Positions 1 to 64,000 of a DNA stretch of 64,000 bases are shown piece by piece. Location of the stretch: contig NZ_MSIF01000005.1 in assembly GCF_001921215.1 (NCBI RefSeq), positions 310,001 through 374,000 on the forward strand, read 5' to 3'. Position 1 is the stretch's first letter; every line of letters begins with the position of its first letter. Below the pieces are notes generated by a model. The model was given only the letters and a program-made list of their open reading frames with translations. It had not been told where the DNA came from and searched no databases. A program made the position numbers and the translations under genes. The stretch comes from Actinophytocola xinjiangensis. GTDB taxonomy: Bacteria > Actinomycetota > Actinomycetes > Mycobacteriales > Pseudonocardiaceae.

Positions 1-215
1 CGGATGATCTCGCCGCAGACACCGAAGTCCGCCGGCCGGTCGGGCCGCCCCGGCCCCGGCGAGATGATCACGTTGTCGTAGCCGGCGAGGTCGGCCGGCG
101 CCCAGCCCGGCTGGTCGTTGCGCACCACGTCGGGCCGTGCACCGGTCACCGCACCGACGAGGTGCACCAGGTTGACGGTGAACGAGTCGTGGTTGTCGAC
201 CACCAGGGTGCGCAC
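1..215 (-). CDS. PabA/TrpG-like glutamine amidotransferase, N-terminal part (runs off the window)
   Basis: The visible 71 residues open with LVVDNHDSFTVNLVHLVG, the hallmark N-terminus of class I glutamine amidotransferases that feed ammonia to chorismate enzymes (PabA, TrpG, PhzE-type). They reach the oxyanion-hole motif SPGPGRP. The catalytic Cys and His would lie beyond position 1. GTG at 215 is chosen because homology starts there; the frame is open to about 290 but upstream residues look unlike the family. It could be a stand-alone PabA or the front of a PabA-PabB fusion, and the window cannot decide. It follows the methyltransferase on the same strand after about 165 bases in which nothing is recognised. 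Confidence 0.75.
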   Translation of the reverse strand, partial: MRTLVVDNHDSFTVNLVHLVGAVTGARPDVVRNDQPGWAPADLAGYDNVIISPGPGRPDRPADFGVCGEII

Positions 216-379
216 GCCCGGAGCGTGACCGATCGGTGGGGTGGCGCGCAAGGACGTGGGACTGGCCGATGACGTGGGCCTCCGCTCCCGTCACCGGCCA
301 GGGTGCTTCCATGGTGACCTGGGCCACGCCGGTGGACAACGCGGCTCGACCACCGCTCGACGCCGACGAACCTCAACAG

Positions 380-1096
380 CTAGCGGCGCTCACCAGGTCG
401 TCCGGGGGCGGTGGCGGCGACCAGGAACATCGGCATCGCCACGAACAGCCGGTCCCGTTCGGCCCGGTCGCGCTGTTCGGCGAGCCAGTCGGGCGGCGCG
501 TCCAGCGTGCCGAGCACCGGCAGGCTCTCCGGCCCGGTGAACACGGCGGTCACCACCTCGACGACCGGATCGGTGAACCCCGCGTCGAGCAGCAGCGCGC
601 GGTAGGCCCGCGCGACCCTCGGTGAGGCCACCCGGTCGGCCCGCCGCGCCACGATCCGCCTGGTCGTCGCCGGGTCGTCGGAGTCGATGACCATCGTGTC
701 CCAGTCCTGGCCGAGCAGCACGGCCCGGCCGCCGGGGGCCAGCACCCGCCGGGCCTCGCGCACCGCGTCGGCCGGGCGGTCCAGCGCGTGCAGCACCTTG
801 TCCGCCCGGTACCCGCCGACCGTGCCGTCGTCGAACGGCAGCGCCAGCGCGTCCCCGGCACGGAAGCGCGGACCCCAGCGTTGCCGCGCGGCGGTCAGCA
901 TCCCCTCGTCGAGGTCGACGCCCACGGCGTTCGCGCCGCGTTCGGTCAGTTCGGCGACCGCCCGGCCGCCGCCGCAGCCCACGTCCACCACGACCTGGTC
1001 GCGGACCTCCCCCAACAGCTCGTAACTGCGTTCCCGCACCTCCACGGCCCAGGGCATCCGCTCGGCGAGGTCCAACACGGCCAACAGGTTCGACAT
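380..1096 (-). CDS. class I SAM-dependent methyltransferase
   Basis: This 238-residue protein has the Rossmann methyltransferase core: motif I VVDVGCGGG near residue 38, the acidic end of beta-2 at VGVDLDEGM, and motif GDALALPF near residue 80. It therefore binds S-adenosylmethionine; the acceptor is unknown, and the fold resembles UbiE/small-molecule methyltransferases. ATG at 1096 lies only 8 bases after a candidate -10 element, so the transcript may be leaderless. It is transcribed away from the DHA2 exporter, and both promoters carry MerR-style dyads, so the two genes may respond to the same signal. The PabA-like gene downstream could be in the same transcript. Confidence 0.9.
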   Translation of the reverse strand: MSNLLAVLDLAERMPWAVEVRERSYELLGEVRDQVVVDVGCGGGRAVAELTERGANAVGVDLDEGMLTAARQRWGPRFRAGDALALPFDDGTVGGYRADKVLHALDRPADAVREARRVLAPGGRAVLLGQDWDTMVIDSDDPATTRRIVARRADRVASPRVARAYRALLLDAGFTDPVVEVVTAVFTGPESLPVLGTLDAPPDWLAEQRDRAERDRLFVAMPMFLVAATAPGRPGERR

Positions 1097-1103
1097 ACCG
1101 ACG

Positions 1104-1134
1104 ATGGTGCGACCTCAGGTCGACCTGAAGTCAA
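1104..1134 (-). promoter_or_regulatory. MerR-type promoter of the methyltransferase gene
   Basis: On the minus strand TTGACT (1134-1129) is followed by a 19-base spacer and CACCAT (1109-1104). A dyad fills the spacer: GACCTCAGGTC (1111-1121) against GACCTGAAGTC (1122-1132), matching at 10 of 11 positions, with a perfect 14-base core at 1115-1128. An over-long 19-base spacer holding a dyad is the signature of promoters activated by MerR-family proteins. The start codon at 1096 is 8 bases after the -10. Confidence 0.6.
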
Positions 1135-1143
1135 ACCCGGGAA

Positions 1144-1174
1144 TTGACCTCGACCTTGGTCGAGATCTCAGGAT
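1144..1174 (+). promoter_or_regulatory. MerR-type promoter of the DHA2 exporter gene
   Basis: TTGACC (1144-1149) is separated by 19 bases from CAGGAT (1169-1174). The dyad GACCTCGACC (1146-1155) / GGTCGAGATC (1158-1167) has arms matching at 9 of 10 positions; the inner 7-base arms (1149-1155, 1158-1164) are perfect. Both divergent sites share the outer half-site GACCTC. The gene's ATG at 1183 is 8 bases past the -10. The MerR gene at 2702 is the obvious candidate regulator. Confidence 0.6.
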
Positions 1175-1182
1175 GTGGGGTC

Positions 1183-2694
1183 ATGACGACACGCAGCGGA
1201 GAGGAAGCCGCCCTCGCCGGCCGCCGGGAGTGGATCGGCCTCGCGGTCCTCGCGCTCCCCGCGCTGCTCGCCTCGCTGGAGCTCACGGTCACCAACCTCG
1301 CCCTGCCCTCGATCGCCGGGGACCTGCTGGCGAGCGGCACCCAGTTGCTGTGGACCGTGGACCTCTACGCGTTCCTGCTCGCCGGGTCGCTGATCATGAT
1401 GGGTGCCTGGGGCGACCGGATCGGCCGCCGGCGGGTCCTGCTGGTCGGGTCGGCCGGCTACGGCGCGGCGTCGCTGCTGGCGGCCTACGCGACCAGCATC
1501 GAGATGCTGATCACCGCGCGCGGGCTGATGGGCATCGCCGGCGCCACCCTGATGCCCTCGACGCTGGCGCTGGCGACCGCGCTGTTCCCCCACCCCCGGC
1601 AGCGGGCGACCGCGATCGCCGTGATCGTCGCCAGCGTGTCGGCCGGCACGGCCATCGGGCCGCTGGTCGGCGGTTGGCTGCTCGACCGGTTCTGGTGGGG
1701 CTCGGCGTTCCTGCTGGCCGTGCCGGTGATGGCGGTGCTCCTGGTCCTGGTTCCGGTGCTGGTGCCCCGGGACCGGGGAACCGGCCGGGGCCGGCTGGAC
1801 GTGCTGAGCGCGCTGCTGTCGCTCGCGGCGGTGCTGCCGGTGGTGTTCGGCATCAAGCGGGTCGCCGCCGACGGCCTGTCCTGGACCGCCGTGCTGGCCG
1901 TCGCCGTGGGCGTCGCGGCGGCGGTGGTGTTCGCCGTGCGGCAGCGGCGGCTGCCCGAACCGTTCGTCGACCTCGGCCTGTTCCGCGACCGGACGTTCGC
2001 GACCGCGGGCGCGACCCTGGCGTTGGGCATCTTCGTGCTGTGGGGCTCGAACTACGCGATCGCCCAGTACCTCCAGCAGGTGGCGGAGCTCTCACCGCTG
2101 CGGGCCGGGCTGTGGACGGCGCCGTCCGCGTTCGGCGTGATCGCCGGCTCGACGCTGGCGCCGCGCCTGGCCCGCCGGTTCCGCCCGACCTCGGTCATCG
2201 GCGCCGGTCTGGTGCTCTCGGCCGCCGGCTACGCGACCCTGACCCAGGTCGGCGGTGCGCACGGGCTCGCCGTCCTGGTCACCGGGGCCGTGATCGTCTC
2301 GGCCGGTCTCGGCCCGATGATGGCCCTGTCGACCGACCTGATGATCAGTTCGGCACCGCCGGCGCGGACCGGGGCCGCCGCCGCGATCGCCAGCACCACC
2401 CCGCAGCTCGGTGGCGCGTTCGGCATCGCCGTGCTGGGCAGCGTCATCGCCGCCACCTACCGCGCCGTCGTCGAGGGCACCGCGCCGGCCGGCACCCCGG
2501 CGACCACGCTCACCGCGTTCGAGGAGAGCCTCGGCGCCACCGCCCGGCTGCCGGACGCGGCTGCCCTGCTCACCCCGGCCCGGGACGCGTTCACCACCGG
2601 TTTCCAGGTCGCGGCCGGGGTCAGCGTCCTGGTCACGGCGGCGGTGGCGACCGCCGTCATCCTGCTGGGACGACGCGGGCGGCGTGTGGCTTGA
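1183..2694 (+). CDS. DHA2-family MFS drug exporter
   Basis: This protein of about 503 residues is almost entirely hydrophobic helices, consistent with the 14-helix DHA2 (QacA/SmvA-like) group of proton-driven exporters. Visible marks are ALPALLASLELTVTNLALP in helix 1, the loop motif GDRIGRRRVLL between helices 2 and 3, and ASVSAGTAIGPLVGGWLL (antiporter motif C) in helix 5. ATG at 1183 is preferred over upstream TTG codons because it follows the predicted promoter directly and the helix-1 homology begins soon after. The MerR regulator starts 7 bases after the stop, giving an exporter-regulator unit. The substrate is unknown; multidrug export is the family expectation. Confidence 0.9.
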   Translation: MTTRSGEEAALAGRREWIGLAVLALPALLASLELTVTNLALPSIAGDLLASGTQLLWTVDLYAFLLAGSLIMMGAWGDRIGRRRVLLVGSAGYGAASLLAAYATSIEMLITARGLMGIAGATLMPSTLALATALFPHPRQRATAIAVIVASVSAGTAIGPLVGGWLLDRFWWGSAFLLAVPVMAVLLVLVPVLVPRDRGTGRGRLDVLSALLSLAAVLPVVFGIKRVAADGLSWTAVLAVAVGVAAAVVFAVRQRRLPEPFVDLGLFRDRTFATAGATLALGIFVLWGSNYAIAQYLQQVAELSPLRAGLWTAPSAFGVIAGSTLAPRLARRFRPTSVIGAGLVLSAAGYATLTQVGGAHGLAVLVTGAVIVSAGLGPMMALSTDLMISSAPPARTGAAAAIASTTPQLGGAFGIAVLGSVIAATYRAVVEGTAPAGTPATTLTAFEESLGATARLPDAAALLTPARDAFTTGFQVAAGVSVLVTAAVATAVILLGRRGRRVA

Positions 2695-2701
2695 TGGAGG
2701 T

Positions 2702-3115
2702 ATGACCGCACACGAGCTGACGATCGGTGAGGTGGCCGACCGGTTCGGGCTGCCCACCCACGTGCTGCGCCACTGGGAGGCCGAGGGCCTGCTGAGGCCG
2801 GACCGCACGGCGAGCACCCACCGCCGCTACGGCACCGACGACCTGTACCGGATCGCGTCGATCCTCAACGCCAAGGAGGCCGGCCTGTCGCTGCCCGACA
2901 TCCGCGCGCTGCTGACCGCCACGGACCCGGTGTCACGCAAGGAGGTGCTCGCCCGCCAGCGGCGGCTGCTGGCCGAGCGGCTGGCCAGGACCACCGCGGC
3001 GCTGCGCCTGGTGGAGGGCGCCATCGAGTGCACCCACGAGGACATCACCACCTGCCCGAACTACCGTGCCAGGGTCGACCTGCGGCTGCGAGAATCGGCC
3101 CATGTCACTGGGTGA
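2702..3115 (+). CDS. MerR-family transcriptional regulator
   Basis: This 137-residue protein has the winged-helix start TIGEVADRFGLPTHVLRHWE (residues 6-25), followed by the second helix-turn-helix region (YRIASILNAKEAGLSLPDI) and a dimerising coiled coil around residues 75-110. The C-terminus has two cysteines (IECTHEDITTC), compatible with metal or thiol sensing, though the effector cannot be read from sequence. ATG at 2702 follows AGG in TGGAGGT. It sits just behind the DHA2 exporter and probably binds the dyads at 1111-1132 and 1146-1167. Its end overlaps the next gene by 14 bases. Confidence 0.9.
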   Translation: MTAHELTIGEVADRFGLPTHVLRHWEAEGLLRPDRTASTHRRYGTDDLYRIASILNAKEAGLSLPDIRALLTATDPVSRKEVLARQRRLLAERLARTTAALRLVEGAIECTHEDITTCPNYRARVDLRLRESAHVTG

Positions 3116-3791
3116 TCCCGGCCGGTTCTGGGCCGCGTCGGCGACCTCCACGCTGCCCCGGCACCCGGCCCCGGACCTGACCGACCGGACCGCGTTCGTG
3201 ACCTACGTCGAGGTCCGAGGGCCCCGCTGGCAGGTCCCGGCGCTGCTCGGTGGGCTGGCGGTGTTCTGCGTCGCCTACTCGGTCGTGTCCGACACCGCCC
3301 CGGTGGTGCTGTGGGCGCTGGCCGGCACGCTCGCGCTGGCCGCGGCCGGGGCGCTGCTGTGGGACAGCCGCACCCGGGTCGGCGCCTACGAGCGGGCGCA
3401 CACCCGGTTCGTCGAGCACGGGGTGCTCGCCCAGGCGTACTGGACTCCGCTGGACGTCGGGCACGAGAGCTTCCGCCCGGCGGCCGTCCTCATCGACGCC
3501 GGCCTGCCGGACGAGCGGGCGGCGCGGCTGCGGGCGGCGTTCGCCGGCTGGATCACCGAGGTCGTCGCCGACCCCGGGCTCGCGGCCGACGTCAAGGCCT
3601 GGTTCCGCGTCGGGCACGGCGTCAACACCAGCGAGGACCTGTTCGGCCCCGACGCCACCGGCGGCTACCTGACCGGCCCGCTGGCCCTGAGCCACTGGAA
3701 GGTCCTGCTCCCGGCGGGCAACTCGTGGCGGATCCTGGACGTGCGGCACCCGGACGAGCCGGCCGGGGCGCCGCCGGACATCACCGGCTGA
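3102..3791 (+). CDS. membrane protein of unknown function
   Basis: I do not recognise this 229-residue protein. Residues about 45-65 and 68-86 form two hydrophobic helices (VPALLGGLAVFCVAYSVV; PVVLWALAGTLALAAAGALL). They separate a short N-terminal part from a soluble C-terminal part of about 140 residues with no motif I can name. ATG at 3102 overlaps the MerR gene's end, suggesting coupled translation. Its last 11 bases overlap the end of the convergent P450 gene. Confidence 0.7.
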   Translation: MSLGDPGRFWAASATSTLPRHPAPDLTDRTAFVTYVEVRGPRWQVPALLGGLAVFCVAYSVVSDTAPVVLWALAGTLALAAAGALLWDSRTRVGAYERAHTRFVEHGVLAQAYWTPLDVGHESFRPAAVLIDAGLPDERAARLRAAFAGWITEVVADPGLAADVKAWFRVGHGVNTSEDLFGPDATGGYLTGPLALSHWKVLLPAGNSWRILDVRHPDEPAGAPPDITG

Positions 3792-5109
3792 CCACCCCGT
3801 CGAACCTCAGCGCGAGCGCCCGGTTGGGGCCCAGCGTGATGTTGGTCGGCCGGGCGCGCGGGACGGCCCTGGCGCGGTCGTCGGCGGGCATCGAGAACCG
3901 GGCGGCGGCGATCACCGAGCCGAGCACCACCCGCAGCTCGTACTCGCCGAACGTGGCGCCGATACAGCGCCGGTTCCCGCCGCCGAAGGGCACGTACTCG
4001 GTCGGTTTCGGTTTCCGCTCGACGAACCGGTCCGGGCGGAACACGAACGGCTCCGGCCACACCTCGGGGTTGCGGTGCAGCAGCGAGGGCGCGACGGCCG
4101 CGGTGTCCCCGGCGACCAGGTCGACGCCCTGGTACCGCCACGGCCCCACCAGCTGGCGCGCCACGATCGGCACCACCGGGTGCAGCCGCAGCGCCTCCTG
4201 GCAGACCGCGCCGAGGTAGGGCTGGGCGGCGAGGTCGGCCGGGTCCGGGTGGTCGCCGAGCGGGGCCAGCTCGTCGGCCAGCCGCGCGGCCAGGTCGGGC
4301 TCGCGGTGCAGGTGGTAGAGCGCCCAGGCCAGTGTGGTGGCGGTGGTCTCGTGCCCGGCGACGACCATGGTGCGCAGCTCGTCGAGCAGCTCGCCGTCGG
4401 ACAGGCCGGAGCCGTCCTCGTAGCGCGCGGACAGCAGCAGCGACAGGATGTCCTCGCGGCCCTCGACGCCGCTGGCCCGGCGCTGTTCGATCTCGGTGGT
4501 GAGCAGCGCGTCGAACTCGGCCAGCCGCGCCCGCAGCCGCGACACCGCCCCCAGCCGGCCGACGGTGTTGCGGTAGGCGGGCATGACCAGCTTCGCGCTG
4601 TAGCCGTGCAGGAGTTTCGCCGTGGCGGCGGCGAACCGCGCGCCTCTGGTCTCGTCGGCCACCCCGAAGATCGCCCGGACGATCACCCGCAGCGTCACCT
4701 GCTGGCCGAACTCCAGCAGGTCCACGGTCTGCCCGGCCTGCCAGCCGGCGACCTGGGCGACGGTGGCCGCGCGCATGGTCTCGCCGTAGCCTCGGATCCG
4801 TTCGCCGTGGAACGCGGGGGCGAGCAGCCGCCGCTCCCGCCGGTGCGCCTCGCCGTCGATCATGATCAGCGATCCCGGCCCGAGCAGCGGCTCCACCATG
4901 TTCGGCCGGGCCACCGCGAACAGCTCCAGCGGGCCGGAGAACAGCTCGCGGGCCGCCTCCGGTTTTCCGCTGATCACCATCCGGCCGGACCCGGGTACCC
5001 GCACCACGACCGGGTCACCGAACAGGTCCTTCTGCCGGCGCAGGAACCCCTCCGGGTCCGACGCCACGGTGGCGACGTTCAGCGCCGCCCTCATGACCTT
5101 GACCATCAC
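3781..5109 (-). CDS. cytochrome P450
   Basis: This 442-residue protein is a normal-length bacterial P450. All hallmarks are present: the oxygen-binding I-helix AGHETTATT (about residues 246-254), ExxR as EALR, the PERF-like region FRPDRF, and the heme-thiolate loop FGGGNRRCIG with its Cys. The sequence style (HRRERRLLAPAFHGERI) resembles the CYP110/CYP102-like bacterial classes that hydroxylate lipids or terpenes; the substrate is unknown. No ferredoxin or reductase is adjacent, so electrons must come from elsewhere. A strong hairpin separates it from nuoD upstream. It shares class but not close identity with the P450 at 32514-33890. Confidence 0.95.
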   Translation of the reverse strand: MMVKVMRAALNVATVASDPEGFLRRQKDLFGDPVVVRVPGSGRMVISGKPEAARELFSGPLELFAVARPNMVEPLLGPGSLIMIDGEAHRRERRLLAPAFHGERIRGYGETMRAATVAQVAGWQAGQTVDLLEFGQQVTLRVIVRAIFGVADETRGARFAAATAKLLHGYSAKLVMPAYRNTVGRLGAVSRLRARLAEFDALLTTEIEQRRASGVEGREDILSLLLSARYEDGSGLSDGELLDELRTMVVAGHETTATTLAWALYHLHREPDLAARLADELAPLGDHPDPADLAAQPYLGAVCQEALRLHPVVPIVARQLVGPWRYQGVDLVAGDTAAVAPSLLHRNPEVWPEPFVFRPDRFVERKPKPTEYVPFGGGNRRCIGATFGEYELRVVLGSVIAAARFSMPADDRARAVPRARPTNITLGPNRALALRFDGVVSR

Positions 5110-5148
5110 GCCCCCAGTGCGTGCTCGCGGTCGGAAAGACGCACGTGT

Positions 5149-5171
5149 CCCTGATCCCTGTGGGATCAGGG
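5149..5171 (-). terminator. hairpin directly after nuoD
   Basis: CCCTGATCCC (5149-5158) pairs perfectly with GGGATCAGGG (5162-5171) around a three-base loop. The hairpin begins two bases after the nuoD stop codon and lacks a U-tract, as is usual in high-G+C actinobacteria. It should insulate the P450 gene from nuoD transcription. Confidence 0.7.
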
Positions 5172-5172
5172 A

Positions 5173-6516
5173 TCAGCGGTCGACGCCGCCCATGACCGGG
5201 TCGATGGACGCCAGCGCGGCGATCGCGTCGGCGACCAGACCGCCCTCGGCCATCGCCGGCATCGACTGGAGGTTCACGTAGCTTGGGTCGCGCACGTGGA
5301 CGCGCATCGGCCTGGTGCCGCCGTCGGACACGACGTGGTAGCCCAGCTCGCCGCGCGGCGACTCGACCGGGACGAACACCTGCCCGGCCGGCACCGAGAA
5401 GCCCTCGGTCACCAGCTTGAAGTGGTGGATGAGCGACTCCATCGACTGGCCCATGATCTTGCGGACGTGCTCCAGGGAGTTGCCCATGCCGTCGGAGCCG
5501 ATGCTCAGCTTGGCCGGCCAGGCGATCTTGCCGTCCTCGACCATGACCGGACCCGGCTCCTTGAGCCGCCGCACGCACTGCTTGATGATCCGCAGCGACT
5601 GGCGCATCTCCTCGATGCGCAGCAGGTAGCGGGCGAACGCGTCGGCCTCGGTGGTGGTCGGCACCTCGAAGTCGTAGTCCTCGTAGCCGCACACCGGCTC
5701 GATCTTGCGCAGGTCCCACGCCAGGCCGGCCGAGCGCAGCAGCGGGCCGCTGGCGCCGAGCGCGAGGCACGCGTCCAGCGGCAGGTAGCCGATGCCCTGG
5801 AGCCGGTTGCGCCAGATCGGCTGGCCGGTCAGCAGCTTGTCGAAGTCCGGCAGCCGCTGGTGCATGACCTTGAGGAACTGGTTGATGTGCGCGGCGGCGT
5901 CCTCGGGCAGGTCCTGGGCGACGCCGCCGGGCCGGATGAACGCGTGGTTCATCCGCAGGCCGGTGAGGTGCTCCAGGAGGTGCAGGACCTCCTCGCGCTC
6001 ACGGAAACCGATGGTCATCGCGGTGATGGCGCCGAGCTCCATGCCACCGGCGCCGATGGACACCAGGTGCGAGCCGATGCGGCTGATCTCCATCAGCAGG
6101 ACGCGGATGACCTGCGCGCGGGCCGGCGCCTCGATGCCGAGCAGCTTCTCCACCGACAGGCAGTAGGCCGTCTCGTTGTGCAGCGGCGACAGGTAGTCCA
6201 TGCGGGTCACGAAGGTGACGCCCTGGGTCCACGTGCGGTACTCGAGGTTCTTCTCGATGCCGGTGTGCAGGTAGCCGATGACCAGGCGGCACTGGGTGAC
6301 CGTCTCGCCCTCCAGCTCCATGACCATCCGCAGCACACCGTGCGACGACGGGTGGATCGGCCCCATGTTGATCACGATGCGGCCGTCGTCGACGTACTCC
6401 GTCTCGGCGAAGTCCTCCCACGCGGCGACGCTGTGCACCGGTCCTTCGGTGGTCATCCGGGCCGGCGCGTACGGCGTCTCCGTCTGGTCCACGGCCTCCG
6501 CGATCTTCTCACCCAT
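5173..6516 (-). CDS. nuoD: NADH-quinone oxidoreductase subunit D (orphan nuoD)
   Basis: This protein of about 447 residues is a full-length NuoD/49-kDa subunit of respiratory complex I, the core peripheral-arm subunit lining the quinone pocket. [14 protein letters not shown] (quinone-site His), [11 protein letters not shown] and [15 protein letters not shown] are all intact. ATG at 6516 begins [13 protein letters not shown]; the open frame upstream to 6639 encodes unrelated residues. The flanking genes are not nuo genes, so this copy lies outside a nuo operon. It may be a second nuoD replacing or duplicating the main copy, or have been moved by rearrangement. The protein shows no sign of decay. 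Confidence 0.93.
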
Positions 6517-6751
6517 ACCGCGATGGTAACGAACGCCCACGTGGCCCCGGCAGCGACGCCGCCCGGCACACACCGTCGACCGGCGGGCACTCGGGGTCAC
6601 CCCGCCCGGGTGTCCCCGGTGTCCGGTTTCGCCGGCCACTCGTGGACGCCCCGGCGGTGGCGTGGGCGCGCGCCGGACCCACCTTTACCAAGATCGATCT
6701 CGTGATCCTGGCTATGCTGCCCCGACGAGCCGTCGTGAGGAGCGATGTCCG

Positions 6752-8237
6752 GTGGATGCGCTACGACCAGGCGATCCGGACCGGATCGGCGACTACACGA
6801 CCGTCGCCCGCCTCGGCAGCGGCGCCATGGGTTCGGTCTACCTGGCCCGCTCCCCCGGCGGCCGCGAGGTGGCGGTGAAGCTGGTCCGCCCCGAACTGGC
6901 CGACGACGACGACTTCCGCACCCGCTTCCGCCACGAGGTCGCCGCGATGCGCGCGGTGGGCGGGTTCTGGACCGCCGCCGTGGTGGACGCCGACCCCGAC
7001 GCAGCGGTTCCGTGGCTGGCCAGCGAGTACGTCCCCGGCCCCACCCTGCACACGGCCGTCGCCACCCAGGGCCCGCTGCCCGAGCCCGAGGCCCGCGCGC
7101 TGGCCGCCGGCCTCGCCGAGGCCCTGCGCGCCATCCACGCCGCCGGCCTGATCCACCGCGACCTCAAGCCCGCCAACGTCCTCCTGGCCCCCACCGGCCC
7201 TCGAGTGATCGACTTCGGCATCGCGAGAACCCTCGACGGCCCCGGTCTGACCGCCACCGGCCTGGTGGTGGGCACCCCCCCACTACCTGTCCCCCGAACA
7301 GATCCAGGGCGACCCGCTGACCCCCGCGAGCGACATCCACGCCCTGGGCGCCGTCCTGGTCCACGCCACCACCGGCGAACCCCCGTTCGGCTCCGGTCCC
7401 GTCCCCGCCCTCCTCTACCGCATAGTCCACGGCACTCCCACTCTCGACCACGTCCCTGACTCCCTGCGCGCCCTGATCACCCACTGCCTCAACCGCGACC
7501 CCACGACCCGCCCCACCACCACCGACCTGCTCACCGCACTGTCCCGGCCGCCCGACCCGAGCCCCACCACCGCGCACCTCGACACCCCGCACCCCGACAC
7601 CGCGGCGCCCCACCCCGACAACGAACCACCCACCTCGACAGCACGTCCCCGGACACTCCCGTACACCTCGCACCCCCACGAGATCCCCAATCCCCCGACC
7701 CAGGCCCGCACCAGGCTCGACACCACACCCCCGCCGGCCCCCGCCGCGACGGAAACCTTCCGCACCGGCGGCCGTCTCCGCGCGGCGTTGACGCTGGCCG
7801 TCCTCGGTACCTGCACCACTCTCCTGGGCAACGCCACGGCTTCCAGCCTCTCCGTCACCGACCTCACCACGGCGGCGGTGACCGCCGCCCTCACCCTCGG
7901 CTTCGCCCTCCCTTCCCTCTACCAGCTGTGGCGCCTGCTCCGCCCCCGCCGCCGTCTCCAGGTCTCCCCCACCGGCCTCACCGTCCGCCACGGCCGGCGG
8001 ACCCACCACCTCCCGTGGTCCACGATCGCCAGAACCCACATCACCAACGACCACTACCGCCCCTGGCTGCTCGTCACCCCCGCCCCCGGCACCCCACCGT
8101 GGGAACTCGGCCCTCCGATCGACGGCGCCTACCGCGCCTACCCCATCGCCCACGGCGAGTCCCGGCTGTCCCGCAGCCGCCAGCGCGCGGACCTCAGGGA
8201 CGCCCTGGCTCTCCACACCCCGACGCGAGACGCGTGA
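6752..8237 (+). pseudogene. Ser/Thr protein kinase with membrane and PH-like tail, frameshifted at a C7 run
   Basis: Frame 1 starts at GTG 6752 (GAGGAG upstream) and carries a PknB-type kinase N-lobe and catalytic loop: P-loop GSGAMG (22-27), VAVK with Lys43, HRDLKPAN (His135-Arg136-Asp137) and DFG (154-156). At codon 176 the activation segment would continue as GTP-HYLSPEQ. The run at 7275-7281 has seven C where six are needed, so frame 1 turns to Arg/Pro-rich residues. The kinase C-lobe continues in the next frame from 7281 to 8237 (318 residues): C-lobe, Pro/Thr-rich linker, hydrophobic segments near 7780-7930 and a PH-like end. Repaired length would be about 494 residues. The cause may be a sequencing error, a slippage switch or recent loss. 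Confidence 0.8.
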
Positions 8238-8240
8238 CGA

Positions 8241-8914
8241 GGCTGGGCGAGGCCCGGCCGGCCACCACGCGGTCCGCACCCGGCACGAGACGCCAGAAGG
8301 TGAAGGGGACTCGCCAGCCGGCTCCCCAAATAGATCCTATTTCTGATCAACGAGACTGTAAATAATCGCCATCGCTTCAAGTAATTCTCCCCCTGTTGCA
8401 TGACTCGCACGTAATCAAGCCCATTCTCATGACCTATACAATCGCGAGAGATTATGGCCATCCACGGGAAGCAAAACCGCATGCCTGCCTTGATTTCTGG
8501 CACGTTCGACTGAAAGCCGTTCTCGACGCAAAGAGTCCGAAAATATTGCCCAGTTCGCGTTGCACGACAAGTCGTTCGAGCCACGCTGCACCGTTGGATG
8601 GACGACACGCTTCGGCATGAGCTCCGCACAGTCGAGGAGTTGAAGCGTCGCCTCAGACCGCTGGAAGGAGTTGAGCACGCAGAAAGGAGCTGCTGGGTGA
8701 CCCGAGTTGGCCGCAAGCGAAGCTCAAGGCCAAGCTGACACGATCGCGAAAAACGTAGCGCCGTCGAAAGTCATCATCGACAGAACAAGGCCTGCCGCGA
8801 GCAGCACAAACGACAGCGGCCCCATCCCGGAGGACGGAGCCGCTGTCGAACATCTGACCGAGGCGGATCTACTCAAGTCCTGTCCACTTGGACCCGGCTG
8901 AAACAGGGCCACCG
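8241..8914. other. A+T-rich, apparently gene-free stretch beside tRNA-Ala
   Basis: Base composition drops sharply here: 8341-8400 has 26 G+C of 60. No open frame has convincing codon use. One plus-strand stretch near 8550-8690 reads like an eroded helical protein (WMDDTLRHELRTVEELKRR), but no start or continuation fits. The stretch lies just beyond the 3' end of the tRNA-Ala gene, where integrases commonly act, so it may be the remains of an integrated element. I found no second copy of the tRNA 3' end. Confidence 0.5.
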
Positions 8915-8990
8915 TGGTGGAGCTGAGGGGAATCGAACCCCTGACCCCCTCGATGCGAACGAGGTGCGCTACCAACTGCGCTACAGCCCC
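8915..8990 (-). tRNA. tRNA-Ala (anticodon CGC), CCA encoded
   Basis: Read on the minus strand the acceptor arm GGGGCTG pairs with CAGCTCC and contains the G3:U70 wobble that defines alanine tRNAs. The D-arm GCGC/GCGC, anticodon stem CCTCG/CGAGG with loop TTCGCAT (anticodon CGC) and T-arm with GGTTCGAATCC are all in place. The genome encodes the terminal CCA (TGG at 8915-8917 on the plus strand). Confidence 0.97.
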
Positions 8991-9015
8991 TGGTCGTGCG
9001 ACGTCAGCGTAGCAG

Positions 9016-9945
9016 CTACTCCCCCGCTGCCCGTCGGTAGGGGAGGGACCCTGGCTGCTCCAGTTCGTCGAACATGGGGTCCTCGTCGTCGATCTCGACG
9101 CGGATGGCGCCGGACCTGGTGACGGCGGGGGCGGCGGGGCCGTCGGCGACGCGTTCGCGGGGGCCGTGGTCCTGTTCGGGGTCGTAGGGCTCGTAGGGCT
9201 CGTCGTAGGCGATCTCGTCGTCGTAGTCGTCGTACTGGTCGGCGGGGGTGTCGTAGGCGGGTTCGGCGGTGGGGCGGGTGCGGGCGACGGCCTGGTAGCG
9301 GCGGACGCGTTGGAGTCGCGCGAGGCGGCGTTCGCGGATCTCGGTCTCGATGCGGACCTGTCGGCGCAGGTAGACGAGGTAGGAGATGAGGATGACGTCG
9401 AGGAGGCCGTGGCCCCACCAGAGCAGGGGGAACACGACGGCGGCGACGACGGCGGTCGCGACGGCGCCGATCAGCATGGCGAGGACGACCCGCTGCCGGA
9501 AGGCGTACTTGGCCCGCGCGATGATGGCCGCCGCTTCGGGGTCGAAGCCGCCTCTGCCGGGGCGGTACCGGCTCCCGTAGGGCAGGTCCGCCTCGTCGTA
9601 GTACCGGGCGGTCATGTCCTCACCGTCGGCGTCATGGGCGGTGTCCTCCGGAGCGTCGTCGACGACATTGTCGTCCACCTCGACGTCGTCGTGGTCGACA
9701 TCGGGTGAGTCGGGCGCGGTCTCGGCGAATTCCTCACCGAAATCCTCGCTCATCCCGTCGACCTCGCGCAGGGCGGCCTCCTCGTCGGCCGTCTCGTCGG
9801 CCTCGGCGCTGCCGCTGCGCACGACCCTCGCCGCCAGCTCCGAGTCGGCCGTCCTGGCGACTGCCTGGCGCTTGCGCACGATCATCGGCACGAGCACGAC
9901 GAGCCACGCCAGCACGAGCGCGACTACAACCAGTGAGCTCGGCAT
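9016..9945 (-). CDS. glpR: divisome membrane protein GlpR/SepX (receptor for Glp)
   Basis: This 309-residue protein has an N-terminal hydrophobic helix (LVVVALVLAWLVVLVPMIV, residues 5-23), then KRQAVARTADSELAARV. An acidic linker, a second pair of hydrophobic helices (about 155-195) and a long acidic Tyr-rich tail follow. This layout matches Rv0996-type proteins, described as SepX in Streptomyces and GlpR in Corynebacterium, which act in cell division with FtsZ and bind the gephyrin-like Glp. The neighbour at 10715 encodes Glp, as in corynebacteria. Assignment rests on architecture, motif style and synteny. Confidence 0.85.
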   Translation of the reverse strand: MPSSLVVVALVLAWLVVLVPMIVRKRQAVARTADSELAARVVRSGSAEADETADEEAALREVDGMSEDFGEEFAETAPDSPDVDHDDVEVDDNVVDDAPEDTAHDADGEDMTARYYDEADLPYGSRYRPGRGGFDPEAAAIIARAKYAFRQRVVLAMLIGAVATAVVAAVVFPLLWWGHGLLDVILISYLVYLRRQVRIETEIRERRLARLQRVRRYQAVARTRPTAEPAYDTPADQYDDYDDEIAYDEPYEPYDPEQDHGPRERVADGPAAPAVTRSGAIRVEIDDEDPMFDELEQPGSLPYRRAAGE

Positions 9946-10044
9946 GCCTCGACACCTCCCCAGTGACGATTCCGGCGACTCGTCGCCACGTTAGTCACAA
10001 CAGTCACATCAGTGTCGGAGGCGCGCCGTGCCCGCCGCGGATGA

Positions 10045-10722
10045 TCACACCAGTTCAGCCCGCCCATCAGCGATCAGACCTGCGACAAGTCCATTCGGAA
10101 CGTCCTCTGTGGTCAGTGCGAAACACAGGTGGTCGCGCCAACTCCCGGCGACATCCAGGTAACGGCGAAACATCCCCTCCTCCCGGAAGCCGAGCTTGCC
10201 GAGCACCCGCAGGCTCGCGGTGTTCTCCGGCCGGACGGTCGCCTCCAGCCGGTGCAGCCCCGCAGCCCGGAAACTGTGGTCCACCACCAGGGCCACCGCC
10301 CCGGTCGCCACCCCGCCGGCGGTCGCGTGGGTGCCGACCCAGTACCCGATCCACGCCGAACACAGCGACCCGCGCACCACGTTGCCGACGGTCACCTGCC
10401 CGGCCAACTCACCGTCCACGACGATCACGAAGGGTAGCGACATCCCCCGCCGGCCCAGCCCACGCAGCGTCGACCACTGCCCCGGCCAGGCCAGCGACGA
10501 GTTGTTGTCCGACCAGCTGCCGGGCACCGTCGGCTCCCAGCTCTCCAGATGCAACCGGTCCCGGCGCCGCACCCGGCTCCACGCCGACCCGTCCAGCAGC
10601 CGGGGCGGGCGCACCTCGACCACCCCGGCGGGCACCCGCAGCGCGCCTAACCGGGCCGGCCACCCTGGATGCCGTCCCTGCGGCACCGACCAACTCACCC
10701 CGTGGGCCGTCCCTTCAGCCAC
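10045..10722 (-). CDS. rimJ: GNAT N-acetyltransferase, RimJ/RimL type
   Basis: This 225-residue protein has the RimJ/L pattern: LESWEPTVPG near residue 60, the strand VVDGELAGQVTVGNVVRG, then GTHATAGGVATGAVALVVDHSF (acetyl-CoA loop and helix), LHRLEATVRPENTASLRVLGKLGFREEG and a YLDVAGSWRDHLCFAL end. The family acetylates protein N-termini or small amines from acetyl-CoA. It overlaps the upstream glp gene by 8 bases and lies between glp and glpR, the same place as Rv0995 in M. tuberculosis. The substrate is unknown. Confidence 0.9.
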   Translation of the reverse strand: MAEGTAHGVSWSVPQGRHPGWPARLGALRVPAGVVEVRPPRLLDGSAWSRVRRRDRLHLESWEPTVPGSWSDNNSSLAWPGQWSTLRGLGRRGMSLPFVIVVDGELAGQVTVGNVVRGSLCSAWIGYWVGTHATAGGVATGAVALVVDHSFRAAGLHRLEATVRPENTASLRVLGKLGFREEGMFRRYLDVAGSWRDHLCFALTTEDVPNGLVAGLIADGRAELV

Positions 10723-11938
10723 GTTGCGCCAGGAAACTGACCTGCACCTGTTCTCCGACGACGACCTCGGTGGTCTCCTCGTCCACCAGGATCAGGCAGT
10801 TGGCCTCCGCGAGGGAGGCCAACAGGTGCGAACCGGACGTGCCCAACGGCTGGGCGAGGTACTCGCCGTTGCTCTCGTCGCGCAGCAACTGTCCACGCAG
10901 GAAACCCTTGCGGCCCTTGACCGACACGATCGGCGAGAGCAGCCGCGCGGTGATCTGGCGCCGCTGCGGGTTGCGCTTGCCCTGCGCGGCCCTGATCAGC
11001 GGGCGCACCATCACCTCGAACACGACCAGCGCGCTCATCGGGTTGGACGGCAGCAGGAACGTCGGCACCGCGTCCGGGCCAAGGCGCCCGAAGCCCTGCA
11101 CCGAGCCGGGATGCATGGCCACCCGGGTCATGTCGACGTCGCCCAGTTCGGACAGTGCCGAACGGATCTCCTCGGCCAGCTCACCACCGACCCCGCCGGC
11201 GATGACCACGATCTCCGAGAGCAGCAGCCGGCTCTCGACGAGCTCGCGCAGCCGCCGGGCGTCGGCCGGCACGATGCCGACCCGGTTCACCTCGGCACCG
11301 GCGTCGCGGGCGGCGGCGGCCAGCGAGTACGAGTTGACGTCGTAGACCTGGCCCTGGCCCGGCGTGCGGTCGATGTCGATCAGCTCGTCGCCCAGCGAGA
11401 TGACCGACACCCTCGGCCTCGGGTAGACGAGCACCTTGGACCGGCCGACGGCGGCCAGCAGCCCGACCTGGGCCGAGCCGATCGGCGCACCCCGGCGCAC
11501 GGCCACGTCCCCGGTCTGCACGTCCTCGCCGGTGCGCCGGACGAACGCGGCCGAGGGCACCGGCTGCTTGACCGCGACCCTCGCGTGGTGGCCGTCGGTG
11601 TAGCCGAGCGGGACCACGGCGTCGGCCAGGGTCGGCAGCGGCGCGCCGGTGTCCACCCGGACCGCCTGGCCGGGCTGCAACCGTCTCGGTTGGCGGGACC
11701 CGGCCTGGATCTCGCCGACGACCGGCAGCATCACGGGCTCGGAGCCGGCGGCCTGGACGTCGACGCTGCGCACGGCGTAACCGTCCACCGCAGCCTGGTC
11801 GAACCCGGGCAGCGCACGTTCGGCGACGACCTCCTCGGCGCAGAGCAGTCCCTGCGCCTCGGCGATGGCCACCCGGACCGGTGCGGGCCGAACGGCCGCG
11901 GCAAGCGCCCGGCCGAGCTGCTCGTCGACTGACCTCAT
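10715..11938 (-). CDS. glp: gephyrin-like molybdopterin molybdotransferase Glp/MoeA
   Basis: This 407-residue protein is a complete MoeA: domain II PGFDQAAVDGYAVRS (residues about 44-58), GDELIDIDRTPGQGQVYDVNSY in the catalytic MPT-binding domain, GGVGGE and the C-terminal domain IV. MoeA inserts molybdenum into adenylated molybdopterin. In corynebacteria the Glp paralogue also has a division role through GlpR, and the same neighbours (rimJ, glpR) are present here, so Glp is the better name. ATG at 11938 opens MRSVDEQLGRAL. galU ends upstream at 11960, and the four genes galU-glp-rimJ-glpR read as one unit. Confidence 0.92.
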   Translation of the reverse strand: MRSVDEQLGRALAAAVRPAPVRVAIAEAQGLLCAEEVVAERALPGFDQAAVDGYAVRSVDVQAAGSEPVMLPVVGEIQAGSRQPRRLQPGQAVRVDTGAPLPTLADAVVPLGYTDGHHARVAVKQPVPSAAFVRRTGEDVQTGDVAVRRGAPIGSAQVGLLAAVGRSKVLVYPRPRVSVISLGDELIDIDRTPGQGQVYDVNSYSLAAAARDAGAEVNRVGIVPADARRLRELVESRLLLSEIVVIAGGVGGELAEEIRSALSELGDVDMTRVAMHPGSVQGFGRLGPDAVPTFLLPSNPMSALVVFEVMVRPLIRAAQGKRNPQRRQITARLLSPIVSVKGRKGFLRGQLLRDESNGEYLAQPLGTSGSHLLASLAEANCLILVDEETTEVVVGEQVQVSFLAQRG

Positions 11939-11959
11939 TCCCGACCCCGCCCTGTGTCG

Positions 11960-12883
11960 CTATTCCTCCACGCGCCCGCGCAACCACTCACGCAGGTCGG
12001 GCCCATACTCCGGGTGAGCGAGTGCGAAGTCCACGGCGGCACGCAGGAAACCCCCAGGATTGCCCAGGTCGTGACGTCCACCCCGGTGCACGACGACGTG
12101 CACGGGGTGGCCCTCGGAGATCAACAGTGCGATGGCGTCGGTCAGCTGCAGTTCGCCGCCGGCGCCCGGCGTGATCCGCTTGATCGCGTCGAACACCGCC
12201 CGGTCGAGCAGGTAGCGCCCGGCCGCGGCGAAGGTCGACGGGGCGTCGGCCACCGCCGGCTTCTCGACCATGCCGTTGACCTTCTTGACGTCCGGGTCGT
12301 CGGTGTCGGCGACGTCGAACACCCCGTAGGCGGAGATCTGTTCCTTCGGGATGTCGAACGCGCACAGCACCGTGCCGCCGTGCTCGGCGCGGGCGCTGGC
12401 CATCCGCCCGAGCACCCCGGTCGGCAGGACCAGGTCGTCGGGCAGCAGGACCGCGACCACGTCGTCGTCGGGACGCAGGTTGCCCTCGGCGCAGCCCACG
12501 GCGTGCCCGAGGCCCAGCGCCTCCTTCTGGACGGCGGTCTCGACCTCGAGCAGGCCGGGGGCGCGGCGCACCTTCTCCAGCAGTGCGGTCTTGCCCCGGC
12601 GTTCGAGGGTCTGCTCCAACTCGGGCTGCGGCTGGAAGTACTGGGCGACCGCGTCCTTGCCCGGCGAGGTCACGATGACCAGGCGCCGCGCACCCGCCTC
12701 GGCGGCCTCGGCCGCGACGAACTCGATGCCCGGGGTGTCCACGACCGGCAGTAATTCCTTCGGCACGGCCTTGGTCGTCGGCAGGAACCGTGTGCCCAGC
12801 CCGGCGGCCGGCACGATGGCCGTTCTGATGCCGCTCACGGACGCGGAACCGGGGTCGGAACTGACTGCGGTAGATGGCGCCAT
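11960..12883 (-). CDS. galU: UTP-glucose-1-phosphate uridylyltransferase
   Basis: This 307-residue enzyme makes UDP-glucose from UTP and glucose-1-phosphate. It has the nucleotidyltransferase signature IVPAAGLGTRFLPTTKAVPKE near residue 20, PKEQISAYGVFD, VEKP and the C-terminal HDLGNPGGFLRA. ATG at 12883 (MAPSTAVSSD) is taken because upstream residues in the open frame do not fit the family. The gene is divergent from the 5-FTHF cyclo-ligase with about 60 bases between them, as for Rv0993/Rv0992c. Confidence 0.95.
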   Translation of the reverse strand: MAPSTAVSSDPGSASVSGIRTAIVPAAGLGTRFLPTTKAVPKELLPVVDTPGIEFVAAEAAEAGARRLVIVTSPGKDAVAQYFQPQPELEQTLERRGKTALLEKVRRAPGLLEVETAVQKEALGLGHAVGCAEGNLRPDDDVVAVLLPDDLVLPTGVLGRMASARAEHGGTVLCAFDIPKEQISAYGVFDVADTDDPDVKKVNGMVEKPAVADAPSTFAAAGRYLLDRAVFDAIKRITPGAGGELQLTDAIALLISEGHPVHVVVHRGGRHDLGNPGGFLRAAVDFALAHPEYGPDLREWLRGRVEE

Positions 12884-12946
12884 GGACAACCAGCCTAACC
12901 TCATGTCGTGGCCCGGCCTGGGAGTGATCGAGAACCGACAGCCGCG

Positions 12947-13516
12947 TTGACGAAATGGCGGTGGCGCAAGGAGCTGCTCTCCGAGCGCCGCCGCGTACCG
13001 GCGAGCGTCCGTTTCGCCGAGGCGATCTCCCTGTCCACACACCTGACCAGCGGAAGGGTGGTCCGCCCTGGGCAGACGGTGTGCGCGTTCGTCCCGATCG
13101 CCTCCGAACCGGGTTCGGTCCAGATGCTCGACGAGCTGAACGACTACGGCGCACGCGTGCTGCTGCCGGTGGTGACCAACCAGGGGCCGCTCGAGTGGGG
13201 CTGGTATGCGGGTAAGGACTCGCTGGTGCCCGGACCGTACGGGCTGCGCGAGCCCAACGGCGAACTTCTCGGCGTCTCGGCTCTCCGGATCGCGGACATG
13301 GTGCTCGTTCCCGCGCTCGCCGTCGACCGCAACGGCGTACGGCTCGGGCGGGGCGCCGGCCACTATGACCAGTCGTTACCCCTGGCCTCGAACGGCACCG
13401 AGCTGGTGGCGATCGTGCGTGACCAGGAGATCTTCGAGGCGCTGCCCAGCGAGCCGCACGACGTGCGGATGACGGCCGTGCTCACGCCGAACCGGGGTCT
13501 GCTCCGGTTCGTGTGA
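12947..13516 (+). CDS. 5-formyltetrahydrofolate cyclo-ligase
   Basis: About 189 residues. The enzyme converts 5-formyl-THF to 5,10-methenyl-THF with ATP in one-carbon metabolism. KWRWRKELLSERR at the start, PVVTNQGPLEWGWY, GPYGLREP and VLVPALAVDRNGVRLGRGAGHYDQSL (phosphate and folate site) are all family blocks. TTG at 12947 fits the start of homology; GTG at 12908 in the same frame is possible and neither has a strong ribosome site. It precedes the FmdB/Ruc-like gene, the Rv0992c-Rv0991c order. Confidence 0.92.
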   Translation: MTKWRWRKELLSERRRVPASVRFAEAISLSTHLTSGRVVRPGQTVCAFVPIASEPGSVQMLDELNDYGARVLLPVVTNQGPLEWGWYAGKDSLVPGPYGLREPNGELLGVSALRIADMVLVPALAVDRNGVRLGRGAGHYDQSLPLASNGTELVAIVRDQEIFEALPSEPHDVRMTAVLTPNRGLLRFV

Positions 13517-13570
13517 CGCACGCGGGCCCGAGGAGGTTTGCGCTCCGGGCGCGGCCTGTCGCAGAATGGT

Positions 13571-13597
13571 TTGGCACTCTCATCGCACGAGTGCCAG
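13571..13597 (+). promoter_or_regulatory. CIRCE element (HrcA operator)
   Basis: TTGGCACTC (13571-13579), nine bases, then GAGTGCCAG (13589-13597): 8 of 9 arm positions match, and the core fits the CIRCE consensus TTAGCACTC-N9-GAGTGCTAA closely. It lies 21 bases upstream of the FmdB/Ruc-like start. In M. tuberculosis the homologous gene Rv0991c is reported in the HrcA heat-shock regulon, so HrcA control here is a well-founded inference. Confidence 0.85.
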
Positions 13598-13618
13598 AAC
13601 CGGGGAGAGGAACCGCCC

Positions 13619-14017
13619 GTGCCCACCTACCAGTACGCCTGCAAGGCCTGTGAGCACCGCTTCGAGGCGGTGCAGTCCTTCACCGACGCGTCGCTGACCG
13701 AGTGCCCGGAGTGCTCGGGCCAGTTGCGCAAGCTCTACGGCTCGGTCGGCGTGGTGTTCAAGGGCAGCGGCTTCTACCGCAACGACAGCCGCTCGGAGTC
13801 GTCCTCCTCGACGCCCGCCAAGGCGGAGTCCGGTTCGTCCTCGTCCGAGAGCAAGTCGACATCGACCACCTCCTCGTCCTCCTCGGATTCTTCTTCGGGT
13901 TCGTCTTCGGGTTCGTCTTCGGGTTCGTCGTCCTCGGGTTCGGGTTCGTCGACCTCGTCGTCGACGTCGTCGTCCTCTTCCAGCAGTAGCACGAGCACGA
14001 CCGCCGTCGCGTCCTGA
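13619..14017 (+). CDS. FmdB-type zinc-ribbon protein, Ruc-like redox chaperone with Ser-rich tail
   Basis: This protein of about 132 residues starts at GTG 13619 behind GGGGAGAGG. Residues 1-50 are the FmdB zinc ribbon: PTYQYACKACEHRFE and LTECPECSGQL give two CxxC pairs, then KLYGSVGVVFKGSGFYRND. From about residue 60 the protein is a disordered tail made mostly of Ser with a few Gly, Thr and Lys. M. tuberculosis Rv0991c (Ruc) has the same ribbon plus a disordered tail and acts as a chaperone activated by oxidation. Gene order and the CIRCE element also match. The tail is far more Ser-rich than I would expect and is encoded by short DNA repeats. Confidence 0.85.
   Translation: MPTYQYACKACEHRFEAVQSFTDASLTECPECSGQLRKLYGSVGVVFKGSGFYRNDSRSESSSSTPAKAESGSSSSESKSTSTTSSSSSDSSSGSSSGSSSGSSSSGSGSSTSSSTSSSSSSSSTSTTAVAS
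13892..13927 (+). repeat. three exact 12-base tandem repeats in the Ser-rich tail
   Basis: The unit TCTTCGGGTTCG occurs three times without a mismatch and encodes repeated Ser-Ser-Gly-Ser. Related TCG/GGG-rich repeats continue to about 13975. Length change by slippage in steps of 12 would keep the frame. Confidence 0.9.
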
Positions 14018-14026
14018 CGGGTCGAG

Positions 14027-14064
14027 TTATCCACAGGCTGCTCGCTCACCCCGAGTTGTCCACA
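14027..14064 (+). promoter_or_regulatory. pair of perfect DnaA-box-like sequences
   Basis: TTATCCACA (14027-14035) is the classical DnaA box and TTGTCCACA (14056-14064) is the form preferred in high-G+C actinobacteria. Both lie in the same orientation, 29 bases apart start to start, in the 99-base gap between the Ruc-like gene and the SAF gene. No other origin features are nearby, so DnaA-linked gene control or titration is the more likely meaning, if any. Confidence 0.5.
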
Positions 14065-14103
14065 GGTCACGGTCCGACTTCCCCGAGGAGCCCGTTCTCC
14101 TCG

Positions 14104-14109
14104 TAGCGT
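14104..14109 (+). promoter_or_regulatory. candidate -10 element of the SAF gene
   Basis: TAGCGT fits the actinobacterial -10 consensus TANNNT and ends 7 bases before ATG 14117, with no ribosome site between, which suggests a leaderless transcript. The same hexamer at the same distance precedes the epimerase gene at 22338. Confidence 0.45.
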
Positions 14110-14116
14110 CGTCGGC

Positions 14117-14776
14117 ATGCCTCTCACGCCACCTCTGACGCCCCTGACCCGAGACCGCCTCCGACAGCTCCTCTCCCGGCACGCCCAGCCCCGGCTGGGC
14201 GGCCTACGCCGCGTCGTCGCCACCGTGCTGGTGCTGTTGGCGGTGGTCGCGTGGGTCCGCCCGCCGCCCCGCGCGGCCGGTGAGCCCACGGTGCCGCTGC
14301 TGGTCGCCGCCCGCGACCTGGCGCCCGGCTCGACCCTGCGCGCGGCCGACCTGCGGATCGTGCGGGCCCCCGAGTCGCTGCTGCCCGACTCGGCCCTCAC
14401 CGCCGCCGACCAGGCGTCCGGCCGTGTCCTGGCCGGTGCCGCGTCCCGGGGCGAGCCGCTCACCAGCACCCGCCTGGTCGGGCGCGAGAACACCCGGCTG
14501 ACCACCGGCGACCCGTCCGCGGTCGGTGTCCCGGTCCGTCTGGCCGATCCGGAGGTGGCCGCGTTACTCACCCCCGGCGCACGGATCGACGTCGTCACGG
14601 CCTCGCCAGGCACCGGGTCGCCCGGTGTCGTGCTCGCGGCCGGCGCCACGGTCGTGACGGTTCGCGAGACGTCCGACGAGCCAGGTCGCCTGGTGGTGAT
14701 CGCCGTACCGCCGGACACGGCGACCCGACTGGCGTCCGTCTCGTTGGGACAACCCGTTGCCGTTACGCTCCGTTGA
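14117..14776 (+). CDS. SAF-domain membrane-anchored protein (CpaB/RcpC-like)
   Basis: In this 219-residue protein residues about 30-46 form one membrane helix (VVATVLVLLAVVAWV). The external part has the SAF fold: VPLLVAARDLAPGSTLRAADLRIV, then SGRVLAGAASRGEPLTSTRLV. This resembles CpaB/RcpC, a pilus-assembly protein whose SAF domain binds cell wall glycan. No tad pilus genes are in the window. In mycobacteria a SAF-type protein sits near mscL in the same region. Its exact role is unknown. Confidence 0.8.
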   Translation: MPLTPPLTPLTRDRLRQLLSRHAQPRLGGLRRVVATVLVLLAVVAWVRPPPRAAGEPTVPLLVAARDLAPGSTLRAADLRIVRAPESLLPDSALTAADQASGRVLAGAASRGEPLTSTRLVGRENTRLTTGDPSAVGVPVRLADPEVAALLTPGARIDVVTASPGTGSPGVVLAAGATVVTVRETSDEPGRLVVIAVPPDTATRLASVSLGQPVAVTLR

Positions 14777-14808
14777 CTCAGCGCAGCCGAACGGGAAGGA
14801 GCAGTGAC

Positions 14809-15309
14809 GTGCTGAAGGGGTTCAAGGAATTCTTGATGCGCGGCAACTTGATCGAGCTCGCGGTGGCGGTGGTCATCGGCACGGCGTTCACGGCGATCGT
14901 CACCTCGATCACCGAGAACCTGATCCAGCCGCTGATCGCCGCCCTGGGCGGCGCCAACGTGACCGGCCTGTCGTGGACGATCGTGGACGGCAACGACAAG
15001 TCCACCATCGACTTCGCCGCGATCATCACCGCCGGGTTGAACTTCGTGATCGTTGCCGCCGTCGTCTACTTCATCCTCGTCTTCCCGATGAACAAGCTCC
15101 AGGAACGCCGGCGGCGGGGCCAGGATCCGGATCTCGTCGAACCCACCGACGTGGAACTGCTCACCGAGATCCGCGACCTGCTCCGCCAGCAACAGCGGCC
15201 GATGCCCGCCCAGCACCAGCCTCCGTTCGGCCAGCAGTACCCGCCGCAGAGGCCGCCTGGCCAGCAGCCGCCCCGGGGCCCCAACTACCCCCCGGAACCC
15301 GGCTACTGA
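14809..15309 (+). CDS. mscL: large-conductance mechanosensitive channel MscL
   Basis: This 166-residue channel opens under membrane tension to release solutes in osmotic downshock. The GTG start gives VLKGFKEFLMRGNLIELAVA, the conserved N-helix and TM1, with FTAIVTSITENLIQPLIAAL following. TM2 (AGLNFVIVAAVVYFILVFPMNKL) is followed by the cytoplasmic helix VELLTEIRDLLRQQ. An extra Pro/Gln-rich tail of about 30 residues ends the protein. It corresponds to Rv0985c and follows the SAF gene by 32 bases. Confidence 0.96.
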   Translation: MLKGFKEFLMRGNLIELAVAVVIGTAFTAIVTSITENLIQPLIAALGGANVTGLSWTIVDGNDKSTIDFAAIITAGLNFVIVAAVVYFILVFPMNKLQERRRRGQDPDLVEPTDVELLTEIRDLLRQQQRPMPAQHQPPFGQQYPPQRPPGQQPPRGPNYPPEPGY

Positions 15310-15436
15310 CGCCATCCAGAAAGGAAGGAACACCGGAAAGCACAGTTCCTCAGCGAGAGATGTCGAACGACGCCGACGGCCGCCGACTTCCTCCTGACGG
15401 TGCCCGACGGCGGCACCGACGATCAGGAGGTCGACG

Positions 15437-16051
15437 ATGAGCAAGGTCGTACTGGACGTGTCGGTGTCGCTCGACGGTTTCACCGCCGGCCCGAACGTCC
15501 GCCGGGCGGAGCCGATGGGCGACGGTGGTGAGTTCCTGCACAGCTGGATGTCGGGCACCGAGTCCGCCGACGAGTCGGCCAACGAGGTCGACCGCACGAT
15601 CCGCGGTGAGGTCGACGACTCCGTCGGGGCCGTGATCATCGGCCGCCGCACGTTCGATCTCGGCCTGGAGCCGTGGGGCGGCACGCCGTGGCCGGGAAAG
15701 GCCAGTTTCGTGGTCACCCACCGGGCGCGTCCGGACCTGGTCGGCGACAACGGCGGGACCTTCGCCTTCACGGGTCTCCGGGAGGCGGTCGCCCGCGCCA
15801 GGGCGGCGGCGGGCGCCAAGGACGTCGTGGTCCTGGGTTCCGACGTGGCCAGGGCGCTGCTGCGGGCGAACCTGCTCGACGAGGTCCACCTCCACGTGGC
15901 CCCGTTCCTGCTCGGCTCCGGCACCCGCCTGTTCGCCGGTGAACAGGCGGCCCTGGTTCCGGCCCGGGCTCCGCGCGGCGGTTCGGCGAACCACCTCCGC
16001 TACCGGGTCGCCCCACGTCCCGGGCCCGTTGGGTGGACGATGGCGGGGTGA
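15437..16051 (+). CDS. dihydrofolate reductase-family (RibD C-terminal) protein
   Basis: This 204-residue protein has the DHFR/RibD-C fold pattern: VVLDVSVSLDGFTAGPN at the start, GAVIIGRRTFDLG (NADPH site), FVVTHRA, KDVVVLGSDVARALLRANLLDEVHLHVAPFLLGSGTRLF. Such stand-alone proteins are NADPH-dependent reductases of unknown substrate. AGGAGG lies 8 bases upstream of ATG 15437. Its stop overlaps the next GTG (GTGA at 16048-16051). It is not in the Rv0984-Rv0985c interval of M. tuberculosis, so it is an insertion relative to that order. Confidence 0.85.
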   Translation: MSKVVLDVSVSLDGFTAGPNVRRAEPMGDGGEFLHSWMSGTESADESANEVDRTIRGEVDDSVGAVIIGRRTFDLGLEPWGGTPWPGKASFVVTHRARPDLVGDNGGTFAFTGLREAVARARAAAGAKDVVVLGSDVARALLRANLLDEVHLHVAPFLLGSGTRLFAGEQAALVPARAPRGGSANHLRYRVAPRPGPVGWTMAG

Positions 16052-16236
16052 CCAACGACCCCGAGGACGAGCACCGCCCCGCCCCTCGCCCTCATCGCCG
16101 CCGCCCGACCCTGGACGAGGTCTTCGGAGACGTTCTGCCCACCACCACCTCGGACGAACGAGACCCGCAGCCCCCCACCGACGACCGCGACTCGTGGTAC
16201 GAGCAGAACCGCCCCCCACACCACGACCGCGACTGA
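16048..16236 (+). CDS. small acidic/proline-rich protein of unknown function
   Basis: This 62-residue protein starts at GTG 16048, overlapping the reductase stop as GTGA, which implies coupled translation. Its core is RRRPTLDEVFGDVLPTTTSDERD, flanked by Pro, His and Asp-rich ends. It has no membrane helix and no Cys, and no family is recognised. The core TLDEVFGDVLP looks conserved rather than random, which supports a real gene. The tail SWYEQNRPPHHDRD is likely disordered. Confidence 0.6.
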   Translation: MTNDPEDEHRPAPRPHRRRPTLDEVFGDVLPTTTSDERDPQPPTDDRDSWYEQNRPPHHDRD

Positions 16237-16290
16237 CCCGCCCCGTTCCGACTCCCGCCCCGGGGAACGGTTAGCACCCAGGGGGGCGTG

Positions 16291-16310
16291 GGCTCGGTCA
16301 GGTCCGAGCC
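16291..16310 (+). terminator. weak hairpin between convergent genes
   Basis: GGCTCGG (16291-16297) pairs with CCGAGCC (16304-16310) around a six-base loop, 55 bases after the stop at 16236 and before the convergent moaB. The rest of 16237-16494 is low-complexity C/G sequence with no gene. Confidence 0.35.
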
Positions 16311-16494
16311 CCGCCCGCTCCGGACCGGCCCGCACCAGGCCCGGCCGAACGCGACCCGGTCCGAGACCAGAACATCCGAGACCCCAGCCCAACCGATCCG
16401 GCCCAGCCGGAACCGGGGGCAGGCGCATGAGGCCGGTGCGGGGTCGGTTGGCCGGAGTGGATCCGGGTTCGGGGCCGGGCCGGTTTTGGTTGGG

Positions 16495-16995
16495 TCAGTT
16501 GGGGTCCAGGCCGGACAGTTCGTCGATGACGTGTGGTACCAGGGACGACAGGGTCGCCATGCCGTCGCGGACGGCGGAGCGGGAGCCGGCGAGGTTGACG
16601 ACCAGGGTGCTGCCGGAGATGCCGACCAGGCCACGGGAAATGCCGCCGTCGACGGCTCCGGCGGCCAGGCCGGACGAGCGGATCGCCTCGGCGATGCCCG
16701 GGATGGGGCGGTCCAGGACTCCCTGGGTGGCGTCGGGGGTCACGTCGCGGGGGGACACGCCGGTGCCGCCGACGGTGATCACCAGGTCGGCGCCCCCGAT
16801 GACGGCGGTGTTCAACGCGTTCCGAATATCCACGGTCTCACCGGCCACCGCGACGATCCCGTCCACGATGAACCCGGTCTCCTCGAGCAGCTCGGTGACC
16901 AGCGGGCCGACGGAATCCTCGTGCTCCCCGTGGGCCACCCGGTCGTCAACGATCACGATGAGGGCCCTGCCGAGCCGCTGCGCGCTGCGTTCCAT
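16495..16995 (-). CDS. moaB: MogA/MoaB-family molybdenum cofactor protein
   Basis: This protein of about 166 residues is of the MPT-adenylyltransferase fold. ADLVITVGGTGVSPRDVTPDAT is the conserved MPT-binding block, and DRPIPGIAEAIRSSGL and GISGSTLVVNLAGSRSAV follow. ATG at 16995 starts MERSAQRLGRALIV; the frame continues upstream but without family resemblance. It matches Rv0984 (moaB2). With glp at 10715 it gives two late-step cofactor genes near a molybdo-oxidoreductase (26873). Confidence 0.92.
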   Translation of the reverse strand: MERSAQRLGRALIVIVDDRVAHGEHEDSVGPLVTELLEETGFIVDGIVAVAGETVDIRNALNTAVIGGADLVITVGGTGVSPRDVTPDATQGVLDRPIPGIAEAIRSSGLAAGAVDGGISRGLVGISGSTLVVNLAGSRSAVRDGMATLSSLVPHVIDELSGLDPN

Positions 16996-17470
16996 GCCTG
17001 CCACCGTAGCCGGATCCACCGACAAGGGGGGCGACGGTCCGGGCTCGCGCGACCACCCTCCCGACCGCCCGACGACGCCACCGCACTTCGGGCACCGTGG
17101 GTTCGCCGGTGGCGCTCCGTCGACCGTGACGTGATCGGGCGCGAACCGGGTGGACGAGCCAGGACATCGGACTCACCGGGCGAAGTCGAGGCCGTGGATC
17201 GCCTGGGCCAAGAGCCGAGCCGGTGACGTGGACGGAGGCCCCACCGGTGATCATCGCGGGAATCCGGTGGACGGGAGTGGCTGGGCCGGACCCACTGTCA
17301 CGGCAGCCACACGTCATCACCGCACGGCCCCGAGACGGCCGGCTACGCCGCCAGCGACCCGGCGCGGGTCCGCGACGCCCAGGGCGGGTGCGCGGTGTGT
17401 CCCTTGTGGACGGTTGGGTGATCCGGCTCCCCTACCTCAAGGTGCGTGTCTCAGGCCCCGCCGGGGAAGG
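16996..17470. other. no gene recognised
   Basis: These 475 bases are G+C-rich. Several open frames cross them, but none has a start, a ribosome site and recognisable residues together. In frame with moaB, upstream of its ATG, a short CPKCGG motif appears (around 17090), but that frame is closed just upstream and has no start codon before it. The moaB promoter should be in the first 100 bases. Confidence 0.4.
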
Positions 17471-17845
17471 TCAGTCGCGGACCAGGCAGAAGGGGTGGCC
17501 GGCCGGGTCGGCCAGGACGCGCCAGCTTCGGTCGGGGGTCGCGTCGAGGACGGTGGCGCCGGCGGCTTCGGCGTGGGACTGGGCCTGGTCGAGGTCGGGC
17601 ACACCGAGGTCCAGGTGGGACTGCTGGGGGTGGGCGGGGTCGGGCCAGCGCGGCGGGCGGTGGTCGGCGACCCGCTGGAAGGCCAGGACCATCCCGCTGG
17701 GCAGGTGGAGCGTCGACCAGTCCTCGTCGAGGGACCAGCGAGGATCGGGGGTGTCGATCTTGCCGCCCAGCAGTGACGCGTAGAAGCGGCACAGGGCGGC
17801 GGGGTCGGGGCAGTCGAGGACTATGCACTGGAGCGTGGCGATCAT
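17471..17845 (-). CDS. VOC-superfamily (glyoxalase/bleomycin resistance-like) protein
   Basis: In this 124-residue protein two beta-alpha-beta-beta-beta modules are visible: MIATLQCIVLDCPDPAALCRFYASLLGG and HLDLGVPDLDQAQSHAEAAGATV ending DPAGHPFCLVRD. Metal ligands typical of the fold (His in SHLDL, Glu/Asp near the end) can be placed, but the substrate cannot be predicted. ATG at 17845 is taken over GTG 17851. It is divergent from the GH25 gene. Confidence 0.85.
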   Translation of the reverse strand: MIATLQCIVLDCPDPAALCRFYASLLGGKIDTPDPRWSLDEDWSTLHLPSGMVLAFQRVADHRPPRWPDPAHPQQSHLDLGVPDLDQAQSHAEAAGATVLDATPDRSWRVLADPAGHPFCLVRD

Positions 17846-17951
17846 GACCACAAACTAGGACACCCCGGCGCGGTGAGCTGGTCACCAAGCGGTGTAACCA
17901 TCGGTGATTTCTCGCGATAGAGAGGCCAGCACAGCGAAACTGGAGGTCAGA

Positions 17952-19895
17952 GTGCCTGTTGTTCGAAGTGTCATGGCAGGGCTGCTCGCGGCGGCGACGT
18001 TCGCGAGCGGCGGCGTGGTCAGTGGAACAGCCGCGGCCGAGGGCCCGACACCGCCCGTTGTCGACGGGGTCGTGCGGGACAACGTGGACAACACCCACAG
18101 CCCCCGGATGACCGCCGAGTTGACCGCGCAGGGTGTCGGGACGCCGCGCGCCGCCGCCGCCGACGTCCAGGGGATCGACGTCGCCCGTCACCAGCATCCG
18201 GGTGGGGCCGCGATCGACTGGGGGCAGGTCGCCGGCGCCGGGTACCGGTTCGTGGGGATCAAGGCCTCGGAGGGGGACTACTACACGAACCCGCACCACG
18301 CCGGGGACCAGACCGGGGCCAGCGGCGCTGGGCTGTACACCTTCTCCTACCACTTCGCGATTCCGAACGTGACCGGTGGCGCGGCCCAGGCCGACTTCCT
18401 GCTCGACCGCGCCAACTACCGGCAGGACGGGCGCACCCTGCCCCCGGCCCTGGACGTCGAGGCCAACCCGTACGTCGACGACGACGGCACCGACCACTGC
18501 TACGGCCTCACCCCGGCCCAGATGGTGACCTGGATCCGCGACTTCGTCGACCAGGTGAAGCGGCGCACCGGCACCGACGCCATCATCTACACCGCCGCCA
18601 GCTGGTGGCGGGACTGCACCGGCGGCAGCGCCGCGTTCGCCAGCCACCCACTCTGGGTCGCCTCCTACGCCCCCACCCCGACGATGCCCGCCGGCTGGCC
18701 GGACTACACGCTCTGGCAGTACACCGCCACCGGCACGGTCCCCGGCATCGACGCGAACACCGACCTCAACTACGTCCGGGGCGGCGAGGCCACGCTGGAC
18801 GCGCTCGCCACGCAGGCCTCCGCGCCGGCCGGCTACACCGCCGTGGACCCGGTGCGGGTGCTCAACACCCGGTCCGGCGCGCCGGTCGGGCCGCGCGGGT
18901 CGGTGGTGCTCGACCTGTCGTCGCGGCTGCCGGCGGGCGCCACGGCGGCGGTGCTCAACGTCACCGGGGTCACCACCACCTCCCCGACCTTCGTCACCGT
19001 GTGGCCCGACGGGGCGCCCCGGCCGACGGTGTCCAACCTCAACCTGGCGGCCGGCGAGATCCGGTCCAACCTGGTGACCGTGCAGGTCGGCGCGGACCGG
19101 ATCGTGCGGCTGTACAACAACACCGGCAGCACCCACCTGCTGGCCGACCTCGCCGGCTGGTACGCCCCCGACGCCACCGGGCTGCACACCCCGCTCGCGC
19201 CGAGGCGCGTGCTCGACACCCGCGCCGGCGCGCCGGTCGGGCAGGGCGCCACGCACACGCTGGACCTGTCGGCGGCCGTGCCGGCGGACGCGACGGCGGT
19301 GACGCTGACGCTGACCGGCGTGTCCGCCTCGCGCTCCACGTATGTCACGGCCTGGCCGACGGGTGCGCCCCGGCCGGACGTGTCGGCGTTGAACGTGCGG
19401 GGCGCCGACCCGACGCCGAACCTGGTCACCGTCAAGCTCGGCGCCGACCGGTCGGTCAATCTCTACAACAACTCCGGCACGGTGCATCTGCTCGCCGACC
19501 TCGCCGGGTACTACGCGCCCGGTGGCGGCGCGCGGTTCGTCGCGGTCGTCCCGCGTCGGCTGCTTGACACCCGTTCGGCGGCCGTGACCTGGGTTCCGGC
19601 CACCGGTGGCGGCAGCGCGGTGTCGCTGCCCACCTACGGCCAGGACGGCACGGCGGGCGCGGTTCTCAACGTCACCGGCGTCGCGCCGACCGTCGGCACC
19701 TACGTCACCGTCTTCCCGAGGACGGCGGCGGCGCCGGTGCGGCCCGGCTCGTCCAACCTGAACCTGGTGGCCGGCCAGACGTCGTCGAACCTGGTGTCGA
19801 CGGCTGTCGGGACCGGCTCGCAGGTGTGGCTCTACAACGGTTTCGGCACGATCGACCTGGTCGCCGACCTGGCCGGCTACTTCGTGACGGTCTAG
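17952..19895 (+). CDS. secreted GH25 lysozyme with three C-terminal beta repeats
   Basis: About 647 residues, starting at GTG 17952 with GGAGG nearby. A signal peptide ([23 protein letters not shown]) is followed by a GH25 muramidase domain at about residues 55-295: QGIDVARHQ with the first catalytic-site Asp, [10 protein letters not shown], and [10 protein letters not shown] carrying the Asp-x-Glu catalytic pair. The rest is three tandem copies of a module of about 115 residues, each opening with [24 protein letters not shown] and ending [30 protein letters not shown]. Such modules are common on secreted actinobacterial proteins and probably bind wall or glycan. The enzyme should cut peptidoglycan outside the cell. 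Confidence 0.92.
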
Positions 19896-20962
19896 CCGGC
19901 CAGCGGTAGGCGCACCTCGAACCGGCAGCCGGGCCCGTGGTTGCGGGCGCCGATCCGGCCGTGGTGCGCCTCCACCAGGCCTTTGGCGATCGCCAGGCCG
20001 AGCCCGCCGCCGACCTGGTCGTCGTCGGTGCGGCTGGGGGTGCGGGCGGCCGAGCCCCGGAACGCGACGTCGAAGACCCTGGTCAGCTCGCCGTCGGGGA
20101 TGCCGCCGCAGGCGTCGTCGACGGCGAGCACGGCGTGTCGGCCCTCGACGCCGAGCTGGACGGCGACCGTGCCCTCCGGCGGGGTGTGCCGGATCGCGTT
20201 GGACACCAGGTTGCGCACGACGCGGGCGAGTTCGGGGTCGCTGCCGAGCACGACCGGCGCGTGCGCGGCGTCGGCGAGGACCCGCACGCGTTTGCGGGTG
20301 GCCAGCGGAGTCTGGGCGGCGAGCACGTCGCCGACCACCTCGCGCAGCGCCACCTGCGACATCGTCAGCGCCAGGGTGCCGGCGGTGATCCGGGACAGCT
20401 CGAACAGGTCGTCGACCATGTCCGAGAGCCGCCGGGTCTCGCCGCCGATGCGGTGCGCGTAGCCGGCGACCTCGCCGGGTTCGGCCACCACGCGGTCGGC
20501 GAGCGCTTCGGCCATGGCGCGGATGCCGGCCAGTGGGGTGCGCAGGTCGTGGCTGATCCACGCCACCAGCTCGCGCCGGGACGCCTCGGCGGCCCGTTCG
20601 CGTTCCCGCGCCTCGCGTTCCCACACGCTGCGCCGGGCGATGGCCCGGCCGAGCATCAGCGCCACCGGCAGGGTCACCGCGACCACCAGCAGGCACACCA
20701 GCGCGACGGTGGTGAACGTCGCGGTGAACATGAACCCGCTGACTCCCAGCACGCCGGTCAGCATCGCGATCACCGGTACCAGCCCGAGCACGGTCATCGT
20801 CAGCGCCAGCGAGCCGCGCCGCACCCGGTAGAGCAGCGCGGCGCCGAGCGCGACGACCGGCGCCACCAGCGCGAGCGCCACCGGCAGGATGTGCAGGGCG
20901 TGGGTGAGCAGGTCGCCGAAGGACTCGCCAGGGTCGATCAGCTGGCTAGGACGCGGGGTCAT
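19892..20962 (-). CDS. membrane sensor histidine kinase
   Basis: This 356-residue kinase has about four hydrophobic helices in residues 27-110 (for example [18 protein letters not shown] and [22 protein letters not shown]) with almost no external loop. The HisKA box is [19 protein letters not shown], and the HATPase_c domain has the N-box [21 protein letters not shown] and [14 protein letters not shown] sensor without an extracellular domain probably reads the membrane. It overlaps the end of its response regulator gene by 17 bases, and its stop overlaps the GH25 stop, convergent. Confidence 0.93.
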
Positions 20963-21632
20963 ACCGGTACCCCAGTCCCCACACGGTCACGATCCGGACC
21001 GGTTTCGCCGGCACCGGCTCGACCTTCTCCCGCAGTCGTCTCACGTGGACGGTCACTGTGGACTGGTCGCCGAAGTCCCAGCCCCACACCCGTTCCAGCA
21101 GTTGCTCGCGGTCGAACGCCTCGCCGGGGTTGGCCAGCAGGAAGGCCAGCAGGTCGAACTCGCGGGTGGTCAGCGCGAGCCCGGTGCCGCGCAGCGTGGC
21201 GGCCCGCGCGGACAGGTCCAGGACCAGGTCGCCGTCGGCGAGGACCCTGCTGGGCGGCGGCGGGGGCGGGGTGGCCGCGCGGCGAAGGACCGAGCCCACC
21301 CGCAGGGTGAGTTCCTTGGGGCTGAACGGTTTGGTGACGTAGTCGTCGGCGCCCAGGCTCAGCCCGGCGATCCGGTCCTCCTCCTCACCGAGCGCGGTCA
21401 GCATGATCACCGGGACCGTGCTGGTGGCCCGCAGCCGCCGGCACACCTCCAGGCCGTCGATGCCCGGCAACATCAGGTCCAGCACCACCAGGTCCGGGGA
21501 GTTCCCGGCGACCCAGGCCAGCGCGTCCTCGCCGTTGTCGGCCAGCGCCACCCGGTGCCCGGCCTGTTCCAGGTAGCGGCGCACGACGTCACGCACGGTC
21601 AGGTCGTCGTCCACGACCAGGACGGCGGTCAC
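20946..21632 (-). CDS. OmpR/PhoB-family response regulator
   Basis: In this 228-residue protein the receiver domain has the acidic pocket DDD near residue 9, the phospho-acceptor Asp in [15 protein letters not shown], and Lys in [11 protein letters not shown]. The DNA-binding domain has [20 protein letters not shown] and [13 protein letters not shown] ... [13 protein letters not shown] at 21632 overlaps the upstream hydrolase stop (GTGA). It forms a unit with the kinase that follows. The diverging epimerase and the glycosyltransferase operon are plausible targets by position only. Confidence 0.95.
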
Positions 21633-22153
21633 GCCGGCCAGACGACGTCGTCGAGGAAGTCCTCGACGGCGGTCGCGACCCGCCCGAGGATCTCGGCCGA
21701 GCGGGCCAGCCGCCCGGGAACGTACATGCCGTGGTCGGCGCCCTCGACCTCCAGGACGTGCGGGGTGATCTCCCGGGCGAGGGCACCGTCCCAGACCGGG
21801 TCGGCGGTGCCGCCGACGAGCAGCACCGGCGCGCTGGCCCGGCGCAGCGCCGTCGCGGCCGGGGCGATGGTCAGCAGCGGGGTCAGCCACACCGCCGGCA
21901 GCCCGCGCGCGGCGGCCACCCCCGCGCCGAGACTGCCCAGCGACTTGCCGATCAGCAGGTCCCCGGCCGGGACCTGCTCGGCGACCCACCGCTCCGCGCG
22001 CTCCAGCGGCAGGGCGGCCGGGTCGTAGGGCGGGTCCCAGGTGACGTGGTGCGGCGTGGCGCCCCTGGCCTCGGCGGCGTCGGCGGCGTACATCAGCAAC
22101 GGCGCGTGCGGCCCGAACCTGCCCCCGGGCAACACGACGGCGACACGACTCAT
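21629..22153 (-). CDS. alpha/beta-hydrolase-like protein
   Basis: In this 174-residue protein VVLPGGRFGPHAPLLMYAADAA starts a short alpha/beta-hydrolase fold. The nucleophile elbow reads GKSLGS (GxSxG), the acid is likely in GGTADPVWDG, and the His in VEGADHGMYVPG. All three catalytic positions are therefore present in a compact protein that lacks a cap domain. ATG at 22153 (MSRVAVVLPGG) is chosen over an earlier start because homology begins there. It is coupled to the response regulator by GTGA, unusual company for such an enzyme. Confidence 0.8.
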   Translation of the reverse strand: MSRVAVVLPGGRFGPHAPLLMYAADAAEARGATPHHVTWDPPYDPAALPLERAERWVAEQVPAGDLLIGKSLGSLGAGVAAARGLPAVWLTPLLTIAPAATALRRASAPVLLVGGTADPVWDGALAREITPHVLEVEGADHGMYVPGRLARSAEILGRVATAVEDFLDDVVWPA

Positions 22154-22324
22154 GCCGGTCACAGTACGGTCCGGGTCCACCAGCCGGAGCGGACGCCGGC
22201 GGCCCGGCGACCAGCGCACGGCGGCGTCCTCGTGCCGGCCCGCTGGTCACCGGGCCGGACGCCGAGGATCTGACGATTCGGTGACGTGGTCGTCCTGGCG
22301 GGCGTCCCACGGCTCCCGTCGCCC

Positions 22325-22330
22325 TAGCGT
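22325..22330 (+). promoter_or_regulatory. candidate -10 element of the epimerase gene
   Basis: TAGCGT ends 7 bases before ATG 22338, with no room for a normal ribosome site, so transcription probably starts at the ATG. It is the same hexamer and spacing as before the SAF gene. Confidence 0.45.
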
Positions 22331-22337
22331 CGGGAGC

Positions 22338-23384
22338 ATGCGAGTGCTGATCACGGGCGCGGCAGGCTTCGTCGGCTCCCACGTCGCCGACCTGCTCACC
22401 GAACACGGCCACGAGACCGTCCAGCTGGACAACCTGTTGCCGAAGGCCCACGGGCCACAGGGCACGGACCGGTCGGTGGTCGTCGGTGACGTCCGGGACG
22501 CGGAGCTGGTCGCGCGGCTGCTGCGGGGCGTGGACGTCGTCTGCCACCAGGCCGCGGTCGTCGGCCACGGACTCGACCCGTCCGACATCCCGGAATACGT
22601 GCTGCACAACGACTACGGCACGGCCGTGCTCCTCACCGAGATGTACCGCGCCGGCGTGGCGAACCTGGTCCTCGCCTCCTCCATGGTCGTCTACGGCGAG
22701 GGCCGCTACCGGTGCCCCGAACACGGCCCGGTCCGGCCGCCCGCCCGCACCGCCGGCGACCTCGACCGTGGTCGTTACGAACCGCCCTGCCCCACCTGCG
22801 GCGGCGACCTCACCCCCGCCCTCGTCGGCGAGGACGCCCCGATCGACCCGAGAAGCACCTATGCCGCGACGAAGGCCGCCCAGGAACATCTCGCGTCGGC
22901 CTGGGCCCGGCAGACCGGCGGCGCGGTCTGGGCGCTGCGGTACCACAACGTCTACGGCCCTCGGATGCCCCGCGACACGCCCTATGCCGGCGTGGCGTCG
23001 CTGTTCCGCTCGTCCCTGCACCGGGGCGAGCCGCCCACCGTCCTTGAGGACGGCCACCAACTCCGGGACTTCGTCCACGTCACCGACGTCGCCCTGGCCA
23101 ACGTGCTGGCCGCCGGGACCCCCGCCCGCCAGGGCGCCCTGACCCCGGTCAACGTCTGCTCCGGCGATCCGCGCACCGTGCTCGACCTGGCCACCGAGCT
23201 GTCCAGGGCCTGCGCGGGCCCCGCCCCCGAGGTCGTCGGCGGCGCCCGCCCCGGCGACGTGCGGCACGTGGTCGCCGATCCCGCCAGGGCCCGCGAACTC
23301 CTCGGCTTCCGCGCCGCGACGCCGTTCGCCCAGGGGGTGGCCGAGTTCGCCGACGCCCCGCTCCGCGCCCCGGTGGCCGGTTGA
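22338..23384 (+). CDS. NAD-dependent epimerase/dehydratase (extended SDR) with Cys-rich insert
   Basis: In this 348-residue protein the N-terminal VLITGAAGFVGSHVADLL is the NAD-binding Rossmann motif. SSMVVYGEG supplies the catalytic Ser, and STYAATKAAQEHL the Tyr-x-x-x-Lys pair (YAATK). RYHNVYGPRMPRDTPYAGVAS is the usual sugar-nucleotide loop. Between residues 120 and 165 an insert carries CPEH and CPTCGG, four potential zinc ligands, not part of the classical GalE/RmlB fold. It likely modifies a nucleotide sugar for the nearby glycosyltransferases. It is divergent from the hydrolase/two-component unit and convergent with the GT-C-like gene. Confidence 0.88.
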   Translation: MRVLITGAAGFVGSHVADLLTEHGHETVQLDNLLPKAHGPQGTDRSVVVGDVRDAELVARLLRGVDVVCHQAAVVGHGLDPSDIPEYVLHNDYGTAVLLTEMYRAGVANLVLASSMVVYGEGRYRCPEHGPVRPPARTAGDLDRGRYEPPCPTCGGDLTPALVGEDAPIDPRSTYAATKAAQEHLASAWARQTGGAVWALRYHNVYGPRMPRDTPYAGVASLFRSSLHRGEPPTVLEDGHQLRDFVHVTDVALANVLAAGTPARQGALTPVNVCSGDPRTVLDLATELSRACAGPAPEVVGGARPGDVRHVVADPARARELLGFRAATPFAQGVAEFADAPLRAPVAG

Positions 23385-23400
23385 GGGGGCACTCATCCAG

Positions 23401-24816
23401 TCACCAGTTCGTCAGCAGGAGGTGGTTGACCGCCAGTGCCGTCGCGGCCTGGGCCGCCAGCCACCACCGCCACGACGCCCTGGGCAGCAGCGCGGCGGCG
23501 ACCACCAGCCACACCGCGAACGGTAGCCAGATCCGTTCGGTTTCGGCCTTGGACAGGCCGGAGAGGTCGGCGGCCACCACCGCGAGCGCCGCGGCGGCGA
23601 CCAGTGCGACGACCGGGTCGGGACGCGGGGTCAGAAACCGGGGGGCGGCGCGGCGCAGCCCGGCGGCGGCGGCCGGGCCGACCACCAGCGCCAGGCACGC
23701 CAGGTTCGCCCACACCCAGTACCAGTACGGGCGGACCGCACCGATCCCCTCGTAGTACCGGCGCACGACCAACTCGTAGCCCTCCGGCCACCAGAACCCG
23801 GCGAGGGCGAACACCGCGGCGACCGCCAGCGCGGCCGGCACGGCGTGGGCCAGCGCCCGCCAGCACCGCGTCACCCACACGACGGCCAGGGCGACCGGGG
23901 CCATCAGCACCAGGCCGTAGGACAGGAACACCGACCAGCCGAGCACCGCGCCGCCGGCTGCGCACAGCGGCATCACTCCCCTGGCAGCGCCGAGGGCCAC
24001 CAGCATCACCCCGACCGCGGCGACGCCGGCGAACATCGCGTCGGCCGAGACCCCCAGCCACACCGCGCCCGGCAGCAGGCACACGAACGGCACCGCCGCG
24101 CGGGCGAGGTCGGCGCGGCCGAGCGCGGCGACGGTGACCGGCACGGCCACCGCGACCAGCGCGGCGACCGCGACGCACACCAGGGCCGCGGCGGTGGGGC
24201 CACCGAGCCCGATCCGGTCGAGCCAGACGAACGTCAGGGTGGCGCCCGGCGGGTGCCCGGAGACGTGTGTCGTCCACGAGTCCGGTTGCTGGGACAGGAT
24301 TCTGGTGGTGAACGTACGCAGCATGGTGGGGATGTCGGTGATCCCGGGGACCTCGTACAGGTACTCGTCGCGGGTCGCCAGCCGGTGCACCACGCCCTGG
24401 CGCCAGCCGTCGACCAGCGCCAGCGCGAGGATCCAGGCCAGCGAGGTCAGGTAGGCGGTGGCCAGCAGGACGCGCCAGCGCAGCCGTCGCGCCAGTGTGG
24501 GACCCCACGCGACCACGGCGACCGCGAGCAGGACCGCGAGCGGCGTGCCCGGCCCGAGGTGCGGCGCGAGGTGCGCGAGGACCGGGTACTCGCCGAAACG
24601 CGGTGAGGCGTTGGGGAACTGGGCGCCGCCGTAGAGCCGGGCGTCGGTGAGCATGCCCACGGCGAGGGCGACGGCCACGAGCACCCAGGCCGCGGTGCCG
24701 GCGATCAGGTCGGCGCGCGCGCCGGTGCGCGCGGGCGGGCGGTGTCGGGTCGGGACAGTGGGCACGGCGGCCAACGGTAGGCCCGGCGGGGTGCTCGGGC
24801 CGGGCGGTACCGGCAT
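23401..24816 (-). CDS. polytopic membrane protein, GT-C glycosyltransferase-like
   Basis: 471 residues with about 11-12 hydrophobic helices. A first external loop after helix 1 holds the acidic and His residues expected of GT-C enzymes: DARLYGGAQFPNASPRFGEYP, and later DEYLYEVPGI and HVSGHPPGATLTFVWLDRI. The latter resembles actinobacterial proteins annotated as membrane mannosyltransferase-like. The family uses polyprenyl-phosphate sugars on the outer face of the membrane. It is divergent from the GT2 gene, which could make such a donor. The assignment as GT-C is by layout and needs a profile search. Confidence 0.65.
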   Translation of the reverse strand: MPVPPGPSTPPGLPLAAVPTVPTRHRPPARTGARADLIAGTAAWVLVAVALAVGMLTDARLYGGAQFPNASPRFGEYPVLAHLAPHLGPGTPLAVLLAVAVVAWGPTLARRLRWRVLLATAYLTSLAWILALALVDGWRQGVVHRLATRDEYLYEVPGITDIPTMLRTFTTRILSQQPDSWTTHVSGHPPGATLTFVWLDRIGLGGPTAAALVCVAVAALVAVAVPVTVAALGRADLARAAVPFVCLLPGAVWLGVSADAMFAGVAAVGVMLVALGAARGVMPLCAAGGAVLGWSVFLSYGLVLMAPVALAVVWVTRCWRALAHAVPAALAVAAVFALAGFWWPEGYELVVRRYYEGIGAVRPYWYWVWANLACLALVVGPAAAAGLRRAAPRFLTPRPDPVVALVAAAALAVVAADLSGLSKAETERIWLPFAVWLVVAAALLPRASWRWWLAAQAATALAVNHLLLTNW

Positions 24817-24896
24817 CCGTCAGCACTCCGTAAGAACTTCGGCGACGTCATATTTTGGTAAGCGTCACAAGGGTTTCCGACCTTCCTGGGTGGGCC

Positions 24897-24902
24897 TAGC
24901 TT
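24897..24902 (+). promoter_or_regulatory. candidate -10 element of the GT2 operon
   Basis: TAGCTT fits TANNNT and ends 8 bases before ATG 24911. No ribosome-binding sequence is present, so the operon probably starts leaderless. The upstream 24840-24870 stretch is locally A+T-rich (TCATATTTTGG). Confidence 0.4.
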
Positions 24903-24910
24903 CTGCTGGC

Positions 24911-25594
24911 ATGGACCAAGTTGACGTGGTGCTGCCGTGCCTGGACGAAGCGGCTGCCCTGCCCGGCGTGCTCGCCGCGATGCCGCCGGGCTACCGCCCG
25001 ATCGTGGTGGACAACGGATCGACCGACGGGTCGCCGGAGGTGGCCGCCGCGCACGGCGCGACCGTCGTCCTGGAGCCGAGGCCGGGCTACGGCTCCGCTG
25101 TCCACACAGGACTGCTCAACGCCGGGTCGGAGATCGTGTGCTTCCTCGACGCCGACGGCTCGCTGGACCCCGCCGACCTCGTCGGCCTCGTGTCGGCGGT
25201 GGCCGGCGGGGCGCGGCTCGCGCTGGGTCGGCGGGTCCCGGTCGCCCGGGGGGCGTGGCCGTGGCACGCACGGCTGGGCAACCGGCTGCTGGCCTCGCTG
25301 GTGCGCCGGCGGGGACTTCCGGTGACCGACCTCGCGCCCGCCAGGGCGGTGCGCCGGGAGGACCTGCTCGACCTCGGGGTGACCGACCGCGCGTTCGGCT
25401 ACCCGCTGGAGCTGCTGCTGCGGGCGGCCGACGCGCGCTGGCCGGTGGCGGAGCTGGACGTGGCCTACCGTCCGCGCACGGCCGGAACCCGCTCGAAGGT
25501 GTCCGGTTCACCGCTCGGCACCGCGCGGGCGGTGCGGGACATGGCGACGGTGCTGCGGGCGCGTGACCGGGCCCGCGAGGGGGTGTCGTCGTGA
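24911..25594 (+). CDS. family 2 glycosyltransferase
   Basis: In this 227-residue protein VDVVLPCLDEAAALPGVLAAMP starts a GT-A fold. VVDNGSTDGSPEVAA binds the nucleotide, and CFLDADGSLDP is the DxD metal site. No membrane helices follow, so it is soluble or peripheral, unlike dolichol-phosphate mannose synthases with a membrane tail. First gene of a five-gene operon in which every junction overlaps by four bases. It may make a lipid-linked sugar used by the adjacent GT-C-like protein; that is inference. Confidence 0.9.
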   Translation: MDQVDVVLPCLDEAAALPGVLAAMPPGYRPIVVDNGSTDGSPEVAAAHGATVVLEPRPGYGSAVHTGLLNAGSEIVCFLDADGSLDPADLVGLVSAVAGGARLALGRRVPVARGAWPWHARLGNRLLASLVRRRGLPVTDLAPARAVRREDLLDLGVTDRAFGYPLELLLRAADARWPVAELDVAYRPRTAGTRSKVSGSPLGTARAVRDMATVLRARDRAREGVSS

Positions 25595-26259
25595 GTGAGG
25601 TGTGTCTGCTGGTGGTGGCGAAGGCGCCGGTCGCCGGCCTGGCGAAGACCCGGCTGGCCCGCGCGGTCGGCGACCGGTTGGCCGCCCGGCTGGCGGCGGC
25701 GGCGCTGTTGGACACGCTGGCTGCGGTACGGACGGTTCCCGGCGTGGTCCCGGTCGTGGCGTTGACCGGCGAGCTGGCGGCGGCGGAGCGGTCCGCCGAG
25801 CTGGCCGGGGAGCTGGCGGCGTGCACGGTGATCGACCAGCGCGGCGACGGCTTCGCCGAGCGGCTGGTGAACGCGCACGCCGAGGTCGGCGAGCGCTTTC
25901 CCGGGCTGGCGGTGCTCCAGATCGGCATGGACACCCCGCAGGTCAGCCAGCGGGTGCTGGCCTCGGCGGTGGTGCGGCTGGTCGCTGACGGCACGGACGC
26001 GGTGCTCGGGCCGGCCAGCGACGGCGGGTGGTGGGGTCTTGGCCTGCGCTCCCCCGCCGAGGCCGCCGCGTTGCGTTCGGTGCCGATGTCCCGGTCCGAC
26101 ACCGGGTCGCGGACGCTGCTCGCGCTGCGCGACAACGGGTTGCGAGTGGACCTGCTGCCCGTGTTGTCCGATGTGGACACCATGGTGGACGCGGTCAGGG
26201 TGGCGGCGATCGCACCGGGGACGCGCTTCGCGCGGGAGCTGGCGGCGGTGGCCGGGTGA
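25591..26259 (+). CDS. DUF2064/TIGR04282-type glycosyltransferase-like protein
   Basis: In this 222-residue protein LLVVAKAPVAGLAKTRLARAVG is the signature start of the family, a cofC/GT-A-like nucleotidyl or glycosyl transferase fold. IGMDTPQVS replaces the common GxDxPxL site and DAVLGPASDGGWWGLGL is the second block. Members are named for arsenosugar synthesis in some genomes, but no arsenic gene is nearby, so I do not transfer that role. The GTG start overlaps the GT2 stop (GTGA). Confidence 0.85.
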   Translation: MSEVCLLVVAKAPVAGLAKTRLARAVGDRLAARLAAAALLDTLAAVRTVPGVVPVVALTGELAAAERSAELAGELAACTVIDQRGDGFAERLVNAHAEVGERFPGLAVLQIGMDTPQVSQRVLASAVVRLVADGTDAVLGPASDGGWWGLGLRSPAEAAALRSVPMSRSDTGSRTLLALRDNGLRVDLLPVLSDVDTMVDAVRVAAIAPGTRFARELAAVAG

Positions 26260-26876
26260 TCACCACCGACGCGTTCGCGCCGGGTCTGCTCGGCCAGCCC
26301 TGCTGGTTGGAGCGCAGCGACGGCGAGCGGATCGCCCTGCCGACCGACCGCTGGCGGGCCGCCCCGGAGTCCGGGGAGGAACTGCTGCTGCGGCACTGCA
26401 CCGGACCGACGCTGGACGTCGGCTGTGGCCCGGGACGGATGGTGGCCGCCCTGTGCGCGCGCGGCGTGCCGGCGCTGGGCACCGACGTGTCCCCGGTGGC
26501 GGTGCGGCTGGCGGTCGCGGCCGGCGCACCGGCGGTGCGGCGGGACGTGTTCGACCGGCTGCCCGGCGAGGGCTGGTGGCACCACGTCCTGCTCGTCGAC
26601 GGCAACATCGGCATCGGCGGCAACCCGGTCAGGCTGCTGGGCCGCGTCCGGGAACTGTTGCGCGCCGGCGGAAGCGCCCTGATCGAGGTGGACCCGCCCG
26701 GCGGCGGTGTGCGGCACGGCCGGGTGCGGGTGGCCACGGCGGCGACCGGCGGCGCCTGGTTCGACTGGGCGTGGCTGGCGGCGGACGCGGTGGCCGGTGT
26801 CGCCGGTGCGGCCGGCCTGTCGACCGGCTGGGTCCGCGAGGCCGGCGGCCGGTGGTTCGCGCAGGTACGGGCATGA
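26256..26876 (+). CDS. class I SAM-dependent methyltransferase
   Basis: In this 206-residue protein the SAM site is LDVGCGPGRMVAALCARG (residues about 50-67), followed by LGTDVSPVAVRLA and RRDVFDRLPGEGWW. ALIEVDPPGGGVRHG and the C-terminal WAWLAADAVAGVAGAAGLSTGWVREAGGRWFAQV complete the fold. A GTGA overlap couples it to the preceding gene and an ATGA overlap to the next. With two glycosyltransferases before it, O-methylation of a sugar is a reasonable guess only. Confidence 0.88.
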   Translation: MITTDAFAPGLLGQPCWLERSDGERIALPTDRWRAAPESGEELLLRHCTGPTLDVGCGPGRMVAALCARGVPALGTDVSPVAVRLAVAAGAPAVRRDVFDRLPGEGWWHHVLLVDGNIGIGGNPVRLLGRVRELLRAGGSALIEVDPPGGGVRHGRVRVATAATGGAWFDWAWLAADAVAGVAGAAGLSTGWVREAGGRWFAQVRA

Positions 26877-28006
26877 CGGGCAGGAAATTGCGGCCGCCCG
26901 CCGAGCGGGACTTCCGCGGTGCGGCGCACGACCAGCGGGTGACCGCGAGGATCGGGCTGTGGCTGGGGATCGCGTTCGGGATCTGTTTTCTCACCGGCCT
27001 GCTCAGCCAGCTCGCGCGCGCCGGGTCGGGCTGGCCGACCTCGCCGGTCGACCTCTACCGGGTCACCCAGGGCGCGCACGTGGTGGCCGGGGTCGCGGCG
27101 ATTCCGTTGCTGCTGGCCAAGCTGTGGAGCGTCTACCCGAAGCTGTTCGCGCGACCGCTGGTGCGGTCCCTGCCCCACGCGATCGAGCGCGGGTCGATCC
27201 TGGTGCTGTCCGGGGCGGCGTTGTTCGAGGTCGTGACCGGACTGTTCAACGTGGCGCAGAACTACGTGTGGGGGTTCGGCTTCCCGGCCGCGCACCACGT
27301 GGCCGGGTGGCTGGCGATCGGCTCGGTGCTGGTGCATGTCGCGGTGAAGCTGCCGGTGATCCGGCGCGGGCTCACCCGAGGTGACGGCGGGGAGCGGTCC
27401 GCGCCGCCCGGCGGGATCCTCACCCGGCGGGGGTTCCTGCGGGGCACGGGGCTGGCGACCGGGGTCGCGGTGGTCGCCACCGCCGGCGCCGCGGTTCCGT
27501 TGCTGCGCCCGGTGTCGCCGCTGTCGTGGCGCTCGGACCGGGGGCCGCAGGGGGTGCCGGTCAACCGCACGGCGCGGGCGGCCGGGGTACGCGCGGTCGA
27601 CGACTCGTGGCGGCTCACGGTGGTGACCCCGGGCGGCACCCGGGCGTTCTCCCTGGCCGAGCTGCGCGCGCTGCCGCAGACCAGCGCGTCGTTGCCGATC
27701 GCGTGTGTGGAGGGGTGGAACCAGTCGGCGTCCTGGACGGGGGTGCCGGTGGCCGACCTGCTGCGGCTGGCCGGCGGCGCGCCGGGGTCGCCGGTGCGGG
27801 TGCGGTCGCTGGAACGGCGGGGCGCGTACCGGTCGAGCCTGCTGCCCGGCGCGCACGCCGCCGACCCGGCAACGCTGCTGGCGCTGCGGCTGGGTGACGA
27901 GCCACTGGCACTGGACCACGGGTACCCGTGCCGGCTGATCGCGCCCAGCCGGCCGGGGGTGACGCAGACCAAGTGGGTCACGCGACTGGAGGTGGAGCCG
28001 CGGTGA
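26873..28006 (+). CDS. membrane molybdopterin-dependent oxidoreductase (sulfite oxidase fold with cytochrome b-like helices)
   Basis: 377 residues. The first 170 hold four membrane helices with His residues placed as in cytochrome b561-like anchors (RVTQGAHVVAG; PAAHHVAGWLAIGSVLVHVAVK). After LTRRGFLRGTG, a Tat-like twin-arginine followed by a hydrophobic stretch (GVAVVATAGAAVPLL), comes the sulfite-oxidase-type molybdenum domain: LPIACVEGWNQSASWTGVPVADLL contains the Mo-ligating Cys, and LALDHGYPCRLIAP ... GVTQTKWVTRLEV ends it. The catalytic domain should face outside and pass electrons through the helices. The substrate is unknown. Confidence 0.88.
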   Translation: MTGRKLRPPAERDFRGAAHDQRVTARIGLWLGIAFGICFLTGLLSQLARAGSGWPTSPVDLYRVTQGAHVVAGVAAIPLLLAKLWSVYPKLFARPLVRSLPHAIERGSILVLSGAALFEVVTGLFNVAQNYVWGFGFPAAHHVAGWLAIGSVLVHVAVKLPVIRRGLTRGDGGERSAPPGGILTRRGFLRGTGLATGVAVVATAGAAVPLLRPVSPLSWRSDRGPQGVPVNRTARAAGVRAVDDSWRLTVVTPGGTRAFSLAELRALPQTSASLPIACVEGWNQSASWTGVPVADLLRLAGGAPGSPVRVRSLERRGAYRSSLLPGAHAADPATLLALRLGDEPLALDHGYPCRLIAPSRPGVTQTKWVTRLEVEPR

Positions 28007-28431
28007 GGGCCGTGTTCGCGCTCGCCGGCGTGGCGGCGCTCGCGTGGGGCGGGTGGCTGGCGCTGGAGTTCGCCCTCGGCGCCCGGAACTGGGCGCAGGT
28101 CCTGGTGTGGTTGGTCGGCGCCCCGCTGGTGCACGACCTGGTGGTGGCGCCGGCGGTCGGGCTCACCGGGCTGGCGGTGGCGCGGGTGGTGCCGGTGGCG
28201 TGGCGGGCGCCGGTCGCGCTGGGGGCGGCGCTGAGCGGGCTGCTCGCCCTGCTCGCCGTGCCGTTGCTGTGGCGTCCGTTCGGCGTGGCGACCAACCCCG
28301 GGCTGCATGACCGGGACTACGTCACCGGGTTGGCCGTCGCGCTGGGCGTGGTGTGGCTGGGGGTCGCCGTCGCCGGTCTGACAGCCGGTGTGACGGCCGG
28401 CCTGACCGGACGGGGTCGTCGGGAACAGTGA
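28003..28431 (+). CDS. small membrane protein, last gene of the glycosyl/molybdo operon
   Basis: This 142-residue protein has four predicted helices (AVFALAGVAALAWGGWLALEF, VLVWLVGAPLVHDLVVAPAVGLTGLAVA, APVALGAALSGLLALLAVPLLW, VTGLAVALGVVWLGVAVAGLTAG). HDLVVAP and GLHDRDY are conserved-looking polar motifs. I do not recognise a family. GTG 28003 overlaps the oxidoreductase stop. A 14-base-pair hairpin follows, ending the operon. Confidence 0.75.
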   Translation: MRAVFALAGVAALAWGGWLALEFALGARNWAQVLVWLVGAPLVHDLVVAPAVGLTGLAVARVVPVAWRAPVALGAALSGLLALLAVPLLWRPFGVATNPGLHDRDYVTGLAVALGVVWLGVAVAGLTAGVTAGLTGRGRREQ

Positions 28432-28449
28432 GCCGACGGCTCCCAAAAG

Positions 28450-28497
28450 GGCACCGCACGCGGGCGAGCGAGGGGTGATCCGTCCGCGTGCGGTGCC
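28450..28497 (+). terminator. terminator of the glycosyl/molybdo operon
   Basis: Bases 28450-28463 pair without a mismatch with 28484-28497 (14 base pairs, core GCACCGCACGCGG) around a 20-base loop, beginning 19 bases after the last stop. There is no U-tract, as usual for this G+C content. Confidence 0.75.
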
Positions 28498-28555
28498 GTC
28501 GTGCAGAGCCCGCGAGGAGCTCTTTCCGGCCCGGGGGCATCGAGCCGGGGTTGGT

Positions 28556-28578
28556 CTCGGCCCCTTCCTGGGGCCGAG
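28556..28578 (-). terminator. terminator of the pepD gene
   Basis: CTCGGCCCC (28556-28564), loop TTCCT, GGGGCCGAG (28570-28578): a nine-base-pair hairpin about 30 bases past the pepD stop on the minus strand. Confidence 0.65.
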
Positions 28579-28609
28579 CGTTCCAGGGGTCAGGTGGTTG
28601 ACATGCTAA

Positions 28610-30304
28610 TCATTCAGTTTCAACCTCCTGTCCGGCAAGAGTCGCGTCAACTGTGCGCGAACCGTTGCTCAACTCGAGCGTGACCTTGTCGTCAGGGGCG
28701 TGTGAGCGGACCGCGGCGACCAGGGCGTCGGAGGTGTCGATCCGCCGGTCGTCGAGCTTGGTGACGACGTCACCCTGCTTGAGACCGGCCTTGGCGCCCG
28801 GCCCGTCCGGGCTGACCTCGACGATCAGCGCGCCGCCCTCCTCGTTGTCCCGGACGGTCACGCCGAGCACGGTCTGGGTGGCCTTGCCGGTGTCGACGAT
28901 CTCGTCGGCGGTGCGTCGGGCCTGGTCGATGGGGATGGCGAAGCCGATGCCGACCGAGCCGCTCTGGGTGGGGCTGTAGATGGCCGAGTTGATGCCCACG
29001 ACCTGCCCCTGCATGTTCACCAGCGGCCCGCCGGAGTTGCCGGGGTTGATGGCCGCGTCGGTCTGGATGGCGTCCATCACCGAGGCCTGCGAGCCGTCCT
29101 CGCCGCCGGCCCTGGTCGGGCGGTGCAGCGCGCTGACGATGCCGGAGGTGACCGTGCCGGACAGCTCGAACGGCGACCCGAAGGCCACCACGCCCTCGCC
29201 GACCCGCAGGTCGTCGGAGCGGCCGAGGTCGACCACCGGCAGGCCGGTGCGGTCGGCCCGCACGACGGCGACGTCCGAGGTCGGGTCGCGCCCGACGATG
29301 TCGGCCGAGGCGGTGCTGCCGTCGTGGAACACGGCGACGATCTCGCCGCCGCGCGCGGCGGCCTCCACGACGTGGTTGTTGGTGACGATCAGCCCGTCGG
29401 AGCTGATCACGAAGCCGGAGCCCTCCCCTGCCGAGGTCTGGCCACGCACCTTCAACTGCACCACGCTCGGCGACACCTTCTGCGCCACCGCTTCGATCGA
29501 GCCCGCCGGCGCGGCCGAGGTCTGCTCGGTCGGCGGCGGGGTGTCCAGGGAGTTCTGCACGGGTCCGCCGGAGGTGTTGTTCTCGGCGACGAGGTAGCCG
29601 CCGACCGCGCCCGCGCCGCCCCCGACCAGCAGCGCGAGCGCGGTGAGCCCGACGACCAGCCCGTTGGTCCGGCGTCCCGGTCGCGCCCCGGGCGGGGTGG
29701 GGGCGGCCGAGGGCGGGCTGTAGGTGTGGGTGCCGCCCTGGGTGAAGGCGGTGCCGTAGAGGACGCGCTCGCCCTGGGCGGGGAACCCGCGCGGCGGGGT
29801 GTCCTCGCCGGACCCGGCGAACGATCCGGCCGACGATCCGGCCGACGATCCGGCCGGCTGCTGGCCGTACGAGCCGGGTCTGGCGTACGGGGAGGTGCCC
29901 GGGGAGCCGTAGGGCGAGGCGCCGTAGGGCGAGGAGCCGGAAACCGGCCCGGCGGGCGGGGTGGTCGAACCCGTGGCGGGTTCACCGGCCGGCGGGCCGG
30001 CGGAGGGCGGGGTGGCCGGGTCGGCGGAGGGCGGGGTGCCGTAGGGCGACGAGCCGGGAGCCGGTTCGCCGCCGGCGGGCGACGCGCCGTAGGGCGCGGC
30101 GGGCGGGGCCGGGTCGGCGGGCGGGGTCGGGGCGCTGGGCGGACGGGCGTAGGGCGACGTCGAGGACGGCTCGCCGGAGGGCGGGGTCCCCGGGGCTGCG
30201 GTGGGCTGGTCACCAGGGGTGGAGCCGGTCCGGTCGGCCGGCGGGCCGTCGTCCGGCCGGCGCGTCGGCTCCTCGGGGGTGGTGTCCCGGTTGTCCTCGG
30301 TCAT
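28610..30304 (-). CDS. pepD: HtrA-family membrane serine protease (PepD-like)
   Basis: In this 564-residue protein the first 200 residues are a Pro/Gly/Ser/Tyr-rich cytoplasmic tail (repeats such as SPYGASPYG). One helix follows (GLVVGLTALALLVGGGAGAVGGYLV), then a trypsin-like domain: VTNNHVVEA (His), DPTSDVAVV (Asp), NPGNSGGPLVN (Ser). A C-terminal PDZ domain begins ILGVT-like and contains GPGAKAGLKQGDVV. The enzyme degrades or refolds damaged proteins outside the membrane. It lies behind mprB and mprA exactly as Rv0983 does; in mycobacteria MprAB controls pepD. The gap to mprB is 63 bases. Confidence 0.93.
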   Translation of the reverse strand: MTEDNRDTTPEEPTRRPDDGPPADRTGSTPGDQPTAAPGTPPSGEPSSTSPYARPPSAPTPPADPAPPAAPYGASPAGGEPAPGSSPYGTPPSADPATPPSAGPPAGEPATGSTTPPAGPVSGSSPYGASPYGSPGTSPYARPGSYGQQPAGSSAGSSAGSFAGSGEDTPPRGFPAQGERVLYGTAFTQGGTHTYSPPSAAPTPPGARPGRRTNGLVVGLTALALLVGGGAGAVGGYLVAENNTSGGPVQNSLDTPPPTEQTSAAPAGSIEAVAQKVSPSVVQLKVRGQTSAGEGSGFVISSDGLIVTNNHVVEAAARGGEIVAVFHDGSTASADIVGRDPTSDVAVVRADRTGLPVVDLGRSDDLRVGEGVVAFGSPFELSGTVTSGIVSALHRPTRAGGEDGSQASVMDAIQTDAAINPGNSGGPLVNMQGQVVGINSAIYSPTQSGSVGIGFAIPIDQARRTADEIVDTGKATQTVLGVTVRDNEEGGALIVEVSPDGPGAKAGLKQGDVVTKLDDRRIDTSDALVAAVRSHAPDDKVTLELSNGSRTVDATLAGQEVETE

Positions 30305-30367
30305 GTCATCACCTTGCGTGCTCGTCCTGAGAGCGGCCTGAGACCAACCTATGGGGACCTGGTGAGT

Positions 30368-31753
30368 TCAGCCCGTCGAAGGTGCCCCGGGCAGCCGGAT
30401 CGCCATCAGCGCGCCGCCGTCGGCCGAGCGCCCCGCGTACACCGCCCCGCCGTGCCGCTCGACCGCGCTCTTCACGATCGCCAGGCCCAGCCCGGAGCCG
30501 GGCAGCGTGCGCGCCTCGTCCGAGCGGTAGAAGCGGTTGAACACGTACGGCAGGTCGCTGTCCTTGATCCCCGGCCCGGCATCGGCGACCTGCAGGAACG
30601 CGTACCCGTGCCCGGCCGGGCGCAGGTCGACCCGCACGGTCCCGCCCGGCGGGCTGAACTTCACGGCGTTGTCCAGCAGGTTGAGCACGGCCCGTTCCAG
30701 GGCGGCGGGGTCGCCGAGCAGGAACCACGGTCGCAGGTCGACCTCGAAGTGCACGTCGCCGGCGCGGCGGCGGGCGCGGTCGAGGGCCTGTTCGGTGAGC
30801 TCGACCATGTCGACGCTTTCCCGGACCTGCCCCGGGCCGTCCTCGCGCGCCAGTTCGACCAGGTCGCCGATGAGCTGGGTCAGCTCGTCGAGCTGGGCGC
30901 GCAGGTCGGCGTGGATCTCCGATCTGTCCACTTCGGACAGAGTGGGGGCGTCCGGGCGCTCGGCCGACAGCAGCAGCTCCAGGTTCGTGCGCAGCGAGGT
31001 CAGCGGCGTGCGCAGCTCGTGGCCGGCGTCGGCCACCAGCTGCCGCTGGCGGTCCTGCGCGTCGGACACCGCCGCCAGCATCACGTTGAAACTGTGCGAG
31101 AGCCTGGCCAGCTCGTCGTCGCCGTCGACCTGGATCGGGCGCAGGTCACCCGTTCTGGCCACCCGCTCGGTCGCCCTGGTCAGCCGCTGGACCGGGCTCA
31201 GCCCGGTGCGCGCCACGGCCGTGCCGGCCAGCGCCGCCACCACCACCCCGGCACCACCGATCAGCAGCAGCACCAACGCCAGGTCGGCCAGCTGCTGTTT
31301 GGTCGGCTTGAGCGACTGGGCCAGCACCAGCGCCTGCCCGTCCCCGTAGCGCACCGACAGCACCCGGGTGTCGGTGCGCAGGTCGGTGCGGATCTCGCCG
31401 TTGTCCTGGCCCCGGGCCACGCCCACCTCGGTGCCGCCGATCGGCGGCAGGTCCTCCTCCGGGAACAGCGCCCGGCCGTTGGCGTCGATCACCGCGAACT
31501 GCACGTCGCTGAGCTGCAGGAACGCCGCCGGGAAGCTGCCGCTGGGGGTGTTGGCGATGACGTCGGACTTGACCGTCTCGGTGGCCTTGCGGATCAGCGC
31601 GTTGTCGATCTGGGCGTAGAGGTTCTCCTTGACCGTCAGGTAGGCACCGAGCGACACCAGGGCGACCGCGCCGGCCACACAGCTCGCCACGAGCCAGGTC
31701 ACCCTGGACCGCAGCGACATCCGCCGGCGGCTGACGATGGTCGCCGAACTCAC
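30368..31753 (-). CDS. mprB: MprB-like envelope-stress sensor kinase
   Basis: In this 461-residue kinase helix 1 ([22 protein letters not shown]), an external sensor domain of about 125 residues, and helix 2 ([23 protein letters not shown]) precede HAMP ([17 protein letters not shown]). The HisKA box is [23 protein letters not shown] and the ATPase has [19 protein letters not shown] and [14 protein letters not shown]. It senses envelope damage in mycobacteria. GTGA overlap with the regulator gene upstream. Identification follows domain order and the mprA-mprB-pepD order. Confidence 0.93.
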
Positions 31754-32442
31754 GGAGGCGTCTCCCGCAGCACGTAGCCGATGCCCCGCACGGTGTGGAT
31801 CAGCCGCGGCTCACCGTCGGCCTCGGTCTTGCGGCGCAGGTAGCCGATGTAGACCTCCAGCGCGTTGCCCGAGGTCGGGAAGTCGTAGCCCCACACCTCC
31901 TCCAGGATGCGGCTGCGGGTCAGCACCTGCTTGGGGTGGGCCAGCAGCAGCTCCAGCAGCGCGAACTCGGTGCGGGTGAGGCTGATCGGCCGCTCACCCC
32001 GGCGCACCTCCCGGGTTCCGGGGTCCAGTTCGAGGCCGGCGAAGGACAGCCGGTTCGCCTCCTGGCCGCCGGCCGGGTCGAAGCTGCGGCGGCGCAGCAG
32101 CGCACGCAGCCTGGCCAGCAGCTCCTCCAGGGCGAACGGCTTGGGCAGGTAGTCGTCGGCGCCGGCGTCCAGGCCGGCGACCCGGTCGGACACCGTGTCC
32201 CTGGCCGTGAGCACCAGGATCGGCAGGTCGTCGCCCGTGCCGCGCAGCCGCCGGCACACCTCCAGGCCGTCGACGCGCGGCATCATCACGTCCAGCACCA
32301 TCGCGTCCGGGCGGTCGGCGGTGATCGAGTCCAGCGCCTGCGCGCCGTCGCTGGCCAGGTCCACCTGGTAACCGTTGAACTGCAGGGACCGTCGCAGCGA
32401 CTCCCGAACGGCCCGGTCGTCGTCGACAACGAGGATGCGCAT
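31750..32442 (-). CDS. mprA: MprA-like response regulator
   Basis: In this 230-residue OmpR-family protein [20 protein letters not shown] has the acidic pocket, [15 protein letters not shown] the phospho-acceptor Asp, and [21 protein letters not shown] the Lys. The winged helix ends [34 protein letters not shown] at 32442 is used; the 60 bases before it in frame do not match the family. Its promoter should lie in 32443-32513, next to the P450 stop. Confidence 0.94.
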
Positions 32443-32513
32443 GCGGCCAGTGTCGCGCCCGCTGCTGAGACGCGCCTGAGAAGCCCCCGAGAATCGCGCC
32501 ACAAAACCGCCGG

Positions 32514-33890
32514 TCAGCGGGCCCTGGGCAGCAGCCTGGTGAGGACCGGCTGGTCGGGGCCCAGGGTGATCAGCGGCTTGGGCTCGACCGGCTTGTCAGT
32601 GGTCAGCTCGAACCGGTACCGCTGCACCGCGCTCGCGATCACCAGCAGCATCTCGGTCAGCGCGAACTGGTTGCCGATGCACATGTGGTGGCCGGAGCCG
32701 AACGGGATGTAGGCGCTGCGGTCGCGGCGGGCGACCTCCTCTGGCGCGAACCGCTCCGGGCGGAAGGCGTCCGGGTCGTCCCAGAAGTCCTGGTGGCGGT
32801 GCAGGTGGTAGGGGCTGAAGAAGATGTCGGTGCCGGCGGGGACGCGGTAGCCGCCGATCTCGTCCTCCTCCACGCAGCGCCGCCAGCCCTGCCACTGCTG
32901 CGGATACATCCGCAGCGCCTCGTCGATCACCAGGCGGGTGTAGGTGAGCTTGGTGGTGTCGGCCAGGGTCGGGTCGCGGCCGTCGAGCTCGTGGTCGATC
33001 TCCTGCTGCACGCGCTGCTGGATGTCGGCGTGGCGGCCCAGGCGGTAGAAGACCCAGGTCAGGATGTTGGCGCCGGTCTCGTGGCCGGCGAAGAGCATGG
33101 TGAACACCTCGTCGCGCAGCTGGCGCTCGGACATCCGCTCGCCGGTGTCCTCGTCCTCGGTCTGGATCAGCATCGACAGCAGGTCACCGCGGTCATGGTC
33201 GTCGACCATGTGCTCGGTGATCACGTAGTCGATGATCTCCTCGACGATCGCCTGGCTGGTGTGGAAGCGGCGGTGCCCGGCGGTCGGCACCGACAGCGGC
33301 AGCAGCGGGAAGCGCATGTAGGCGGTCAGCTCGCTGTCGAGCGTCTCGATGGCGTTGGCGAACCGGTCGACGACCGGGCCCTCCTCCAGCGCGAACAGCG
33401 CCCGCGCCACCACGCGTAAGGTCAGCCGGCGCATCTCGTCGTTGATGTCGATGACCTCGCCGTCGGCCGCGGCCTGGTCCCACCAGCTGAGCCGGTCGTT
33501 GATCACGGCGACCATGTGGTCGCTCATGGACGCGACCCGCTGGTAGTGGAACGAGGGCTGCATCAGCCTGCGCTGACGACGCCACACCGGCCCGCCCTCC
33601 ATGACCGACAGCCCGTTGCCGAAGATGTTGCGGGCCATCTTGTGCGCGGCGGTGCTGCGGGTGTAGTTGCCGGCCCGCTGCTGGAGGACGTGCTTGACGT
33701 GGTGCGGGTGCGACAGTGCCACGACCTTGTTGGCGGCCAACCGGAACGTGCAGATGTCCCCGTAGTCCTGGAACATGTCGCCGAGGAAGTCCAGTGGGGA
33801 GCGCTGGAAGGTCAGTGTGGTCCGGACGAAGTTCCCCGAGCCTGGCAGCGATCGGGATGTCGGCTCGTCGGTGGACACCTGGCCAGGCAT
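32514..33890 (-). CDS. cytochrome P450
   Basis: This 458-residue protein is a complete P450: [12 protein letters not shown] in helix I, ExxR as [21 protein letters not shown] and the heme loop [14 protein letters not shown] with its Cys. The N-terminus [31 protein letters not shown] and the second part recall the CYP102/CYP4-like bacterial branch that takes fatty acids or terpenes. The substrate is unknown, and no redox partner is adjacent. It ends next to mprA and is divergent from the conservon, with about 210 bases between starts. Confidence 0.94.
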
Positions 33891-34103
33891 GAGTAGGCCG
33901 CCCTTCCCCGAATGGCCGGCACCTCGCCGGCGCGCGTCGGGACATCATGCCAGAAAATGGACCAGACCTTGTCGGCACCGTGTTCACGGCCGCTGGGAAC
34001 TCCTTGGCAGTACAGGATTTTCCTGGTCAGTACCGGTGCGCAGGTCCCTGGATTGCGCTGTCCAGTATGTTTCTGTGCGCAGCCGAGCACGAGGATGAAC
34101 GCG

Positions 34104-35651
34104 ATGTCAGCACGAGCGCCTGTTTCCGAACGGTCCCAACGGTCTTCGCTGACCGATGCGTTATTCGCCCTGCTCGTCGCGGTTGTGGTCACCGGTGTGG
34201 CGACCGTCTGGATCGTGTTACGGGTGCCGGAGGACCACCAGTTACCGGTCGCGCTGGTGGCCGGCGGACTGTCGGTCGCGCTGTGCGTCGCGGTCGGCAC
34301 CGGCGTCTACGCGGCGACCAGGGTCCAGGTGCACCGCGCCCGGCTCGCGGCCCTGGAGCGGGAGAGCGCGACGCTGGTCAACGACGTGGTGCCGGCGGCG
34401 GCCGGCCGGGTCCGCGACGGCGCCACCGCGACCACCGTGCTCAACGAGTTTCCCCGTCCGGCCAACGGGATCCACCGTGAACTGCTGCGCACCGTGACCC
34501 GCGAGGTCGGCGTGAGCGAACGCCAGCGCGCGGCGGTGATGGCCGCGTGCGCGAGCGCCGCCGGCCGCGTGCAGGCGATGGCGACCAGCATGCTCGCCGA
34601 ACTGCGCGAGATGGAGGGCCGGCACTCCGAGGAGGTGCTCGGTGACCTCCTCAAACTCGACCACAGCACCGCCCAGACCGGCCGGCTGGCCGACAGCATC
34701 GCGGTGCTCACCGGCGCCCGCTCCGGCCGGCGCTGGACCAGGCCGATCGTGATGGAGAGCATCCTGCGCGGCGCGATGGGCCGCATCCGGGCCTACCAGC
34801 GGGTTCGGGTCCACTCGGGCAGCGAGGCGGCGATCGTCGGCTACGCCGCCGAGGACGTGATGCACGCGCTGGCCGAGCTGATGGACAACGCCACCCGGTT
34901 CTCCGCGCCGACCGAGGAGGTGCACGTCTACGTCGAGGAGCTGCACAGCGGCGTCGTCGTGACCATCGAGGACGGCGGCCTCGGGATGAAACCGCAGGCG
35001 CTCTCGCGCGCCGAGGCGGTGGTCTCGACCGACGGGCCGCTGGACCTCGCCCGGCTCTCCGGCAGCCGGTTGGGCCTGGTCGTCGTGGGTGCCCTGGCGC
35101 GCAAACACAAGCTGCACGTGTACTTCCGGCCCTCCTCGCGCGGCGGCACCGGTGTGGTCGTGCGGGTGCCCAACCAGCTGGTCGTGCACCCGCGTGAGGA
35201 GGCCGATCTGCCGGCGCCGTCGACCCTGCCGATGGCGCTGCCGACGACCCCGTCGCCGCAGCCGCGCCGGGGCACCGCCCGGCAGGCCAGGGGCACGACC
35301 GCCGTCCTCGACCCGGACCCGCCGCCGCGACCGGAGCCCGAGCCCGGTCAGCTCGCCGCCCGGCCCACCGAGGACGATCCCGGGCAGCCTCCCGAACCGG
35401 ACAGCACACCGGAGGACACCGAGCCACCGGACAAGCTGACGCTGCCCAAGCGTCCGCGCGGCAGCACCCTGGCCCGCGTGCGGGGCGCCAGCGAGCCGCC
35501 GGTGCCGCCCCGGCCCAAGCCGCGCACCGACCTCGCCGCGCGGTTCAGCGCGTTCCAGCAAGGCAGCCGCACCCCCAAGTCCCCGGACGGTGGCCAGACC
35601 ACCGATCCGTCCGCAGGTCCGTCAGCGACCGGAGAGGATGATCACCGATGA
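34104..35651 (+). CDS. cvnA: conservon protein A, histidine-kinase-like ATPase
   Basis: In this protein of about 515 residues two membrane helices (ALFALLVAVVVTGVATVWIVL; VALVAGGLSVALCVAVGTGVYAA) are followed by a coiled region and a Bergerat ATPase: MHALAELMDNATRFSAPTEEV (N-box), DGGLGMK (G1) and GSRLGLVVVGALARKH (G2). The usual phospho-His box is replaced by DLLKLDHSTAQTGRLADSI. A Pro-rich tail of about 150 residues ends it. CvnA assembles with CvnB-D at the membrane in Streptomyces. ATG 34104 is preferred to 34095 because GAGG sits 9 bases before it. Confidence 0.93.
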   Translation: MSARAPVSERSQRSSLTDALFALLVAVVVTGVATVWIVLRVPEDHQLPVALVAGGLSVALCVAVGTGVYAATRVQVHRARLAALERESATLVNDVVPAAAGRVRDGATATTVLNEFPRPANGIHRELLRTVTREVGVSERQRAAVMAACASAAGRVQAMATSMLAELREMEGRHSEEVLGDLLKLDHSTAQTGRLADSIAVLTGARSGRRWTRPIVMESILRGAMGRIRAYQRVRVHSGSEAAIVGYAAEDVMHALAELMDNATRFSAPTEEVHVYVEELHSGVVVTIEDGGLGMKPQALSRAEAVVSTDGPLDLARLSGSRLGLVVVGALARKHKLHVYFRPSSRGGTGVVVRVPNQLVVHPREEADLPAPSTLPMALPTTPSPQPRRGTARQARGTTAVLDPDPPPRPEPEPGQLAARPTEDDPGQPPEPDSTPEDTEPPDKLTLPKRPRGSTLARVRGASEPPVPPRPKPRTDLAARFSAFQQGSRTPKSPDGGQTTDPSAGPSATGEDDHR

Positions 35652-36070
35652 CCGGCATGGCGACCGACGCCAACCTCACGTGGCTGCTGGAGACCCTGGT
35701 GTCCGACACCGCGGGTGCCACGCACGCGCTCGTGCTGTCCCGGGACGGCCTGAAGCTGTGCCACACCGCTGGCCTGAGCATCGACAAGGCCGACCAGCTC
35801 GCCGCGATCGCCGCCGGTGTGCAGGCGCTCTCGCAGGGCGCGTCGGTGGAGTTCGGCGACGGCACCGGCGGCGTGCGGCAGTCGATGACCGAGTTCCACG
35901 GCGGCATCCTGTTCATCGTGGAGGCCGGTGAGGGCGCGCACCTGGCGGTGCTGGCCGAGGCCGAAGCCGACGTGGGCCTGATCGGCCACAAGATGAACGA
36001 GCTGGTCGAGCAGATCGGCGACTTCCTGATCGCCCCGCCCCGCCGGCCCCAGCACTCGCGGCCGGCATGA
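35648..36070 (+). CDS. cvnB: conservon protein B, roadblock/LC7 domain
   Basis: In this 140-residue protein NLTWLLETLVSDTAGATHALVLSRDGL ... ADQLAAIAAGVQALSQGASVEFG ... FIVEAGEGAHLAVLAEAEADVGLIGHKMNELVEQIG is a full roadblock domain. It is the likely regulator (GAP-like or scaffold) of the CvnD GTPase. The ATGA overlap with cvnA and another with cvnC imply one tightly translated operon. Confidence 0.95.
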   Translation: MTGMATDANLTWLLETLVSDTAGATHALVLSRDGLKLCHTAGLSIDKADQLAAIAAGVQALSQGASVEFGDGTGGVRQSMTEFHGGILFIVEAGEGAHLAVLAEAEADVGLIGHKMNELVEQIGDFLIAPPRRPQHSRPA

Positions 36071-36426
36071 CCCGCCGCCACCTCGACAGCGAGGGCCCCG
36101 ACCGGCTCTACACGCTGACCAGGGGCCGCAGCAGCTCCAAGGACACCAACCTGGATCTGGTCACGCTGATCGTCACCAACGGTGAGCCGGAGCCGGGGAT
36201 GCAGTCCGAGCACGTGCGGATCATGCGGATGTGCCGCGCGCCGGCGGCCGTCGTGGAGATCTCCGCCGAGCTCGGCCTGCCCGTCGGGGTGACGAAGATC
36301 CTGCTGTCGGACCTGGTCGCGGGCGGCCGGGTGACCGCGCGCAACCCGACGTCCGCCCGCGCGAACGCGCACTTGCCCGATGCCGCGATCCTGAAGAAGG
36401 TGCTCGTTGGACTCAAGAACCTCTGA
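36067..36426 (+). CDS. cvnC: conservon protein C, DUF742
   Basis: This 119-residue DUF742 protein has a winged-helix-like pattern: SRPYTLTRGRS-type start (here RLYTLTRGRSSS), EHVRIMRMCRAPAAVVEISAELGLPVGVTKILLSDLVAGGRVTA. In Streptomyces CvnC takes part in the membrane complex with A, B and D; its biochemical role is unsettled. Its end overlaps cvnD by 20 bases. Confidence 0.95.
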   Translation: MTRRHLDSEGPDRLYTLTRGRSSSKDTNLDLVTLIVTNGEPEPGMQSEHVRIMRMCRAPAAVVEISAELGLPVGVTKILLSDLVAGGRVTARNPTSARANAHLPDAAILKKVLVGLKNL

Positions 36427-37012
36427 CCCGCAGGCACACACGCCGCTGGCCAGCACAGTGACCGAGGGCCTCAAGATCGTGGTCGTCGGTGGTTTCGGGG
36501 TCGGCAAGACGACCCTGGTCCGTTCGGTGAGCGAGATCCGACCGTTGAGCACCGAGGAGACCATGACCCAGGCCGGGGTCGGGGTCGACGACAACGCCGG
36601 CGCGGTGGACAAGACGACCACGACCGTCGCGTTCGACTTCGGCCGGATCAGCCTCAACGAGCAGATGGTGCTCTACCTGTTCGGCGCGCCAGGCCAGGAA
36701 CGGTTCTGGTTCCTGTGGGACAGGCTGTTCGCCGGCACGCTCGGCGCCGTGGTGCTGGTGGACACCCGGCGCCTTGAGGACTCCTGGTACGCCATCGACC
36801 GCCTGGAGCACCACGGGACGCCGTTCATCGTGGCCCGCAACAGTTTCCCGGGCGCCGGCCACGACCTGGACGCGGTCCGCGAGGCGCTGTCGCTGGCCGG
36901 GGACGTGCCGCTGGTCGACTGTGACGCGCGGGACCGGGAGTCGGTGAAGCGGGTGCTGATCACCCTCGTCGACCACCTGTACGCGCTGTCCACGGAAGGT
37001 GCCGGCACATGA
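36407..37012 (+). CDS. cvnD: conservon protein D, Ras-like small GTPase
   Basis: In this 201-residue protein the P-loop is GGFGVGKTTLV (about residues 28-38). The switch-II region is APGQERFWFLWDRLF, VLVDTRRLEDSW follows, and the base-recognition motif is ARNSF instead of NKxD. The last is usual for this prokaryotic group. The start codon is TTG 36407 inside cvnC; a later start would remove residues before the P-loop only. It is coupled to the P450 gene by ATGA. Confidence 0.94.
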   Translation: MDSRTSDPQAHTPLASTVTEGLKIVVVGGFGVGKTTLVRSVSEIRPLSTEETMTQAGVGVDDNAGAVDKTTTTVAFDFGRISLNEQMVLYLFGAPGQERFWFLWDRLFAGTLGAVVLVDTRRLEDSWYAIDRLEHHGTPFIVARNSFPGAGHDLDAVREALSLAGDVPLVDCDARDRESVKRVLITLVDHLYALSTEGAGT

Positions 37013-38214
37013 CCGAGGCGTTGGCCAAGCTCTACGGCCCCCAGTTCCAGCGCGACCCGGGTGCGCTCTACGAGGACATCCGGCGGCGTTACGGCCCGGT
37101 CGCCCCGGTGCTGCTGGAGGGCGACGTGCCGGCGTGGTTCGTGTGCGGCTACCGCGAACTGCACCAGGTGACGACGGACGCGCAACTGTTCGCCAGGGAC
37201 ACCCGCCGGTGGAACGCGTGGGACCGCATTCCGGACGACTGGCCGCTGATGGCCTACGTGGTCTACAACCGTTCGATCATGTTCACCGAGGGCCCAGAGC
37301 ATCGCCGCCGGGCGACCGCGATCAGCGACGCGCTGGCGTCGGTGGACCAGTTCGACCTCGGCGCGCACTGCGAACGCATCGCCGACCAGCTGATCGACAA
37401 GTTCGCCGGCAGCGGCGAGGCGGAGCTGATGTCCCAGTACGCCGAGCGCATCCCGTTGCAGGCGGCGGCGGTCATGTGCGGCATGACCGAGGCCGACACC
37501 CCCGGCCTGGTCGCCGACCTGGTGGCGTCGTTGGACTCGACCGGCGCGAACTCCATGGAGGCGTTCGACCGGGTCCAGGAGACGATGCGGGTCCTGGTGG
37601 AGGACAAGCGTGAGCTGCCAGGCCAGGACGTCCCCAGTGCACTGTTGGCCGACGCCGCCAACCTCACCGGCGAGGAGATCCGCCTGGACCTGTTGTTGAT
37701 CCTGTCGGCCGCCCACCAGCACACCACGAACTGGATCGGCAACACCATCCGCCTGATGCTCACCGACGACCGCTTCGCCACCAACCTGTCCGGCGGCCGA
37801 GCCAGCGTCGGCGACGCCCTCAACGAGGTCCTCTGGCACGACACACCCACCCAGAACTACATCGGCCGTATCGCGACGCGCGACACCCGCCTGGGCGGCC
37901 AACGCATCCGCACCGGCGACCTGCTGGTCCTCGGCCTGGCGGCGGCCAACGCCGACCCGCACGTCCAGGCCGCCGACCCGGGCGCCGGCGGCAACCGCGC
38001 CCAGATGTCCTTCGGCCACGGCGAACACGGCTGCCCCTACCCCGCCCCAGAACTCGCCGAGACGATCGCGAAGACCAGCGTCGAGGTCCTGCTGGACCGC
38101 CTGCCGGACCTGACCCTGGCCGTCCCCGCCGAAGCCCTGAACTGGCGGGCGTCGGTGTGGATGCGCGCCCTGACCGCCCTCCCGGTGACCTTCACCCCGA
38201 CCTACGTCCCGTAG
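37009..38214 (+). CDS. CYP157-like cytochrome P450 without ExxR
   Basis: In this 401-residue protein the heme loop SFGHGEHGCPYPAPELAETIA keeps the axial Cys342. The K-helix reads DALNEVLWHDTP, so the otherwise universal Glu-x-x-Arg is Glu273-x-x-Trp276. Helix I is ILSAAHQHTTNWIGN, lacking the usual acid-Thr pair. CYP157 members in Streptomyces conservons are known to lack ExxR in this manner (the motif ExxLW), so this is a family trait and not decay. It is the fifth gene of the operon, overlapping cvnD by four bases, and probably works with the GTPase complex. The substrate is unknown. Confidence 0.92.
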   Translation: MTEALAKLYGPQFQRDPGALYEDIRRRYGPVAPVLLEGDVPAWFVCGYRELHQVTTDAQLFARDTRRWNAWDRIPDDWPLMAYVVYNRSIMFTEGPEHRRRATAISDALASVDQFDLGAHCERIADQLIDKFAGSGEAELMSQYAERIPLQAAAVMCGMTEADTPGLVADLVASLDSTGANSMEAFDRVQETMRVLVEDKRELPGQDVPSALLADAANLTGEEIRLDLLLILSAAHQHTTNWIGNTIRLMLTDDRFATNLSGGRASVGDALNEVLWHDTPTQNYIGRIATRDTRLGGQRIRTGDLLVLGLAAANADPHVQAADPGAGGNRAQMSFGHGEHGCPYPAPELAETIAKTSVEVLLDRLPDLTLAVPAEALNWRASVWMRALTALPVTFTPTYVP

Positions 38215-38248
38215 ACGCTCCGCGCCGTTGTGGTTCGCGTTCACCACC

Positions 38249-38746
38249 TCAGGACCAGCCGACATCAGGCACCGCGACCCACTCGACCGGGCCGGGCGGC
38301 AGCCCGGTGCCGATGGCGAACTCGACGACCACAGACCGCAGTGCCTGGACGGAGATGAACGACTCGGGTGGAAGCACGGTGTCGCCCGGGTTCCAGGCGT
38401 CATGGACGAGCGTGACGTCGTCCCGGCCGGCGGTGCCTGTCGTGCGCCAGGAGTGAAGGCGTCGCTGTTTGTCCAGGGCGACCAGTACGGCGGCGGCCAC
38501 CTGGTGGTCCCGGTTGAACTGGAACCGCAGGTTGGCCGACGCCGGCTCACCCTGGGGGGTGAGGTACAGGCTGTGCACCATGGAGTCGTCGCCCAGCGAG
38601 TCCAGCAGGTCCAGCACCGTGACCACCGCGTCCACACTGTCGAACGAGACGTTGTGGACGGCATCACGGAGGTAGAAGACCCCGGTTGCCCGCAGGTTCC
38701 GGTCGTCCGGACCGGCAAGGTCGACCGTGGCCAGCCTGGCGGTCAT
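38249..38746 (-). CDS. Imm1-like immunity protein, partner of the deaminase
   Basis: In this 165-residue soluble protein FYLRDAVHNVSFDSVDAVVTVLDLL, MVHSLYLTPQGEPASANLRFQFNRDHQVAAAVLVALD and ISVQALRSVVVEFAIGTGLPPGPVEWV fit the Imm1 immunity family, which accompanies SCP1.201/DddA-like deaminases. ATG 38746 overlaps the deaminase stop (ATGA), so toxin-like protein and partner are made from one message with translation coupled. The expected role is to bind and block the deaminase. The family name is from memory of motif style and should be checked. Confidence 0.7.
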   Translation of the reverse strand: MTARLATVDLAGPDDRNLRATGVFYLRDAVHNVSFDSVDAVVTVLDLLDSLGDDSMVHSLYLTPQGEPASANLRFQFNRDHQVAAAVLVALDKQRRLHSWRTTGTAGRDDVTLVHDAWNPGDTVLPPESFISVQALRSVVVEFAIGTGLPPGPVEWVAVPDVGWS

Positions 38747-39366
38747 GACGCGTTCCCGGTGAGTTTCACCGAGGGGCGACCGTCGGCGATTTCGCGGGGT
38801 GACCAGACTGCCAACGTGGCACCGTCGGGCAGAAGAGCCGGGACGAGGGCCGCACAGGTGTACGGGAGTTGGATCTCGGTTCCGCACACCCCGCGAGGAA
38901 AGTTGATCACAAGCACTCCCGAGCTGAGTTCGTTCTCGCGCATCAGCGCCGCCACCTTGGCCTCCACATGATCGACCACGTTGGGCCGCACCGGCGACCG
39001 CACCACACCCAGGTCGTACAAGGTGGACAGAACTCGTTCCGAGTCGTCGTCCCGCCGGCTGTCGAACCGGAACGCGTTGCCGTCCTCGTCGAAGAACAGA
39101 CCGGTCGTGATCGTGGCATCCGCGATGCTGTCATAGCGGTCGGCGGCCCACGCGGCGTCGGTGACGGCGTCGGTGAGGCTGTCCGGGCAGCCGTCCCCGG
39201 TGGTGCCTTCCGCCGATGCCGTCGGCCACCAGGATGGGATGTAGGAGCAGGCGAACCGGCCACAGCTCGGGGCGTAGAGGAAGTTCAGGACCAGCCACAG
39301 CACGGCGGCCATGACCACGATCCCGGTCAGGGACGACAGTGTCCTGCCGGCTGGTCTCAGTGCCAT
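38743..39366 (-). CDS. DddA-like (SCP1.201) cytidine deaminase with N-terminal membrane anchor
   Basis: In this 207-residue protein residues 13-31 form one membrane helix (LTGIVVMAAVLWLVLNFLY). The rest is the DddA-like fold: DHVEAKVAALMREN holds the zinc-ligand His133 and catalytic Glu135. VLVINFPRGVCG ... YTCAALVPALLPDGATLAVW holds the paired Cys161 and Cys171. Burkholderia DddA, a double-strand DNA cytosine deaminase toxin, has the matching HVE...CxxC blocks and a LPENAKMTV-like end. Here the Cys pair is further apart (nine residues between). There is no long polymorphic-toxin front; the whole protein is anchor plus deaminase. Activity and target are inferred from family. Confidence 0.8.
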   Translation of the reverse strand: MALRPAGRTLSSLTGIVVMAAVLWLVLNFLYAPSCGRFACSYIPSWWPTASAEGTTGDGCPDSLTDAVTDAAWAADRYDSIADATITTGLFFDEDGNAFRFDSRRDDDSERVLSTLYDLGVVRSPVRPNVVDHVEAKVAALMRENELSSGVLVINFPRGVCGTEIQLPYTCAALVPALLPDGATLAVWSPREIADGRPSVKLTGNAS

Positions 39367-39409
39367 GTCAGCTCGGTGGTCCAGGTTCTGACACGCGTGC
39401 GGCGCGGTG

Positions 39410-40723
39410 TCACGGGAGGTCGTCGGCTTTGGGGAGGGACAGGCGGGCGGCGGTGAAGGCCTGGATGGCTTCCAGCAGGTCGGTCGTCGTTCTGCTGGGC
39501 CGGCTGGTCCGGTGGAGGGCGATGTGGACGTGTTCGACCGAGGTCACGATGCCGTGGATTCGTTGGGCTGGTTTCAGTTCCAGTACCGGGGCCAGTGCTT
39601 CGGCGGCGCCGTCGACGTTTCCCTGTTGGACGCGGGCCAGGGCCAGCGCGCACCGCGCACCTGGTTCGTCGCCGAAGCCTCGGTCGTGGGCGGGGGCGGT
39701 GGTGAGGGCGTCGAGTGCCTCGGTCGCCAGCCGCTCGGTGTGGGGGGCTTCGTCTGCGGCCCAGGTCAGGGCGTCGGCGGCGAAGTAGAGCTGCCGGGAC
39801 CGGGGGAACCAGTAGCCGCCTCCCAGGTTGTCCAGGTCGTCCGGCTGGAACCGCTCGCGCAGTTCGGCGGCCCGGTCGATCTCGACACGCGCGTCGGCGA
39901 TGCGGCCCAGCGCCGCCAGCGCCCGTGCCTGACCGCTGCTGAGTCGGATGCTGGCACTGCCACGGCTGCGGGCGGCGGTTTCGGCGCCCTGTTCGGCGTA
40001 CCGGAGTGCGTCGTCGCGGCGGCCCGACCAGTAGGCGATCCCTGACTGCAGGCCACGTACCCAGGTGCGTAGCCCGTCGTGTCCGGCGTTGTCCGCGCAG
40101 ACGTAGGCCGTGCGGGCCTGGGTCATCGCGTCGTGGGCGGCGCCGACGTCGTGGGACACCTTGGCCATGAACCCGGTCGCGACGCCCGCGAGCAGGTACA
40201 GGTCCCGGGCCTGGTCCGGTTTCTGGCGACCTTCGAGCAGGTTGAACGCACGGTCCTGGGTGTCCACCAGGTCGCCGAGGAGCTGGATGAGCGTCTGCTC
40301 CCGGGAGGCGACCGCCAGCCGGCGGATGTCGTCTGCCAACTGGTCGATGGTTTCCGCACCCACGTTGGATGCCTCCGCTCTTGTCAGAAAATCTCGTGCG
40401 CGGTCGGCGCTCATGGCGACCACCTGCCCCTGCCAGTCGGTTCGGGCGCTGCCCCGGTCGCCGTACCGGCGGGCCGGCACCACCGCCCCGGTCCCGTACG
40501 GCGCGCCGAACAGGTGGGCCGCCGGTTCGCCGAACAGGCGTTCCAGCGCGGCCTGGGCGTGCGGGTAGGGCAGGGACTGGAGGTCTCCGGCGACCCAGCG
40601 GTAGGCCTGTCGTTCGCTCAGGTCGGTGCCGGCGGCGCGTTCGTAGCGTCGCCGGAAGTCCTCCAGGGTCAGGTGGCGTTGGCGCAGGATCTGCTCCAGC
40701 CGTGTCCGTGGCTGATCACCCAC
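39410..40723 (-). CDS. helix-turn-helix regulator with TPR repeats
   Basis: In this 437-residue protein residues 8-70 resemble an XRE-like DNA-binding domain (TLEDFRRRYERAAG ... SERQAYRWVAGDLQSLPYPHAQAALERLFG). From about 130 to the end, paired helices repeat in TPR style (QARTAYVCADNAGH, GRRDDALRYAEQGAETAARSRG, GRIADARVEIDRAAELRERF, GNVDGAAEALAPVLEL). Such regulators often sense peptides or partner proteins. It is divergent from the three-gene operon at 40904-41975 and probably controls it. The deaminase gene ends downstream of it on the same strand after 43 bases. Confidence 0.85.
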   Translation of the reverse strand: MGDQPRTRLEQILRQRHLTLEDFRRRYERAAGTDLSERQAYRWVAGDLQSLPYPHAQAALERLFGEPAAHLFGAPYGTGAVVPARRYGDRGSARTDWQGQVVAMSADRARDFLTRAEASNVGAETIDQLADDIRRLAVASREQTLIQLLGDLVDTQDRAFNLLEGRQKPDQARDLYLLAGVATGFMAKVSHDVGAAHDAMTQARTAYVCADNAGHDGLRTWVRGLQSGIAYWSGRRDDALRYAEQGAETAARSRGSASIRLSSGQARALAALGRIADARVEIDRAAELRERFQPDDLDNLGGGYWFPRSRQLYFAADALTWAADEAPHTERLATEALDALTTAPAHDRGFGDEPGARCALALARVQQGNVDGAAEALAPVLELKPAQRIHGIVTSVEHVHIALHRTSRPSRTTTDLLEAIQAFTAARLSLPKADDLP

Positions 40724-40810
40724 CGTGTACCTCCGACCCCGTTCCGTTCTCGCCTCACCGTACGCCGGCCGACCGCCTCATCAGGGCAGACGACGGGAGA
40801 AGGCGCCAGA

Positions 40811-40844
40811 CGGCAGCGGCGGCGGCGTACTGCCGCCGCTGCCG
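40811..40844 (+). promoter_or_regulatory. strong hairpin in the leader of the 40904 operon
   Basis: CGGCAGCGGCGGC (40811-40823) pairs perfectly with GCCGCCGCTGCCG (40832-40844) around an eight-base loop, 59 bases before ATG 40904. In the plus-strand leader it could act as an attenuator or block read-through from upstream. In DNA it could be part of the regulator's operator. Confidence 0.45.
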
Positions 40845-40903
40845 TGGACCGACTCTGGGTGGGGAGCCGGAAAGGCCGGCACGAGCACCGAACGGGACAC
40901 ACC

Positions 40904-41299
40904 ATGACGGAGTTGGACGCGCTGCTGGCGGAGGCCGGCCGGCGCGGTTTCCTCTGGCACCAGTTCCGGGTCGACGAGCACGGCCCGGACGTGCTCGCCG
41001 GCCTGTACCGGTGGCCGACGTGCGCGGATGTCGTGGTGCTTCTCGACGAGAACACCTCGCACGCCTACCGGGTACCGCTCGACGCGGCGGACGTGTTCGC
41101 GCCGACGCACGTCCACTGGGGCTACTACCAGCCGCCGCAGGTCAGTGCGGTGTGGGTGCTGCGCGCGCTGCTCACGATCCCCCGCCCCGACGAGCCGGGC
41201 GGGCTGGGGCCGTTGACCCCCGCACCCGAGGGCACCGTCGTGCCGGGCGCCCGGGTCCCGGTCCGACTGCGCCGACGATCAACCCTGGGGAGCACATGA
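40904..41299 (+). CDS. unknown protein, first gene of a three-gene operon
   Basis: In this 131-residue protein of no recognised family ELDALLAEAGRRGFLWHQFRVDEHGPDVLAGLYRWP, then CADVVVLLDENTSHAYRVP and HVHWGYYQPPQVSAVWVLRALLTI, look like a compact alpha/beta protein. A loose basic tail (RVPVRLRRRS) ends it. There is no membrane helix or signal. It is translated together with the next gene through ATGA at 41296. Confidence 0.65.
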   Translation: MTELDALLAEAGRRGFLWHQFRVDEHGPDVLAGLYRWPTCADVVVLLDENTSHAYRVPLDAADVFAPTHVHWGYYQPPQVSAVWVLRALLTIPRPDEPGGLGPLTPAPEGTVVPGARVPVRLRRRSTLGST

Positions 41300-41742
41300 A
41301 CGGATCCGCCCGCTATCTGGCCGTCCTGGATTCCCTTCGGGAGTTCTTCCGGGACTGTCCGATGAACTCGGAGATGTCCTCGATCCAGCTCACCGCCGAC
41401 GGCCACCCGCAGGTGATCGTCCGGTTGCGGGCGACGGACCCGGCGCTGATCGCGGCGGGGATCGTCGAATGGAGACGCACGCTCGCCCGGGGGAACACCT
41501 GGGCGTGGCGCACACCGTGCGGCACCGAGATCCACGTCGCGACCACCGGGCACGCGCCGGAGGACACCGAGGTGCCCATCACGGTGGTCGCCGGGCCGGT
41601 CCCGAACGACTGCGGTCTCGACCACGACCTGGAGCCCGGCCGGCCGGACGAACTCGGCGACGACACGCTGTACCAGTGGCTGGGCAACGAGATCGCGACC
41701 ACCTGGCCCTTCGGGCCACTACCCCATGGAGCAACCACATGA
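41296..41742 (+). CDS. unknown protein, second gene of the operon
   Basis: In this 148-residue protein YLAVLDSLREFFRDCPMNSEMSSIQLTADGHPQVIVRLRA, then IVEWRRTLARGNTWAWRTPCGTEIHVATTGHAPEDTEVPITVVAGP, suggest a small beta-rich fold. The end is acidic (LEPGRPDELGDDTLYQWLGNE). No family is recognised. ATGA overlaps at both ends bind it to its neighbours. Confidence 0.65.
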   Translation: MNGSARYLAVLDSLREFFRDCPMNSEMSSIQLTADGHPQVIVRLRATDPALIAAGIVEWRRTLARGNTWAWRTPCGTEIHVATTGHAPEDTEVPITVVAGPVPNDCGLDHDLEPGRPDELGDDTLYQWLGNEIATTWPFGPLPHGATT

Positions 41743-41975
41743 CCGCCACACCGTTCGCCCTGGTCAGCACCGAGGATCCGGACAAGGTTTTCGCCTACGG
41801 GCTCGACATCGACCTGCCGTCCGGCCGTAACGTCGTCACCTTCCGCCGGGAACCCACCGGGCAGAAACTGTTCGCCACCCACGAGTCCGTGGAATCGGCG
41901 CGGCGGCGATTCAGCGTGATCACCCCGCTGGACCTCGTCTGGGAAACGCACTGTGGCTGCGCGACCGGTGACTAG
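41739..41975 (+). CDS. unknown small protein, third gene of the operon
   Basis: This 78-residue protein reads FALVSTEDPDKVFAYGLDIDLPSGRNVVTFRREPTG and ARRRFSVITPLDLVWETHCGCATGD. The closing HCGC pair could bind metal. It overlaps the preceding stop as ATGA. The convergent membrane-protein gene ends 13 bases further on. The protein is too short and unfamiliar to name. Confidence 0.6.
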   Translation: MTATPFALVSTEDPDKVFAYGLDIDLPSGRNVVTFRREPTGQKLFATHESVESARRRFSVITPLDLVWETHCGCATGD

Positions 41976-41988
41976 TGGACAGGCCCCG

Positions 41989-42759
41989 TCAGGGGTGCGG
42001 GGTCACGCCGCCCACGCGGTTGCCCTCGGCGTCGTACGCGTCGACCGTCGCCGGTGGGGGGTTGTCGCCCGCGAGCCACCAGTCGGTCGGGCGGATGACG
42101 CGGGCGGCGTAGACGTCGCCCACGAGCGTCGCGTCGGTGGTCAGGTCCGCCACGGTGAGGGTGACCCGGGCGGTCGTGGCGGGATCGACGCGGCCGACGA
42201 CGAGCTGGTAGCCCTGCTCCGGGTCGCCTGTGACGGGGGCGGTCTGGTTGAGGTCCGCGGAGATCGGTGGCCGGAACTCGCCCAGGACGGCGAAACCGGG
42301 CTTGTACTCGCCGCCGAACTCGCAGGTGATCACCATCTCGCCGCTGTAGAGCACGGCGAGTTGGCCGGCGGCGTCGGCGAACGCGAGTTTCAGCTCGAAG
42401 GTGCCGGCCGGCTCGCCGGCCAACGCCGCATAGTCCTCGACGCCCGCGCTGTCCACGCAGCCCTGGACGAGCCCGGGGACGTCCTCGGCAGGCACCTGGA
42501 TCTGCCGCAGGCCCTCCTCGGCGGTGGTCGGGGGCGCGGCGGCGGTGGTCGTGGCCGACCCGGCCACCTGCCCGTCACTGTCACCGAGGGGGACGAACCA
42601 CATGACCAGGCCGAGGGCGACGACCGCCGTGGTCACGGTGAGAGCCGGGGCCAGCCACCGGCGCGGCGGCGGTTGGCTCGCGGCGCGGACGAGGGTGGCG
42701 CGGATCCGGGCGTGCCGGTGGGGCGGCAGGTCGCGGGCCGGCGGCAGTGTGGTGTTCAT
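41989..42759 (-). CDS. membrane-anchored protein following an ECF sigma factor
   Basis: 256 residues. A basic, Pro/His-rich cytoplasmic part of about 38 residues, one helix (WLAPALTVTTAVVALGLVMWFVPL) and an external domain of about 195 residues with two Cys (GCVDSAG; ITCEFGG). Because it begins in the sigma gene's stop (TGATG), it is placed like an anti-sigma factor. It has no zinc anti-sigma HxxxCxxC motif, so that role is only a possibility by position. Confidence 0.7.
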   Translation of the reverse strand: MNTTLPPARDLPPHRHARIRATLVRAASQPPPRRWLAPALTVTTAVVALGLVMWFVPLGDSDGQVAGSATTTAAAPPTTAEEGLRQIQVPAEDVPGLVQGCVDSAGVEDYAALAGEPAGTFELKLAFADAAGQLAVLYSGEMVITCEFGGEYKPGFAVLGEFRPPISADLNQTAPVTGDPEQGYQLVVGRVDPATTARVTLTVADLTTDATLVGDVYAARVIRPTDWWLAGDNPPPATVDAYDAEGNRVGGVTPHP

Positions 42760-43346
42760 CAGAGAGCCTCCTCCGGGGTGGTGAGCGCGACGACGGGCGC
42801 TGTGAGCTGGTCACGGAGCCGGGCGCGGGCCTTGCTGACCCGCGCCCGCACGCTGACCTCGGCGATCCCCAGCACCGCGGCGGCGTCGGCGTAGGACACG
42901 CCGGACCACACGCACAGGCTGAGTGCTTCCCGCTGGTTGCGGGGAAGTTCCCGCACCGCCGCCAGCAGCTCGGTCATGCGTCGTTCGTCGTCGATGCGGC
43001 GGGCGACGTCCTCGGCGTGGTCGGGGATGTCCTCAATCGGCAGTCGCTGGGTGGTGCGCAGCCATCTGGTCACCGAGCGGTGGTGCGAGTGCACCACGTT
43101 GGTGGCCACGCCGAGCAGCCACGGCAGCGCCGAGTCGTTGGTCAGCCGCACCCGCGCCCGTTTGCGCCAGGCCAGGAGAAAGACGGCTTGCGTCAGGTCC
43201 TCGGCCGCTCCCCAGGACCCGACGAGCCGGAAGCAGTGGTTGTAGACCGCACGCGCGTGGCGGTCGAACAGCAGGCCGAAGGCCCCGCCGTCGCCGCCGC
43301 GGGCGGTGTCCCACAGCTCCCGGTCCGTCCGGTTGTCGATCGTCAT
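42759..43346 (-). CDS. ECF-family RNA polymerase sigma factor
   Basis: In this 195-residue protein region 2 reads FGLLFDRHARAVYNHCFRLVGSWGAAEDLTQAVFLLAWRKR. Region 4 reads LPRNQREALSLCVWSGVSYADAAAVLGIAEVSVRARVSKARARLRD. The linker is short and no extra C-terminal domain follows. It directs transcription of a small regulon under control of a partner, likely the overlapping membrane protein. ATG 43346 (MTIDNRTDRELWD) is the clear start. Confidence 0.93.
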   Translation of the reverse strand: MTIDNRTDRELWDTARGGDGGAFGLLFDRHARAVYNHCFRLVGSWGAAEDLTQAVFLLAWRKRARVRLTNDSALPWLLGVATNVVHSHHRSVTRWLRTTQRLPIEDIPDHAEDVARRIDDERRMTELLAAVRELPRNQREALSLCVWSGVSYADAAAVLGIAEVSVRARVSKARARLRDQLTAPVVALTTPEEAL

Positions 43347-43388
43347 GTCAGGTAGTGCCCACCACGACCGGAAGTGTTGCCTACCGCG

Positions 43389-43757
43389 CTACAGCTCCTC
43401 GGGAGGTGGCAGCGGATCGAAGTCGGGGTCGTCCTCGATGGCGGTTCGGGTGGCTTCCTGGTTCTCGTCGATCATGCGGGTGAGCAGGCCCTGGAGGAGG
43501 GCGGCGTTCGGGGACTCGCCGGCGAAGATCGCCGGCCAGGTGTCGTCGCCCTCGGAGACCAGGCGGGCGAGTTCCTCCATGTCGAAGCCGAGGTCGCCGG
43601 CCTGCGCGGCCTCCTGGAGGTCGCGCAGTTCCTCCGGGGTCGGCTCGTTGTCGCGTTGGAAGCGGGCGAGGTCCTGCCTGGTCTGGGTGACGAGTTCGTC
43701 GAACTGGGCGCTGGCCTCGCGGAACTGGTCCTCCAGGCTGGAGAAGTCGCTGGTCAC
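43389..43757 (-). CDS. acidic helical protein linked to an ESX-type substrate
   Basis: In this 122-residue protein FSSLEDQFREASAQFDELVTQTRQDLARFQRD and PEELRDLQEAAQAGDLGFDMEELARLVSEGDD are amphipathic helices with few Gly, like small partners of type VII secretion. The end is strongly acidic (DDPDFDPLPPPEEL). GTG 43757 overlaps the preceding gene's stop. A chaperone or co-secreted role is inference from pairing. Confidence 0.65.
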   Translation of the reverse strand: MTSDFSSLEDQFREASAQFDELVTQTRQDLARFQRDNEPTPEELRDLQEAAQAGDLGFDMEELARLVSEGDDTWPAIFAGESPNAALLQGLLTRMIDENQEATRTAIEDDPDFDPLPPPEEL

Positions 43758-44755
43758 GCCGGGACCGCCGCGGGCGCCGGCGGCAGCGACTCGGCGCTGA
43801 ACGTGCTGACGGCGGCGACGAACAGCGCCTTGACCATGTTCAGCGCGTTCCAGAACACCATGATCACCTTACGGGCGCTGTTGATCATCGTGATGGCTTC
43901 TTTGACGGTCTTGATGAGTTTCCACTGCCCGTAGGCGGGAATCGCGGCGTTGCTCAGCGCGGCGGAGACCAGGCTGATCACCGTCTTGATGATGTCGACG
44001 ACGACCTGGGCCATGTTGACCGCCTGCTGGATGGCGTCGCGCAGGTGCGCGGCGACCTGGCGCATCGCCGTGCTCTGGTCGGTGAAACACGTGCTCCACT
44101 TGTCCATGTGCGACGCGGACGCGGCCGACGCGTCACCGGTCCAGGTGCGCACGATCGCCCCGCGCCCCGCGTCGAGGTTCGCGTCGACGACCTCGACGCA
44201 GTCGGCGACGTGTTCCCAGGCGGACACCTGCTTCGACGCCTTCGCCACGTCACCGGCGATCCACTTGGTGACGTACTCGCGCGGGTCCGGGCCGCCCACC
44301 CACACCACCAGTTCGCACACCTTGTCCAGGATCCAGCCGAACGACACCTCGGGCAGCGTCGCCCCGCCGTCGGTCGGCGGGGTGAGCTTGCCGGTGGCCG
44401 ACGCGCCGTCGTCGAACCCGGTGGCGACACCGTCGTCGGTGATGTCGGCGGTCTGGCCGCCGATCGTGGTGAACCGCTCGCGGGAGCGCTCGTCCTCGGC
44501 CTGGTAGGTGTCGGCGCTGGACCCGAGCGCGGTCGAGGCCCGCCCGAGCCCGGTGGCGTCGGCCTGGAGGACGGTGTGGAAGGCGGTGATCAGCGCCGCG
44601 TAGTCGCCGGTGATCAGCTCCAGAATTCTCCCGAAATCGGCGTCGGCGATATTGCTGGCGGCATAGCCGTGGGCCGCTTCCATGGCCCCGGATCCACGCT
44701 CGACCTGACCCGCCCAACCCCGAAGATCACTGAGTTCCACCGTGATGTCCGCCAT
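43754..44755 (-). CDS. ESX/WXG100-like secreted effector candidate
   Basis: In this 333-residue protein the first 95 residues resemble a WXG-type helical hairpin (VELSDLRGWAGQVERGSGAMEAAHGYA ... TALGSSADTYQAEDERSRERF). After a Gly/Thr linker a second helical part repeats the idea (WTGDASAASASHMDKWSTCFTDQSTAMRQVAAHLRDAIQQAVNMAQVVVDIIKTVISL). Hydrophobic helices close the protein (KVIMVFWNALNMVKALFVAAVS). ATG 44755 has GGGGAG 6 bases upstream. It lacks a classical toxin domain, so it may be a carrier or pore-forming substrate of a type VII system encoded elsewhere. Confidence 0.7.
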   Translation of the reverse strand: MADITVELSDLRGWAGQVERGSGAMEAAHGYAASNIADADFGRILELITGDYAALITAFHTVLQADATGLGRASTALGSSADTYQAEDERSRERFTTIGGQTADITDDGVATGFDDGASATGKLTPPTDGGATLPEVSFGWILDKVCELVVWVGGPDPREYVTKWIAGDVAKASKQVSAWEHVADCVEVVDANLDAGRGAIVRTWTGDASAASASHMDKWSTCFTDQSTAMRQVAAHLRDAIQQAVNMAQVVVDIIKTVISLVSAALSNAAIPAYGQWKLIKTVKEAITMINSARKVIMVFWNALNMVKALFVAAVSTFSAESLPPAPAAVPA

Positions 44756-44813
44756 GAACACTCCCCGTCAACGTCGTCAACCCGGAGAGCATGCCACGCC
44801 GCCAGCGGGAATT

Positions 44814-45206
44814 TCAGTGCGTTTGCCAAAAAGCGACCATCACGGCCGCCTGGAGGACGAACACGCCGAGGATGACCGCCCACTGTCGACCGAACGACCA
44901 GTGCCGCGCCACGGCGACGAGCATCGCCACCACCCCGACAACTCCCGACACCACACAGATCACCGCCCACACGGTGTCTCCCGAGGTCGCCCCGATCACC
45001 CCGGCGATCACCGAGAACAACACGGCGCCGGTGATCAGTGCCTCCCGCAGAAACCCTTCCGCCAGCGCGGCCAGGGCGGTCGGGACGAAACGTGTCCAGG
45101 CCCTGCGTTTCTCGGGTCCCCCGTCCGCGCGGTCGATCGCGTCCGCCCGGTCGTGGGCCGAGCGGAACAACGGACCGTCCTCGGGCGTCGGCTCACGGTC
45201 AGGCAT
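44814..45206 (-). CDS. small membrane protein of unknown function
   Basis: In this 130-residue protein a charged N-terminus (REPTPEDGPLFRSAHDRADAIDRADGGPEKRRAWTRF) precedes three helices (LREALITGAVLFSVIAGVIGA, TVWAVICVVSGVVGVVAMLVAVA, WAVILGVFVLQAAVMVAFW). No family is recognised. It sits 58 bases upstream of the ESX-type pair on the same strand and may be transcribed with it. Confidence 0.65.
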   Translation of the reverse strand: MPDREPTPEDGPLFRSAHDRADAIDRADGGPEKRRAWTRFVPTALAALAEGFLREALITGAVLFSVIAGVIGATSGDTVWAVICVVSGVVGVVAMLVAVARHWSFGRQWAVILGVFVLQAAVMVAFWQTH

Positions 45207-45282
45207 GGCTCCACCCTAGCCCGCACAGGAATTCTGTCGATGCTTTCCCGGCGCTTTCCCCGCCGGGACAACAATTCCCGCC

Positions 45283-46455
45283 TCAGAACGTGTTGGCCAT
45301 TCGGCAGGGGTGCGGGGCGCCGGTGAGAACGTCGAGCATCCGGGCGTCGGCCGGGGCGGCGTCGATCAGGCCGGCGCGCCGGAGCATGGCGCTGTCGGCG
45401 GAGCCGGCGTACCAGGGGCCCAGGGCCCGGGCGTCGACCCGGACGGTGCCGGCGCCGCCGGGTTCACAGGTGACCTTGCCGTGCTCGACGACGATGCGGT
45501 GGCGCCCGGCGTTCCACGGCGCGTGCTCGTCGGTGACGTCCAGGTCGATGGCGAACGGGGTGAGGTGTTCGGCCATCGGCCAGCCCCTGGCGGCGACGGC
45601 GGCCGGCAGGTCGACCACGCGCAGCATCCACGGGTGGTTGCGGATGTCGTGGGCGACCGGCTGGTTCACCAGGAACTGCCAGCAGGCGGGGTCGACGATC
45701 CGCAGCGACACCTCGTCGACGATGCCGGTCCAGCGGCCGAGGTTGGCCAGCAGGCCCAGCGCGGTCAGCGGGTCGCGCGCGACCAGGTCGTGGCAGATGA
45801 CCTGCTGGCCGTCGGGGCGGTCGGCCAGCAGGTAGCCCTGGACCGAGCCGTCCGGGCCGGGCACGAGGTCGATCAGGTCGAACTCGAGAGGCTGCTCGGG
45901 GCGGAACGACGCGCTCGACCTGTCCAGCATTCCGTCCACTGTGGACGCCAGGGCGTAGTAGGCGTCCAGCACGGCCGGCAGGTCCTCCTCGGCGGCCCGG
46001 CGCAGCACCGGGCGCGTCGCCGGCCTGGGCAGCATCGCCAGCGCCTCGACCCGCAGCGTCACCCTCTCGTAGACGCCGACCTGCTCCCAGCCCCGCCCCC
46101 GGTAGAGCGCCGGCGCGGACGGGAACAGCGCGGAGACGACCTGGCCCCGGTCACGCATGTGCACCAGGGCGGCGTCGAGCAGGGTGTTCGCCACGCCGTG
46201 GCCCCGGGCGTGCGGGTGCACGGCGACGTTGGCCAGCCCGCCCATCGGCACCGACTCGCCGCCGAAGAACTGGCCGTACTCGCGCACCTTGACACAGCCG
46301 GCCAGCCCGCCGTCGTCCTCGGCGACCAGGCCGGTGAAGCCGACGTGGGCCGACCAGTAGGACCGGGGGCCGGGCTCGCGCGGGCCGCCGAACGCGATCC
46401 GGGACAGCTCGTACAGGTCGGCGTCGTCGTCGGCCTGGTAGTCCCGCACCCGCAT
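45283..46455 (-). CDS. Eis-like GNAT acetyltransferase with SCP2-like C-terminal domain
   Basis: In this 390-residue protein the first GNAT domain has GGLANVAVHPHARGHGVANTLLDAALVHM (acetyl-CoA site) and SALFPSAPALYRGRGWEQVG. A second, degenerate GNAT domain spans about 170-280, then a sterol-carrier-like domain (FAIDLDVTDEHAPWNAGRHRIVVEHGKVTCEPGG). The protein ends in Phe, the C-terminal carboxylate being part of the Eis active site. Eis enzymes acetylate amines including aminoglycosides at several positions. The true substrate here is unknown. Confidence 0.92.
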   Translation of the reverse strand: MRVRDYQADDDADLYELSRIAFGGPREPGPRSYWSAHVGFTGLVAEDDGGLAGCVKVREYGQFFGGESVPMGGLANVAVHPHARGHGVANTLLDAALVHMRDRGQVVSALFPSAPALYRGRGWEQVGVYERVTLRVEALAMLPRPATRPVLRRAAEEDLPAVLDAYYALASTVDGMLDRSSASFRPEQPLEFDLIDLVPGPDGSVQGYLLADRPDGQQVICHDLVARDPLTALGLLANLGRWTGIVDEVSLRIVDPACWQFLVNQPVAHDIRNHPWMLRVVDLPAAVAARGWPMAEHLTPFAIDLDVTDEHAPWNAGRHRIVVEHGKVTCEPGGAGTVRVDARALGPWYAGSADSAMLRRAGLIDAAPADARMLDVLTGAPHPCRMANTF

Positions 46456-46467
46456 GCCACCGCTCCT

Positions 46468-47313
46468 CTATGACCAGTCGAAGAATCCCCGGCCAGTCTT
46501 ACGACCGAGGTCGCCGCGCGCCACCATGTTTCGCAGCAGGTCGGGAGGGGTGAACCTCGGGCCGAGTTCGCGTTCGAGGTGCTCGGCGATGGACAGCCGC
46601 ACGTCGAGGCCGACGAGGTCGGTCAGCCGCAGCGGGCCCATCGGCCAGCCGTAGCCCAGGCGCATGCCGGTGTCGATGTCCTCGGCGGTGGCGACGCCCT
46701 CCGCCAGCATGCGGATGGCCTCCAGGCCGACCGCCACGCCGAGGCGTGAGGTCGCGAAGCCGGGCGAGTCGCGGACCTCGATGACGGTCTTGCCCAGCGC
46801 CTCGGCGTAGCCGCGCACGGTCGCGGCGGTGCCCTCGGCGAGCCCGTCGTGCACGACGAGTTCGACGAGCACCTGCACCGGCACGGGGTTGAAGAAGTGC
46901 ATGCCGATGACCCGCTCGCCGGGCAGCCCGGCCGCCAGCCCCCCGATCGACAGCGACGAGGTGTTCGACGCGAGCACCGCGTCCGGGCAGCTCACCGCGG
47001 CGTCGCCGAGCACCTGCCGCTTGAGCGCGACGTCCTCCGGGACGGCCTCGACGACCAGCTCGGCGGCCGGCGGCAGCGAGGCGATGCCGTCGACGACCGA
47101 GAGCCGGGCGAGCAGCTCGTCGACGCCGGTGGTCAGCTTGCCGCGCTCGCTGGCCTTGCGCAGCGAGGCGGCCACGGCGTCCTGGGCGGCGGCGACCCGG
47201 GCGGCGCCGTTCTCGGCGACGGTGACCCGGGTGCCGGCGGCGAGCAGGACGTGCGCGATGCCCGCGCCCATGGTGCCGCCGCCGATCACCGCGGCGGTGC
47301 GGGGAGCACTCAC
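46468..47313 (-). CDS. 3-hydroxyacyl-CoA dehydrogenase
   Basis: In this 281-residue protein AAVIGGGTMGAGIAHVLLAAGTRVTV binds NAD. ASNTSSLSIGGLA and HFFNPVPVQVLVELV contain the catalytic Ser and His. DSPGFATSRLGVAVGLEAIRML and LGYGWPMGPLRLTDLVGLDV form the C-terminal domain, ending RKTGRGFFDW. It oxidises 3-hydroxyacyl-CoA, or 3-hydroxybutyryl-CoA, in fatty acid breakdown or PHB-like metabolism. GTG 47313 overlaps the EthD-like gene's stop (GTGA). Confidence 0.94.
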   Translation of the reverse strand: MSAPRTAAVIGGGTMGAGIAHVLLAAGTRVTVAENGAARVAAAQDAVAASLRKASERGKLTTGVDELLARLSVVDGIASLPPAAELVVEAVPEDVALKRQVLGDAAVSCPDAVLASNTSSLSIGGLAAGLPGERVIGMHFFNPVPVQVLVELVVHDGLAEGTAATVRGYAEALGKTVIEVRDSPGFATSRLGVAVGLEAIRMLAEGVATAEDIDTGMRLGYGWPMGPLRLTDLVGLDVRLSIAEHLERELGPRFTPPDLLRNMVARGDLGRKTGRGFFDWS

Positions 47314-47627
47314 TCGACGACCTCGGCGGAGAACATCGCCACCAGCTCCATGCCACCGATCTCGGTGAGGTTCGCGCCAGCGGCCTGCCACTGCGGCGAC
47401 CGCAGCGCGGTCTTCATGTCCTCTTTGGACTCGAAGTACAGCTCAGCGATCAGGTAGGGGGCGGTCTCACCGAGGAAGCCGGGCACGAAGGTCCGCGTCA
47501 CCTTGGCGACCTCCTGGCGGACCAGCCCCGGAACGTCGTCGATGAGCGGCTTGTGGGACTCGAGATAGGCCTTGTCGAACGCCTCGGGGTCGGCCGGTGC
47601 CTGGTAGAGGGCAACGTACTTGATCAT
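47310..47627 (-). CDS. EthD-family small protein
   Basis: In this 105-residue protein IKYVALYQAPADPEAFDKAYLESHKPLIDDVPGLVRQEVAKV is the standard EthD start. YLIAELYFESKEDMKTALRSPQWQAAGANL gives the second half of the ferredoxin-like dimeric fold. Such proteins act as small oxygenases, cyclases or accessory proteins. The coupling to a hydroxyacyl-CoA dehydrogenase suggests a shared catabolic route. The gene is divergent from the phosphatase, 65 bases apart. Confidence 0.9.
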   Translation of the reverse strand: MIKYVALYQAPADPEAFDKAYLESHKPLIDDVPGLVRQEVAKVTRTFVPGFLGETAPYLIAELYFESKEDMKTALRSPQWQAAGANLTEIGGMELVAMFSAEVVE

Positions 47628-47692
47628 GTGACACTCCTCGCGTTGGCCAGCACAAGCAATGTAATAGGTACCGACCGTGCACGATACGTACT

Positions 47693-48346
47693 GTGCGGAT
47701 CATCCTGTTGAGGCACGCGGAGAGCGTCGGCAACATCGACGAGTTGGCGTACACCAGAACCCCCGACCACGCCCTGCCCCTGACCGCCCGCGGCGAGTCC
47801 CAGGCGCGGACGGCCGGCGCGGCGGTCCGCGGGCTGCTGACCGAACCGGCGGCCGCGTACGTCAGCCCGTACGTGCGCTCGGTGCGCACGCTGGCCCTGC
47901 TCGGCGTGTCCGACCTGCTGGAACGCACCGTCCCGGAGCCCCGCCTGCGCGAACAGGACTGGGGGAACCTGCAGGACCCGATCGAGCAGGAGATCCAGAA
48001 ACGCAAGCGGCACGAGTTCGGCCACTTCTTCTACCGGCTCGAACACGGCGAGTCGGGCGCCGACGTCGACGACCGTGTGGCGAGCTTCCTGGCGGAGCTG
48101 GAGACACGGATCGCCAAGGACACCGACCACCCGGGGAACGTGCTGATCGTCTCCCACGGCCTGACCATGCGACTGCTGGTCAGGCGGCTGTTCGCGTGGA
48201 GCATCGACCTGTTCGAGTCGCTGTCGAACCCCGAGCACTGCGCACACCGGGTCCTCAGCCACCGGGACGGGCGGTGGCACCTGGACCGGCCGTTCGCCCA
48301 GTGGCGCTCCTCCCCCGACGGAACATCGCAGGTCACAGGCACCTGA
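47693..48346 (+). CDS. histidine phosphatase (phosphoglycerate mutase-like)
   Basis: In this 217-residue protein IILLRHAESVGNIDE holds the phospho-accepting His (RHG-type motif, here RHA). SPYVRSVRTL supplies a second Arg, ERTVPEPRLREQDWG the acid and VSHGLTMRLL the second His. The acid loop DWGNLQDP is as in the branch with broad phosphatase activity. GTG 47693 is taken as start. The substrate is unknown. Confidence 0.9.
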   Translation: MRIILLRHAESVGNIDELAYTRTPDHALPLTARGESQARTAGAAVRGLLTEPAAAYVSPYVRSVRTLALLGVSDLLERTVPEPRLREQDWGNLQDPIEQEIQKRKRHEFGHFFYRLEHGESGADVDDRVASFLAELETRIAKDTDHPGNVLIVSHGLTMRLLVRRLFAWSIDLFESLSNPEHCAHRVLSHRDGRWHLDRPFAQWRSSPDGTSQVTGT

Positions 48347-48362
48347 CCGCGGTTGCGAAGTC

Positions 48363-48380
48363 TTCTGAAAAAGTTCAGAA
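48363..48380 (+). promoter_or_regulatory. operator candidate of the toxin-antitoxin operon
   Basis: TTCTGAA (48363-48369), four bases AAAG, TTCAGAA (48374-48380): perfect seven-base arms ending 7 bases before the antitoxin ATG. Phd-type antitoxins commonly bind such palindromes over their own promoter. The site is A+T-rich against its surroundings. Confidence 0.6.
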
Positions 48381-48387
48381 TTAACTC

Positions 48388-48855
48388 ATGACCACCGAGG
48401 TGCAGTGGAGCGAACTGCAACGCGACCCCAAGGCGGTCGCCGCACTGGCCGACCAGGGTGACGTGCGCGTGCGCCGCCGCGACGGCGCCGCGCTGCTGCT
48501 CATCCGCGCCGACCGGGCCTCCAGGTCCGCCGCCGGTGCCGTACAGGCCGCCCGCGCCCTGCGCAGCCTGGTCGAGCACCTCCCGCCGGAGGCCCACGAG
48601 GCGATCGCGCGATCGCTGATCGACGCGTTCCCCTGGGTCGACGTGCTCCCGCCCGACGACCAGCGCCAGTTCGTCGCCGACTTCACCCGGGCGTTCCAGA
48701 TCTCGGCCGAACTCGGCCAGTGGTCCCCACTAGAACAGACGATCGCCGAGTGGCACACCACCGCGACCGTCCACGCCGCCCCGGAACTCGCCGCCAGCCT
48801 CAGCACCCCCCTCAACGACGATCTCGGCCCGGTGGCCAGCCCGTTCGAGTCCTGA
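48388..48855 (+). CDS. Phd/YefM-like antitoxin
   Basis: In this 155-residue protein the first 50 residues have the Phd N-terminal pattern (EVQWSELQRDPKAVAALADQGDVRVRRRDGAALLLIRADRA): DNA binding and dimerisation. The remaining 100 residues (ALRSLVEHLPPEAHEAIARSLIDAFPWVDVLPPDDQRQFVADF) are longer than a usual toxin-neutralising tail. The RelE-like gene starts 2 bases after its stop. It likely represses its own promoter at 48363-48380. Confidence 0.75.
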   Translation: MTTEVQWSELQRDPKAVAALADQGDVRVRRRDGAALLLIRADRASRSAAGAVQAARALRSLVEHLPPEAHEAIARSLIDAFPWVDVLPPDDQRQFVADFTRAFQISAELGQWSPLEQTIAEWHTTATVHAAPELAASLSTPLNDDLGPVASPFES

Positions 48856-48857
48856 TC

Positions 48858-49217
48858 GTGCCCGCGAAACGCGGCGACCGCGTCGCCCCGCCACGACGTC
48901 CCGACGGCTGGGAGGCGCGCTTCGCCACCAACGAAGCCGCCAAAGGCTGGGAGCAGTTGTGCCACACCGCTCACTCGAACACCTGGGAGGCCTGGGTCGT
49001 TCTCACTGAGCGACCGTGCACCCCACAGAACCCCTCGCGGCAGAGTCGCCTACGCGGCACGCTCGGCACCCGCGAGATCCACGGGCGGCTTCTGGAGCAG
49101 TGGCAGTACGAGGTCACCGCTGGTGGCCGGATCTGGTACTGCCCGGATCCGGATCGGCACATCGTCTGGGTCGTACTGGCGAGTCCCGCCCACCCAAAGG
49201 CCACCGAACAGTCATAG
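48858..49217 (+). CDS. RelE/ParE-like toxin
   Basis: In this 119-residue protein the second half LRGTLGTREIHGRLLEQWQYEVTAGGRIWYCPDPDRHIVWVVLASPAHPKATE fits the ending of RelE/ParE-superfamily proteins (Arg-x-Trp-Tyr core, HPKATE tail). The N-terminus GWEARFATNEAAKGWEQLCH is the preceding helix. GTG 48858 is two bases beyond the antitoxin stop, the usual order antitoxin-toxin. It would be an mRNA interferase or gyrase inhibitor, which sequence alone does not settle. Confidence 0.7.
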   Translation: MPAKRGDRVAPPRRPDGWEARFATNEAAKGWEQLCHTAHSNTWEAWVVLTERPCTPQNPSRQSRLRGTLGTREIHGRLLEQWQYEVTAGGRIWYCPDPDRHIVWVVLASPAHPKATEQS

Positions 49218-49708
49218 GCCTTCGAGGATGAGGACCCCAGGCGGCCGTCGTTCGCGGACGACCACGGCAAGCGCGACAACCCCGCCGTGGTCGCGGCGCT
49301 GACCAGCAGATCCAGATAGACGCGGACCGCGTCGCCTTCCATTCTGTCGTGGCCGGCGGCATAACCCGCACGTTCGAATTCCCAGCCGGAGAGGAACGCT
49401 TCGCGGTCGAGCACCGCGATCGGCGTGCTGAGCACCAACGCGAGAACCGCAGCGCTCCTCGCCACCGGCAGCCGGCACTCCCGCCGGCGCGCCAGAACGG
49501 CCGCGACAGCCACCGACGCGGCCGCGTACTGGCGCCCCGCGACCAGACAGGAATTCCGCGTGCCGTGCTGGTGAAGGCGTACCGAACACAGCACTCCGGC
49601 GCCGACGAGCAACGCGTCGAGCATGTCGGGGCAACCAGTTCTCATGCGCTACCAGCGTCGGCGACAATGCGAGCAGTACGGCGGTGAACGCCGGCGCGAC
49701 CATCCCCC
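49218..49708. other. probable gene debris between the toxin and the hsdS fragment
   Basis: About 490 bases without a convincing gene. On the minus strand a frame from 49645 reads as hydrophobic stretches (MLDALLVGAGVLCSVRL; SAAVLALVLSTPIAVLD), but it runs antisense across the toxin gene to 48971, so any real product must be truncated. Together with the hsdS fragment that follows, this looks like the scar of a deletion. Confidence 0.4.
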
Positions 49709-49846
49709 GTGCCCTCGCTGCCGGAGCAGCGCCGTGTCGGCGCCGTGCTGGACGCCCAGTCGGCCACGATCGCCGCCTCCCGCGCGCAACTGGCGAAACT
49801 CGCCGTGGTCAAGCGCGGCTTGCTGGCGGATCTGATCCGGATCTAG
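49709..49846 (+). pseudogene. hsdS: C-terminal fragment of a type I restriction specificity subunit (HsdS)
   Basis: 45 codons from GTG 49709 read SLPEQRRVGAVLDAQSATIA followed by ASRAQLAKLAVVKRGLLADLI. This is the closing part of HsdS: the PLPEQrrI motif after the second target-recognition domain and the conserved C-terminal helix ending in KxGLxxDLL. The frame is closed at 49685, so the two target-recognition domains are gone. No hsdM or hsdR is in the window. The fragment overlaps the convergent response regulator's stop by four bases. Confidence 0.8.
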
Positions 49847-50490
49847 GCGATCAGCCCGCCTCGGTAGGCGACGAGCGCGGCCTGGACCCGGTTGACCGCG
49901 CCGATCTTGCCCAGCACGGCCGACACGTAGCCTTTGACGGTTGCTTCCGACAGGTGCAGGGCGCTGCCGATCTCGGCGTTGGACATGCCCTGCCCGATGA
50001 GTGCGACGACCTCACGTTCCCGGTCGGACAGTGAGGCCAGCAGCCGCCGCGCCGGTTCGGCCGCGCGTTCGCCGTCGGCGACGGCCGACAGCACACGCGC
50101 GGCGACCTTCGGGTCGAGCACGGCGCCGCCTCGGGCGAGGTCCCGAACGGCTTTGATCAGCATCGCTGGTTCGGTGTCCTTGAGCAGGAAGCCGCTGGCG
50201 CCGACACGCAGCGCCTCCTGCACGTATTCGTCGACGTCGAAGGTCGTGAGCATGGCGACGACCGGTGGTTCCGGCAGTCCGCGCAACCGCCGCAACGCGA
50301 CGATGCCGTCGGCGGAACGCATGCGGATGTCGAGCAGGACGACGTGCGGACGGTGCTGGCGGGCCAGGTCGGCCACGTGCAGCCCGTCGTCGCACTCGGC
50401 GACCACCTCGATGTCGCCTGCGCTGGACAGGATTGTGCGGAGTCCCGAGCGAACGAGATCTTCGTCGTCCGCGAGAAGCACCTTTATCAC
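49843..50490 (-). CDS. NarL/LuxR-family response regulator without a neighbouring kinase
   Basis: In this 215-residue protein the receiver has VLLADDEDLVRSGLRTIL, phospho-acceptor Asp in VVLLDIRMRSADGI and Lys in GFLLKDTEP. The LuxR helix-turn-helix reads LSDREREVVALIGQGMSNAEIGSALHLSEATVKGYVSAVLGKIG. GTG 50490 is the start. This family nearly always sits beside a DesK-like kinase, but upstream is the end of an ABC permease gene and downstream is hsdS debris, so the kinase gene may have been lost in the same deletion. Confidence 0.92.
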   Translation of the reverse strand: MIKVLLADDEDLVRSGLRTILSSAGDIEVVAECDDGLHVADLARQHRPHVVLLDIRMRSADGIVALRRLRGLPEPPVVAMLTTFDVDEYVQEALRVGASGFLLKDTEPAMLIKAVRDLARGGAVLDPKVAARVLSAVADGERAAEPARRLLASLSDREREVVALIGQGMSNAEIGSALHLSEATVKGYVSAVLGKIGAVNRVQAALVAYRGGLIA

Positions 50491-50583
50491 GAACGCCTCC
50501 CCGACAGTGGGCGGTCATGCGGGCTTTGTGCAGTTGTGCGTGTTCGGGGAGATCGTACCTGGTCGCGGACGGTTACCGGGGTC

Positions 50584-51795
50584 TCAGGCAGTTCTCAACG
50601 CGTCCCGTAGCCGCACCCGGGCCCCGCTGCGCATGACGGCGTTGGCGTAGATGCGTCCGGCGAGCCACACCAGAACGGGGATCAGCACGGCGACCAGAGC
50701 GACCGACAGCGCCGCTTCCCAGCCGGGCACCCCGCCCATCGCCAGCCGCATCGGCATCAGTGTCGGCGCGAACACCGGGATGATCGACAGGGCTCCGACC
50801 AGCGCGTTGTCCGGGTCGGACGGCAGCACGGAGATCCCGAGGATGTAGCCGACGATGACGAACATGAGGGCTGGCGAGATCACCCCGCCGACGTCCTCCT
50901 GCCGCGAGACGAGCGCCGCGAGCCCAGCGAAGAGCAGCGAGTACATCAGGAATCCGAGGATGTACCAGACAATCAGCCAGATCACGGTCCCCACGGCGGT
51001 GGAGATCGAGATCGTCAGCACGTCGAACGCGATCGCCGCCGCGACCCCGACCCCGCCGATGACGATCATCTGGACGAGCCCCACGAACCCGATCCCCACC
51101 ACCTTCCCGGCCATGAGTTGGGAGGGCCGAATCGTCGACAGCAGCAGCTCAACGACCCGCGACGACTTCTCCTCGACGACGCCCTGGGCGACCATCTGCC
51201 CGTTGAGCAGCAAGGACATGTAGATCAGGATGCCGGCGACGGCGCCGAGCACGAGCTGCTGCCCGTCGTAGGGGAACGGCTCCTCCAGCGGTTCGACGCT
51301 GACCGTGGCGTCGGCGACGGCCTCGTTGACCTGGGCCGGGTCGCCTCCGAGGTCGACGATCTCCTGGTTGAGCGCGAGCTGGCCGGCGAGCACGTTCAGC
51401 GCGTTGCGCAGCTTGTCGTCGAGGTCCTTCTTGACCACGACCCGCAGCTCACCGCCACTGTTCCCGACGACGAGCGCGTCGATGCTCTCGTCAGCGACCT
51501 GGCTCCGCCCGTCCTGTTCGGACACGGTGACGGTGTCGATGTTCTCCCCGACGGCGCCCGCCGCGGCCTCCAGAGGCTTGGCGAGGGTGGCGGTCTGCTG
51601 GGTGACCCCGATGGTCGCGTCCGAGCCGCCGCTGATCAACTTCATCACCAGCGCGAACCCGACCAGCAGCAGAAGCGTGGCGGCGGTCGTGACGATGAAG
51701 GCCTTGGACCGAAGTTTGGTCCGAACCTCCCGCCCCGCGACCAGGCTGACGGCTTCCCAGGACCCGAGCCGAACGTCCCCCCGAGGCGCGTTCAT
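50584..51795 (-). CDS. ABC exporter permease, NatB-like
   Basis: In this 403-residue protein helix 1 (AFIVTTAATLLLLVGFALVMKLI) is followed by an external domain of about 150 residues. Five or six helices at residues 180-390 follow, with VVEEKSSRVVELLLSTIRPSQLMAGKVVGIG, the ABC-2 coupling motif. This matches the NatB sodium exporter/bacitracin-type permease layout. It starts inside the ATPase gene's end by four bases (GTGA/ATGA type overlap at 51792-51795). Confidence 0.92.
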   Translation of the reverse strand: MNAPRGDVRLGSWEAVSLVAGREVRTKLRSKAFIVTTAATLLLLVGFALVMKLISGGSDATIGVTQQTATLAKPLEAAAGAVGENIDTVTVSEQDGRSQVADESIDALVVGNSGGELRVVVKKDLDDKLRNALNVLAGQLALNQEIVDLGGDPAQVNEAVADATVSVEPLEEPFPYDGQQLVLGAVAGILIYMSLLLNGQMVAQGVVEEKSSRVVELLLSTIRPSQLMAGKVVGIGFVGLVQMIVIGGVGVAAAIAFDVLTISISTAVGTVIWLIVWYILGFLMYSLLFAGLAALVSRQEDVGGVISPALMFVIVGYILGISVLPSDPDNALVGALSIIPVFAPTLMPMRLAMGGVPGWEAALSVALVAVLIPVLVWLAGRIYANAVMRSGARVRLRDALRTA

Positions 51796-52703
51796 ACCGT
51801 CTCCTCCTGGGTGACGACGTTGCGGTAGAGCTCGGTCAACGACTGCCGCCGCCGGCTGAACTCGGTCACCGGCCCCGTGGCGAGCGCGGCGGCGAGCACG
51901 GCCTGATCGTCAACCCCGTCCCCCAGGGCAAGCACGGTCCGCACCCCGTCGTGACTGCGCACTGTGACCCCGTTCAGTCGGTCGGCCCACCCGACAGGGG
52001 CACCAGGAGCGTCAACCACGATCTCGGTGGTTCCCGACGCCCGAAGCTCGTCCACGGTCCCGTTGGCCACCATCTGCCCGCTACGGATGATCCCGACTCG
52101 GTGGCAGAGCCGCTCCACCAACTCCAGCTGATGACTGGAGAACACCACCGGAATCCCCTCAGAAGCCTTGTCCAGCAGGACTTTGCTCATCACCTCAACA
52201 GCGAGCGGATCCAACCCCGAGAAGGGTTCGTCGAGCACGAGAATGCTCGGATTGTGCACGAGGGCGGCCGCCAACTGCACCCGCTGCTGATTCCCCAGAC
52301 TCAGGTTCTGTACGTCATCGTCCCGGCGGCCGTCAACCCCCAACCGCTCAGTCCACTCCACCATCGATCGAGTGGCGTCGCCGTTCGACAACCCATGCAA
52401 CCGAGCCAGGTAGACGAGCTGCTCCCCCACCTTCATCTTCGGGTACAGCCCCCGCTCCTCCGGCATGTACCCGATCAGCCGCCGCGTCTCCAGCGTCACG
52501 GGCTGCCCATCAAACCGAACCTCCCCCGAGTCGGCGGCCAACACCCCCAACGCGATCCGCATGGTGGTCGTCTTCCCAGCCCCGTTGCTCCCCACGAACC
52601 CGAACAACTCCCCAGCCCGGACGTCGAAGCTCATCTCACGGAGCGCAACCACATCCCCAAACCGCTTCGAGACCGCATCGATCTCCAGCCGCCCATCACC
52701 CAT
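51792..52703 (-). CDS. ABC exporter ATP-binding protein, NatA-like
   Basis: In this 303-residue protein Walker A is GSNGAGKTTTMRIALG, the signature NLSLGNQQRVQLAAAL, and Walker B ILVLDEPFSGLDPLAVEV, then SSHQLELVERLC (H-loop). The C-terminal 80 residues (DELRASGTTEIVVDAPG) are the usual extension of the CcmA/NatA group. With the permease it forms a two-gene exporter whose substrate is not evident. Confidence 0.94.
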   Translation of the reverse strand: MGDGRLEIDAVSKRFGDVVALREMSFDVRAGELFGFVGSNGAGKTTTMRIALGVLAADSGEVRFDGQPVTLETRRLIGYMPEERGLYPKMKVGEQLVYLARLHGLSNGDATRSMVEWTERLGVDGRRDDDVQNLSLGNQQRVQLAAALVHNPSILVLDEPFSGLDPLAVEVMSKVLLDKASEGIPVVFSSHQLELVERLCHRVGIIRSGQMVANGTVDELRASGTTEIVVDAPGAPVGWADRLNGVTVRSHDGVRTVLALGDGVDDQAVLAAALATGPVTEFSRRRQSLTELYRNVVTQEETV

Positions 52704-52868
52704 ACCGGCCCTCCCCTGCTCACACCCTCAGCCCGACCCTATCGCGCCGTTCCCCCACCCCCGACCCCCCAACTCCGCCCCCACCCCCAGGTCACAACCC
52801 ATCACCGACAGTGATCTCAGCGACCGTGTACCCCACATCCACCCCCCACCCGCTACCCTGTCCGCGTA

Positions 52869-52941
52869 GCCCTCGTAGCTCAGGGGATAGAGCGTCCGCC
52901 TCCTAAGCGGCAGGTCGCAGGTTCGAATCCTGCCGGGGGCA
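52869..52941 (+). tRNA. tRNA-Arg (anticodon CCT), CCA not encoded
   Basis: The acceptor stem GCCCTCG pairs with CGGGGGC (one G-U). The D-arm GCTC/GAGC, anticodon loop CTCCTAA with CCT, and T-arm GCAGGTTCGAATCCTGC fold normally. After discriminator A at 52941 comes CTCG, so CCA is added later. It borders the defence-like island and could be its integration site, although I saw no repeat of its 3' end. Confidence 0.96.
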
Positions 52942-53078
52942 CTCGTTTCGCACAGCCACAACGACTCTTGGGAACTTCGCCCTGAAGTCTTGAGTCCATC
53001 TTTGGGGCCGAAGGTCCAGTTCGTCGAACGAACTGAGTCCTTCGCACGCTGTCAGGTCGTGTGTGATACGTAACTGGG

Positions 53079-53447
53079 GTGGTATTGAACGATCTTCAGC
53101 GCGAACTGCGTGAGTTCGCTGCCCAGCGAGGCTGGGAGCGATTCCACACCCCCAAGAACCTCGTCATGGCTCTGGCTGGTGAGGCCGGTGAACTGGTCGA
53201 ACTGTTCCAGTGGCTCACACCCGACGAGTCAGCCGACGTCATGACGCGACCGGAGCAGGCGGAACGTGTCCGCGACGAGGTCGCGGATGTTCTTGCGTAC
53301 CTGCTACAACTCGCAGACCGCCTCGACATTGATCTCGCCGCCGCGTTGCGGGACAAGGTGCGGCGGAATGAGCGCCGCTATCCGGTGGAACTAGCCAAGG
53401 GGCGAGCCGACAAGTACGACCAGCTCCGCAGCGGCGACGAGGTCTAG
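53079..53447 (+). CDS. MazG-like nucleotide pyrophosphohydrolase
   Basis: In this 122-residue protein LRELREFAAQRGWERFHTPKNLVMALAGEAGELVELFQW and EQAERVRDEVADVLAYLLQLADRLDIDL carry the MazG/RS21-C6 metal motif (ExxE ... ExxD: EAGE and DEVAD). It ends KVRRNERRYPVE and KYDQLR, typical of dCTPase-like members. It hydrolyses (d)NTPs to monophosphates. GTG 53079 is taken; GTG/TTG within 9 bases are alternatives. It faces the first nuclease-helicase after 118 bases, and dNTP control genes are often met in antiphage loci. Confidence 0.9.
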   Translation: MVLNDLQRELREFAAQRGWERFHTPKNLVMALAGEAGELVELFQWLTPDESADVMTRPEQAERVRDEVADVLAYLLQLADRLDIDLAAALRDKVRRNERRYPVELAKGRADKYDQLRSGDEV

Positions 53448-53526
53448 CGCCACACCCGTCGGATCGAAGGCCACCAAGCAGGACAAAACCCACACGCCCA
53501 CCAAGAGTCGCAGGTCGCCATCGGCC

Positions 53527-53548
53527 TATTATCACCCTTTCAGGTGAT
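53527..53548 (+). promoter_or_regulatory. promoter/operator candidate of nuclease-helicase 1
   Basis: TATTAT (53527-53532) is a near-ideal -10. Overlapping it, ATCACC (53531-53536) and GGTGAT (53543-53548) form a perfect six-base dyad. ATG 53566 follows, with GGGGG at 53556-53560 as ribosome site. No clear -35 is seen. Confidence 0.4.
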
Positions 53549-53565
53549 CACTCCTGGGGGATGCG

Positions 53566-55422
53566 ATGATCTTGCTACGGAGGACGGCCCACGGGGTCCT
53601 CGAGATGAACCGCTCAGGTTCTCTCACCCAACACCTCGCCACCCAGTTCCGGTTCACGTACGGTCGCCAGCCCGGTGACAGCGAGCAGCGTTCGTGGGCA
53701 GCGAGTCTGCCAGCCCTCGCGCAGGATCTGGTCGACGCCGACCTGGGTGAGGTCGAGATGCTCGTCGAGTACCAGCTTCCACTGACGAGTCTGCGTGCCG
53801 ACGTGGTACTGGCCGGCCGGCATCCGGTCAGCCAAGCGGTCTCCTACGTCGTCGTAGAGCTCAAGCAGTGGTCCGGTGCCAGCGTCATCGACGGCGACCC
53901 TCAACTTTGCGAACCCGCAGGGCCACCCGGTCGGGTGACGCTGAATCCGATCGCGCAGGTTCGGCGCTACAGCGAGTTCCTGGTCGATTTTGTTCGCAGC
54001 CTGCAAGACATCTCCGATGCCGTTGCCGGCGTGGCCTACCTGCACAACGCTGATGAGGCGCGGGTCAGCTCTCTCCACGAGTTGCCGGCCGACCTCCACG
54101 GGCAGCTGTTCACCGCATCCACCAGGGGCGCTCTGCTCAGCTTCCTGCGCAGCAGGATCGCGCCGTATCCACCCGCTGCCGACCAACTGCTCTCCAGCAG
54201 GCTCGGTCCGAGCAAGCAGCTTATGGCCCTCGCCGCCGAGGAGATCAAGAACCGCGAGTCGTTCGTTCTCCTCGACGACCAGCAGGTGGCGTACCGGCTC
54301 GTCCTCAACGCCGTACGTCGATCCGCACGGGCCGATCACAAGGAAGTCATCGTCATCGTCGGCGGGCCCGGCTCGGGCAAGAGTGTCATCGCGCTCAGCG
54401 TTCTCGGTGAGCTGTACCGCAACGGCTTCAAGGCACTCCATGCCACCGGCTCCAAGTCGTTCACGACAACCCTACGCAAGGTCGCGGGCAAGGGAACCAC
54501 CCGCGTTCAGAAGCTGTTCCAGTACTTCAACAGCTTCATGAACGTCGGCCGCAACGACCTCGACGCCCTCGTCTGCGACGAGGCACACCGGATCCGGGAG
54601 ACTTCGAACAACCGCTACACGCCGGCCGCCAAGCGCAGTACCAAGCCGCAGGTCGAGGAGCTGATCGACGCCTCCCGCGTACCGGTGTTCCTGCTCGACG
54701 AGCACCAGGTCGTGCGGCCAGGTGAGCTGGGCACGGTCGCCCAGATCGAAGCCATGGCCACGGCCAAGAACCTGAGTGTGCGGCACGTGAATCTCGATGG
54801 ACAGTTCCGTTGCGGCGGCAGCCGCAAGTACGAGGAGTGGGTACTGCGCCTCCTCGGACTCGACGGCGAGGCCGAGCCGGTCGCATGGGAGACCGACGGC
54901 CGCTTCGAACTCCGGGTGGTCGACTCACCGACCGAGCTCGAGGCCTTCCTGCGATCGAAGGCAGACCAGGACTACAAGGCGCGGATGACCGCCGGATTCT
55001 GCTGGCCCTGGAGCGACCCGGATCCCCAACGCGGCTTACTCGACGACGTCGTCATCGGCGACTGGCGCCGCCCGTGGAACGTCAAGGGCGACCGTGGAGT
55101 CAACGGCGCACCCCCGTCCCAGCTCTGGGCCACCGACCCAGCGGGCTTCGACCAGATCGGCTGCATCTACACCGCCCAGGGCTTCGAGTACGACTGGAAC
55201 GGTGTCATCTTCGGCCCTGACTTGGTCTGGCGAGGCAACGGATGGGTCGCCGACCGCACGACCAGCGAGGACTCCGTCGTCGCCCGCGCCGAACAGTCCG
55301 ACTACGACCGGTTGATCCGCAACACCTACAAGGTGCTACTCACCCGCGGCATGGTCGGCACAGCCCTGTACTCGACCGACCCCGAAACACGGGAGAAGTT
55401 ACGGGAGCTCGTCGGGAACTGA
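53566..55422 (+). CDS. PD-(D/E)xK nuclease - DUF2075 helicase fusion 1
   Basis: 618 residues. The N-terminal domain (to about 225) has a restriction-nuclease core: VEYQLPLTSLRADVVLAG with Asp79, then SYVVVELKQW with Glu98-x-Lys100. The SF1-like DUF2075 (Schlafen-type) helicase follows: Walker A GGPGSGKS (266-273), LHATGSKSFTTTLRK, DALVCDEAHRIRE (DEAH 338-341), VFLLDEHQVVRPGE, LDGQFRCGGS, IGCIYTAQGFEYDWNGVIFGPDLV and NTYKVLLTRGM. All helicase motifs are intact. Fusions of this type are associated with antiphage defence. A paralogue lies tail to tail 100 bases away. ATG 53566 is used; ATG 53605 is an alternative. Confidence 0.88.
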   Translation: MILLRRTAHGVLEMNRSGSLTQHLATQFRFTYGRQPGDSEQRSWAASLPALAQDLVDADLGEVEMLVEYQLPLTSLRADVVLAGRHPVSQAVSYVVVELKQWSGASVIDGDPQLCEPAGPPGRVTLNPIAQVRRYSEFLVDFVRSLQDISDAVAGVAYLHNADEARVSSLHELPADLHGQLFTASTRGALLSFLRSRIAPYPPAADQLLSSRLGPSKQLMALAAEEIKNRESFVLLDDQQVAYRLVLNAVRRSARADHKEVIVIVGGPGSGKSVIALSVLGELYRNGFKALHATGSKSFTTTLRKVAGKGTTRVQKLFQYFNSFMNVGRNDLDALVCDEAHRIRETSNNRYTPAAKRSTKPQVEELIDASRVPVFLLDEHQVVRPGELGTVAQIEAMATAKNLSVRHVNLDGQFRCGGSRKYEEWVLRLLGLDGEAEPVAWETDGRFELRVVDSPTELEAFLRSKADQDYKARMTAGFCWPWSDPDPQRGLLDDVVIGDWRRPWNVKGDRGVNGAPPSQLWATDPAGFDQIGCIYTAQGFEYDWNGVIFGPDLVWRGNGWVADRTTSEDSVVARAEQSDYDRLIRNTYKVLLTRGMVGTALYSTDPETREKLRELVGN

Positions 55423-55522
55423 CGTGCACGGCCAACGAATTCTTCGCAATGCTGTTCTGAGTCACTGTTCTGGCGTTCCACGCCGACGAATGACTAGCAC
55501 ACGGAAGCGACATCAGCCCAGA

Positions 55523-57394
55523 TCAACGACAGTACTTTCGAAGGAAATCATTGGTTTTCGGATCTTCCGAGTACAGGCACACACCTTGCATTCCTCGTGT
55601 CATGAGAACCTTATAGGTGTTGCGAACAAGTTCATCGAATGACGCAACACTGGCCCTCTTCACCGACCGGTCAAATGACTCATTCGGCTGCGGACACCAT
55701 CTTCCATCGCGGATCACGAGATCCTTTCCGAAAATGACGCCCGCCCAGTCGTACTCAAAGCCTTGCGCGGTATAGATGCATCCGATCTGACCCGAGCCAT
55801 GAGAGTCCGACGCCCAGTAGGAAGCCGACGGAAATCCCGGCTCCTCCATACCTTGTCTGACGTTCCAAGGACGGCTCCATTCGCCAATTTTCACATCGTC
55901 GACGAGCCTGTACCCACTGTCATCCCTGATCGGATCATGCCAGTCCCAGCAAAAACCGGCAGCAATTCGCGACACACCGCCGAAGTTGGCCCGCTGCCGC
56001 TCCAGCCAGGCTTCAAGCGCGGCCGGCGTGTCGACCAAGTCGACCACATACTCGTCATCCGTACCTCTGACCAAATCAGACCAAGGGACTGGTTCACGGT
56101 CAACAATACCCAGCAGGCGCCGGACCCACTCATCATAGTGCGCGGAACCGCCGCAGCGGAACTGGCCGTCCAGGTCAATCTCCTGAACTCGGTGTCCCTT
56201 CATGCTCGCTACCTCGGCGATTCGCGCCGCAGAATGACTTTCGCCAGGCCGGACTTTCTGATTGTCATCAAGCAGAAATACTGGCACCTTGGCTACATCG
56301 ATCAACGTCGCAACCTGCGGCGGATACTTCCACAGCCAACGCTCGGGCATGTTGTTGTCACGAATACGATGAGCCTCGTCGCAGATCAACACGTCGAGGG
56401 AATTATGGGGAGCCTGGTCGAAGTTGTTGAAATATTTGAAAATCGATTCCGGACGCTCAAGTCCGGCAGCTACATCGCGACGTAACGTCTCAGTGAATGC
56501 TCTGGATCCCGTGGCATGAAGCACCTTTCCCTGCCGTTCCGCAAGCGTGCTCAAGAGCGCGATCGCGATCGCGCTCTTGCCCGATCCCGGGCCACCCCGG
56601 ACCACGACCACCGTCTTCTGTGTGCTTTCCTCTGCGCGGTCTGCCTGCTCGACTGCACGTAACACCAAGTCGTAGGCAACCTTCTGCGCATCAAGGAGCA
56701 GGTAACCCTGCCTACCCTCGAATGTTCCGGCAGCGGTCTTGAGTAATGTTCGCGCAGGCGCCCTACGCATCTTGATCAGGTCCTGAACGGCTTTCACCGC
56801 TCCGTCCGCCGCGCTCGGCGCCGTATCCAGCAACGAAGCCAGATCAGCCACGAAATCGCCGGTCTGATCTGCCGCGTACAGCTGACCAAAATCATCCGGA
56901 TCACGGTCGATCGATTGCGACAAGTTATGCAGGTACGCCATCCCCCGCACAGCACGAGGCACCCGGGCCAACGACGGGGTAAAATCGAGCAGATAGCGAC
57001 AGTATCTGCGCACTTGTTCGGCAGGGTGCAGGTCGGGCTGCCTGGGTGGCTTGGCGGACATCACCAAGCCAGGACCGACCTCCCTCATGTAAGACCACTG
57101 TTTCAGTTCGACGAGTACGTAGGATGCCTGCCCGGTCTCCGGGTGAACTCCGCAGAGCACCACGTCGACTCTGCGAGGGCTGTACGGAAGCTGGTATTCA
57201 AGGAGCACCTGAACGTGTCCGAGTCCCGCGTCGCATAACAGATCGAGCAGCAGCGGAACACTGTTCCGCCACGCACCTGGCTCACCCTTGTCCGCTCCTG
57301 AGTATTCGACGCCAGTCTGACGCGCCAACGTCCGCACCAAGTCTTCACGATCTGCGCGCAACAGGTTCCGCGCGGTGTCCGGTATCGACGGCAC
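55523..57394 (-). CDS. PD-(D/E)xK nuclease - DUF2075 helicase fusion 2
   Basis: 623 residues, the same architecture as the gene at 53566: LLEYQLPYSPRRVDVVLCG (Asp77), SYVLVELKQW (Glu96-x-Lys98), Walker A GGPGSGKS (267-274), LHATGSRAFTETLRRD, LDVLICDEAHRIRD (DEAH 339-342), VFLLDDNQKVRPGE, LDGQFRCGGSAHYDEWVRRLLG, GCIYTAQGFEYDWAGVIFGKDLV and NTYKVLMTRGM. The N-terminal 45 residues and the nuclease differ most between the two. Base composition is far lower than in the rest of the window (30 G+C of 60 at 56221-56280) while copy 1 is nearer average, so the two did not arise by recent duplication here. GTG 57394 is the start. Confidence 0.88.
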   Translation of the reverse strand: MPSIPDTARNLLRADREDLVRTLARQTGVEYSGADKGEPGAWRNSVPLLLDLLCDAGLGHVQVLLEYQLPYSPRRVDVVLCGVHPETGQASYVLVELKQWSYMREVGPGLVMSAKPPRQPDLHPAEQVRRYCRYLLDFTPSLARVPRAVRGMAYLHNLSQSIDRDPDDFGQLYAADQTGDFVADLASLLDTAPSAADGAVKAVQDLIKMRRAPARTLLKTAAGTFEGRQGYLLLDAQKVAYDLVLRAVEQADRAEESTQKTVVVVRGGPGSGKSAIAIALLSTLAERQGKVLHATGSRAFTETLRRDVAAGLERPESIFKYFNNFDQAPHNSLDVLICDEAHRIRDNNMPERWLWKYPPQVATLIDVAKVPVFLLDDNQKVRPGESHSAARIAEVASMKGHRVQEIDLDGQFRCGGSAHYDEWVRRLLGIVDREPVPWSDLVRGTDDEYVVDLVDTPAALEAWLERQRANFGGVSRIAAGFCWDWHDPIRDDSGYRLVDDVKIGEWSRPWNVRQGMEEPGFPSASYWASDSHGSGQIGCIYTAQGFEYDWAGVIFGKDLVIRDGRWCPQPNESFDRSVKRASVASFDELVRNTYKVLMTRGMQGVCLYSEDPKTNDFLRKYCR

Positions 57395-57420
57395 GCTACC
57401 CCCAGATCACTCCCTCGAGT

Positions 57421-57436
57421 TAACCTAGATAGGTTA
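57421..57436 (-). promoter_or_regulatory. dyad upstream of nuclease-helicase 2
   Basis: TAACCT (57421-57426) and AGGTTA (57431-57436) form a perfect dyad around AGAT, 27 bases before GTG 57394. Its A+T-rich centre could also serve as the -10 region. It is a candidate operator of the gene. Confidence 0.4.
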
Positions 57437-58097
57437 CAACCGTCACACTCCGCTATCGCCACGAAGCCTGGCTGGGATTCGCGCCGTGCCTAACAGCTTG
57501 GATTGACCAACGTCACGGCGACGTCAACGAGACGCCGTCGGCCGCCTCGAAACACGTCGAGGAGAGGCCACCGATCCAGTCGCGCACGACGCACTCCTAC
57601 CCCAAGTCGACATCCGGATGCCAGCAGTGTCAGTGTCGAGGCGCAAACCGCGCAGACGTCCAACCGCACTCCGTGACCGGCACAGCCAACGAGCGGTCGG
57701 CCCTGACACCGCCACCTGGACTGGACGACGTCCCGAACGGCCTCGACGACTTGTCGTCGAGGCGACCACGCGTACCTCCGTCAGGGTGCACGAGACGGCG
57801 GTCTGCTGCGGCGCACATGTCCTCGTATCGCCGATCGTCGGGTCACACGCGGACCGTTGCACCGCCACTGACTGGCCTTCCCGACACCGACCTGAATACC
57901 TGGTTCGATCTCGACCTACATCAACTGCTCGACGGTCTCCTGAACCGCCCAGGTTCGTCCTGACGAACGTGGTCGCCGGGCGCTTGTCAGATCGAGCGGC
58001 GGAACATGAAAACCTCCGCGAGGACCTTGCTCACGGAGCGCGGGTCCGCGAGTAGGCCTGCGAGTTGAGCTCTGAATTGATCGGCAAGGTGATCCGT
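57437..58097. other. gene-free stretch inside the defence-like island
   Basis: About 660 bases between qatC and nuclease-helicase 2 hold no convincing gene. Short open frames on both strands have poor codon use, no ribosome sites and Arg/Ser/Pro-rich random composition. It might be the remains of a lost gene, possibly one that linked the two modules, or hold a non-coding RNA; I see no decisive structure. Confidence 0.4.
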
Positions 58098-59384
58098 TCA
58101 CTCGACTGTCTCTACGGCTGGCGCCCAAAACCGTCGTAGCGGATGCTTCGCGGGAACGAGTGATTCGATCATTGTCCCGAGTTCCTGGCGGCCTCGGCGG
58201 ATGATGGGCAGAACCGCCGGGGCGGGCACGTCGGTGGGGAACGGACTGTCCGCGATGAGGTCACGGGCCGCAAAGGGCGTCGACAGCCAACGCATGAGAG
58301 CACGCAAGTCTCCGGAGTTGGTCGCGTCGACGGTCAGCTCGGCCAAGTCGAAGGAGTACTCGGTCGGGTCGTCGCCGGTGGCATGGTGTAATCCCGAGCG
58401 GCGCAGCAGGCATGGATAGCAGTAACCGCAGTTGAAGTAGCCACTGAACCGTTTTCCTCGAGGGTTTCCGCAGCTGATCGTTGTGCCCAGAATCCGGCGA
58501 TCCAGGCCCGACTCGATGGCCAGCGCACACACCTCTCCCTTGGTGAGGTGCAGTAGCGGATTGACGACGCGCACGTCGCCGCCGATGTCGTCGATGATCT
58601 GGTTGACCAGAGACAGCGTCCACGGGTGGACGGACCGGGTGGACAGTGCGCTCGGACGTGCGGAGGTGAGGGGTGGGTTCACCGCGAGCTGCCCGTTCTC
58701 CGGCACGGCCACCCGGTCAAGCCTGTTGGCCGCGGCCACACACACCCCGCTCGCCAGATAGAGCAGGCCACGGGACCGGCTGCTGGACTCGAGCGGACCG
58801 CGGGAGACGGTTTGGCCGACCTGTTTGAGGGCCTTCCCTTGCCCCATGGACTCGGCGATCTGCCGCTGGGTCTCCTGCAGCACGTCGTCGAACGCGACGA
58901 ACAGCAGGCGGTCGTCGCGTGTCCTGGCGAGGTGGGCTGCGTGCGCGCTCGAGTCGAGTCCGCCGGAGAACAAGGTGACCGCGCCGGCGGTGCCGAAGTG
59001 CAGACGGGGCCGCTGTGGTACGGCTCCCCCCAGGACTGTGATCGTCCACTGGTCGCCGGTCAGGCCGTTGAGCAGGGCCGCTACCCGGCCGAGAACAGGG
59101 GCAGCCCAGCGTTCTGGCGCCACCAGATGGACGGTGAGGTCCATTTGGCGGGTCCAACCGTCCTGAGTGTGGGCCCGGAGGTACCGCTTGTCGACCACAT
59201 ACACGGCGCGGGCGATACGCAGCAGGTCGAAGGCCCAGTCCGGCGCGGCGCCGGCAAGGTCCATCAGCTTGTCCAGCCTGTCATGGCGGTCACGGAAGTC
59301 GTCCTCGGACAACGGTTCCCAATCGCCACCTCGCTGGTGCTGGTGCGGGTCGGCGAACTCGAACCTGCGTGCTCCGGCCGTCAT
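58098..59384 (-). CDS. qatC: QueC-like 7-cyano-7-deazaguanine synthase homologue, QatC type
   Basis: 428 residues, about twice the length of housekeeping QueC because of an N-terminal domain of about 130 residues. The PP-loop ATPase motif is LFSGGLDSSAHAAHL (SGGLDSS at 140-146). A zinc site follows with Cys305 (ISCGNPRGKRF) and CGYCYPCLLRR (Cys319, 322, 325). NPLLHLTKGEVCALAIESGLD is a QueC block. Other queuosine genes (queD, queE, tgt) are absent here. Size, context and the overlapping QatB-like gene (ATGA at 59381) mark it as the QatC of Qat-type antiphage loci. Confidence 0.85.
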   Translation of the reverse strand: MTAGARRFEFADPHQHQRGGDWEPLSEDDFRDRHDRLDKLMDLAGAAPDWAFDLLRIARAVYVVDKRYLRAHTQDGWTRQMDLTVHLVAPERWAAPVLGRVAALLNGLTGDQWTITVLGGAVPQRPRLHFGTAGAVTLFSGGLDSSAHAAHLARTRDDRLLFVAFDDVLQETQRQIAESMGQGKALKQVGQTVSRGPLESSSRSRGLLYLASGVCVAAANRLDRVAVPENGQLAVNPPLTSARPSALSTRSVHPWTLSLVNQIIDDIGGDVRVVNPLLHLTKGEVCALAIESGLDRRILGTTISCGNPRGKRFSGYFNCGYCYPCLLRRSGLHHATGDDPTEYSFDLAELTVDATNSGDLRALMRWLSTPFAARDLIADSPFPTDVPAPAVLPIIRRGRQELGTMIESLVPAKHPLRRFWAPAVETVE

Positions 59385-60172
59385 GTTTCTGTCCCGCTCG
59401 TGAGCCCGAGCGCCCGGTCGACGTTGTCGCCCACGAGGTCCGCGGCAAGGTCTGCCACCGAGCGGTCACTGTCGTCCTTGCCCTGTTCACAGGGGTTCGG
59501 GATCCAGGAGGCGACCTGCTCGCCGACCCAGGCCGGGATCTGGCCACCCGGGTCGATGAGCACCAGGCCCGGCAACGCCAGCTTGACCTGTTCGGCCACC
59601 GCGGCCTTGGCGAACTCTGTCACGATGTCGGCGAAGAAGAGCCTGTACACGCTGCAGAACAGGTCCATGGCCAGACTGGACGAGCGCGTCTGGCCCGCCA
59701 CTGCTCGTCGCACGCGAGGATCGTTCAGAAGTTCCTCCGCGCACCGGGTGGCGCTACGACGAACGAAAGCGTCGATGATGCCCGTGCGCTCGCCAGCCAC
59801 CGCTGTCACGAACTCCGACATGAACCACTCGGTGTCGGAACCTGTCCACTCCGCGGGCGGGGGACCGAACGCCGCCAGGTCGTGGCGTAGCTCGTTCATG
59901 GCCCGGACCAGCCGGCTCGCGCCGGCGCGCATCGTGTCGCGGAGACCGAAGGCCTCCGGGTCCGCCCTCAGTTCCTCCTCGAGGGCGTCGAAGAACCGTT
60001 GCCCCCGTGTTCTGACGCCCCGTTGGGAGATCGGGCCGTCGCCCTGTCGAGGATTCGGGATCTCCTCCGGGGTCCTCGCCATCCCGGCAGTACCGCCGAG
60101 CTGCCCGATGCTACGCCGGAACGTCGTCCAGCCGGCGCCGCGTGGTCCGCGCCACCTGATGGAGGTGCCCAT
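59381..60172 (-). CDS. qatB: QatB-like protein with processed-glycine N-terminus
   Basis: In this 263-residue protein ATG 60172 (GGGGG 5-9 bases upstream) gives MGTSIRWRGPRGAGWTTFRR. QatB proteins typically open MGTS-x-x-(Y/W)-x-GP. Removal of Met would expose Gly. The rest is helical: TRGQRFFDALEEELRADPEAFGLRDTMRAGASRLVRAM, then FMSEFVTAVAGERTGIIDAFVRRSATRCAEELLND, with LVLIDPGGQIPAWVGEQVASWIPNP near the end. There is no enzymatic motif. The gene overlaps qatC. Identification rests on the N-terminus and pairing, as this family diverges fast. Confidence 0.75.
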   Translation of the reverse strand: MGTSIRWRGPRGAGWTTFRRSIGQLGGTAGMARTPEEIPNPRQGDGPISQRGVRTRGQRFFDALEEELRADPEAFGLRDTMRAGASRLVRAMNELRHDLAAFGPPPAEWTGSDTEWFMSEFVTAVAGERTGIIDAFVRRSATRCAEELLNDPRVRRAVAGQTRSSSLAMDLFCSVYRLFFADIVTEFAKAAVAEQVKLALPGLVLIDPGGQIPAWVGEQVASWIPNPCEQGKDDSDRSVADLAADLVGDNVDRALGLTSGTET

Positions 60173-60299
60173 GTCGCCCCCTTCCGCAGCGCTTTCCACA
60201 CTACGAACCAAACGTCACCGGGCAATAGCGCTCCGTAGGAACAACACGAAAGGCGCAACCCTCGAGCGCGTGCTCGCCAGCAGCCTGTAGTGACGGCGC

Positions 60300-60491
60300 T
60301 CAGCCGAGATCGAACCGGCCGCGCCTGACCTCCTGGAGGAGGACCCGCAGATCGCCGGTCGTGAGCGCCGGTCCGGTCGGGTTCTTGCTGTCCCGCATCG
60401 CCCCGCTATGGGCCAGCTCCACACACTCGCCGCCCTGACCGCTGGAGTAGCTGGATTTGCGCCACCGCATCGTGGTCGGGTCCGGGATCAT
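60300..60491 (-). CDS. DUF397 protein
   Basis: In this 63-residue protein MRWRKSSYSSGQGGECVELA is the standard DUF397 start, and MRDSKNPTGPALTTGDLRVLLQEVRRGRFDL its second half. DUF397 proteins accompany DUF5753 regulators of the WhiJ/Scr1 type and counteract them. Here the regulator upstream survives only as a fragment (60522-60692). A 24-base palindrome covers the start codon. Confidence 0.92.
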   Translation of the reverse strand: MIPDPTTMRWRKSSYSSGQGGECVELAHSGAMRDSKNPTGPALTTGDLRVLLQEVRRGRFDLG

Positions 60492-60502
60492 GATCCCGGA
60501 CC
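60479..60502. promoter_or_regulatory. 24-base perfect palindrome over the DUF397 start codon
   Basis: GGTCCGGGATCA (60479-60490) and TGATCCCGGACC (60491-60502) are exact reverse complements with no spacer. The DUF397 ATG (60491-60489) sits at the centre. It could be an operator blocking initiation or, in RNA, a stem hiding the start codon. Confidence 0.55.
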
Positions 60503-60521
60503 ACCTTTCCTGTCGCAGGGT

Positions 60522-60692
60522 TCACAGCTCCTCCACCACCTTACTGATCAGGGTCGCCGACCTGGCCGGTGCGAGCGCGAGGTCACGCAACCGGCCGAAC
60601 ATCCAGGTGTACCGCTCGAAGTCCTCGCGACGGTCGGGGTACAGGGCCCCGGATTCGACCTCGACGAGGATCGTCGGCTCGCCGCCGGCTGA
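60522..60692 (-). pseudogene. C-terminal fragment of a DUF5753 (Scr1/WhiJ-type) regulator
   Basis: The minus-strand frame ending at 60522 reads GGEPTILVEVESGALYPDR, then FERYTWMFGRLRDLALAPAR and SATLISKVV. This is the last part of DUF5753: a glutamate-bearing strand (VEVESG), then the helix with YxxxFxxLRxxAL and the Ser-x-x-(L)I end. Upstream in frame the residues cease to fit, and the helix-turn-helix and most of the sensor domain are missing. It lies in the right place and direction to have been the partner of the DUF397 gene. Confidence 0.7.
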
Positions 60693-60755
60693 TCTGCTTG
60701 AACAGCAACGAGATCCGCTGCCCGATCGACGGTCTCGAAGTTGCTGAGGGAACTG

Positions 60756-60800
60756 GTGCATCCCGCCGGTGTGTCCATTCGACACACCGGCGGGATGCAC
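60756..60800. terminator. 20-base-pair perfect hairpin after the subtilase gene
   Basis: Bases 60756-60775 (GTGCATCCCGCCGGTGTGTC) and 60781-60800 are exact reverse complements around the loop CATTC. The hairpin starts 7 bases past the stop at 60808 that would end the unshifted subtilase reading frame, so it is positioned as that gene's terminator. On the other strand it would stop nothing known. Confidence 0.85.
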
Positions 60801-60807
60801 TTCGCGG

Positions 60808-60971
60808 TCAGGTTCCGCTGACCATCACCTGAATGGTGCTGTTACCCAGCTGGCCGGTGCTGTTCTGGCCCCACGACCGCGCGGTGCCGTCCGCGCGGAC
60901 CGCGTGCGCCGAGCCGGCGCCGATGCACATCACCGAGGTCAACCCGCTGACCTGCGTCGCACAGGTCGGTT
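60808..60971 (-). pseudogene. out-of-frame last RCC1 unit of the subtilase
   Basis: Directly after the shift point, another frame reads TCATQVSGLTSVMCIGAGSA, then HAVRADGTARSWGQNSTGQL and ends SGT at 60808. This is a normal RCC1 unit in the same style as the seven before it. One C missing near 60967-60971 (TTN-RPV instead of TTN-PTC) explains the loss. The preceding unit (RSDG-ANGQLGD) also lacks about six residues including its WG. Confidence 0.75.
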
Positions 60972-63728
60972 GGTCGTGGTCGCGTCACCGAGCTGGCCGT
61001 TCGCGCCGTCGGAGCGCAGCGTCAGGCTGTGGCCGGTGCCGGCCGCGACCCCGCCGCTGATGTCGTTGATCGCGGCCCGGATGTCGGGCAGTGGACCGAT
61101 GTGCCGTGTGTCGGTCGCGGGCTGCGGCGCTCCGGTGCGCTTGAGCAGCGACCGGATCTCCAGCGGCGAGAGCGGCGGCCCGGACTGTGTGAGGATGCCC
61201 TGCACGGCGCCGACCGCACCGACCACCATCGGTGCCGCCCCGGAGGTCCCGTTCATGTTCGACCAGTACATCCGGTTCGGATCGGTCTCGGTGGGGGTGA
61301 GGTCGTTGCGCCCCGGCCCGAGGCCGCCGAACGAGGCGATGCAGTTCCCCCAGCCCTGCACGTCGACGCGGGTGCCGTACGTGCTGAAGTCCCGGACGGT
61401 GCGCGGCGCGGGGTGTGGGTCGGCCGGGTCGCATTCCTCGGTCCACGGCATGGTCGACGACGGTTGGCCCGCGCCGACGATGATGGACCCCGAGTCCGGC
61501 CGCCCCATGAGCATTTCCGCCCAGGGGTCCGTGCCGTCCAGGTCGAGGCTGCCGTTGCCCGCCGGCTGCACGACGGTGATGCCGGCCGCGGTGGCGGTGA
61601 CCACCTCGTCGTAGATCGGCCCCCAGATCTCCCATGGCCCGCCGGCGACGGACACCTCGAACCAGATCACGTCTCCCGGCTGGGAGTTGGTCCTGGCCAG
61701 GGCGACCGACCCCTGCCAGTCGTCGCCGTTGACGAGTTGCAGGCGCGCCTCGGGCAGCAGACCGTTGAGGCCGACGCCGTTGTCGTCGTCGGCGGCGACG
61801 AAGCCGACCGAGGCGGTGCCGTGCAGGCTGCCGCCGGCCGGTAGGCAGGGCGAGCCGACGATGACCTGCAGCCGCACCGGCGGACCGGCGGGTGCCGGCC
61901 GGGTCGCGACGTCCTCGTGGCAGGTGTTCCACAGGTTCCGCATGGCCGCCGACCGCACCGGGCTGGTGTTGGCGGTCGTGTTCCCGGTGCCGAGCTGGCC
62001 GCTGCCGTTGGCGCCCCAGGCCCACACGTACGTCTGCGTGTTGGGATCGGTGTCCAGTCCGGGGGTGTACTCGACCGCGAGCATCTGGGAGGCACCCGCG
62101 GCGACCTGGGTCGCGCCCTGGGACACGAACACCGAGGTGGGTGTGCTGGCGTTGGTGGTGCCGCCGGTGCCGAGTTGCCCGCTGCTGTTGAGCCCCCACG
62201 ACCGGACGGAGTGGTCGGTGAGCGTCGCCGCCGCGGCGGACCCGCCCGCGGTCACGGTCCTGACCGTGTTCAGGCCGGGGATGGCCGCCGGCGTGAAGGT
62301 GGTCGTGGTGGTCCCGTTGCCGAGCTGGCCGGAGGCGTTGGCACCCCACGACCAGACCGCGCCGGAGGACAGCCGTGCGTAGCTGGCGGCCGAGCCCGCG
62401 GCGACCTGGGTGGCGCCGCTGACGCCGGACACGGTGAGGGCGGTCGAGCTGCTGGGAGTGGTCGCGGGGTCGCGGCCGAGCTGACCGGAGGCGTTGGCGC
62501 CCCAGGCCTGCAGCGCGCCGGTGGTGCGCACGGCGAGCGTGTGGCTCGCGCCGGCCGCCACGGCGCCGGGGGCCGTCGAGATGCCGCTGACGCCGGACAC
62601 CGTGACCGGGGTGAGGCGCTGGGTGGTCGTGCCGTCGCCGAGCTGACCGGAGGCGTTGGCACCCCAGGCACGCATCGTGCCGTCACTGCGGACGGCGACG
62701 GCGAAGTCGCCGCCCGCGGCGATCGCGGTGACCGAGGTCAGCCCGCTCACCTGGACCGGAACGGTGCTGTTGGTCGTCGTGCCGTTGCCGAGTTGGCCGT
62801 TGCCGTTGGCGCCCCAGGTCCAGACGGTGTTGTCGGACTTCAGCGCCATGGAGAAGTTGGCGCCGGCGGCCACCGCGGTGACGTCGGTCAGGCCCGGCAC
62901 CGCCATGAAGACGGGCGAGCCGGTGGTGGTGCCGAGACCGAGCTGGCCACTGCTGCCCGCACCCCACGCCCGCACGGTGCCGACCTCGGAGGTGCCGATC
63001 TTGGCCACCATCAACGAGTGTGCGTCACCCGAGGCGATCGACCCGAACGACTGCGCGGCGGAGTCCCGCCCGCCAGCCTCGACGTCGGTGATGGTGATGC
63101 CAGCGCCCTTGCCGCCGGGCAGGGCGTGCGCGAAGTCCGCGTCGATGCCGGAGTTCGGTGACACGCCAGTGCGGTAGACCTGCGTGCTCTGCAACGGATC
63201 AGCGGGTGCTGTGATGGCGTGGTCCGGCCGCGCCATGGCCAGTTCGACGGACGGCAGCGCGTTCAGCTCGGCCAGCAGCGGTTCGATGTCACCGCCGACG
63301 CTCACGTCGAACCAGGAGTTCAGGTCGGGCAGCTCACGACCGGAACGGGCCTCGAGGCGTTCGCGTTCGGCGTCCACCGCCGCCTCGGACTGGGGTTGGG
63401 ACCTGGTGAAGACCGTGCCCGGATACCTCGCCAGGATGTCCCGCAGGGCCGCGGTTTCCGAACCGTCGCGAGCGACGGGCTGACCGGCGCGGACGTGGAC
63501 ATCCCGGTCGGCGCGGAACTTCACGGCCATCCGGGTGCGGGAAAAGCCCTTGGGAAGGGGACCCCGGGTACCCGGCATGCCCTTCTCGGCACTGTGGTCG
63601 TAGGCGGTGACGGATGTTCGCTGGGTTTCCGGCGCGGCCGCCGCCGGTGTCGGTGACCCGAGCGGGACCAGAACGGCCGCGCTCGCGACAACCAGGGCGG
63701 CCAACGCCGCGAATCTGTATCTGTGCAT
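60939..63728 (-). CDS. secreted S8 (subtilisin-like) protease with seven RCC1 units inserted in the catalytic domain
   Basis: 929 residues as read. A signal peptide (residues 4-33, FAALAALVVASAAVLVPLGS) precedes a propeptide-like region. The S8 core follows: ITITDVEAGG with Asp215, SLHGTASVGFVAADDD with His636, and MNGTSGAAPMV with Ser829, so the triad is complete. Between Asp and His, 421 residues contain seven WG-x(4)-GQLG units of the RCC1 beta-propeller type, at about 255, 305, 354, 409, 461, 511 and 571. After the catalytic Ser a further RCC1 unit begins and is cut by a frameshift at about residue 921. ATG 63728 is used; GTG 63740 with GAGG upstream is equally possible. Confidence 0.87.
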   Translation of the reverse strand: MHRYRFAALAALVVASAAVLVPLGSPTPAAAAPETQRTSVTAYDHSAEKGMPGTRGPLPKGFSRTRMAVKFRADRDVHVRAGQPVARDGSETAALRDILARYPGTVFTRSQPQSEAAVDAERERLEARSGRELPDLNSWFDVSVGGDIEPLLAELNALPSVELAMARPDHAITAPADPLQSTQVYRTGVSPNSGIDADFAHALPGGKGAGITITDVEAGGRDSAAQSFGSIASGDAHSLMVAKIGTSEVGTVRAWGAGSSGQLGLGTTTGSPVFMAVPGLTDVTAVAAGANFSMALKSDNTVWTWGANGNGQLGNGTTTNSTVPVQVSGLTSVTAIAAGGDFAVAVRSDGTMRAWGANASGQLGDGTTTQRLTPVTVSGVSGISTAPGAVAAGASHTLAVRTTGALQAWGANASGQLGRDPATTPSSSTALTVSGVSGATQVAAGSAASYARLSSGAVWSWGANASGQLGNGTTTTTFTPAAIPGLNTVRTVTAGGSAAAATLTDHSVRSWGLNSSGQLGTGGTTNASTPTSVFVSQGATQVAAGASQMLAVEYTPGLDTDPNTQTYVWAWGANGSGQLGTGNTTANTSPVRSAAMRNLWNTCHEDVATRPAPAGPPVRLQVIVGSPCLPAGGSLHGTASVGFVAADDDNGVGLNGLLPEARLQLVNGDDWQGSVALARTNSQPGDVIWFEVSVAGGPWEIWGPIYDEVVTATAAGITVVQPAGNGSLDLDGTDPWAEMLMGRPDSGSIIVGAGQPSSTMPWTEECDPADPHPAPRTVRDFSTYGTRVDVQGWGNCIASFGGLGPGRNDLTPTETDPNRMYWSNMNGTSGAAPMVVGAVGAVQGILTQSGPPLSPLEIRSLLKRTGAPQPATDTRHIGPLPDIRAAINDISGGVAAGTGHSLTLRSDGANGQLGDATTTNRPVRRRSAG

Positions 63729-63849
63729 GGGAATGCGCACCAGCGCACCTCGACTTTCCGAGCTCTGGCAACGGAAGTGGTGGTCGACCGGCCGGCCGGA
63801 AAGATCGCCCCGATAATTCACCGTAATGCCCCCGCTCTCCGCGGAAGAC

Positions 63850-63884
63850 CGCCGTCTGGTCCAGCGTCGCCGGACCAGACGGCG
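63850..63884 (-). terminator. hairpin after the gene at the window's right edge
   Basis: CGCCGTCTGGTCC (63850-63862) and GGACCAGACGGCG (63872-63884) pair perfectly around nine bases. The hairpin lies 67 bases past the stop at 63951 on the minus strand and before the subtilase start, so it probably ends the upstream gene. Confidence 0.65.
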
Positions 63885-63950
63885 TCACGGCGGCCCGCTG
63901 GCCATCACCCGGCCGGCGGTCGTCTCACCCGTTGGCACGTGCAGTGCCGG

Positions 63951-64000
63951 TCACCCGAGGACGGCGAGGAACCCCGGCGAGCGGTAGTCCAGCTGCAGAA
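63951..64000 (-). CDS. C-terminal end of a gene entering from the right edge
   Basis: The minus-strand frame ending in TGA at 63953-63951 reads LQLDYRSPGFLAVLG at its end. Only 16 codons are visible. Codon use and the following hairpin fit a real gene end, but no family can be named. Confidence 0.4.
   Translation of the reverse strand, partial: LQLDYRSPGFLAVLG

Follow-up and report, generated by a model that had tools for sequence, protein, structure and literature searches.

A two-gene QatB-QatC pair and a candidate MazG and helicase-nuclease module at a tRNA-Arg hotspot of Actinophytocola xinjiangensis

Analysis of a 64,000-nucleotide stretch of the Actinophytocola xinjiangensis genome (contig NZ_MSIF01000005.1, positions 310,001 to 374,000; hereafter the window) revealed an island that most probably, with a probability of roughly 0.8, comprises at least two independent modules: a MazG-like enzyme with PD-(D/E)xK SLFN-g3 helicases, and a two-gene QatB-QatC pair (QatBC) of an actinobacterial lineage. 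Judged from sequence comparison, the QatC of the window belongs to an overlooked actinomycete lineage of two-gene QatB-QatC pairs and, by analogy, the window pair is a natural parallel to the published protection from phage lambda by QatBC alone.

The locus reads as the beginning of a defence island that occupies a tRNA-Arg(CCT) hotspot. The tRNA gene (52869–52942, + strand; ARAGORN) forms the left border, and the hotspot reading rests on the other cargo carried at this tRNA by same-genus relatives, where the same regulator and ABC genes adjoin it in all five genomes fetched. Among repeats of at least 16 bases in the 12.3 kb from the tRNA onward, none duplicates the tRNA 3′ end in direct orientation, so a recent tRNA-integrating element was dropped as an explanation. 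The G+C content is 0.587–0.652 across 53001–58000, compared with mostly 0.68–0.77 in the rest, and a 92-residue frame (60522–60800, − strand) aligns with only the last third of the PF19054 model (25.2 bits, cut-off 23.4), corresponding to the end of a DUF5753 regulator. This remnant is the right border of the portion covered by an earlier, sequence-only reading of the DNA, whose locally low G+C, regulator debris and gene content (tRNA-Arg, MazG, two helicases and the QatB-QatC pair) were all confirmed in place. Its proposal of a defence island was also borne out, since the island extends beyond the window with matches to Wadjet II (70279–78864 in window numbering; JetD 452, JetA 880, JetB 415 and JetC 1380 bits) and with an S_4TM effector pair (S_4TM effector, 224 bits). 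All four genes of Wadjet II (JetABCD type 2) are thus matched in the island, but as a separate system, cargo of the same hotspot lying outside QatBC.

The first module begins with a MazG-like nucleotide pyrophosphohydrolase (53079–53447, + strand), which exceeds the cut-off of both PF12643 (57.6 bits, cut-off 27) and PF03819 (29.3 bits). It is followed by two paralogous proteins, helicase A (HelA; 53566–55422, + strand) and helicase B (HelB; 55523–57394, − strand), with a mutual identity of 48% and scores of 291 and 253 bits, respectively, against PF09848, the SLFN-g3 family, earlier named DUF2075. The two PD-(D/E)xK-DUF2075 fusions described as lying tail to tail are indeed convergent. The N-terminal, NERD-like PD-(D/E)xK signature of HelA is conserved (E40, D79 and E98-L-K100-Q-W), with the ELKQW stretch found in 51/51 aligned helicase rows, some of which repeat the same gene, and Walker A is also conserved in the alignment. 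Against Pfam NERD itself, HelA alone gives a match, at 15.4 bits and under the cut-off of 22.1. A MazG beside a PD-(D/E)xK-helicase is the usual SLFN-g3 arrangement of the order, from which the window differs in that the helicase is doubled and convergent; a literature search found no published work on the pairing of MazG with DUF2075/NERD helicases. To judge from the domains alone, the likeliest action of this module would be helicase-coupled cleavage of nucleic acid, with MazG trimming nucleotides.

QatC (58098–59384, − strand) and QatB (59381–60172, − strand) overlap by four bases (ATGA), and the likely start of QatB is the ATG at 60172 (MGTS...), with the ribosome-binding sequence GGAAGGGGG upstream. 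Both genes had been named correctly. QatC is matched by the PADLOC model at 203.6 bits and by the NCBIfam model at 214 bits, under the equivalog cut-off of 280, which two relatives from the lineage also fail to reach (225.7 and 226.5 bits); the PDB structure of QatC (9vlk) is matched across residues 37–356 (E 4.6e-37). It aligns end to end with canonical QatC, being 27–29% identical to four from plasmids and actinomycetes, with an SGGLDS ATP loop at 140–145. The zinc site comprises C305, C319, C322 and C325, invariant across nine aligned QatC and followed by LLRR in the window, the first spacing being 13 residues rather than the 19 of the motif in PMC13279940. Of Thr278 and Thr280, described there as invariant, the window QatC retains Thr278 and has Ser at 280 (STRSVHP). 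Among relatives the motif is ST[RK]SVHP in 41/43 and SSRSVHP in 2/43. Since Ser280 also occurs in two of 12 canonical QatC (another two did not fit the search pattern), it was rejected as a mark of the lineage.

QatB gave no match to the QatB models of Pfam, PADLOC or NCBIfam, and its name therefore rests on the MGTS start, gene order and profile comparison. MGTS is invariant in an alignment of 39 QatB sequences, and 38 of the 43 lineage loci have an M/V/L-GTS start followed by more than 150 open codons. Comparison of the clade profile with that of canonical QatB gave P 1.9e-9; without the first 45 residues the value was 1.6e-5 (probability ∼79%), against 0.37–0.97 for eight column shuffles. 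Identity of the window QatB to canonical QatB is 14–22%. Relatives of the window QatB on plasmids were absent from PLSDB at E 1e-5, although 141 plasmid records contain a QatC match below 60% identity. The only phage-borne QatC matches were two Listeria phage records (28% identical across 59% of the query).

The pair most resembles the qatABCD system of P. aeruginosa and E. coli, sharing with it the overlapping qatB-qatC genes, the MGTS N terminus of QatB and, in QatC, the SGGxDS signature of the QueC fold, the zinc cysteines and the N- and C-terminal extensions (PMC13279940). It differs in the divergent sequences of both proteins, in the serine at position 280, given as an invariant threonine in that paper, and in having neither QatA (a KAP NTPase) nor QatD (a TatD nuclease). 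As the sequence-only reading had implied, neither was found by tblastn in the 20 kb around the site, and across the whole genome the best match to QatA was just 28 bits. The same holds for the lineage: among 43 loci picked by similarity to the window QatC, tblastn with four queries each found QatA or QatD in none within flanks of up to 10 kb per side (nine loci are truncated by contig ends), compared with 8/8 canonical Qat loci of the order. More diverged or more distant QatA and QatD, and QatBC-only loci beyond this sample, may nevertheless exist. In the QatC tree, from which one relative (L141) was omitted as its matched stretch is not in a single frame, the QatBC-only group, made up of the window and 42 loci, separates from 12 QatABCD rows at 100/100. 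The genera represented include Nocardia, Micromonospora, Streptomyces and Actinomadura, among others. BREX-2, Wadjet-II or SLFN-g3 genes are present in 22 of the 43 loci, compared with two of 40 randomly drawn stretches of 20 kb, a control of different taxonomic make-up, drawn from the order of the window while most lineage loci are from Streptomyces; eight of the 22 carry PglZ, BrxD and PglY of BREX-2. A literature search for stand-alone or orphan QatC or QatBC found only PMC13279940.

Published work on the P. aeruginosa and E. coli systems showed a QatB-QatC complex, the requirement for Gly2 and the ATP site, and, in E. coli, that QatBC alone suffices against phage lambda (PMC13279940). By analogy, the window pair most likely works like this core and would defend against phage. 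QatC would bind QatB and, with ATP at its SGGLDS loop, activate a small acid that would be joined to the N-terminal glycine of QatB exposed by removal of Met1; the modified QatB would then stop phage growth. The defensive role of this pair, the attached group, probably other than host-made 7-carboxy-7-deazaguanine (CDG), and the way in which phage is restricted are the parts of this scheme that we infer. A second relation, to Type IV CBASS (Cap9 with a CD-NTase), lies in the combination of a QueC-family enzyme with a glycine-motif protein, the motif start being MGGS there and MGTS in the window QatB (PMC13279940, PMC13329287). No CD-NTase lies beside the window QatBC, and its QatC is without the Tyr/Asp pair described as holding CDG (PMC13279940, PMC13329287).

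The identity of the attached group bears on an alternative that is possible though unlikely, namely that the QatBC-only pairs form a separate defence system whose QatC loads onto QatB something other than host-made CDG. It draws on the apparent inability of most lineage hosts to make CDG: a single QueE model found no match in 38 of the 43 lineage genomes, the window genome included, and two models found none in the latter. Host-made CDG cannot be the substrate in a host lacking QueE, and on these searches the QatC of the lineage probably does not use it. In its boldest form the alternative would have the infecting phage itself supply the group, with the charging of QatB acting as an infection alarm. 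QueE is carried by many phages, and 160 phage records matched it; this form is nonetheless without direct support, as no actinomycete host is named among the best 30 of the 160 matches.

The sequence-only reading had raised the possibility of a single system spanning the whole island, in which MazG and the helicase-nucleases cooperate with QatBC and take over from QatA and QatD. The parts are adjacent in the window, where HelB is encoded on the strand of QatC, 703 bases downstream of it across a gap (57395–58097) with no match in any of the compared loci. Moreover, MazG, three helicases and QatBC are likewise neighbours in Nocardia crassostreae (locus L102), whose QatC falls in the subclade of the window (support 98/91). 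However, orientations differ between these two loci, and the HelA, HelB and MazG of the window find better matches elsewhere than in N. crassostreae, whose genes rank 28th of 69, 25th of 71 and 30th of 59, respectively, in match lists from fetched loci that contain repeats of some genes. The nearest relatives of HelB, at 60–66% identity, are in three genomes (G090, G055 and G138) outside the 15 genomes with any QatC match among the 298 surveyed from the order. In that survey the helicase occurs in 77 genomes, with MazG within 3 kb in 39, the window genome included (tallied from 82 MazG rows of 79 genomes; matches beyond E 1e-13, which account for the remainder of 88 genomes, were left out). 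Of the 77, 71 have no QatC match and five have QatC on another contig, leaving the window genome as the only one with both on one contig, and the two are not associated across the order (Fisher P 0.36). The gene-neighbourhood check that had been proposed thus found QatBC with a helicase in one of 43 relatives and in no other of the 298 genomes on one contig. Within the order survey the combination occurs in the window genome alone; among the QatBC relatives it recurs once, in N. crassostreae. Replacement of QatA and QatD by the helicases is not supported, given the 42 of 43 relatives with no QatA, QatD or helicase in the examined flanks and the published protection against lambda by QatBC alone (PMC13279940). 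What stands of the composite island is the presence of several defence modules; that its genes form one system is improbable and was dropped as the main reading.

It is very unlikely that QatBC is instead a decayed Qat operon, disappearing after the loss of QatA and QatD. The adjoining regulator remnant would fit such decay, as would the absence of a full-length MGTS frame in N. crassostreae and L134, the lack of a QatB match in the available stretches of L140 and L109, and the frame-shifted QatC of L141. In the window, however, both genes are open and overlapping, the start and active-site motifs are retained across the genera of the lineage, and MGTS would not be expected to persist in 38 of 43 loci under decay. 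A housekeeping protein-modification pair with no role in defence is scarcely credible, since the patchy occurrence of QatC in the order and the defence genes beside 22 of the 43 loci outweigh the shared site-2-protease gene that adjoins nine Micromonospora loci, as would befit a resident gene, and a QatB core with no known activity.

Collectively, these data favour independent modules, with the two-gene lineage indicating that the QatBC core exists by itself in nature. The reaction of QatC is named as the central open question in PMC13279940, and the hosts of the lineage narrow its chemistry. The lineage escapes current QatB models and would therefore be missed by surveys of actinomycete defence, and the repeated siting of QatBC within BREX-2 and Wadjet loci, or next to them, opens their possible co-operation to testing.

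The island opens with tRNA-Arg(CCT) (52869-52942), its leftmost feature, followed on the forward strand by MazG (53079-53447) and helicase A (53566-55422), and on the reverse strand by helicase B (55523-57394), which converges with helicase A, QatC (58098-59384) and QatB (59381-60172; beginning MGTSIRWRGP...). The gene content reported in the sequence-only reading, tRNA-Arg, MazG, two helicases, QatC and QatB, is confirmed, and the G+C dip claimed there is real by computed composition. Pfam family models match MazG and both helicases well over cut-off. The helicases are 48% identical to each other and their nuclease half is backed by a conserved E, D and ELK pattern in an alignment of relatives; the NERD model scored below its cut-off in the Pfam search. 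The best qatB start is the ATG at 60172, the end coordinate of that reading, with GGAAGGGGG upstream, and the qatB stop and qatC start share the bases ATGA. Further along, a perfect inverted repeat (20 bases with a 5-base loop; 60756-60775/60781-60800) heads a DUF5753 remnant. A subtilase of 960 aa (60939-63821, reverse strand) carries RCC1 repeats at residues 256-528, seemingly inserted within its S8 domain; the Pfam S8 match begins only at model position 54, corresponding to residue 665.

The island continues outside the window on the same contig (G000:C45, locus L095). In window numbering, it includes a pair made up of a 1211-aa STAND-like TPR protein (65421-69056) and a 343-aa S_4TM effector (69053-70084; 224 bits), the Wadjet II genes JetD (70279-71985; 452 bits), JetA (71982-73583; 880 bits), JetB (73580-74824; 415 bits) and JetC (74644-78864; 1380 bits), and a type-IV-restriction-like protein (80041-81225; 82 bits). 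Five same-genus genomes (L185-L189) share the LuxR regulator and ABC genes near this tRNA-Arg, and neither helicases nor QatBC were found in these five 20-kb stretches. Past the tRNA, same-genus genome G300 carries relatives of the island Wadjet genes (78-86% identity) and of MazG (82% over 80 residues), same-genus G302 has DISARM genes at this tRNA-Arg (DrmD, 1278.9 bits; DrmMI, 1657; DrmA, 961), and G055, from another genus, combines the regulator, tRNA-Arg, helicase B, helicase A and Wadjet relatives. DrmD, DrmMI and DrmA occupy 7602-19358 of same-genus locus L189. Judged by this comparison of gene content, the tRNA-Arg site is a hotspot with varying cargo among relatives.

That MazG, the helicases and QatBC act as one system, with the helicases replacing QatA and QatD as had been suggested from the sequence alone, is unlikely. 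QatC, helicase B and MazG were searched against 298 genomes of the order (helicase presence at E 1e-20 or better), giving QatC in 15, helicase in 77 and MazG in 88. In 39 of the 77 helicase genomes, the window's own counted, MazG lies no more than 3 kb from a helicase. Six of the 15 QatC genomes hold a helicase somewhere, with both on one contig only in the window's genome; when that genome was left out of the double class, the association was absent (Fisher P 0.36). G055, G090 and G138 carry the nearest relatives of helicase B (60-66% identity), and none of the three had a match in the order-wide QatC search. Among 43 loci of close QatC relatives, a helicase is present in one, L102 from Nocardia crassostreae. 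This locus speaks for the one-system reading: the neighbourhood does recur here, MazG and three helicases being divergent from QatBC, and the L102 QatC falls in the window's subclade (support 98/91). However, L102 ranks 28th of 69 as a match to helicase A, 25th of 71 to helicase B and 30th of 59 to MazG (repeats included), each being closer to other loci, and the gene orientations differ. The likeness of the two loci is explained more simply by independent assembly in a hotspot than by one system. A faecal 'Bacteriophage sp.' contig (MT836681.1), which may be bacterial DNA, also encodes a helicase that shares 55% identity with helicase A.

Five other genomes of the order (L080-L084) encode QatC 46-48% identical to that of the window, and no QatA or QatD was found at these loci, one of which is at a contig end. 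QatA and QatD are both present in all eight genomes of the order with QatC at 31-36% identity; a further match, L093, is a fragment without either gene. The genome scan, which shares some genomes with the order-level set, gave the 43 loci (QatC 38-47% identical) from Nocardia, Micromonospora/Verrucosispora, Actinomadura, Streptomyces, Dactylosporangium and Actinocatenispora. QatA and QatD were found at 0/43 (tblastn, four queries each), with nine loci ending early at contig ends. In the QatC tree, 42 of these loci and the window separate from 12 QatABCD proteins at 100/100; L141 was left out because its match is not in one frame. As the sample was picked by similarity to the window's QatC, the tree reveals a coherent lineage, not that every QatBC-only locus belongs to it. 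Passages of PMC13329287 place qatA near only 34.3% of a QatC cluster, leaving room for QatBC-only loci, and those passages hold no description of such loci.

The window QatB matched no QatB model in Pfam, PADLOC or NCBIfam, and a PDB profile search found no QatB (best E 0.6); a canonical QatB profile recovers both solved QatB chains. Profile-profile comparison of lineage and canonical QatB gave P 1.9e-9. With the first 45 residues removed from both sets P was 1.6e-5 (probability 79%), against 0.37-0.97 for eight column shuffles, so the match extends beyond the MGTS tail. These profiles argue with moderate confidence for homology of the QatB core. An MGTS-type start followed by a long open frame occurs in 38/43 lineage loci and in none of L109, L132, L134 and L140; in L102 (9132-9290) the start reads GTG-GGA-ACC-TCG and the frame looks interrupted, with QatC open. 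M1, G2, T3, S4, G9, P10 and W15 are invariant in an alignment of 39 QatB.

BREX-2, Wadjet-II or helicase genes accompany QatBC in 22/43 lineage loci compared with 2/40 random 20-kb stretches of the order, one of the two overlapping an already-known helicase locus. BREX-2 genes are present in 14 loci, Wadjet-II genes in eight, several of these latter matches being partial (29-38% identity), and the helicase in one. PglZ, BrxD and PglY share one stretch in eight loci, and in Nocardia kruczakiae QatB begins 180 bases after BrxHI in the same direction. QatBC adjoins or sits inside BREX type 2 loci in L104 (directly after BrxHI), L114, L115, L119, L123, L125, L127 and L130. A site-2-protease gene adjoins QatBC in nine Micromonospora-type loci, four with PglW on the opposite side. 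PglW adjoins QatBC in L103, L108, L110 and L141, other BREX-2 genes being absent from the examined stretch, and is reduced to 22-30 residues in L107 and L137. An N6-methylase follows QatBC in eight loci, and upstream of the pair in an Actinomadura locus (L111, 6916-8022) is a radical-SAM protein that matches viperin weakly.

According to passages of PMC13279940, QatB binds QatC in a 1:1 complex, QatBC protects against lambda without QatA and QatD, QatB Gly2 and the QatC ATP loop are required, and the QatC reaction was not reconstituted. Of the published Qat features, the window pair retains SGGLDS, the zinc cysteines, Thr278 and MGTS, and QatC would use ATP to charge the N-terminal glycine of QatB. 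Position 280 is Ser instead of Thr in the window and 43/43 relatives (41 ST[RK]SVHP, 2 SSRSVHP); Ser280 was rejected as a lineage mark because 2/12 canonical QatC also carry it.

The proposed 7-carboxy-7-deazaguanine (CDG) reaction requires QueE. TIGR04322 at E 1e-3, run on 52 genome handles (G209 and the genome of L103 apparently being one; the MAG of L112 left out), found no QueE in the window's genome, in 38/43 lineage genomes tested or in 7/8 QatABCD genomes of the order. TIGR03365 (33 handles) likewise found none in the window's genome, and gave partial matches of at most 31 bits in four lineage genomes negative by TIGR04322; its score in S. niveus was 77.7 bits. Neither model produced a match above its curated cut-off; among 14 control genomes, the models matched in 8 and 10. 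Two of the five QueE-positive lineage genomes have real pathways, named by reading of frames and model matches: S. niveus (QueD-QueE-FolE) and M. alfalfae (QueC-QueE). A QueE-like match (G271:C53:88933-89457) was also seen ∼17 kb from QatC of a QatABCD locus. QueE matches occur in 160 phage records, none of the 30 listed naming an actinomycete host. With no QueE match in most hosts, host-made CDG would be available to few of them; the compound might still be imported, made by a QueE too divergent for these models, or supplied by the phage. The new element of this locus is the stand-alone QatBC lineage.
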